The translations under genes were made by a program, and so were the position numbers. From NCBI RefSeq assembly GCF_004027225.2, contig NW_022651112.1, forward strand, positions 1 through 64,000: 64,000 nt of DNA, written 5' to 3'. The notes below the pieces were generated by a model that saw nothing but the letters and a program-made list of their open reading frames with translations, was not told the DNA's origin and made no database searches. Source of the DNA: Strigops habroptila. Its lineage: Eukaryota > Chordata > Aves > Psittaciformes > Psittacidae. Positions 1-64,000 of the stretch are shown in pieces. The stretch's first letter is position 1. Each line of letters starts with the position of its first letter.

Positions 1-3000
1 GTCGTGACAGAACTGCCCTATCGCGACACACTGAACGATCTCCCCCCTCCCTAGTGAGTGGACCCAGGCGGCCGGGGGGGGGAGGGAGAGGAGGTTGAAG
101 GGGGGGAAGGTCAAGGGGGGGCGGGGTCAAAGGTCATGGGGGGGGCAGCACTGACCTCACTGTCCTCGAGCTGTCCCGGTCTGACCTGGGGGGAGAAGGG
201 GGGGGCAGGGTCAGGGACACCCCAAAGTGTCCCCACCCCCCCCCAATGACACCCCCCCCCATCCCCATCCATCCCCCCCCCTTGTCCCTTGCCCCAACAC
301 CGGGCGTCCGGCCAGCCCGGGCAGACGGTGCCACCGCGGGGGGGGGGGGACACGGTGACGCGCGTGTCCCCGCGTGACCCCCCCCCGCAGCTCCCGCACA
401 TGGTCCAGCCCCCCCGCAGGGTGCAATGAGTTCTGCCTGGGCTCAGCCCATTGTGAGGGGTTTGGGGGGAGAGTCCATTGGGGGTCTGTGGGGGGGGGGT
501 TCAGAAGGTCCATATGGGAGGGGGGAGCCCCGGGGGGGGGGGGGGTCCTTACTTGCGCTGCAGGGTGGTGGCGGGGCTGGTGCTGGCGCTGGTGCTGTGT
601 CCTCCCCCCCCGGGGCTGGAGCTGCGGCTGAGGGGCCCCCGCGGCCAATCCCGCTCCCAATCCCGGCCGTGGTGATGGTGATGGTGATGATGGGAAGCGC
701 CGCAACGATCCCTGGAGCACGGGGCAGGATACGGCCCTTCCCGGTCCAGACAGGGCGGATAATGCCCATCCCGGCCTCGGTACTGCAGCTCCCGCTCCAC
801 GTGGCTCTGGTACTGCCCATCCCGCTCCATACGGCTCGTGTATTGCCCATCCGGGTCTATACGGCTCGTGTATTGCCCATCCCGCTCCATACGGCTCGTG
901 TACTGCCCATCACGGTCCGTATGGCTCGGATATTGCCCATCCCGCTCCATACGGCTCGGATATTGCCCATCCCGGTCCGTATGGCTCGGATACTGCCCGT
1001 CGCGCTCCATACGGCTCAGGTCCAAGTGGGGCTGGTACTGGAGATCCCGCTCCAAGCAGCCATGATACTGCCCATCCTGGTCCATACGACCCGTATATTG
1101 CCCATCCCGCTCCGTACGGCTCATATATTGCCCATCCCGCTCCGTACGGGCCTGGTAAGGTCTGTCGCGATCCTTACGGCTCTGGTAGGCCCTATCGTGA
1201 TCAGCACGGTTGGGATACGGCCCATCGCGGTCCGTTAACGCCTCATATTGCCCATCGCGATCCAGATGAGCCGCGTAGGGTCTATCCCGGTCCGTACGCC
1301 CGGCGTATTGCCCGTCGCGATCCAAGTGCTCCTGGTATTGCCCGTCGCGATCCAGATGCTCCTGGTATTGCCCGTCGCGATCCAAGTGGGGTGGGTATTG
1401 GCCGTCGCGGTCTGTATGGCCGCTATATTGCCCGTCGTGGTCGACGTGTCCCTGGTAGGGGAGGTCCCGGTCCGGATGGGGCGGGTATTGCCCGTCGTGG
1501 TCGGGATGGGGCGCGTAGGGCAGGTCGGGATCGGCGCAGGGTGGGAATTGCCCCTCCGGGTCCAAGTGGTTTTGGTATTGACCGTCGGGGTCCGCGTGGC
1601 CCTGGGGGGGGGACACGGGGGTGGCAATGGGGGGACGGGGCTATATGGGCCTGGGGGTGGAGGGGGCTGCGCTGGTCCTATGGTTCTGGGACGCACAACC
1701 TGGTCTATATGGCCCTGGGAACCTCCTGATCATATGGCCCAGAGATTCCTGACGTGGTCTATATGACCCTGAGACCCCTGACCTGGTCTATATGGCCCTG
1801 GGACCACCCAGTGCCCATATAACGGGCTTCTGGTCCGTATTCCCCCATCATTCCCAGCTCTCCCAGGCTCTATTACCCCCCATTATGGGGGTCCCTGGTC
1901 CATATAGATCCATATGGGTCCATAACCCCCATCTCCTGACCTCCACAGTCCCAGGAGCGGGGTCCCCACTCTGTGACCCCCCCATAACACCCCCATAACC
2001 CCCCCCAGCCCCTACACCCCAAGAGAGGGGTCTCTGCTCTGTGACCCCCCAAAACCTCCATCTCCAGTCCCTGCACCCCAAAACTGGGGTCCCCAGTGCA
2101 TGACCCCCCCATGACACCCCTGAAACACCCCCATATCCCCCTCCCCAGCCCCTCTACACCCCCACATGGGGGGTCTCCAACTGCATAACCCCCCTCCATG
2201 ACCCCCTATACCCCCAAATGGGGGGGGGTCCCCCCTCTATACCCCCCCCATAACACCCCCATATCCCCCTCCCTACTTCAATACAACCCCAACCGGGGGT
2301 CCCCATCCCATAACCCCTATACAACGCCCCCATACCCCCTCCATGACCCCCCTATACCACCAAAGAGGGGGTCCCCACTCTATAACGCCCCCATAGCCCC
2401 CTCCCCAACCCCTCTACACCCCCAAACGGGGGGGTCCCCACTCTATGACCCCCCCATAACACCCCCATAGCCCCCTCCCCACCCCCTCTACACCCCAAAT
2501 AGGAGGGTCCCCACTCTATGACCTCCCTACAACACCCCCATAGCCCCCTCCCCAGGCCCTCTACACCCCAAATAGGGGGTTCCCCACTCTATAACCCCCC
2601 ATAACACCTCCATAGCCCCCTCCCCACCCCCAAATGGGGGGGGGTCTCCACTCTACGACCCCCCCATAACACCCCCATAGCCCCCTCCCCACCCCCTCTA
2701 CACCCCCAAATGGGGGGGTCCCGCCCCCCAATAACACCCCCATAACCCACCTCCATGACCCCCCCCTCCACCCCCAACCCGGGGTGTCCCACCTGGTGCC
2801 GGGGGGGGGCGGGCGCCCCCCCCGCCCTCTGCCGCAGGTGCCGGTTTTCCCGGGCCAGGCGCTGGAGCTGCCCCTCGAGCTGGGCGATGCGGCGGCGCTG
2901 CGAGGCCAAGAGATGTCGTTGAGTCGCGATAATCCGGTTCAACTCCAGCAGGTATTCGACAGCACGGTCGGGGGGGTCCGAACCCCCCGGGGGGGCCCCG

Positions 3001-3020
3001 CCGCCCCCCGCGCCCTCCAT
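1..3020 (-). CDS. IQSEC2: IQ motif and Sec7 domain protein 2, 5' exons (partial)
   Basis: IQSEC2 is a guanine-nucleotide exchange factor for ARF GTPases at excitatory postsynapses. Only the N-terminal part is here; the IQ, Sec7 and PH domains lie beyond the left edge. Coding exon 1 is 2793-3020 (76 aa). It carries the conserved [13 protein letters not shown] start of the N-terminal coiled coil and ends at a GTGGGA donor. Exon 2 is 553-1601. It holds a long array of ten-residue repeats, a run of eight histidines (669-692), and the family-typical end [14 protein letters not shown] ... TTLQRK. A 30-nt exon 3 (156-185) continues in phase with [11 protein letters not shown] possible exon 4 starts after an AG at 50-52 and reads EGGDRSV; this one is weak. 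The human protein has the same N-terminal coiled coil and SRSSSPG segment but a far shorter, degenerate repeat. IQSEC1 and IQSEC3 are less likely because of the segment before TTLQRK. Confidence 0.9.
700..1601 (-). repeat. IQSEC2: coding ten-residue tandem repeat in IQSEC2 exon 2
   Basis: About 28 consecutive units of ten residues (30 nt) read on the minus strand, with consensus [D/E]RDGQY followed by four variable residues (for example PSHT, TSRM, QEHL). Tyr, Arg and Asp positions are nearly fixed and almost no unit changes length. The eight-histidine run encoded at 669-692 follows the array on the C-terminal side. The human protein has a short, decayed version of the same motif (ESQYQN, REGAYQN). 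Confidence 0.9.
1602..2792. repeat. IQSEC2 intron 1 minisatellites
   Basis: No coding signal. At about 1670-1800 there are four copies of a TGGTCTATATGGCCCTGG-like unit. From about 1960 to 2765 a C-rich array repeats phrases such as CCCCCATAACACCCCCATAG and CCCTCTACACCCCAAA. Its reverse strand gives several spurious glycine-rich open frames. Confidence 0.8.
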
Positions 3021-4083
3021 GCCCCGGGGAAAAGGGAGGGGGGGGAGGAATAAGGAATGAAGGGAAAACGGGGGGGGGGGGGGTGTCCCCTATGTGGGGT
3101 CCCCCTATGGGGGGATCCTATGGGGGGGTCCCTAATGGGGGGGGGGGGAATGGAGGGGAATGAGGGGGGGTAAAATGGGGAGGGGGGGTTAGGAATGGGG
3201 GTCCAGCATGCGGGGGGGGGGTGGGATGTGGGATTGGGAATGGGGGGGTGGTAAAGATGGGGGAGGGGGGTGTTAAAATGGGGGGGCTGGTTTAAAATGG
3301 GGGTGCCTATAATGGGGGGGGTCCTATAATGGGGGGGGTGTTTGATGTGGGGGGCGCTGGGCTGGGGGCTCCGGCAGCCCTGAGGGTGTGTGTTTGGGGG
3401 GGGGGGGTGTGTGAGGGATATGGGGGGGGGCGGATGGGGGGGGGGTGTCCGGGATGAGGGGGGGTCCCCCCGATGTGATGGATGGGGAGGGGGGGGGGGG
3501 CCCCGGCCGCGTGGCGGGGGCGGGGGGGGGTGGGGGGGGCGCGGGTGGGGCCCGATCCGGGCGCGGAGCTCGGAGGGAGGCGGCGAGGAGGGAGGGGGCG
3601 GGGCGGGGGGCGGGGCTAAAGGAGGCGGGGGGCGGGGCGATCCTCCCCCCCCCCCTTGGGTTGAACCATCCCACTTCCCCCCCCCCCCCCCGCTTGGGTT
3701 GAACCACCCCCACCAATGGGGGGGCACCTCTTGATCCCCATTAGGGGACTCAGCCCCCCCCCCATAATTAACACTAAGCTTAATTAATAAACCAAGGGGG
3801 GGTGTGTGCCCCCCCCCCAAATGGGAACCCAGTGACCCCCCCCTTGGCCCTCCCCTTGGCCCTCCCTTTAGTCCCCTCCCCTTATTGCCCCCCCCAAGTG
3901 TACCCCCCCCATTTCTGCCCACCCCCCATATGTCCCCCCTTTTGGGTACCCCCTTTGGTGCCCCCCCCCTTAGTGTGTCCATCCCCTCCTGGTCCCCCCC
4001 CTCCTTGTCCCTCCCTTTTGGTGCCCCCCCCACCTTGGCCCCCCCCCCCCCGGCGCTGCCGTTGGCAGGAGCCCGGCTCCGCG

Positions 4084-4122
4084 GTCGCCACGGCAACGGG
4101 TCACAAATAACTCTGCTGCTGA
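4084..4122. promoter_or_regulatory. RFX X-box and inverted CCAAT, candidate IQSEC2 promoter element
   Basis: GTCGCCACGGCAAC at 4084-4097 fits the RFX X-box consensus GTNRCC(0-3N)RGYAAC as an imperfect palindrome. An ATTGG (inverted CCAAT, NF-Y) follows 20 bases downstream inside a CpG-rich patch. This is about 1 kb upstream of the IQSEC2 start codon. Assignment to IQSEC2 is inference. Confidence 0.4.
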
Positions 4123-4169
4123 TTGGGGTTCTCCCGCCGCACGGGGAGGGACCCCCCCAACAGCACCCC

Positions 4170-4965
4170 CAAAGCACCCCATAGTACCCCCATCGCGTCC
4201 CATAGCGTCCACGTAGCATCCCATAGTACCCCATAGCATCCCATTGCATCTCCCACGGCACCCCTATAGCATCCACATAGCACCATGTAGCATCCCATAG
4301 CATCCACACAGCATCCCATAGTACCACATAGCATCTCCCATAGCACCCCTGTAGCATCCACATACCATCCCACAGCACCCCTATAGTATCCCATTGCATC
4401 TCCCATAGCACCCCTATAGCATCCACATAACATCCCACAGCACCCCTATAGTATCCCATTGCATCTCCCATAGCACCCTTATAGCATCCACATACCATCC
4501 CATAGCACCCCTATAGTATCCCATTGCATCTCCCATAGCACCCTTATAGCATCCCATAGCACCCCTATAGCATCCCATAGCATCTCTCACAGCACCCCTA
4601 TAGCACTACACAGCATCCCATAGCATCCCATTGTATCCCCCATAGCACCCCTATAGCATCTCATAGCATCTCTCACAGCACCCCTATAGCACTATACAGC
4701 ATCCCATAGCATCCCATTGTAACCCCCATAGCACCCCTATAGCATCCACATAGCACCACATAGCATCCCATAGTACCCCTATAGCATCTCCCATAGCACC
4801 CCCATAGCATCCACATAGCACCTCATAGCATCCCATAGTACCCCTATAGCATCCCATAACATCTCCCATAGCACCCTACAGCATCCCATAGCACCCCCCC
4901 AACAGCACCCCCCATAGTACTCCATTGCACCCCCATCAACCCCCCATAGCATCCCACAGCACCCC
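4170..4965. repeat. minisatellite, about 22-bp CATAGCACCCC unit
   Basis: Dozens of degenerate units such as CCCATAGCACCCCTATAGCA and GCATCCCATAGCATCCACAT. It is noncoding and lies between IQSEC2 and SMC1A. Confidence 0.85.
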
Positions 4966-4999
4966 CCACTGTTAAGGGCCTTATAGCCCCTTATACCCC

Positions 5000-5440
5000 C
5001 TTTATAGCCCTCTATAGCCCCTTATAGCCCCTTTGTAGCCCCTTATAGTGCCCTATAGCCCCCTTAAACCCCCTTATAGCCCCAGAGGGACTCTGTGACA
5101 CCCCCCCCCAGCCCCATATGATGCCTCTATAGCCCCAGCAGCGCCCCATGGCACCCATACAGTCCCCCATGGAGCCTTAGTGGGGGCTGACAGGCCCCAT
5201 ACAGCCCTAACAGGGCTTCATATGGCACCTATATAGCCCCCATACCCCACCTATAGAGTGCCATGGGTCCCTATGGACTTCGTGTATGGCAGCACAAGGC
5301 TCCCACCAGGCCCCACACATCCCCATAGGAACCATACCAGGTATGTGGGGGGGGTCACTCAGCCCCATGGGGTTTATACCACCCCTATACAGCCCATGGC
5401 AGGGGGGCCCTATAAAGCCAATGAGGTCCATATGGCCCTA
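5000..5440. repeat. local duplication, copy A (partner 7195-7770)
   Basis: This block runs from TTATAGCCCC repeats through CTCTGTGACACCCCCCCC and CCCCATGGAGCC to CTTCATATGGC. It closely matches 7195-7770 inside the SMC1A intron before the penultimate exon. Confidence 0.75.
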
Positions 5441-5489
5441 TAGGGCTCCCCATTAACACATAAGGACCCGGGGGGGGAATCAATAATGC

Positions 5490-5495
5490 TTTATT
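5490..5495 (-). other. SMC1A polyadenylation signal AATAAA
   Basis: TTTATT on the plus strand is AATAAA on the minus strand, about 460 bases downstream of the SMC1A stop codon. Confidence 0.75.
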
Positions 5496-5949
5496 GTATC
5501 ATCACCATAATCCATAGAAATGACATAAAATGGGGGGGGTCATAGAGGATATGGGGGGGGTAATATGGGAGGGGGGGGTCATATAGGGTATAGGGGGGTC
5601 ATATAGGACCGGGGGGGGCGCTTAGAGTCCAGTCAAAGCAACAGCATGATTCTACCTGCAGTGGGGGGGGGCACCCAGCAGTCTGGGGGGGCACCTATAG
5701 GGACCCAGGCTTATGGGGAGGGCGCCCATTGTGTCCCAAGTTTATGGGGGGGGGCACCTATAAGGACCCAGGTTTATGGAGGGGGCACCCAAGTGTTTGG
5801 GGGGGGCACCCATGGGATACCCAAGCTTATGGGGGGGGGGCACCCCTGGGGTCCCAGGCTTGGGGGGGGGGGGCACCCATGGGGTATGCAGGGGATTGGG
5901 GGGGGGGCACCCATGGGGGTCCCGGAGGGGGAGGGGGTCAAGGGGGGGG

Positions 5950-20643
<14,694 letters not shown>

Positions 20644-20688
20644 CTACAGGGACAAGAGGTTGTGCTGGGGCAGGGGGGTTGAGGGATG

Positions 20689-21820
20689 GGGAATGGGGGA
20701 CACCTCAGGGATGGTCCCAAGGGGATGGAGATCGGGGTGTCCCAAGGGTACGGAGCCAAGGGAATGGGGACAAGGGACACCTCAGGGATGGTATCAAGGG
20801 GATGGAGATCGGGGTGTCCCAAGGACATGGGGACAAGGGAATGGGGACAAGGGACACCTCAGGGATGGTATCAAGGGGATGGAGATGGGGGTATGGACAT
20901 CAAGGAGTCCCAAGGACATGGGGACAAGGGAATGGGGACAAGGGACACCTCAGGGATGGTCCCAAGGGGATGGAGATCAGGGTGTCCCAAGGACATGGGG
21001 ACAAGGGAAGGGGGACAAGGGACACCTCAGGGATGGTCTCAAGGGGATGGAGATCGGGGTGTCCCAAGGGCACGGGGACAAGGGAAGGGGGACAACGGAC
21101 ACCTCAGGGATGGTCCCAAGGGGATGGAGATGGGGGTATGGAAATCAGGGTGTCCCAAGGACATGGGGACAAGGGACACCTCAGGGATGGTCTCAAGGGG
21201 ATGGAGATCGGGGTGTCCCAAGGGCACGGGGACAAGGGAATGGGGACAAGGGACACCTCAGGGATGGTCCCAAGGGGATGGAGATCGGGGTGTCCCAAGG
21301 ACATGGGGACAAGGGAATGGGGACAAGGGACACCTCAGGGATGGTACCAAGGGGATGGAGATGGGGGTATGGAGATCAGGGTGTCCCAAGGACATGGGGA
21401 CAAGGGACACCTCAGGGATGGTCCCAAGGGGATGGGGGTATGGGGATGAGGGACACCTGAGGGATGGTCCCAAGGGCATGGAGACAAGGGACACCTCAGG
21501 GACATGGAGATGGGGGTACAGGGACAAGGAACACCTTGGGGACTATCTCAAGGGCATGGAGATGGGGGTATGGAGATGGGACAGGGATGGGGGACACCTC
21601 AGGGATAGTCCCAAAGGGCATGGACAGGGGGATATGGAGATGGGGGGACACCTCAGGGATGGTCTCAAGGGGATGGAGATCGGGGTGTCCCAAGGGCACG
21701 GGGACAAGGGAAGGGGGACAACGGACACCTCAGGGATGGTCCCAAGGGGATGGAGATCAGGGTGTCCCAAGGGCACGGGGACAAGGGAATGGGGACAAGG
21801 GACACCTCGGGGATGGTCCA
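20689..21820. repeat. 77-bp minisatellite abutting the gap
   Basis: About 14 copies of a 77-bp unit containing GGGACACCTCAGGGATGGT, GGGGATGGAGATCGGGGTGT and CCCAAGGACATGGGGACAAG. The array runs straight into the N gap, which is probably why the assembly broke here. Confidence 0.92.
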
Positions 21821-22320
21821 NNNNNNNNNNNNNNNNNNNNNNNNNNNNNNNNNNNNNNNNNNNNNNNNNNNNNNNNNNNNNNNNNNNNNNNNNNNNNNNN
21901 NNNNNNNNNNNNNNNNNNNNNNNNNNNNNNNNNNNNNNNNNNNNNNNNNNNNNNNNNNNNNNNNNNNNNNNNNNNNNNNNNNNNNNNNNNNNNNNNNNNN
22001 NNNNNNNNNNNNNNNNNNNNNNNNNNNNNNNNNNNNNNNNNNNNNNNNNNNNNNNNNNNNNNNNNNNNNNNNNNNNNNNNNNNNNNNNNNNNNNNNNNNN
22101 NNNNNNNNNNNNNNNNNNNNNNNNNNNNNNNNNNNNNNNNNNNNNNNNNNNNNNNNNNNNNNNNNNNNNNNNNNNNNNNNNNNNNNNNNNNNNNNNNNNN
22201 NNNNNNNNNNNNNNNNNNNNNNNNNNNNNNNNNNNNNNNNNNNNNNNNNNNNNNNNNNNNNNNNNNNNNNNNNNNNNNNNNNNNNNNNNNNNNNNNNNNN
22301 NNNNNNNNNNNNNNNNNNNN
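21821..22320. other. assembly gap of 500 N
   Basis: Exactly 500 N, the usual placeholder for a gap of unknown size. SMC1A should continue 5' into it from the left. CACNA1F should continue 3' into it from the right. Confidence 0.99.
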
Positions 22321-22880
22321 TTGGAGGGGGGGTCCCTAAAGAGTTTGGGGGGGACCCTGTGGGAGTTTTGGAGGGATTTGGGGGGGCTGGGAGTGGAGGT
22401 GGGTAATAGGGGGGACTCTGATGAGTTTGGGGGGGGTTTCTATGGGGCACAAGCAGGTTGAGGGGGGCCAGAAGTGAAGAGCCTGGGGGGGGGGGAAGAG
22501 CTGGGGGGCTCTGGAGTGGGGGGGGATGTGGGGTGGGAGGCACTGAAGAGGTTTGAGGGGTCTGGGGGTGTGTGTGGGGGACCCTGGGGGAGGTTTGGGG
22601 GGGGTCACCCTAATGAATTGAGGGGGGACTCTAAGTGGGGGCACTATGAGGGTACCCCGCTAGGTTGGGGGGGCTCAGTGGGAGGGGGGGGGGCTTTTGG
22701 GGATAATAAGTGGTAGATTTGGGGGGGGGGGGGGCCCTAAAGAGGGAACCATGGGGGAGTTTTGGGCAGGCACCCAAAGGACTTGGGGGGCTGGGAGTGG
22801 AGGTGGGTAATAGGGGGAACCCTATGAGTTTTGGGGGGGTGTCTCTATGGGACATAAGCAGTTTGGGGGGGGGGGGAACT
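22321..22880. repeat. G-rich repeats on the right side of the gap
   Basis: Degenerate G-rich units, with GGGCTGGGAGTGGAGGTGGG at about 22385 and 22785 and a near-identical GTAATAGGGGG continuation. No CACNA1F exon downstream of 22914 is visible here. Confidence 0.7.
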
Positions 22881-22913
22881 GAAGCCCCCCCCTCCTTGGG
22901 GACATGTCCTCAC

Positions 22914-24815
<1,902 letters not shown>

Positions 24816-26690
24816 AGTGATGGGGGTCCAGGGTGGGGGGGTCCAGAGCTCTGGGGGTACCTCTAGGGGGTCAGGGGGGGTATTTTAGGGGTGTCTGGTA
24901 GTTATGAGGTATCTTGAGGGGATCTACAGGGTCTGGGGGGGTTGTTCTGAGGGACTTTCAAGGAGTTTTGGGGGATCTGTTGGGGTTTGGGGGCATTTAG
25001 GGGATGTATAGAGGGTATTTAGGGGAGTTTGGGGGTATTTAGGGGGTGGTTGGGGTATTTAAGGGGTGGTTTGGGGTATTAAGGGGTGTTTGGGGGTATT
25101 TATGGGGGTTTGGGGGTATTTATGGGAGGTTAGGGGGTGTTTGGGGTGGGGTTGGGGGAATTTAGGGTGTATTTGGGGGGATTAGGGGGAATTTAGGGGG
25201 AATTTGGGGGGTTAAGGGTATTTAGGGAGCGTTTTGGGGTGTTTAGGGGTGTTCAGGGGGGGTTAAGGGTGTTTAGGGGGGTCCATAGGCACTGGGGCAG
25301 CTCCAAGGCTCGTCCTGCAGAGCCCAGCCCGTCACTGGCAGGAGATTAACGGCTTAACGTGGGGCGGGGGGGGCGGCGCTGAACACGTGCGGGGGCACAC
25401 GCGTGTGCAAGGAGACAGGGAACATGCGTGTGCGAGGGAAGGGAAGGCCCCATTGCCCCCCACATCTCCCATTGCCCCCCCCAATCCCCATTGCCCCCCC
25501 ACAGCCCCCATTGCCCCCCCCCACACCCCATTGCAACCCCCAGCCCCCATTGCACCCCACATTCCCCATCGCCCCCCACAGCCCCCATTGCCCCCCCACA
25601 GCCCCCATTGCACCCCACATTCCCCATCGCCCCTCACAGCCCCCATTGCCCCCCCATCTCCCATTGCCCCTCACACCCCCCATTGCCCCTCACATTCCCC
25701 ATTGCCCCCTCATGGCCCCATTGTCCCCCTCACAGCCCCCATTGCCCCCTCACAGCCCCCATTGCCCCCCCACATTCCCCATTGCCCCCCACATTCCCCA
25801 TTGCCCCCCACAGCCCCCATTGCCCCCCACATTCCCCATTGCCCCCACAGTCCCCATTGCCCCCCCACGGTCCCCATTCCCCTCTCACAGTCCCCATTGC
25901 CCCCCACATTTCCCATTGGCCCCCCACAACCCCCATTGCCCCCTATAGCCCCCATTGGCCCCCCACAACCCCCATTGCCCCCTATAGCCCCCATTGCCCC
26001 CCACATCTCCCATTGCCCCCTCACAGCCCCCATTGCCCCCCACAACCCCCATTGCCCCCTATAGCCCCCATTGCCCCCCACATCTCCCATTGCCCCCCAC
26101 AGCCCCCATTGCCCCTCACATTCCCAATTGCCCCCTCACGGCCCCATTGCCCCCCACAGCCCCCACTGCCCCCCCCCGGCCCCCATTGCCCCCCCCACTC
26201 CCCATTGCCCCTCACATTCCCCATTGCCCCCCACAGCCCCCATTGCCCCCCCCGGCCCCCATTGCCCCCCACCGTCCCCATTGCCCCATCACACCCCCCA
26301 TTGCCCCCCCACATTCCCCATTGCCCCCCACAGCCCCCATTGCCCCCCACATTCCCCATTGCCCCCCACAGCCCCCATTGCCCCCCACAGTCCCCATTGC
26401 CCCCTCACACCCCCCATTGCCCCCCCACATTCCCCATTGCCCCCCACAGCCCCCATTGCCCCCCACATTCCCCATTGCCCCCTCACAGCCCCCATTGCCC
26501 CTCACAGTCTCCATTGTCCCCTCACACCCCCCATTGCCCCCCCACATTCCCCATTGCCCCCCACAGCCCCCATTGCCCCCCACAGTCCCCATTGCCCCCT
26601 CACAGCCCCCATTGCCCCCTCAGAGTCCCCATTGCCCCCCGCATTCCCCATTGCCCCCCCCCGACCCCATTGCCCCCTCATGGCCGCCGT
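24816..26690. other. CACNA1F / CCDC22 divergent intergenic region
   Basis: G-rich degenerate repeats at about 24880-25290 (GGGGTATTTAGGGGG type). Then alternating purine-pyrimidine stretches (ACACGCGTGTGCAAGG) at 25381-25435. Then a large C-rich minisatellite at 25440-26690 with units of about 21 bp (CCCCCATTGCCCCCCACAG). I see no coding exon; the many Pro/His frames are repeat-derived. Confidence 0.75.
25440..26690. repeat. about 21-bp minisatellite CCCATTGCCCCCCACAG
   Basis: Roughly 55-60 units alternating CCCCACAGCCCCCATTGCCC and CCCCACATTCCCCATTGCCC. It ends about 215 bases upstream of the CCDC22 start codon. Confidence 0.92.
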
Positions 26691-26733
26691 TTCCCCCCCT
26701 TCGCGCCCCCCCCCGTTTCCCGCCACCGCCGCG

Positions 26734-26802
26734 AACTACAACTCCCATCATGCCCCGCGCTCCCCCCGCCTCGGTTCCGCCGCGGGCCCCGCCTCACGTG
26801 AC
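26734..26802 (+). promoter_or_regulatory. CCDC22 core promoter motifs: ZNF143 site and E-box
   Basis: AACTACAACTCCCATCATGC at 26734-26753 matches the ZNF143/THAP11 (SBS) consensus ACTACAANTCCCAGMATGC with few mismatches. TCACGTGAC at 26794-26802 is a palindromic USF/TFE-type E-box. Both lie in a CpG-rich strip 105-175 bases upstream of the CCDC22 ATG, a normal position for housekeeping promoters. Confidence 0.7.
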
Positions 26803-26907
26803 TGCCGGCGGGGCGCGCGGGGGCGCGGGAGAACCGGGGTCCCCCCACTCCATACACCCCCCCCCCATTAGTATTAGGGGGTTCCCCCCCCCCAGTATCC
26901 CCCCAAC

Positions 26908-29900
26908 ATGGAGGAGGTGGATAAGATCCTGATCCACTCCCTACGGCAGGCGGGGACGTGAGTGGGGGCGACGGGGAGGGTGTCTTGGGGTCTATGGGGT
27001 GTGTGTGGGGATTTTGGGGGGTCTGGGGTGGGTTTGGGGGGCTCTGAAGCGGTTTGAGGGGTCTGGGGGGGGATCGGAGGTGTGGGGGGGGGACCCTGAG
27101 GGAGGTCACCGTAAGGAATTGAGGGGGGGACAATGGGGTGTGGGGGGGGACCCTAAAGAGTTTGGGGGGGGGTCACCCTAATGAATTAAGGGGGGGAACG
27201 ATGGGGTGTGGGGGGACCCTGGTAGGTTTTTGGGGGTTCAGTGGGGGGGACAATTGGGTGTGGGGGGGCGACCCTAAAGAGTTTGGAGGGGTCATCTTAG
27301 TGAATTAAGGGGGGGAACGATGGGATATGGGGGGATCCTGGTAGGTTTTGGGGGGTTCAGTGGGGGGGACCCTAAAGAGTTTGTGGGGGGGCTCTAAGGG
27401 GGAGGACAATGGAGGGGGGGGGCCCTGGTAGGTTGTGGGGGGGACCCTCAAGCGTTTGGGAGTGGAGGTTTGGGGGTCCCTGAGAGGAAATAGGGGGGAG
27501 CTTGATGAGTGTTGGGGGTGGGTCAGGGTTTGGGGATGCTTTGGGGGGGGTCCCCATGACTGTGTATGTGTGTGTCCCGCCCCCAGAGCGGTGCCCCCCG
27601 AGGTGCAGAGCGTGCGGGACCTCACCCCGGAGCTGGTGGTGGAAGCCGCCGTCCGCTGCCTCCGGGCTGTGAACCCCACTTTGGGGGCCCCCCTCAGCCC
27701 CCTCCTGCCCCCCGGCATCTCCGCACGCTTCCGACTCGCTTCCGACCTGGCTGCTGCCTGCCAGGTACCCCCAAACCCCCCTAAATACCCCCAGATCCTA
27801 AGGGGGACCCCAAAAATGAGGGTGTGACCCCCGATTCCCTCCCTTTTTACTGCTAAGAGATTGGATTTGGGGGTGGTGTTGGGTACCAGACCTTGGTACC
27901 CCCCTAAATACCCCCACATCTTAAGGGGAGACCCCAAAAATGATGGGGTGACCCCCAATTCCCTCCCTTTTTACTACTAAGAGCTGGGATTTGGGGGTGA
28001 TGTTGGGTACCACACCTTGGTACCTCCCTAAATGCCCCCATATCTTAAAGGGGGACCCCAAAAATGATGGGGTGACCCCAATTCTCCCCCTTCTCGTCAC
28101 CAGGAGCTGGGATTTGGGGGTGATGTTGGGTACCAGACCTTCCTCTACAGCTCCGAGCACGACACCCGCCGCCTCCTCCTCTTCCTAGTGGAAAAGCTGC
28201 CTCGGGATGAGAGCGAGAGCGGGACCGAGCCCCCCGGTAGGGATCTGGGGGGGTCCCCGACATGTTGGGGGGGGTTAATGGGAGTTCTGACCTCCTTTAT
28301 GGCCCTATTCCCAAGGGAAATCGGGGGCTCTGCTCCGAGCCATCGGCGCCCGCATCCGGGAGCAGTTGGGGACCCCCTGGGTGCCCCCCCTTTGTCGCAC
28401 CCCCTGGCTGCAGCGCCTGCAGGTGAGTAGTGACCCCCCCAAACTATTGAGGACCCCCCAAGCTATAGGGGACCCCTTTTAATTGGGGGGGGGGGGGGTC
28501 ATTAACCCATTCATTACCCATTAGGGCACAAGTTGCCTCCATCCCTTCACTACCTGCCCCTTAGTCCTGCCTCAAAGTGGGGGACCCCCAGGTAAGTGCT
28601 ATGGGGGGGGGGGGGGAATGGATTTAGGGGGGTCTTTTGGTGTAATGTGCTCACCCCCCCCCCCCATAGAGCTGCAGGAGTATTATGGGGGGGCTGCCCC
28701 CCCTGTGCCGGCGCAGCCCCCCCTTTCCACCAGGACCCCCCCAGCTTTACTGGAGACCCACATTGCCCAGCTCAGTGCTCGCCACGACTGGGAGGCTGAA
28801 TGGGGGGGGCCCGGCTTGGCCTCTCGTCTGCCCCCCCAGGTAAGGACCTCCCCCATTTAGGGGGAGTTTTGGGGGTCCCTATGGGTCTGACCCCCTTTTT
28901 TAAGGCTTGGGAGTGCATGTGGGGGGGGGTTATGGGGCTCTATTGGGGGGCACTATGTATCTGACCCCCCCCTTTTCACCCCATCTCAGGGATATGAGGC
29001 TGGTTTGGGGGTCCCTGTGGGTCCTTTCCGCCCCCCCCCCCGGAGTACAGGGGGAGCTGTTTATGGGGCTATTTAGGGGTCTCTATGGGGCTGCCCCCCA
29101 TTTCTCACCCTCTACAAGATGTGGGGGATCTGTTGGGATGCTTTGGGGGTCCCTATGGGACTGACCCCCCCTTTTCCTTCCTCCCCATAGGAATACATTG
29201 GTCGGAAGCGGCTCCGTGCTCGGCTCCGGGCGCTGGAGCCCCTGCGCCAAGCCTGCCCCCCCCCGGCCCCCAGGGCCCCCCCTGGACCCTGCATGGCTCC
29301 AAGAGGCTTTTGGGGCTGGGGGGGCCGGGGGGGCCCTACCAAAGGGGTCCCGCTTCACCCGCACCCAACACCTGACCCATGAGCAGGTGAGGGGCTGGAG
29401 TTGGCGGGCTGGATTTGGGGGGGCTGGGGGGTGGTTTTGGGGTGTACCCCCCCCCCCCAGGGTCTGACCTGCTCCGTCCTATAGGACCCCCAGATCCTGC
29501 TGCAGCAGATCCAGGCGGCTGCTGAGAGCCTGCACCCATCAAAGGGCCCTGAGGAGGTGAGATGTCGAGAGGGGTGTTCACTCTGGAGCCTACTGATGGC
29601 CTCAACCATGTTCTGGACCCTACCAGTGGGTCTGTTGGGGGGTGTTCTGGACCCTACCAATGGGCCTATTGGGGGGTGTTCACTCTGAACCCTACTGATG
29701 GCCTCAACCGTGTTCTGGACCCTACCAATGGGTCTGGTGGGTGTTTGTTCACTCTGAACCCTACTGATGGCCTCAACTGTGTTCTGGACCCTACCAATGG
29801 GTCCATTTGGGGATGTTCACTCTGAACCGTACTGATGGCCACAACTGTGTTCTGGACCCTACCAGTGGGTCCATTGGGGGGTGTTCACTCTGAACCCTAC

Positions 29901-32900
29901 TGATGGCCTCAACCATGTTCTGGACCCTACCAGTGGGTCTGGTGGGGGGTGTTCTGGACCCTACCAATGGGCCTATTGGGGGGTGTTCACTCTGAACCCT
30001 ACTGATGACCTCAACTGTGTTCTGGACCCTACCAATGAGCCCATTGGGGGGTGTTCACTCTGAACCCTACTGATGGCCTCAACCATGTTCTGGACCCTAC
30101 CAATGGGTCCGTTGGGGGGTGTTCACCCTGGAGCCTACTGATGGCCTCAACCATGTTCTGGACCCTACTAGTGGGTCTGTTGGGGGGTGTTCTGGACCCT
30201 ACCAGTGGGCCTATTGGGGGGTGTTCACTCTGAACCCTACTGATGGCCACAACTGTGTTCTGGACCCTACCAATGGGCCCATTGGGGGGTGTTCACTCTG
30301 AGCCCTACTGATGGCCACAACTGTGTTCTGGACCCTACCAATGGGTCCATTTGGGGATGTTCACTCTGAACCCTACTGATGGCGTCAACTGTGTTCTGGA
30401 CCCTACCAATGGGTCTGTTGGGGGGTGTTCACTCTGAACCCTACTGATGGCCTCAACCATGTTCTGGACCCTACCAATGGGCCCATTTGGGAGTGTTCAC
30501 TCTGAACCCTACTGATGACCTCAACTGTGTTCTGGACCGTACCAATGGGCCCATTGGGGAGTGTTCACTCTGAACCCTACTGATGGCCACAACTGTGTTC
30601 TGGACCCTACCAATGGGTCTGGTGGGTGTTTGTTCACTCTGAACCCTACTGATGGCCACAACCGTGTTCTGGACCCTACCAATGGGTCCGTTGGGGGGTG
30701 TTCACTCTGAACCCTACTGATGGCCTCAACCATGTTCTGGACCCTACCAATGGGTCCGTTGGGGGGTGTTCACTCTGAACCCTACTGATGGCCTCAACCA
30801 TGTTCTGGACCCTACCAATGGGCCTATTGGGGGGTGTTCACTCTGAACCCTACTGATGGCCACCCTTAGGACACAGGAGCACGTCAGGCCAGCGAGGAGG
30901 CAGCTCTGGAGCAGACCCTGGCCCAGTTGGATGCTGCAATCGAAGGCTGCCGTGGGGAGATGCGGGATGCCCAGCTCAGCCTCACCCAGGTGGGTACCAC
31001 ATGGAGGTGAATGGGGGTTCTGGGGGGGCGGTTTGGGGTACCCTGATAATGTTGTGCCCCCCCCAAAGGCAGAAGCAGAGGTGCAGCAGGGCCGCCTGGC
31101 GCTGGGGGGCCGGGAGGACACCCTTCGACTGAAGGCACAAGCAGTCGAGCTGCTCCCTGATGCTCAGAGCAACATGGCCAAGCTTCAGGTGAGGCTTTGG
31201 GGGGGCCCCCAAGAGCTGGGGGGGGGGTTGGGGGTGTATGCAAGGCTATTTGAGGCCATAGAGGGGGTTTAAGTTGGTTGGGGGGGGAGTATGTTCAACT
31301 ATAGAGGTAAATGAGGGGGTTGGGGGTGTTATAAGGGGGTTCATGGGGGGGGAAGGAGCGTTTTGGGGTGCCCTGACCCTGTTCCCAGCTGGTGGTGGAG
31401 GCGAGCAGCCGCCGCATCGTCAGCCTGGCGGGACAATGGGAACGGCACCGGGGACCCCTCCTCGCCCAGTACCGGCACCTCCGGGCCCTGCGTGACTCTG
31501 CTCAGGTAAAGGGGGGGTCCTGGGCTCTGAACCCCACTTCTTGGGGGTCCACAGGGCCCCTTTATGGGGCTTTGGGGGTCCCTAGGTCTCTCACTCGGAG
31601 GTTTTGCGGTCCTCAGGGTCCCTTTATGGTGGGTTTGGGGTCCCCAGATCTCTTCTTGGGAGGTTTTGGGGTCCCTTTATGGTGGCTTTGGGGTCCCCAG
31701 GTCTCTCCTTGGGAGGTTTTGGGGTCCCCCAGTCTCTCCCTGGGAGGTTTTGGGGTCCATTTATGGTGGCTTTGGGGTCCCCAGGTCTCTCCTTGGGAGG
31801 TTTTGGGGTCCATTTATGGTGGCTTTGGGGTCCCCAGGTCTCTCCTTGGGAGGTTTTGGGGTCCTTGGGGTCCCTTTATGTTGGGTTTGGGGGTCCCCAG
31901 GTCCCTCCCTGGTCACTTTTGGGGTGTCTGAGGACACAGGGGCTTCTCTTCCCTGGGGATTTGGGGTGCCCAGAGCCCCCCAAGTGGGTTTTAGAGTCCG
32001 TGAGGGCTCTGGGGTGCCTTTCCCAATGGGTTTGGGGTGCTCAAGTCTCTCCCTGTCAGGTATTGGGGGTCCCTGGGGTCCCCTTTCCTGTGGGTTTGGG
32101 ATGCCCAGATCCCCCCAAAGTGGGTTTGGGGGTTCCCAGGTCACTCCTTGATAGCTTTTGGGGTCCCTGGGCTCCTTTCCCAATGGATTTGGGAGCCCTC
32201 AGGTCTTTCCCTAGTAGGTTTTGGGGTCCTTGGGCCTTAATTTGGGGCCCAATCCCAGGAGGTTTGCAACCTTGGTGTCCCATTCCCAATCGTTTTGAGT
32301 CTCCGATGTCTCATTCCCGATGATTTTGAGGCTCTCGTGTCCCATTCCCAATGGTTCTGAGTCCCTCCCAGGGTGTTCGGGGGTCTCTGAAGTCCCTTCC
32401 CGCTGCACTTGGGGACCTCTGGGCCCCCCCGCAGTGGATTTGGGGTATCCCTGATCCCAGTTTCCCTCCTCTCCCAGCTGGAATCGTCGCGGCGGCTCTC
32501 GGAGATCCGGGCCCTGCACGAGCGCAGCCGCTCGGCCGCGGATGAAGCGCGGCGCAAGGAGGAGCTTTACAAGACACTGGTGAGCCCCGGGGGCTGGACC
32601 CCCAGTTCCGTCTATCGCTTCCCTATGGATGCACTTCCATCTATCGCTTCCCTATGGATGCAATTCCATCTATCCCTATGGATGCAATTTCATCTATCCC
32701 CTCCCTATGGATGCAGTTCCATCTATCGCTTCCCTATGGATGCAATTCCCTATATCCCTATGGATGCAATTTCATCTATCCCCTCCCTATGGATGCAATT
32801 CCATCTATCCCTTCCCTATGGATGCAATTCCATCTATCCCCTCCCTACGGATGCAATTCCATCTATCCCTATGGATGCAATTCCATCTATCCCTGTGGAT

Positions 32901-35900
32901 GTAATTCCATCTATCCCTTCCCTATGGATGCAATTCCATCTATCTCTGTGGATGCAATTCCATCTCTATCCCTTCCCTATGGATGCAATTCCATCTATCC
33001 CTATGGATGTAGTTTCATCTATCCCCTCCCTATGGATGTAATTCCATCTATCCCCTCCCTATGGATGCAATTCCATCTATCCCTATGGATGCAATTCCAT
33101 CTCTATCTCTTCCCTATGGATGCAATTCCATCTATCCCTATGGATGTAATTCCATCTATCCCCTCCCTACGGACGCAATTCCATCTATCCCTTCCCTATG
33201 GATGCAATTCCATCTATCCCTATGGATGCAATTCCATCTATCCCCCCTCATGGATGCAATTCCATCTGTCCCCCCCCAAGGATGCCATTCCATCTATCCC
33301 CTCCTTATGGATGCAATTCCATCTATCCCTATGGACGCAATTCCATCTGTTCCTTCCCCATGGACGCAATTCCATCTATCCCCTCCCTATGGATGCAATT
33401 CCATCTATCCCTGTGGATGTAATTCCATCTATCCCCTCCCTATGGATGCAATTCCATATATCCCCCCTCATGGATGCAATTCTATCTATCCCTATGGACG
33501 CAATTCCATCTATCCCCTCCCTATGGATGCAATTCCATCTATCCCTATGGATGCAATTCCATCTATCCCTGTGGACGCAATTCCATCTATCCCCTCCCTA
33601 TGGATACAATTCCATCTATCCCCTCCCTATGGATGCAATTCCATCTATCCCTATGGATGTAATTCCATCTACCCCCTCCCTACGGATGCAATTCCATCTA
33701 TCCCTATGGATGCCATTCCATCTATCCCCTCCCTATGGACACAATTCCATCTATCCCTATGGATGCAATTCCATCTATCCCCTCCCTATGGACACAATTC
33801 CATCTATCCCTATGGATGCCATTCCATCTATCCCCTCCGTATGGATGCATTTCTATCTATCCCTATGGATGTAATTCCATCTATCCCTATGGATGCAATT
33901 CCATCTATCCCTATGGATGCCATTCCATCTATCCCCTCCGTATGGATGCATTTCTATCTATCCCTATGGATGTAATTCCATCTATCCCTATGGATGCAAT
34001 TCCATCTATCCCTGTGGATGCCATTCCATCTCTCCCCGTGGATGCAGGTAGCGGAGCTGGAAGCGCTGCCCCGCGATGTGTCTCGTGCCGTCTATACCCA
34101 GCGCATCCTGGAGATCGTGGGCAACATCCGGAAGCAGAAGGAGGAGATCAGCAAGGTGGGGGGGTCTGGGGGGGCCCCCCTGGTCCCCAATACACCGGGG
34201 GGGGGGGCAGAGGTTTTAGGGGTACCCCCAACCCTTTAGGAGGGTCCCTAAGGCACTTCTAGAGGGGGCATCTTTGGGTGTTGGGTACCATTGGACCCTA
34301 AGGGGGTGTTTGGGGGGGAGTGTTGGGTGCACCCCCAAATGGGGAGGGGGTTTTGGGGTACCCCACACATGATGGTGTGTGTCCCCCCCCCCAGATCCTG
34401 GTGGATACGAGGGCACTGCAGAAGGAGATCAACTCCCTGGTGGGGAAGCTGGAGAGGACCTTCAGTGTCACCGATGAGCTGCTCTTCAAGGTGGGGGGGC
34501 CCATATACACTTGGGGGGGCCCATATACACTTGGGGGGGCTCCATATGCACTTGGGGGGGCCCATATACACTTGGGGGGGCTCCATATGTACTTGGGGGG
34601 CCCATATACACTTGGGGGGGCCCCATATACACTTGGGGGGCTCCATAGGCACTTGGGGGGCTCCATAGGCACTTTGGGGTGGCCCATATACACTTGGGGG
34701 GGGCTCCATATACACTTGGGGGGGCCCATATACACTTGGGGGGGCCCCATATACACTTGGGGGGGCTCCATATGCACTTGGGGGGGGCCCATATACACTT
34801 GGGGGGCTCCATAGGCACTTTGGGGGGCCCATATACACTTGGGGGGGCTCCATATACACTTGGGGGGGCTCCATATGCACTTGGGGGGGGCCCATATACA
34901 CTTGGGGGGCTCCATAGGCACTTGGGGGGGCCCATATACACTTGGGGGGGCCCCATATACACTTGCGGGGCTCCATAGGCACTTTGGGGGGCCCATATAC
35001 ACTTGGGGGGGCTCCATATGCACTTGGGGGAGGCCCGTATACACTTGGGGGGCTCCATATGCACTTGGGGGGCCCATATACACTTGGGGGGGCTCCATAT
35101 GCACTTGGGGGGGGCCCATATACACTTGGGGGGGCTCCATATGCACTTGGGGGGCCCATATACACTTGGGGGGCTCCATAGGCACTTGGAGGGGGGCCCA
35201 TATACACCTTGGGGGGGGGCGTATACACTTGGGGGGCCCATATGCACTGGGAGGGGGGCCCATATGCTCTTGGGGGGGCTCCATATGCACTTGGGGGGCT
35301 CCATATGCACTTGAGGGGGGCCCATATACACGTGGGGGAGCCTCATATACACTTGGGGTGCCCCTGGGATATGGGGGGGCAGCCCATGGGGATCAAGGTG
35401 GGATTTAGTTGGGGGGGAGCTCAGGGGCATCCCCTCTATGGGATGACCCTATTGGAAGTTTGGGACACTGGGACCCCCCCAAACTGTCCCTTGTGCCCCC
35501 CAAATTATCCCATATGCCCCCCCCAACTGTCCCATGTGTTCCCGCCCCCCAAGTTGTCCTTTGTGCCCCCCCAAATGTCCCTTGTGCCCCCCAGGATGCC
35601 AAGAGGGACGAGGTGGTGAGGAAAGCCTACAAGTACCTGGCAGCTCTACATGAGGTAATGGGGGGCTATGGGGCCTCGGGGGGGGGGGGATGAAGGGTTT
35701 TGGGGTGCAGATGGGATTGGGGGGTCCTGACCCCCCCTTTCTGCCCCCCAGAACTGTGCCCAGCTCATCCGGACCATTGAGGACACTGGGACCATCCAGA
35801 GGGAGATCCGGGACCTGGAGGAGCAGGTGGGGGTTTGGGGGGGCTTATATGGGGGGGGGGGAAATTTGGGGTGCCTATGGGGGGGCCTCCCATCTATTGG

Positions 35901-37624
35901 GGTGTCCCCCATGTCTATTGGGGTCTTAATTGACTTGTCATGTGTCCCCCCCTCTCTGTGTCCCCCCTAATTCATCACCCCCCCCAAACTTCACTCCCCA
36001 ATTCTTTGTCCCCCAAATTCACCCCCCAAACCCTTTGCCCCCCAACTCTTTGCTCCCCAAACTCTTCACCCCCCAAACCCTTTGACCCCCAAATTCACCC
36101 CCAAACTATTTGCCCCCTAAACCTTTGCTCCCCAACCCTTTGCCCCCCAAATTCACCCCCCAAACTCTTTGCCCCCCAAATCTTTGCCCTCCAAACTCTT
36201 TGTCCCAACCCCTTTGCCCCCCAAATTCACCCCCCAAATTCACCCCCCAAACCCTTTGCCCCCCAACTTTTTGCCCTCCAAACCCTTCACCCCCAAACTC
36301 TTTGCTCCCCCAACTCTTCGCCCCCCAACTCTTTGCCCCCAAACCCTTTGCCCCCCAAACTCTTCGCCCCCAAACACTTTGCCCCCCAAATTCACCCCCC
36401 AAACTCTTTGCCCCCGAAACCTTTCGCCCCCAACTCTTTGCCCCCCAAACTTTTTGCCCTCCAAACCCTTCACCCCCAAACTCTTTTTACCCCCCAACTC
36501 TTTGCCCCCAAACCCTTTGCCCCCAAATTCACCCCCAAACTTCACCCCCAACTCTTTGCCCCCCAACTTTTTGCCCCCCAAACCCTTCACCTCCAAACTG
36601 TTTGCCCCCCAACTCTTTGCCCCCAAACCCTTTGCCCCCCAAATTCACGCCCAAACCTCACCCCCAAACTCTTTGCCCCCTAAACCTTTGCCCCCCAAAT
36701 TCACCCCCCAAACTTCACCCCCAAACTCTTTGCCCCCAAACCCTTTGCCCCCCAAATTCACCCCCCCAAACTTCACCCCCAAACTCTTTGCCCTCCAAAC
36801 CCTTCACCCCCAAACTCTTTGCCCCCCAAATTCACCCCCCAAACTTCACCCCCAAACTCTTTGCCCCCTAAACCTTTGCCCCCCAAATTCACCCCCCCAA
36901 ACTTCACCCCCAAACCTTTGCCCCAAACCTTTGCCCCCCAACTCTTTGCCCCCCAAACCTTTGCCCCCCAAATTCACCCCCCAAACTTCACCCCCAAACT
37001 CTTTGCCCCCTAAACCTTTGCCCCCCCAATTCACCCCCCCAAACTTCACCCCCAAACCTTTGCCCCCAAACCTTTGCCCCCCAACTCTTTGCCCCCAAAC
37101 CTTTGCCCCCCAAATTCACCCCCCAAACTTCACCCCCAAACTCTTTGCCCCCTAAACCTTTGCCCCCCAAATTCACCCCCCCAAACTTCACCCCCAAACC
37201 TTTGCCCCCAAACCTTTGCCCCCCAACTCTTTGCCCCCAAACCTTTGCCCCCCAAATTCACCCCCCAAACTTCACCCCCAAACTCTTTGCCCCCAAACCT
37301 TTTGCCCCCCAAATTCACCCCTCAAATTCACCCCCCAAACCTCACCCCCAAACTCTTTGCCCCCAAACCTTTGCCCCCCAAACTCACCCCCCAAACTTCA
37401 CCCCCAAACTCTTTGCCCCCCAACTCTTTGCCCCCCCAAACTTCACCCCCAAACCCTTCCCCCCCATTTCCTACCCCCCCATCGCCCCCAAACCCACGTT
37501 GCCCCCCCAGATCGAGGGCGAGACGAGCGCCAAGCCCCCCGCCAGCCTCGAGCGCATCCTCAGCGACTGCCGGGCGCTGCGGGAGGAGAACGCGCTGCTG
37601 GCGGCACGGGCCCGGCGCGCCTGA
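26908..37624 (+). CDS. CCDC22: CCDC22, COMMD/CCC-complex scaffold (complete, 17 exons)
   Basis: CCDC22 joins COMMD proteins and CCDC93 in the CCC complex, acting with Retriever and WASH in endosomal recycling. Exons: 26908-26957, 27587-27764, 28104-28236, 28316-28422, 28525-28591, 28670-28839, 29191-29386, 29485-29556, 30870-30989, 31069-31188, 31389-31505, 32478-32579, 34048-34155, 34395-34490, 35595-35654, 35752-35826, 37511-37624. The N-terminus (MEEVDKILIHSLRQAGT) forms the calponin-homology-like NN domain. The C-terminal half is coiled coil with the near-invariant SRAVYTQRILEIVGNIRKQK. The total is 627 codons, the human length, if one base in exon 29191-29386 is discounted: its two halves are in frames offset by one around C/G runs at 29255-29285. 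The tail faces FOXP3. Confidence 0.97.
27000..27470. repeat. G-rich degenerate repeat in CCDC22 intron 1
   Basis: Repeated GGGGGGACCCTAAAGAGTTT and GGGGGGAACGATGGG phrases. Confidence 0.7.
27765..28103. repeat. 123-bp tandem units containing part of CCDC22 exon 3
   Basis: Two intronic units (about 27828-27950 and 27951-28073) precede the true exon 3 at 28104. Each contains a copy of its first 40 or so bases (GCTGGGATTTGGGGGTGATG, TTGGGTACCA), preceded by a pyrimidine tract and AG and followed by GGTACC. The last unit merges into the real exon. Confidence 0.9.
29557..30865. repeat. 68-bp minisatellite in CCDC22 intron
   Basis: About 20 copies of a 68-bp unit containing GTTCACTCTGAACCCTACTG, ATGGCCTCAACCATGTTCTG and GACCCTACCAATGGGTC. 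The final unit runs into the acceptor of exon 30870-30989. Confidence 0.93.
31540..32460. repeat. minisatellite GGGAGGTTTTGGGGTCC
   Basis: Units of about 50-55 bp with TCTCTCCTTGGGAGGTTTTG and TTTATGGTGGCTTTGGGG, more degenerate to the right. Confidence 0.88.
32590..34045. repeat. minisatellite CCCTATGGATGCAATTCCAT
   Basis: About 50-60 units of 24 and 30 bp (GATGCAATTCCATCTATCCC). The array reaches the acceptor of exon 34048-34155, whose AG lies inside a GGATGCAG unit. Confidence 0.95.
34491..35360. repeat. 20-21-bp minisatellite CCCATATACACTTGGGGGG
   Basis: About 40 units, starting directly at the donor of exon 34395-34490, alternating CATATACACTTGGGGGG and CATATGCACTTGGGGGG. Confidence 0.93.
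35960..37500. repeat. minisatellite CCAAACTCTTTGCCCCC
   Basis: About 1.5 kb of units such as CAAACTCTTTGCCCCCCAA and AATTCACCCCCCAAACTTCA, in the last CCDC22 intron up to the acceptor of exon 17. Confidence 0.93.
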
Positions 37625-37823
37625 ACCCCCAAACGGGGGGGTCCCCAAAACACCCCCCCCCAATACACCCCCACTGTGAAACCGTCCCTTTATGCTTCCA
37701 ATAGAGCCCCAATGCAGCCATGTGGGGGGGTCGTCTTCATTGGAATGGGGGGGATTTAGGGGGACCTCCCCCCCTCCCCTCCATTTCCCGTCTACCCCAG
37801 TGTGATTTGGGGGACCCCCCCCC

Positions 37824-40800
37824 TTAACTTTGGGGGGGCATAAAGCACTTCATGTCGCAGTCCCTGTAGGGGAAAGGGGGGGTTAGAGGGGGGTTTGGGG
37901 TGCTGGGAGGCGGTTTTGGGGTGCTCAAGGGTGTTTTGGGGTGCTGGGGGGTATATTGGGATGCTGGGGGGGTGTTTTGGGGTACTGGGGTGCGGGTTTG
38001 TGGTGCTGGGGGTGTGTTTTGGGGTGCTGGGGGGTATATTGGGGTGCTGGGAGGGTGTTTTGGGGTGGTTTTGGGGTGCTGGGGGGTGGTTTGGGGTGCT
38101 TGGGGGTGTTCTGGGGTGCTGAGGGAGTGTTTTGGGGTGCTGAGGGAGTGTTTCGGGGTGCTGAGGGAGTGTTTCGGGGTGCTGGGGGGGGTGTTTTAGG
38201 GCAGTTTTGTGGTGCTGGGGGTATATTGGGGTGCTGGGGGGGTGTTTTGGGGTGATTTTGGGGTGCTTGGGGATGTTTTGGGGTGCTGAGGGAGTGTTTT
38301 GGGGTGCTGGGGGGTGGTTTTGGGGTGCAATGGGGCACTTTTGGGGTGCTGGGGGCGGCTTTGGGCTGCAATGGGGCAGTTTTGGGGTGCTGGGGGTATA
38401 TTGGGGTGCTGGGGGTGGTTTTGGGCTGCAATGGGGCAGTTTTGGGGTGCTGGGGGTATATTGGGGTGCTTGGGGGTGTTTTGGGGTACTGGGGGAGTGT
38501 TTTGGGGTACTGGGGGAGTGTTTTGGGGTGCTGGGGGGTGGTTTTGGGGTGCAATGGGGCAGTTTTGGGGTGCTGGGGGGTGGTTTTGGGGTGCAATGGG
38601 GCAGTTTTGGGCTGCTGGGGGGTGGTTTTGGGGTGCAGTGGGTGGTTTTGGGCTGCTGGGGGGTGGTTTTGGGGTGCAGTGGGTGGTTTTGAGGTGGTTT
38701 TGGGGTGCTGGGGGCAGTTTTGGGTTGCAATGGGGCAGTTTTGGGGTGCTGGAGGCTGTTTTGGGGCACTGGGGGGCATATTGGGGTGCTGGGGGACGGG
38801 TTTGGGGGTACCTGGGGTAACGTTGGCCCCGTTTGCGCCTGAATTCGGCCTCATCCACGGTCCATACGGCCCCGCGCACGTTCTCCACCCGCACGAAGCA
38901 CTTGTGCAGGCTCAGGTTGTGGCGAACGGCGTTCTGGGGGGGGGGGACCCCGAAAATTGGGGTGTTCCCCCCACCCCCATAGGGATTTGGGGGGGTCTGG
39001 GGCAGGTTAAAGGCGTTTTGGGGGGGCTCTGAGGTGTTTTATATGGGGTGGTGATGGAGAGAACTTGGGGTACCCCCCCAAAATGGGGGTGCTGGGGTAG
39101 TATTGGGGTCCCAATGGGGCACTTTGGGGGTGTCACTTGCTATGGGGCAGCTTTAGGGGTGAACCGAAAGGTTTGGGGACCCCCTTTCTTGGTGATGGAG
39201 GATGAAGGGGGAGAGTCCTTATAGTGTCATAAGGGGGTTCGGGGTGTCCCCCCTGAAGTGGGGGGGCTCAGTGGTGGGTTTGGGGGGGGTCTTTGAGGTG
39301 TTTTAAATGGGGTGGTGATGGAGAGAACTTGGGGTACCCCCCCAAAATGGGGGTGCTGGGGCAGTACTGGGGTCCCAATGGGGAAGTATTGGGGTCCCAA
39401 TGGGGCACTTTGGGGGTGTCACTTGCTATGGGGCAACTTTAGGGGTGAAATAGGAGGTTTGGGGACCCCCTTTCCAAGTGGTGGTGATGGAGGATGATGG
39501 GGGGGGGGTACCCCCAAAACGGGGGTGCTGGAGCAGTATTGGGGTCCCAATGGGGCACTTTGGGGGTGTCACTTGCTATGGGGCAGCATTTTGGGGTGAA
39601 CCAAGAGGTTTGGGGACCCCCTTTCCAAGTGGTGGTGATGGAGGATGATGGAGGGGGTACCCCCAAAACGGGGGTATTGGGGTCCCAATGGGGCACTTTG
39701 GGGGTGTCACTTGCTATGGGGCAGCTTTAGGGCTGAACCAAGAGGTTTGGTGAGTGATGGGGATGGAGGATGAAGGGGGGGGGTTGGTTTTGGGGGGTTC
39801 CTTATGGTATCATAAGCGGGTTTGGGGTGTCCCCCCGATGTGGGGGGGTCCGGGGGGGGATGTTGGGGTGCAGGGGGGGGGTCCCCACCTTCCAGGTCGC
39901 TGTGTTGTGCCGGAAGTAGCCGAACATGTGGCTGAACCAATGGTAGATCTCCCCCAGGGTCCGCTGCCGCTGGGGGGACTCCAGGATGGCCTATGGGGGG
40001 GGGGACATGGGTTTGGGGGGGCACAGTAGGGTTATGGGGGGCACATTTGGGGTACAACAGGGTTATGGGGGGGGTCACATTTGGGGGTACAAAAGGGTTG
40101 TGGAGGCACGTTTGGGGGTACAATAGGGATGTGGGGAGGCACATTTGGGGTACGACAGGGTTATGGGGGGCACATTTGGGGGTACAATAGGGATATGGGG
40201 GGGTCACATTTGGGGGTACAATAGGGTTATGGGGGGCACATTTGGGGGTACAATAGGGTTATGGGGGCACAGTTGGGGGTACAAAAGGGTTATGGGGGCA
40301 CATTTGGGGGTACAATAGGGTTATGGGGGCACGTTTGAGGTACAACAGGGTTATGGGGGGGTCACATTTGGGGGTACAAAAGGGTTATGGGGGCACATTT
40401 AGGGGTACAATAGGGATATGGGGGTCACATTTGGGGGTACAATAGGGATATGGGGGCACGTTTGGGGGTACAATAGGGATATGGGGGGCACATTTGGGGG
40501 TACAGTAGGGTTATGGGGCTCACATTTGGGGGTACAATAGGGTTATGGGGGCACATTTGGGGGTACGACAGTTATGGGGGCACATTTAGGGGTACAATAG
40601 GGATATAGGGGGGTACATTTGGGGGTACAATAGGGATATGGGGAGGCACGTTTGGGGGTACAATAGGGTTATGGGTGGCACATTTGGGGGTACAAAAGGG
40701 TTATGGGGGGCACATTTGGGGGTACAATAGGGATATGGGGGGTACATTTGGGGGTACAATAGGGATATGGGGAGGCACATTTGGGGGTACAATAGGGTTA

Positions 40801-42579
40801 TGGGTGGCACATTTGGGGGTACAAAAGGGTTATGGGGGGCACATTTGGGGGTACAATAGGGTTATGGGGGGGTCACACACATTTGGCTATAGGGGACATG
40901 GGGGGCTATAGGGGATGGGGGGGGGCTGTATGAGAAGGAGGGGGTGTAAGGGATATTGGGAGAGCTATGGGGGACTATAGGGGACCCGAGGGGGGTGTAT
41001 GGGGTGGGAGGGAGTGTAGGGACTTAGGGTGGGGCTATAGGGGACATAGGGGGCTATAGGGGACATGGGGGCGCTATGGGGGGCTATAGGGGACGGGGGG
41101 ATGTCACTGACCCAGCGGATGAGCATGGCATAGGTGTAGGGGGGGCGGGCAGTGCTGATCCTGTAATGCTCCAGCTCTGGGGGGGAGGGGGGGACATGGG
41201 GGGGGGGTCAGTGTGGACCCATCCCCTTGACCCCCCCGCACCCCCTTCCATGTCTTGGGGGGGTCCCCCCCAATGCCCCCCCCCCCCCATCCCCGGCTCT
41301 CACCTGGGCAGAGCCCCCCCTGCTCCAATGGGTGCCCCGGGGGGGGGGGCTCGGGCTCCCCCTCTGCTTTGGGACCCCAAATTGGGGGGGTCCCAACTTG
41401 ACCCTTCCCGGGGGGGGCCTGGAGGGGGACACACAGACACACATTGAGGTGATGGCAGCAGCTTGGGGGGGGCCCCAGCCCCTGTTTTGGGGTGTTCCCC
41501 CCCCCCCTCGTTCTTACCATAATGGGGGGGCCCCTCCGGATGAGCTGCGCCTGCAGCAGCCCCAGGCGGTGGCGCTCGCGAGCCAGCTGGGGGGGGGTAA
41601 ATGGGGGGGCACATATGGGATATAGGGGGGCAATGGGGGGCAATGGGAGGAGAAGGTTTGGGGGGGCACATATGGGATATGGGGGGCAATGGGAGCAGAT
41701 GAATGGGGGGGCAATGGGGAGGCAATGGGAGGAAATGGTTTGGGGGGGGCAATGGGGGGGCAACAGGAGGAGATAGTTGAGGGGCAATGGAAGGAGATGG
41801 GGGGCAATTGGGGGCAATGGGAGGAGATGGTTTGGGGGGGGCAATGGGAGGAGATGGGGGGCAATTGGGGGCAATGGGAGGAGGTGGTTTTTGGGGGGGG
41901 GGGGGTTGGGGTCCCCCCCTTTACCTGCTGCTCCAGCTCCTGGATGCGCTCCAGCTGCCGCAGGCACTGAGCCACCCCCCCCAGGTCACAACGGGGAGCC
42001 CTTGGGGGGGGGCACATCCATTGGGGGGGGGGGGGGGTCAGTGAGGACCCAAGATTTGGGGGGTGTCCCCCCCCCCAAAGCGGGTCCCCGCTCACCTGGG
42101 GGGCTGCTGCGGGGGGTCATTGCAGGGGGGGGTGGGCGAAGGGGCTCGGTCACGGGCGGGGGGGTCTTTGGGGCCCCATTCAAACGTGGGGAGACCTGAA
42201 AGAGGTTTGGGGGGGGGAATATAAAGGGGAGACCCCAATAGAAGGGGTGCATTGAGGGGGTATAAAAGAGGAGGGAGCCCTAAAATGGGGGGGGGGGGGT
42301 GTTACCATGCACCGGGGGGAGCCGTGTCCTCATCACCAGCACCCCGGGGTGGTGGATGTGCAGGAGGGGGGGGCACGACCCCCCCTTGGGCGGCACCTGT
42401 ATATATGTGTATATATATATATAAGGGGGGATATAAAGAGATGAACCCCCAAATCCTGACACCCCCCCCCATTGTGGACCCCAATATGGGGCTCTGCCCC
42501 CCCCACCTGCGTGTGCTGGGGGTCCCCGTGGGTCAGCACCGTGGGGCGATCCTGGGGGCTGCGGGGGGGGCGGCGCTGC
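37824..42579 (-). CDS. FOXP3: forkhead box P3, zipper and forkhead exons (extreme N-terminus unresolved)
   Basis: FOXP3 is the lineage-defining transcription factor of regulatory T cells. Ten phase-consistent exons: 42507-42579, 42306-42396, 42096-42195, 41925-42000, 41518-41586, 41304-41418, 41112-41176, 39889-39990, 38812-38933, 37824-37863 (283 codons). Human-like N-terminal matches are [21 protein letters not shown] (human LPPGINVASLEWVSREP) and [10 protein letters not shown]. The leucine zipper spans 41925-42000 and 41518-41586 ([16 protein letters not shown], then [12 protein letters not shown]). The forkhead runs from [12 protein letters not shown] through [16 protein letters not shown] and [14 protein letters not shown] to [26 protein letters not shown] and EFRRKR match FOXP3 rather than FOXP1/2/4. 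The C-terminus is short ([14 protein letters not shown]), as in FOXP3. No C2H2 zinc finger is visible. The start codon exon upstream of 42579 is not resolved. It lies tail-to-tail with CCDC22. Confidence 0.93.
37880..38800. repeat. minisatellite TTTTGGGGTGCTGGGGG in the last FOXP3 intron
   Basis: About 45 units of roughly 20 bp (GGTGCTGGGGGTGGTTTTGG). It separates the last forkhead exon from the 40-nt terminal exon. Confidence 0.92.
38990..39790. repeat. 140-290-bp tandem duplication within the FOXP3 forkhead intron
   Basis: CACTTTGGGGGTGTCACTTG recurs at about 39119, 39406, 39556 and 39696, with shared flanks (GGTGGTGATGGAG, GGTACCCCC). It lies between exons 39889-39990 and 38812-38933. Confidence 0.88.
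40010..40880. repeat. about 30-bp minisatellite in FOXP3 intron
   Basis: About 28 units of CACATTTGGGGGTACAATAG followed by GGTTATGGGGGG. Confidence 0.93.
41590..41905. repeat. minisatellite GGGGGGCAATGGGAGGAGAT
   Basis: Short array between the two FOXP3 leucine-zipper exons, units of about 25-40 bp. Confidence 0.8.
42397..42425. repeat. TA/TG microsatellite at a FOXP3 acceptor
   Basis: TATATATGTGTATATATATA takes the place of the polypyrimidine tract directly upstream (minus strand) of the acceptor of exon 42306-42396. Confidence 0.85.
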
Positions 42580-42814
42580 CTGGAGGGGGGGGATGTGTGA
42601 GACACCCCCCCCCCGAACCCCAATTCCCGCCCCCCCATCAACTGTGTGATAGGAGCGGCCGCGCACGAGGGCCCTGCGTCATGGTACGGCCCAACGCGTG
42701 TGTCCCCCCCCGCCGCCATCACTGTGGTACCCTCCAGTTACCCCCCAACCAGTATGGACTGGGCCCAATCCTGGTCCCCATTGGTACCCACTGGGCGCAT
42801 CCATAGGAGCTTTA

Positions 42815-43600
42815 TGGAGCTCCCAGTGCTCCCCATGTCCATCCCAGTGCCCTCCCAATCAATCCCAGTGCCCCCCATGTCCATCCCAGTCCATCCCAGT
42901 GCCCTTCCAATCCATCCCAGTGCCCCCATGTCCATCCCAGTGCCCTCCCAATCCATCCCAGTGCCCCCCATGTCCACCCCCAGTTCATCCCAGTGCCCCC
43001 CATGTCCATCCCAGTCCATCCCAGTGCCCTCCCAATCCATCCCAGTGCCCCCATGTCCATCCCAGTGCCCTCCCAATCCATCCCAGTGCCCCCATGTCCA
43101 TCCCAGTGCCCTCCCAATCCATCCCAGTGCCCTCCCAATGCATCCCATCCCTTCCCCAGTCCACTCCAGTGCCACCCAGTCCATCCCAGTGATTCCTTAG
43201 TCCATCCCAGTGCCCTCACAATCCATCCCAGTGCCCTCCCAATGCATCCCATCCCTTCCCCAGTCCACTCCAGTGCCACCCAGTCCATCCCAGTGATTCC
43301 TTAGTCCATCCCAGTGCCCTCACAATCCATCCCAGTGCCCCCCATGTCCATCCCCAGTTCATCCCAGTGACCCGTAGTCCATCCCAGTCCCCCTCCAGTC
43401 TTACCCAGCCCCTTCCAATCTCTCCCAGAAAGCCGCCATCCCTCCCAGTCCTCCCCAGTGCCGCCCAGTCCATCCCAGTAACCCCCCCAGTACCCTCCCA
43501 GCCTCCCATTTTCCCTCCCCAGTGCTCCTCCATCACCCCCCAGTCCATCCCAGTGCCCCCCAGTGCATCCCAAATGCCCCCCAGTGCCCCCGGTGCCGCA
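42815..43600. repeat. 21-bp minisatellite ATCCCAGTGCCCTCCCAATCC
   Basis: Units of ATCCCAGTGCCCTCCCAAT and CCATGTCCATCCCAGTGCC, about 30 copies, with an internal block duplicated at about 43130-43210 and 43240-43330. Confidence 0.9.
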
Positions 43601-43734
43601 GCTCACGGGTCCCGGGCCCCCGCCATGGCTCTGGGTGACACCCGGTGCCTCCACCCTTGATTTATAGACGGGAAACCACAGCCCTGAGTCACGGCGGGGG
43701 CGGGATGGGGGGGGATGGGCCCCCCCAGACCCAA

Positions 43735-45040
43735 AATGAACCCGAAACAGCGACAGACCCCCCGAAACGCACAGAAATGGCCCCAAAATGGGCAGAAATA
43801 GCCCAAAACGCACGGAAAAGCCCCCAAAAAGGGCAGTAAAGCCCAAAATGCATAGAAATAGCCCCAAAATGGGCAGAAATACCCCCAAACGGACAGAAAT
43901 ATCCCTCAAAATGCATAGAAATAGCCCAAAATGCATAGAGATACCCAAAATGCACAGAAATACCCCCAAATGCATAGAAATACACCAAAGTGCACAGAAA
44001 TGCTCTGAAGTGCACAGAAACACTGTGAAACACACAGAAATATGCCAAAAATGCACCAAAATGCCCCGAAATACCCAAAAAATACCCAAAAAATGCATAG
44101 AAATATGCCAAAAATGCATAGAAATGCCAAAAATTGCACAGAAATACCCCACAATGCACAGAAATACCCCAAAATGCACAGCAATAGCCCGAAAATGCAT
44201 GGAAATACCTGAAATACACAGAAATACCCCCGAAATGCCCCAAAATGCACAGAAATGCCCCGAAATGCAACTAAATACACCAAAAATGCAGAGAAATATC
44301 CCAAAAATGCATAAAATACCCCCAAATGCACAGAAATACCCCAAAATGCAGAGAAATACACCAAAAATGCATATAAATACCTCAAAAAGCACAGAAATAC
44401 CCCAAAATGCTCAGAAATATCCCAAAATACACAGAAATGCCCCGAAAATGCATAGAAACACCCCAAAATGCATAGAAACACCCCAAAATGGCTGCGAACA
44501 GACGCCTCGATGAGCGGCCTCAAAATGAGAAGAAACAGCCCAAAATGAGCAGGTAGAAACACCCCAAATAAGGCAGGAAGAGACACCTCAAAATGAGGAG
44601 AAACACCCCAAAAAGCCCAGGCTGAGACACCCCAAATTGGCCAAAGACACCCCAAAATAAGGAGAAATACCCCAAAATGAGGGCACAAACGCCTTAAAAT
44701 GGCCGGATAGAGACAGCCCGGAACAACGAGGGAGAAACACAACGAAACCTGTAGAAACACCCCAAAAAAGGTCCTTGCAGACACCCTGAATTGACCAAAG
44801 ACAACCCAAAATGGGGGGGAAATGCCCCAAAACAGCCGTGCAAAGACACCTTAAAATGTCCATAAAGAGACACTTCAAAATGAGGAGAAACACCCCAAAA
44901 TGAGCAGGTAGAAACAACACAAATAGGGCAGAAACACCCCAAAATGAGGAGAAACACCCCAAAAATAACTGGGTAAAAAACACCCTAAAATGCTGGACAG
45001 AAACACCCCAAAATGAGGAGAAAAGTCCCCTTGAAGCAGG
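43735..45040. repeat. A-rich minisatellite CAGAAATACCCCAAAATGCA
   Basis: About 60 degenerate units of 19-22 bp. The variant at 44560-45040 reads GAGAAACACCCCAAAATGAG. Confidence 0.92.
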
Positions 45041-45695
45041 TAGATGGTGACACCCCAAAACAGGGGTTTTCCCCCCAATTCCTATGTCCAAACACTCCAA
45101 AACTCCCTAAACTACCCCAAAAAGACACTGTTGGCAAAAGAAGCTCAACCACTGAACCTCAAAATGCGGTAAATGGCCCCAAAAGGCCCCAAACTGTGCC
45201 CCAAAACAGCTCAGAAAGGGTAAACCCCCCCCTTATACCCCCTCCCCACAAGGGTTTTGAGCCCCAGGCCCCAATTCCTGCCCTTTTGGCGCCCCCGAAA
45301 CTGGCTGGTTTTGATGGTATTTGGCTTTTTTGCCCCAAATCTGCGCTGTTTGAACCCAAAACTGCTCCTGGTTTCGGGGGGGATGTGTTTTGTTGTCTCC
45401 CCCCAACCCCCCCCCCGGACTTCCCCGGCTCGAAGCGACTTGAAACTTGCCCTTAAGACAGCAGGAAACGGGGGGGGGGGGGGGGCGGGATGGGTGCACG
45501 ACACCAGCGCAGGGCCCCCCCCCCCAAATTACACACCCCCCCATAGGGATATAGGGACCCCCCCCATTCCCGTGTCACCCATGTGCAGGCGTGTGCACAA
45601 TGCTCGTGCAAAGCCCCCCCCCCCCCCCCCCCCCCCCCCAATCCTCATGCAAAGGGGTGTTGGGGTGCAAGCCCCCCCCCCAATAACCCACTCAC

Positions 45696-45770
45696 CAGCA
45701 GCACCTCGCTTGCTGCCAGCCCCACCCGCAGCACCCCGCTTTTATGGTCGTTCCCCCCCCGTGATGTCAG
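45696..45770 (-). promoter_or_regulatory. candidate FOXP3 TATA promoter and noncoding first exon
   Basis: On the minus strand a CRE/AP-1-like TGACATCA (45762-45769) is followed by CATAAAAGC (TATA-like, 45739-45746). About 45 bases further on is a strong donor, CTGCTG|GTGAGTGGG (exon edge at 45696). Mammalian FOXP3 also starts with an untranslated exon several kb upstream of the coding exons. The link to FOXP3 rests on orientation and position only. Confidence 0.4.
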
Positions 45771-46149
45771 AGAACCCTCCCCCTCCTTAAAGATGGGGGG
45801 GTGGTCGTGGAGGGGTGTTCCCCCCCCCAAATCCGCCCCTCTCCCTATGGGGATGGGGGGGGGCAACATCACCGCCCCAAAGGTTCACTTGTTGCCTATT
45901 GGGGGGCACAAAGGGGTGAACGCAGCTGGGGGAACCCCACTTTGGCCCCAGTACACCCCCCCCCCAAGGGGTGCACACATCTGGGGGTCCCCCAATTTGC
46001 CCTCCCCCATATGCCTTTAACACCTCCCCAACAAAAACACCCTCACCATTGATCGTGTCCCGTCCCACCCCCAGTCACCAGGACCCCCCCCGAAACACCC
46101 CTCGGGGGGGACACAGTCACCCTTGGGGGGGGGGGCTGTGTGTGCCGAG

Positions 46150-46519
46150 TTCCAACCCCCCCCGCCCCAGACCACGTTGACCACGCTCCCCTCTTTCCCG
46201 CCATCGCCGAGGGACCGCCACAGGCCACGCCCACCCATCGTGAGACCACGCCCTCTCCAAATCGAGCCACGCCCCCTCCGTGCAAGCCCCGCCCTCGCCC
46301 TGGTTCCCCAACGCCTTTTAGGCCACACCCCCTTATCCGTAGGCCCCGCCCACTGCTCTGCCAGGCACCGCCCACTCCCCACAGACCTCTGCCTACTCCG
46401 CCCTCAGACCACGCCCCCTTACCCACAAACCACGCCCCCCTCCGCCCTCCAAGCCCCGCCTCCCCTCCGCGCAGACTCCAGCCCCGCCCCTTTCCGCGCA
46501 GGCTCCGCCCCCTCCCGCC
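46150..46519 (+). promoter_or_regulatory. PPP1R3F promoter, GC/CACCC-box array
   Basis: About 15 repeats of CCACGCCCC and CCCCGCCC (Sp/KLF-type boxes) immediately precede the PPP1R3F ATG. The region is head-to-head with FOXP3. Confidence 0.6.
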
Positions 46520-48163
46520 ATGGCGCGCTCACCCGCCTCCGCCGCGGCGGCGGCGCCCCCCCCGTGGCCGGACTCCCGGCATGCCCCGCGCGGGGGGGGC
46601 CCCCCCCAGCATGCCCCACACCCCTCGCCCCCCCCTTCCAGCCCCACACATGCCCCCCCCTCACCCCATAACCCCGACGGCCTCTGCACCCCCCCCTCCA
46701 TCCCTATCCCCATCCGGGACTCTTGGACCCCACCGGGACACCCCGAGACCCCCCCGGGACACCCCGAGACCCCCCCCGGGGTGGGGGGGTCCCGGAGGGT
46801 TCTATTCGCTGACGCTTTGGGGCTCCCCCTCGCTCGCCTGCGGCAATACCGGCCCTGGGACCCCCGAGGGAGGGGGGGGCACCCGGTGGGAGGGGAGGGG
46901 CGAGGAGGGGGGGAGTGGGGCGAGGGGGGGGAGCAGCCCCCCGGGAGCTGGATGAGGCCTGGGAAGGGCAGGTAAGAGATATGGGGGTGGTGGTAAACCG
47001 CATGGGGGTGTCCCCCCCAATGGGGTCATCCCCCCCCTCCCTGCATGTGCACCCCTAAATGGGGGGAGGGTCGGGGGTGGTGGTGTTCGGGCATGCTTGG
47101 GACCCCCCCTCTTGAATGTATGGGGTACCCAAATAGGGGTCCCCAATAGGTGTGGGGGGGATGCAGATGATGCCCCCCCTCTGCTTTTTTGGGGGGGTTG
47201 CTATAGTGACATCCCCCCCGTCCCCTCCCTAAAAGGCCACAGGAGGCAGAGGATGCGCAGCCCCCACCCCCTGACAACCATATGGGTAAGTATCACCCCC
47301 CCAATAGCTATTTGGGGGGTACCCCCCCAATTTAAGGGTTATTCCCCCCAATTTAAGGGGTACCCCCCAATACTAGTGGTACCCCCACCAATTTTAGGGG
47401 TATCCCCCCCACTTTTAGAGTTATCCCCCCCTAATTTTAGGGGTATTCTCTCCCCAGTTTTAGGGGTACCCCCCCATTGTAAGGCTCCCATTAGGGCGGG
47501 TACCCCCGCATTATAATGCTCCCACCCCAACATTAGGGGTACCCTCATTTGGGGGTCCCCCACTTCACCCCCCTTCCATCCCACAGAGCCTGACCCATCC
47601 CCAACGCCCCCCCCGGATGCGGAGCAGCCCCTTATACAGGTGAGACAATCTCCCCCCACTCTCCAGAAGTGGGGTAGCCCCCCCCCAAAAGGGGTACCCC
47701 AAAAGAAGGGGGTACCCCACAATGCTGCCCCCCACCCCCCCCATAGGGTGCTGAGGAGGAGGCGGTGGCGCGGGAGCTGGAGCAGCTTTACCTGTCCCAC
47801 CTCCGGCGGCAACGGGGGGAGCCCGGTGACAACGGGGACCCCCCCCCCCGAAACGGGGGTCCCCCATTGCCCGAGCGAGCCCCCAACACCTCCTTAGCCA
47901 ATGAGATGGCGCTGCATTACGAAGCGGGGGGGGGGCGCCGCAGCCCCCCCGTGCTGTTGGGGAGGGGGGGGCCGGTGGAAGGGGCGTTGTTGGTACCAGC
48001 CAGGCCCCCCCGGGGCCGGGGGGGTGGCTTGGGGGGGGCCCTGAGGGGTTGTGGGGTGCTGTTGGCATTGGCTGTGCTGGTACCGGTGGCTTGGGGGGAC
48101 GGGGGGGGCCCCACTGCTGCACTGGCATTGGGGCTCTACCTGGCACTGGCCTGGCTCACATAA
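46520..48163 (+). CDS. PPP1R3F: protein phosphatase 1 regulatory subunit 3F, short form
   Basis: PPP1R3F targets PP1 to glycogen. Exons: 46520-46971, 47236-47285, 47587-47639, 47747-48163, in phase, 323 aa against about 800 in human. Exon 1 holds the PP1-docking RVxF motif in RRVLFADALGLPLARLRQY, nearly identical to the human segment. The last exon has ARELEQLYLSHLRRQR and ends in a hydrophobic C-terminal anchor (VLLALAVLVPVAW ... LALGLYLALAWLT). No carbohydrate-binding CBM21 domain is seen between them. The G-rich end of exon 1 also reads RELDEAWEGQ in another frame, so a homopolymer error there is possible. The identification rests on the RVxF block, the tail anchor and the position head-to-head with FOXP3. 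Confidence 0.82.
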
Positions 48164-49030
48164 AGGGGGGGACACACCCCAAATTACCCCCCCCTTATGT
48201 ATTATCACCCCTGAAAGTGTGCGACACCCCAAAATCAGAGGGGGCCTATTGAAGTGCACCCCCAAACTGCCGTGGGGGGGTGGCGGTGATCATGTGGGAC
48301 CCCCCCTCCTATGTGCCCCCCCCTCCTCATGGGTGTTTGGGGTGCCCCTGTGTATATATACCTATAGAAAGCCAGTCTCCCCGAGTCCTTGTGGGGATGA
48401 TTGTGATGGGAGGGGGAATTTGGGGTGCGGGGGGGAAGTTGGGGGGGGTGTTGACTGTCCCCATTTGGGGGGGGGCTGGTTTCCCTCCCATCTCCCTTCT
48501 CTGTCGCAGCCGTTTCCTGCCCCTGGGGAAGGTCCCCAGTAAAGGTCAGGGGCCCTGTGGGTGACAAACAGCCAGGCCCCCCCCGGGAGATGGGGTGGGG
48601 GCTCAGCCTCAATGTCATATCGTGGCCTTATTGTCACGACAGACGGGGGGTGCAGCCCCTTGGGAGTAGTGGGGAGGGGGGTGGTCTTCAGCCCACATTG
48701 AGGATGCTGAGGGGGGGTCCTCAGCCTGTGGAAGGAAGCCGGGGGGGGTGTCCTCAGCCCACTGGGGGGGTCCTCAACCTACAGAAAGCAATTGAGGGGA
48801 TCCTCAACTCTCAATGAGGTGGGGGTCCATACACCATAGAAGATTGATGGGGGGGTCCTGAGTCTCCTGCGGGGAGCTGGGGGGGGTCCAGTGCCCCTAA
48901 ATGGAGGCTTGGGGTGGTCCTGAGCCCTTATGGAGGCAGCCGAGGGGGGGGTCCTAGCCCCTGCATGGGCTCAATGGGTGGAGGGGGGCCTTCACACCCG
49001 CAGTGGGCACATGTTTCCCTCCCGCCACCA

Positions 49031-49114
49031 TTACCCGCCAAAAGCGGCTGCGCTGATTGGCTGCCCGATCGCCGCGTTGCTCCGCCCACTTCCCAGAGGT
49101 GTTGCCACGGTAAC
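49031..49114. promoter_or_regulatory. orphan promoter-like cluster: E2F, NF-Y and RFX sites
   Basis: TTACCCGCCAAAA (49031-49043) is an inverted E2F-type TTTTGGCGGG. ATTGG (49055-49059) is an inverted CCAAT. GTTGCCACGGTAAC (49101-49114) is a textbook RFX X-box. All fall within 84 bp of CpG-rich DNA. Both flanking genes end here rather than start. Confidence 0.5.
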
Positions 49115-49149
49115 TGGAGAAGGGGCGGGCAGGGCGACCCCCGGCGGCG

Positions 49150-49335
49150 GGCGGGAGACCACTATAGGGTGCAAGGGGGGTCTGGAAGCTGCCATGGGGT
49201 GCAAGGCTGGGGCTGGAAGCCGCCATGGGGTGCAAGTGGGGGGCTGCAAGCTGCCATGGGGTGCAAGGGGGGTCTGGAAGCTGCCATGGGGTGCAAGGGG
49301 GGGGCTGGAGGCCGCCATGGGGTGCAAGGTGGTGG
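49150..49335. repeat. about 36-bp tandem repeat
   Basis: Five or so copies with GGTCTGGAAGCTGCCATGGG and GTGCAAGG. Confidence 0.85.
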
Positions 49336-49766
49336 GGGGAGAGCTGAAGCCACTCAGCAGCGGTTGCTCCCCGCGCAACCACATGGGGGCGCCACAACCG
49401 CACGCCTCAGCCAATCAGGGTGAGGGAGCAGCAGAGGCCACGCCCCCTACTCCAGCAACCCAACACCGAGGGTGCGTGGCCTCCGTGGAGAGGCGTGGTC
49501 ATCGCGAGGGGGGCGTGGCCAGAGATGACCACGCCCCCCATCCCTCCTCACCCCCCCCAGACTCTCCTATTGGGGGGGTGGGTGTGAAACAACCACAAAG
49601 TGACCCCCCCAAATTACCCCACATCCCCCCCACAGAGCCCAAATCACCCCTAGAGTGGGGGACACACACATAGAAGCAGCACAAGCTGGAGGGGGAGGGG
49701 GTTTATTGCCCCCCCCCCCAGCACCAAGTGGGGGTCCCAGGGTTTGGGGGTGCCCCAGGGGGGTCC

Positions 49767-52893
<3,127 letters not shown>

Positions 52894-53278
52894 GGCTGCG
52901 GCCGCTCCGGCTCCGCCGCTGCCGCCGTCCCTCTTCCCTCTTCCCTCCCGCGCCGCTTCCGGCGGAAGGACCAACCCCGACCAATCAGCGCTGAGCCCGC
53001 CCACCCGCTCATCCCCGCCTCGCGGCGCCCTGACAAGAGCTGCAGCCAATCAGTGACGGGAGGGTTAAACTCGTCCCGCCCCTCCTTGCTCTCAGCCAAT
53101 TAGAAGCGACTTCCCGTTGAGTGGCGTGTACCCCGACCAATCACAATTGAGCTTCAGGAAGGCGGGCTTTCGCACCGCCCACCTCCCCTTACTCACCCAA
53201 TCACGGGTGAGACTCAACAGATTGACAGCGGCGAGAACCAATGGGGAGGGAGGAGAGGCGGGGCAGCGCAGAACACGC
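52894..53278 (-). promoter_or_regulatory. NAA10 promoter with six CCAAT boxes
   Basis: Plus-strand CCAAT starts at 52981, 53046, 53096, 53137, 53197 and 53238, spaced 65, 50, 41, 60 and 41 bases, within 350 bases of the NAA10 start codon. The sequence is CpG-rich without minisatellite. NF-Y is the expected factor (family knowledge). Confidence 0.65.
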
Positions 53279-53284
53279 TTTATT
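53279..53284 (-). other. HSD17B10 polyadenylation signal AATAAA
   Basis: TTTATT on the plus strand, about 365 bases downstream of the HSD17B10 stop. Confidence 0.75.
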
Positions 53285-53647
53285 GTGGGGGGACACAACG
53301 TGTAGGGGAGCGGGTCTCCATGGCGGGGGGTCCCCATAGCACTAAGTGGGGTGTCCCCGCTCCCATGGGCGCCCCTGGTCCTCATTCAGGAGAGGGAGGA
53401 CCCAAATCACAGCATGGGGGTCCCAAATCCATGGGGGGTGGTGGTGTCCCCAAATCTATGGGATCTCCCCACTCATGGGGGTGTCTCCAGAGCTTATCCC
53501 AGTGGAACTCCATCCTGGACTGTCCCCATGGAGCATCACTGGGGCTATGGGGAGCATCCCTGCTCCCCATCCCCACTGTGGATCCCCCTCCTCCCCACCT
53601 CCCCAGCCCCATATTTGGGGGGTAAGGAGTGGGGGGAGCCCCCCAAG

Positions 53648-56600
53648 TCATGGCTGCATGCGGAGGGCTCCATCCAGCCTCACCACCTCCCCATTGACCA
53701 TGGGATTCTCAGCCAAGGCTTGCACCAGGTGCGCGTATTCCGACGGGTGTCCCAGCCGGGAGGGAAAAGGCACTTGTTGTCCCAGGAAATTCCGAACACG
53801 TTCAGGTAAACCGGCCAGTAACGGGGTAGAAAAGAGCCCTGAGGAACAATAGGGGGTGAATTGGGGTGTGGGGGACCCCCCCTTTTCCCCCCATTATCCC
53901 ACCCAATGTGTGTGTCCCCCCTCACATCCCTACCTGGAGCGATGGTGACCACGCGGATACCGAGCGGCGCCAGGTCCCGGGCGATGGGCAGCGTCATGCC
54001 CACGATGCCGCCCTTGGAGGCTGAATACGCTGCTTGACCCACCTTGAGGGGCGACATATGGGGATGGGTGAGTATTTTGGGGGGTCCCCCCCCCGGTGTC
54101 CCCCCCCCTCTATGGGTCCTGGTGGTCACCTGCCCCTCGAAGGCGGCCACGCTGGCTGTGTTGACCACGAGGCCGCGGTGGCCGTCGGCGTCGGGCTTGT
54201 TCTGGCTCATCAGTTGGGCGCTGAGGCGGATGACGTTGAAGGTCCCCACGAGGTTCACCTGGGGAAGGAGGTTGGGGAGGTCTATGGACACCCCAAAAGC
54301 CATTGACACCCCCCACTCCCCCCCCCAATGTGTCCCCACCACCCTTTGCTGTGCCTGGTGGCCCCTCTCGAACCACAAGGTCACCCCATGAGCACGAGCA
54401 CCCTGTTGGCACCCCACAAACAGCTCGGGACAATCTATAACCACAAGTACCCCATTGATGGGGGACACCCCATAACTACCCATTGACCTGGGACACCCCA
54501 TAAGTACCTATTGACCTGAGATACCCCATAACCATCTTATTGACCAGGGACACCCCACAACCACCCACTGACCTGGGACACCCCACGACCATCTTATTAA
54601 CCAGGGACACCCCACAACTACCCCATTGACCTGGGACACCCCATAACCACCCATTGACCTGAGACACCCCATAACCATCTTATTAACCAGGGACACCTCA
54701 CAACCACCCCATTGACCTGGGACACCCCACAACCACCCACTGACATGAGATACCCCATAACCATCTTATTGACCAGGGGCACCCCACAACCACGCACTGA
54801 CCTGGGACACCCCATGACCATCTTATTAACCAGGGACACCCCACAACCACCCACTGACATGAGACACCCCATAACCATCTTATTAAGCAGGGACACCCCA
54901 CAACCACTCCATTGGGACACCCCCATAACCACCTTGACTAGGGACACCCCATGACCACTCATTGACCAGGGACACCTCACAACCTCTTTGGGGCACCCCA
55001 TAACCACCCTGTTGACTAGAGATACCCCACGACCACTTGGGACACCCCATAACCACCCTGTTGACCAGGGACACCCCACAACCACCCATTGACCTGGGGC
55101 ACCCCACAACCACTCTATTGGGACAGCCCCATAACCACCTTGACTAGGGACACTCCATGACCACTCATTGACCAGGGACACCTCACAACCTCTTTGGGGC
55201 ACCCCATAACCCCACCCTGTTGACCAGGGACACCCCACAACCACTCATTGACCTGCGACTCCCCACAACCTCTTTGGGACACCCCATAACCACCCCATTG
55301 ACCAATTACACCCCAAAAACACCCCCCCACTCACATTGATGACCCTCTGGAAGTCCTCCAGCTCGTGCACCTTGTCCTTCTTGCTGTTGTAGGTCTTGAC
55401 GGCGATGCCCACGCCGGCGCAGTTCACCACCAGGTCCAGGCGCCCAAATTCCTTCTGGGTCAACTTCAGGGCAGCTGCCACCTCCTCGGCCGATGTCACC
55501 TGCACGGGGGACCCCACATCAGGGGAGATGTCCCGGTTCATTCCATAGAACCATGGGATGGGTTGGGATGAAGGGACCTCAAAGCTTGTCCAGCTCCATG
55601 GGCAGGGACACCTCCCATTACACCAGGTTGCTCCAAGCTGGCTTTGAGCATTGGCAGGGATGGGGCAGCCCAAACCTTCTCCATTCACCCCATCCCAGTG
55701 TCCTCACGGGAAGAACTTCCTTAGATCCCACCTCAACCTCCCCTCTGGCAGGTTAAAGCCATTCCCGGGTCCTGTCCCTACAGGCCCTTGGCCAAAGCCC
55801 CTCTCCAGGTTTCCTGTAACCCCTTTAGACAGTGGAAGCAATAGAGTGACCCCCCCATAGAGTGACTGCCCCATAGAGTGATTGCCCCATAGAGTGACCC
55901 CCTTATAGAGCGACAACCCCATAGTGACCCCCCCATAGACTGACCCCCATAGAGTGATCACTCCATAGAGCAATTACCCCCCAGTAGAGTGACCTCCCAT
56001 AGAATGACCCCCTATAGAGCTCCCCCCATAGAGTGACCCCCCATAAAGTGACCCCCCCATAGAGTGACCCCTATAGAGTGACCACCTCATAGAGCAACAC
56101 CCCCATAGAGTGACCCCCAATAAACTGACCCCCCATAGAGTGACCCCTATAAAGCAACCCCCCCATAGAGCGACCACCCCATAGAGCAACCCCCCCATTG
56201 AGTGACCCCCCATAGAGTGACCCTCCCATAGAGCTACCCCCTGTAGAGCAACTCTCTCATAGAGCAACCCCTCCACAGTGACCCCCACATAGAGCAACCC
56301 CCCCATCGAGTGACCCTCATAGTGACCCCCCCATAGAGTGACCCCCCCATAGAGCTACCCCCTATAGAGCAACTCCCTCATAGAGTAACCCCTCCACAGT
56401 GACCCCCACATAGAGCAACCCCCCATAGAGTGACTCCCCATAGAGAAACCACCCCATAGAGTGGCCCCCCATAGAGCTACCCCCCCTGTTGAGTGACCCC
56501 CCCCATAGAGCAACCACTCCATAGAGCAACCCCCCATAGAGTGAACACCCCACTGAGTGACCCCTAACAAAGTGACCCCCCATAGAGTGACCACTCCATA

Positions 56601-57828
56601 GAGTAACCACCCCTTAGAGTAACCCCCTCATTGAGTAACCCCCCACAGAGCAACCACCCCATAGAGTAACCCCCCATAGAGTAACCACCCCATAGAGCAA
56701 CCATCCCATTGAGTAACCCCTAACAAAGTGACCCCCCATAGTGACCACTCCATAGAGCAACCACCCCATAGAGTAACCCCCCATAGAGCAACCACCCCAT
56801 AGAGCAACCACCCCATAGAGCAACCCTTCACAGAGTGAACATCCCATTGAGTGACCTCTAACAAAGTGACCCCCCCATAGTGACCACTCCATAGAGCAAC
56901 CACCCCATAGAGTAACCCCCCATAGAGTAACCCCCCATAGAGCAACCACCCCATAGAGTAACCACCCCATAGAGTGAACACCCCATAGAGTGAACACCCC
57001 ATAGAGTGACCCCTAACAAAGTCACCCCCCCATAGTGATCACTCCATAGAGCAACCACCCCATAGAGTAACCACCCCATAGAGTAACCCCCCATAGAGTA
57101 ACCCCCCATAGAGTAACCCCCCATAGAGTAACCCCCCATAGAGCAACCACCCCATAGAGTAACCCCCCCATAGAGTAACCCCCCATAGAGCAACCACCCC
57201 ATAGAGCAACCACCCCATAGAGTAACCACCCCATAGAGTAACCACCCCATAGAGCAACCACCCCATAAAGTAACCCCCCATAGAGTGAACACCCCACTGA
57301 GTGACCCCTAACAAAGTGACCCCCCATAGTGACCACTCCATAGAGCAACCACCCCATAGAGTAACCACCCCATAGAGTGAACACCCCACCGAGTGACCCC
57401 TAACAAAGTGACCCCCCATAGAACGACCCCCCCGCAGAATGACCCCCAACAGACTGACCCCCCCCCATAGAGCGCCCCCCCATCCAGTGACCCCACGGCG
57501 TGCCCCCCCCCCGGTGCTCACGTCGGCGGGGGCGAAGGCGCAGCGCTCCCCCAGCTCCTTGGCGAGCTGGGCGCCGGGGGACGAGCCCAGGTCGAGCAGC
57601 ACGACCCGCGCCCCCTGCGCCACCAAGCGCTCCGCCGTGGCTCGCCCCAGCCCCGAGGCGCCGCCGGTCACCAGCGCCACCAGCCCCTGCAATGGGGGGG
57701 GGGACACACACAGAAAGGGAGGTTAATGGGGAAAAGGGGACCCCCCCCCCCCAAATATACACGCTACAAGCGGTGTGTGTGTGTCCCCCCCCCCGCCCCG
57801 GTACCTTCACGCTGCGGATCGCCGCCAT
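53648..57828 (-). CDS. HSD17B10: 17-beta-hydroxysteroid dehydrogenase 10, mitochondrial SDR (complete)
   Basis: HSD17B10 oxidises 2-methyl-3-hydroxybutyryl-CoA in isoleucine breakdown, acts on steroids, and is the MRPP2 subunit of mitochondrial RNase P. Exons: 57805-57828 (MAAIRSVK), 57522-57686, 55335-55499, 54130-54258, 53934-54042, 53648-53838; 260 aa against 261 in human. Visible short-chain dehydrogenase motifs are the cofactor loop [15 protein letters not shown] (NAG motif), catalytic Ser in NTASVAAF, and YSASKGG (YxxxK). The C-terminus is [14 protein letters not shown]. The N-terminus serves as a non-cleaved mitochondrial signal in the family. It is divergent from PFKFB1. In mammals it lies beside RIBC1 and SMC1A; here NAA10 is its neighbour. 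Confidence 0.98.
54440..55330. repeat. minisatellite in HSD17B10 intron 3
   Basis: Units of about 30 bp (about 60-bp higher order) with GACACCCCATAACCACC and ATCTTATTGACCAGGGACAC. Confidence 0.9.
55515..55835 (-). mobile_element. CR1 LINE, 3' fragment in HSD17B10 intron
   Basis: Read on the minus strand: GGCCAAGGGCCTGTAGGGAC, GGGATCTAAGGAAGTTCTTC, GGCTGCCCCATCCCTGCC, GGAGGTGTCCCTGCCCATGG, and an end at CCCATGGTTCTATGGAATG. It is the same CR1 type as the copy at 19555-20072 and shares the segment GGAGAAGGTTTGGGCTGCC with the extra piece at 20085. It is truncated at the 5' end, as most CR1 copies are. Confidence 0.88.
55850..57470. repeat. 17-18-bp minisatellite CCCCATAGAGTGACCCCC
   Basis: About 90 units (CCCCATAGAGTAACCACC, CCCCATAGAGCAACCACC) in HSD17B10 intron 2, with higher-order blocks beginning CCCCTAACAAAGTGACCCCC. 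Confidence 0.95.
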
Positions 57829-59406
57829 CGCCCGCCCCGAGCCCGACCAATGGGAGCGGGGGGAGGCACCGGGAGGGCGGGGATAGGGATGGGAAAAGCG
57901 GGGGGGGGGGGAGGAAGAGGAGGAGGAAGAGGAGGAAATGGGGGGGGGGGACACACATGGAGGGATGGGGAGGCGTGAATGGGTTCCCAAGGGGTGGATC
58001 GGGACCCCCCCCCCACCGCCCGGGGAATGGGATCAGGACTCCCAAAGGGATGGGATTGGGACCCCCACACACAAAGGGGTGAAGGCAGGATGTTGAGGGG
58101 TGGGATGGGGACCCCTGGATGGGATGGGGACCCTCAGGATGGGATGGGGACCCTCAGGGGGTGGGATGGGGACCCGCAAGATGACAGGATCAGGGTTCCC
58201 AAGAGGACAGGGTCAGGACCATCAAGGTGACAAGATCTGGTCCCTCAAGGTGACAGGATTGGGACACTCAAGGTGATGGGATCAGCACCCCCCGGAATGG
58301 GATCAGGACCCTCAAGGTGACAGGATTGAGACCTTTGAGGTGACAGGATCAGGACCCTCAAGGTGACAGGATTGAGACCTTTGAGGTGACAGGATCAGGA
58401 CCCCCAAAGGGACAAGACTGACATCCCCAAGGGGACAGGACTGAGACCCCCAAAGGGATGGGATCAGGACCCCCAAGGGGACAGGATCTGGTCCCCTGGG
58501 GAACGGAATCAGGACCCCCAAGGTGACAGGATGGAGACCCCCAAGTTGATGGGATCGGGACCCTGAAAGGGACAGGATTGAGACCACCAAAGTGTTGGGA
58601 TCAGGACCTCCAAGGGGACAGGATTGAGACCCTCAAAGTGATGGGATCAGAACCCCCAAAGGGACAGGCTAAGGAACCTTAAGGTGACAGGATTGGGACC
58701 CCCAAAGTGATGGGGTCAGGACCCTCAAGGTGACAGGATCAGGATCCCCAAGGGGACAGGCTCAGGACCCTCAAGGTGACAGGATTGGGACCCCCAAAGT
58801 GATGGGGTCAGGACCCCCAAAAGGACAGGCTCAGGACCCTCAAGGTGACAGGATCAGGACCCCCAAGGGGACAGGCTAAGGAACCTCAAGGTGACTGGAT
58901 TGGGACCCCCAAAGTGATGGGGTCAGGACCCCCAAGTTGATGGGATCAGGACCCTCAAGGTGACAGGATTGGGATCCCCAAGGGGACAGGCTCAGGACCC
59001 GCAGGACAACAGGGTGAAAGGATCCTCGGGGGGGGGGGGACAGGATTGAGACCCCCAAGGAGACAAAACCATGTCCCCCAGGACAACAGGCTCATGACCC
59101 TTAAAGGGCCAGGCCCAGGACCCTATGGGGCGCCCCACTGCGTGTGCCCCCCTCCTTTAACCCCCCCTTTCCCTCCCACCCCGGCTTACAGCCAGGGTGT
59201 AGCATTACCCCTGACCTTTATGGGGGGCACCACCAGCACCCGCCTGCCCCCCCCCAAATAAAAATGGAGGAGAAATCACCCCAAATCCCAGGTACAACAA
59301 GGAGGGGGGGGGTGGGTTTGAATTGGTGCCGGGGGGGGGTGGGGGGGTGTGTGACAATGCGTGACCGTGGGGACACTGACCTGCACTGGGGGCAGAGGGC
59401 AGAAGA
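57829..59406. other. HSD17B10 / PFKFB1 divergent intergenic region
   Basis: A CpG-rich start with an inverted CCAAT (ATTGG on the minus strand, 57848) near the HSD17B10 ATG. A GGAAGAGGAGGAGGAAGAGG purine stretch follows at about 57910. Then a minisatellite at 58080-59060 and a G/C-run zone before PFKFB1 exon 1. No coding exon is seen. Confidence 0.65.
58080..59060. repeat. minisatellite AAGGTGACAGGATCAGGACC
   Basis: About 27 units of roughly 35 bp with GACAGGATTGGGACCCCCAA and CTCAAGGTGACAGG. Confidence 0.9.
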
Positions 59407-63654
<4,248 letters not shown>

Positions 63655-63690
63655 GGGGGTCCCCCTCTCACACTGGGGGGGCCTCCCCAA

Positions 63691-63696
63691 ATTAAA
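63691..63696 (+). other. PFKFB1 polyadenylation signal ATTAAA
   Basis: ATTAAA 37 bases after the PFKFB1 stop; the next gene's opposite-strand signal is about 50 bases away. Confidence 0.65.
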
Positions 63697-63742
63697 CCTG
63701 GCCTTAACGAAGAGCTGAGCATGGAGGTTGTCAGGCTACACC

Positions 63743-63748
63743 TTTATT
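63743..63748 (-). other. polyadenylation signal AATAAA of the MAGE-family gene
   Basis: TTTATT on the plus strand, 36 bases downstream of the minus-strand stop codon. Confidence 0.75.
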
Positions 63749-63783
63749 GTAGGGGGGTCCTCCCCCCCAGGGTTTTGGGGGGG

Positions 63784-64000
63784 TCAGAGGGTGGCTTTAG
63801 CCTCGTTGTGCTGACTCATCCAGTATGCGGGATCCTTCCCTTGGATCTGGGGAGGGAAACAAAGTGGGGGGGTGTCAAATTGAGCCCCAGGCCCCCCCCA
63901 AAACCCGGGACCCCCCCCCAACATGGCCTCACCTTTGCCACAAAGTGCAGCACATCCATCTTGGAGGTCTCCTTGGCCGCCCTTGGCCCCCACTGGTACT
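63784..64000 (-). CDS. MAGE-family protein, last two exons (partial)
   Basis: Two in-phase minus-strand exons, 63933-64000 (continuing off the right edge) and 63784-63846. They encode YQWGPRAAKETSKMDVLHF, VAKIQGKDPAYW and the end NEAKATL-stop. WGPR, ETSKM.VL.F.AK and the following DP.W are the hallmark C-terminal end of the MAGE homology domain (winged-helix WH/B), which binds RING E3 ligases. In human, TRO and MAGED2 lie next to PFKFB1, so this is probably the single avian MAGE of the MAGED/TRO line. NSMCE3 has a similar motif and cannot be excluded from this fragment. Confidence 0.82.
   Translation of the reverse strand, partial: VPVGAKGGQGDLQDGCAALCGKGEAMLGGGPGFWGGPGAQFDTPPLCFPPQIQGKDPAYWMSQHNEAKATL

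Follow-up and report, generated by a model that had tools for sequence, protein, structure and literature searches.

Gene content of the locus

The window, a stretch of 64,000 nucleotides of Strigops habroptila (kakapo) DNA, carries FOXP3 on its minus strand between positions 37824 and 43626. The gene consists of 11 coding exons with matching phases. Together they form a coding sequence of 873 nt (GC 0.695, GC3 0.85) that specifies a protein of 290 aa. The genes and exons of the locus are as follows.

22910..24335 (approximate limits), minus strand: CACNA1F, only its initial exons, truncated at the assembly gap
26908..37624, plus strand: CCDC22, convergent with FOXP3, 12 tblastn blocks
37824..37863, minus strand: FOXP3 coding exon 11, short C-terminus and stop
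38812..38933, minus strand: FOXP3 coding exon 10, forkhead, continued
39889..39990, minus strand: FOXP3 coding exon 9, forkhead with IYHWF
41112..41176, minus strand: FOXP3 coding exon 8, forkhead begins
41304..41418, minus strand: FOXP3 coding exon 7, proline-rich linker
41518..41586, minus strand: FOXP3 coding exon 6, leucine zipper, second half
41925..42000, minus strand: FOXP3 coding exon 5, leucine zipper, first half
42001..42095, minus strand: FOXP3 intron 4, 95 bp, site of the zinc-finger exon in mammals, none here
42096..42195, minus strand: FOXP3 coding exon 4, block aligning gap-free with mammalian LPPGINVASLEWVSREP
42306..42396, minus strand: FOXP3 coding exon 3 of the gene model
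42507..42579, minus strand: FOXP3 coding exon 2, first seven residues missing from the NCBI kakapo model
43607..43626, minus strand: FOXP3 coding exon 1, start codon, only 20 nt, GT donor
46520..48163, plus strand: PPP1R3F-like gene, head-to-head with FOXP3

The first-pass annotation had claimed ten phase-matched exons in a locus spanning 37824..45770. The phases do match and the 37824 end is correct, but the coding exons number 11 and coding stops at 43626. The MAGARDP start of the short first exon is common to kakapo, falcon and chicken FOXP3.

The gene order CACNA1F-CCDC22-FOXP3-PPP1R3F is that of mammals, with PPP1R3F as its least certain member. CCDC22 lies tail-to-tail with FOXP3, as had been noted: its stop occupies 37622-37624 and the FOXP3 stop begins 199 bases further, on the opposite strand. 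Eleven of its 12 tblastn blocks show 47-88% identity and one 41%, and Pfam CCDC22_CC was recognized on one exon. The calcium-channel exons match L-type channel alpha-1 proteins, the best being alpha-1D (226 bits); that they belong to CACNA1F rather than a paralogue follows from their place. The head-to-head neighbor claimed earlier is likewise present, as a real bird gene starting at 46520. It carries the RVLFADALGLPL motif, which we take to be a mark of PPP1R3F, and a search of this gene for a carbohydrate-binding domain found none. The motif, together with the synteny described for ground tit (PMC4777427), suggests that the gene is PPP1R3F, the least certain of the assignments. Rfam gave zero matches at gathering score in the window.

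The window contains a single gap of 500 Ns (21821-22320), at which two genes break off. Such a gap could hint that the contig acquired its FOXP3 from a foreign source, through contamination or chimeric assembly. However, FOXP3, CCDC22, the calcium-channel exons, the PPP1R3F-like gene, NAA10 and HSD17B10 all lie on one N-free stretch, and the protein joins the parrots in a maximum-likelihood tree (99/90). In 5 of 5 species that occur in both match lists, the longest contig also has equal length for FOXP3 and for the PPP1R3F-like gene. We therefore regard a foreign origin as extremely improbable.

The locus is GC-rich and laden with repeats, like those described for small avian chromosomes. In this it resembles the dot chromosomes, for which a study of ohnologs reports a 29% loss in birds (PMC12954441), and one might suspect a FOXP3 pseudogene that retained its structure and lost expression or translation. 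Against this, none of the 11 exons has its reading frame interrupted, their splice sites are usable, and tandem arrays make up 64% of the intron bases but none of the 873 exon bases. Furthermore, FOXP3-type proteins from at least 23 bird species, kakapo included, were counted manually among the 120 matches listed, and FOXP3 is expressed in chicken. A decayed gene is thus very unlikely, if marginally less so than a foreign one.

Orthology and diagnostic residues

The best database match of the predicted protein is Strigops habroptila FOXP3 (639 bits, E 3.9e-187, 95% over the whole query). In the maximum-likelihood tree, the protein groups with bird FOXP3 (support 100/100), and all FOXP3 proteins are split from FOXP1/2/4 (100/98), with FOXP2 and FOXP4 represented by one PDB forkhead-only row each and none so named among the 120 matches listed in a second search. 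With this sampling, the translated exons do not fall inside FOXP1, FOXP2 or FOXP4, a grouping that the first-pass annotation had named as one refutation. A long-branched shark FOXP3 row sits with the sauropsids (94/90), contrary to the species tree.

Pfam places a Forkhead domain at residues 192-267 of 290 (E 9.7e-26). FOXP chains fill the top seven places among the PDB matches, and ranks one to four are all FOXP3. In first place stands a FOXP3 chain that includes both zipper and forkhead; it scores 173.1 bits, and its forkhead part 153.3. FOXP4, FOXP1 and FOXP2 score 145.6, 140.8 and 139.1 bits. The zipper, I-x6-L-x6-L-x6-L starting at residue 114, has the FOXP3-type form V/I-x6-L-x6-L-x6-L and aligns to that of a PDB FOXP3 chain (22.5 bits); the Pfam FOXP coiled-coil model reached 19.2 bits, under its cut-off of 28.9. 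The leucine zipper, the forkhead motifs RWAILE, IYHWF and EFRRKR and the short C-terminus reported earlier are all present in the gene model. The N-terminus is rich in proline (26.3% of the first 95 residues). Its 17-residue block aligns without gaps to mammalian FOXP3 as had been claimed, but with 6 of 17 identities (panda FOXP3, by eye) it is weak support alone.

Could this instead be a diverged FOXP4, FOXP1 or FOXP2 gene? One bird FOXP3 carries the database name 'P4-like', and a turkey gene has been described as mis-annotated (PMC4777427), a parallel for such a confusion. The forkhead identities to human proteins are level (FOXP3 62/81, FOXP4 63/82, FOXP1 62/82, FOXP2 60/82), as are the scores of the human FOXP3 forkhead-only PDB chain (146.0 bits) and FOXP4. 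Since the forkhead does not favor human FOXP3 over human FOXP4, the proof rests on the tree, the zipper, the diagnostic residues and synteny. The residue at human forkhead position 348 is Trp, as in the FOXP3 rows compared (12 from birds, 18 from elsewhere), where nine FOXP1/2/4 rows have Gln. The His of IYHWF occurs in all 12 bird FOXP3 rows; other FOXP3 proteins have H, Q or R, and FOXP1/2/4 have N or S. The short C-terminus and the flanking CCDC22 and calcium-channel genes also speak against a FOXP1/2/4 identity. For the intra-rung interface, PMC10719092 names residues of which six of seven are the same as in mouse FOXP3; the exception, residue 411, is Ala here, Phe in mouse and Leu in human.

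Mis-annotation of a FOXP4 or FOXP1/2 gene is rejected on these lines of evidence, and we give it almost no credence. The earlier remark that the gene is hard to explain as FOXP1/2/4 is correct on the whole, although the forkhead by itself would not bear it out. Taken together, the tree, zipper, diagnostic residues and synteny bear out a bona fide avian FOXP3 locus. We are nearly certain that the gene is an intact-looking FOXP3 orthologue, likely acting as mammalian FOXP3 does by orthology.

Zinc finger and upstream region

The C2H2 zinc finger of FOXP3 is present in mammals, fish and amphibians. A six-frame pattern search of the whole window found no FOXP-type C2H2 finger at the FOXP3 locus; when the pattern was relaxed slightly, a single hit turned up anywhere in the window, a proline-rich plus-strand segment lying between the final pair of CCDC22 exons. 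The finger pattern matches 117 of 117 rows taken from the FOXP1 search, so that its absence here is a further point against FOXP1/2/4, and 49 of the 120 rows of the FOXP3 search list. The finger is missing from the best 32 of the 120 listed FOXP3-search rows and from 71 of all 120, although these 71 include incomplete models and isoforms from species whose gene has the exon. Because the finger has been reported absent from FOXP3 of ground tit and reptiles (PMC4777427), it does not define sauropsid orthologues, and the kakapo locus agrees with the published view of birds without a FOXP3 zinc finger.

The stretch from 43626 to 45770, which had been included in the locus, can only be a putative 5' non-coding exon or promoter at most; a candidate GTGAGT donor lies at 45690-45695. 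Closer to the gene is one further feature.

43660..43691, minus strand: candidate core promoter with TGACTCA, TGTGGTT and TATAAAT

These motifs start at -65, -54 and -40 from the FOXP3 start codon, respectively, and are presumably AP-1, RUNX and TATA-like sites. The cluster occurred in 0 of 200 simulated sequences, a figure that overstates its rarity as the motifs were chosen after reading the sequence. We speculate that parrot, and perhaps all bird, FOXP3 may be transcribed from a compact AP-1/RUNX/TATA core promoter 34-65 bp before the start codon, lacking the distant non-coding exons that mammals have, and may have lost its zinc finger when a single phase-symmetric exon was deleted; we consider this combination possible, yet rather unlikely. 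If true, the deletion would fix permanently the junction that some mammalian FOXP3 isoforms form by skipping. The locus supplies sequence for promoter work.

Predicted function and comparison with known FOXP3 genes

FOXP3 is the master gene of regulatory T cells. The kakapo protein would be a forkhead transcription factor of 290 aa with a proline-rich N-terminus and no zinc finger, in which the leucine zipper is predicted to pair two subunits and the C-terminal forkhead to bind DNA. Given its orthology, the mammalian role is the most likely one: it would be made in CD4+CD25+ T cells, its dimers and multimers would bind forkhead and TnG-repeat sites, and it would set the regulatory T-cell program. 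What the sequence itself shows is the gene structure, the orthology, the synteny and the conserved interface residues; expression, DNA binding and regulatory T-cell function are predicted from orthology.

FOXP3 was once believed lost in birds, and for this reason each clean locus helps to show that the gene was merely hidden by GC-rich, repetitive sequence. Burkhardt et al. reportedly described chicken FOXP3 in 2022. The novelty implied by the first-pass annotation does not survive: a paper of 2016 had already described avian FoxP3 (PMC4777427), chicken FOXP3 followed in 2022 (as cited in PMC12716188), and at least 23 bird species are among the matches listed. Bird FOXP3 has long been in the literature, public databases already contain the kakapo protein, and this locus alters no current conclusion.

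Compared with the Strigops habroptila database protein (NCBI/UniRef, 289 aa), ours has 282 identical residues and no substitution. The two differ in two splice choices, the database model skipping QRRPPRS at exon 2 and reading a few residues of intron 4 ahead of exon 5. Ground tit FoxP3 (PMC4777427) also has 11 exons, lacks the zinc finger and has Ile at the first zipper position; it is 298 aa long versus 290 here, and its N-terminus contains 25.2% proline versus 26.3%, the regions being defined differently. Its neighbors ccdc22, ppp1r3f, naa10 and cacna1f are as here, likened by description (PMC4777427). Chicken FOXP3 (A0A8K0ZUK2) shows 79% identity over the whole query and 81 of 82 identical forkhead residues. 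Its expression has been shown by others, who reported FOXP3 RNA in CD25-positive T helper cells. Mammalian FOXP3 differs in having a zinc-finger exon and a longer N-terminus, but the zipper, the forkhead, most of the named interface residues and the gene order are common to both.

Gene model and relationship to other FOXP proteins

FOXP3 lies on the minus strand, where 11 coding exons with agreeing phases run between 43626 and 37824 and are separated by introns that start with GT and end with AG. The joined exons (873 nt; GC 0.695, GC3 0.85) encode 290 amino acids. The protein has a proline-rich N-terminus (Pro makes up 26% of residues 1-95), a leucine zipper of the form I-x6-L-x6-L-x6-L starting at residue 114, a forkhead spanning residues 192-267 (Pfam Forkhead, 9.7e-26) and a short C-terminal tail. 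The Pfam FOXP coiled-coil model scored 19.2 bits on it, below the cut-off of 28.9.

A protein search with this product was examined for the best 120 of 922 matches, the first of which was the database FOXP3 of kakapo itself (95% identity, whole query covered). The two share 282 identical residues with no substitutions. The two models part only where exon 2 begins, by seven residues, and where exons 4 and 5 meet, by a few; the residues that the database model has in excess are encoded in the window before exon 5. FOXP3 from night parrot (88%), goshawk and gyrfalcon (82%), chicken (79%) and alligator (56% identity, 86% query coverage) was also among the matches listed, as were FOXP3-type proteins from at least 23 bird species, several of them partial or named otherwise. 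Misleading names at this locus are frequent in databases; the shearwater (Calonectris) FOXP3, match P0006, is labelled P4-like.

The choice between FOXP3 and a paralogue is undecided by the forkhead alone. Identities of the window forkhead to the human domains are 62/81 for FOXP3, 63/82 for FOXP4, 62/82 for FOXP1 and 60/82 for FOXP2, and forkhead-only PDB chains are nearly level (human FOXP3 146.0 bits, FOXP4 145.6). The top PDB chain is a longer FOXP3 that includes the zipper (173.1 bits, 153.3 for its forkhead part). Human forkhead position 348 is Trp in all 30 FOXP3 rows compared and Gln in all nine FOXP1/2/4 rows, and the His of IYHWF in the window forkhead is counted among the decisive FOXP3 residues. 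A maximum-likelihood tree was built from 35 rows over 244 columns, from zipper to forkhead, using 10 of the 24 bird rows within matches P0001-P0026, 16 other FOXP3 rows, six FOXP1 rows and one PDB forkhead each for FOXP2 and FOXP4. The window grouped with kakapo (paired branch supports 98/76), then with parrots (99/90) and all birds (100/100), and these were joined by alligator, turtle and squamate FOXP3 (98/99). All FOXP3 rows were separated from FOXP1/2/4 (100/98), and the split, together with the bird clade, bears out the first-pass annotation's claim that this is FOXP3 rather than FOXP1, FOXP2 or FOXP4. A long-branched shark FOXP3 adjoins sauropsids (94/90); since this placement contradicts the species tree, deep branching inside FOXP3 is unreliable.

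Neighbouring genes

The following features surround FOXP3; CCDC22, NAA10, HSD17B10 and SMC1A were located with protein probes by tblastn.

About 2685-3383, minus strand: coiled-coil ORF, which we take to resemble IQSEC2
About 22910-24335, minus strand: initial exons of a gene for the alpha-1 subunit of an L-type calcium channel (best match 226 bits, alpha-1D), by position CACNA1F
26908-37624, plus strand: CCDC22 (12 tblastn blocks, with identity of 47-88% in 11 of them and 41% in the other; Pfam CCDC22_CC)
46520-48163, plus strand, head-to-head with FOXP3: PPP1R3F-like gene, with RVxF-type motif RVLFADALGLPLARLRQYRPW and a C-terminal hydrophobic stretch
Past the PPP1R3F-like gene, minus strand: NAA10 and HSD17B10 (tblastn)
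Past NAA10/HSD17B10, plus strand: 6-phosphofructo-2-kinase gene (Pfam scan)

The stop codons of CCDC22 and FOXP3 are separated by 199 bases. That CCDC22 and probably PPP1R3F flank the gene, as initially proposed, was upheld, the former by tblastn and Pfam. The gene from 46520 is taken as PPP1R3F by its motif, presumably a mark of PPP1R3F, and by the gene order of ground tit.

Mammalian PPP1R3F carries a carbohydrate-binding CBM21 domain. No CBM21 was found in the 14 stop-free ORFs scanned by Pfam (some short ORFs fell outside the scan) or in the seven of 19 relatives scanned, and none of the 19 had precomputed Pfam domains. Seventeen of these 19 matches have names, all from birds. In each of the 5 species that occur among the listed matches of both FOXP3 and the PPP1R3F-like gene, the longest contig is of equal length for the two genes. 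A literature search on PPP1R3F in birds found nothing on CBM21 absence; a glycogen-targeting subunit lacking its targeting module would merit attention. Database labels for this gene include basic salivary proline-rich protein, filensin-like and translation initiation factor IF-2-like (P0238, P0244 and P0246).

The single N run in the window, a 500-N gap at 21821-22320, lies outside FOXP3. To its left, SMC1A (minus strand) matches the probe (residues 1-686) only from residue 438, and to its right the calcium channel is present as first exons only. Both genes are cut off there; the real gap is probably much longer than 500 bases, or else its sides are misjoined.

Upstream motifs, predicted DNA binding and proposed T-cell role

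On the minus strand at 43660-43691, TGACTCA, TGTGGTT and TATAAAT, which we take to be AP-1, RUNX and TATA sites, begin at -65, -54 and -40 from the FOXP3 start codon. They occur together in a unique 60-bp span of the window and in 0 of 200 first-order random sequences, a figure for motifs selected post hoc from sequence already inspected.

A 13-residue forkhead segment, presumably the DNA-reading helix, differs from human by a single Ile to Val change. PMC10719092 reports that FOXP3 assembles into ladder-like multimers on TnG-repeat DNA, an arrangement shown for the mouse, human, platypus and zebrafish orthologues as well as for other FOXPs. Six of the seven intra-rung residues named there are as in mouse (Arg356, Val396, Val398, Val408, Asp409 and Glu410), and the seventh, 411, is Ala in the window. 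Phe331 is described there as essential; its counterpart is Tyr in a PDB-chain alignment read by eye. Since most of these interface residues are kept and the presumed DNA-reading segment nearly so, the window protein would be expected to bind DNA and multimerise as mammalian FOXP3 does. A regulatory T-cell function may be proposed from orthology and from chicken, where the accessible part of PMC12716188 reports FOXP3 RNA in CD25-positive T helper cells.

Zinc finger, introns and comparison with other birds

No FOXP-type C2H2 pattern was found in six frames at the FOXP3 locus, and none of the best 32 of 922 matches (P0001-P0032, partial models and isoforms among them) has the zinc finger. The intron at the site of the mammalian zinc-finger exon is just 95 bp long. 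Certain mammalian FOXP3 isoforms among the matches listed also omit this exon, with the junction RKD-R-HCQADH in panda (P0034), and the Arg at the window's exon 4/5 junction likewise comes from a split AG|G codon. The exon thus appears phase-symmetric, and its loss would be possible without a frameshift. In the portion available, Denyer et al. leave open whether the finger is absent across all archosaurs.

FoxP3 has already been published for birds, and the kakapo protein is present in NCBI and UniRef; a literature search for FOXP3 in Strigops found no paper. The available text of PMC4777427 reports FoxP3 from ground tit and two falcons, and chicken FOXP3 is credited to Burkhardt et al. 2022 in the parts seen of PMC12716188, PMC12954441 and PMC12220609.

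Tandem arrays make up 64% of FOXP3 intron bases and 0 of 873 exon bases. In introns 1, 5, 8 and 10 (within 37864-43606) the arrays take up 75-98% of the sequence, intron 10 being the highest at 98%; their repeat units are some 10-125 bp long, and they end short of the exons. Chicken dot chromosomes have similarly repetitive introns, according to the available part of PMC12954441. Ground tit FoxP3, as described in PMC4777427, likewise has 11 exons, no zinc finger and matching neighbours, and encodes 298 amino acids against 290 here.
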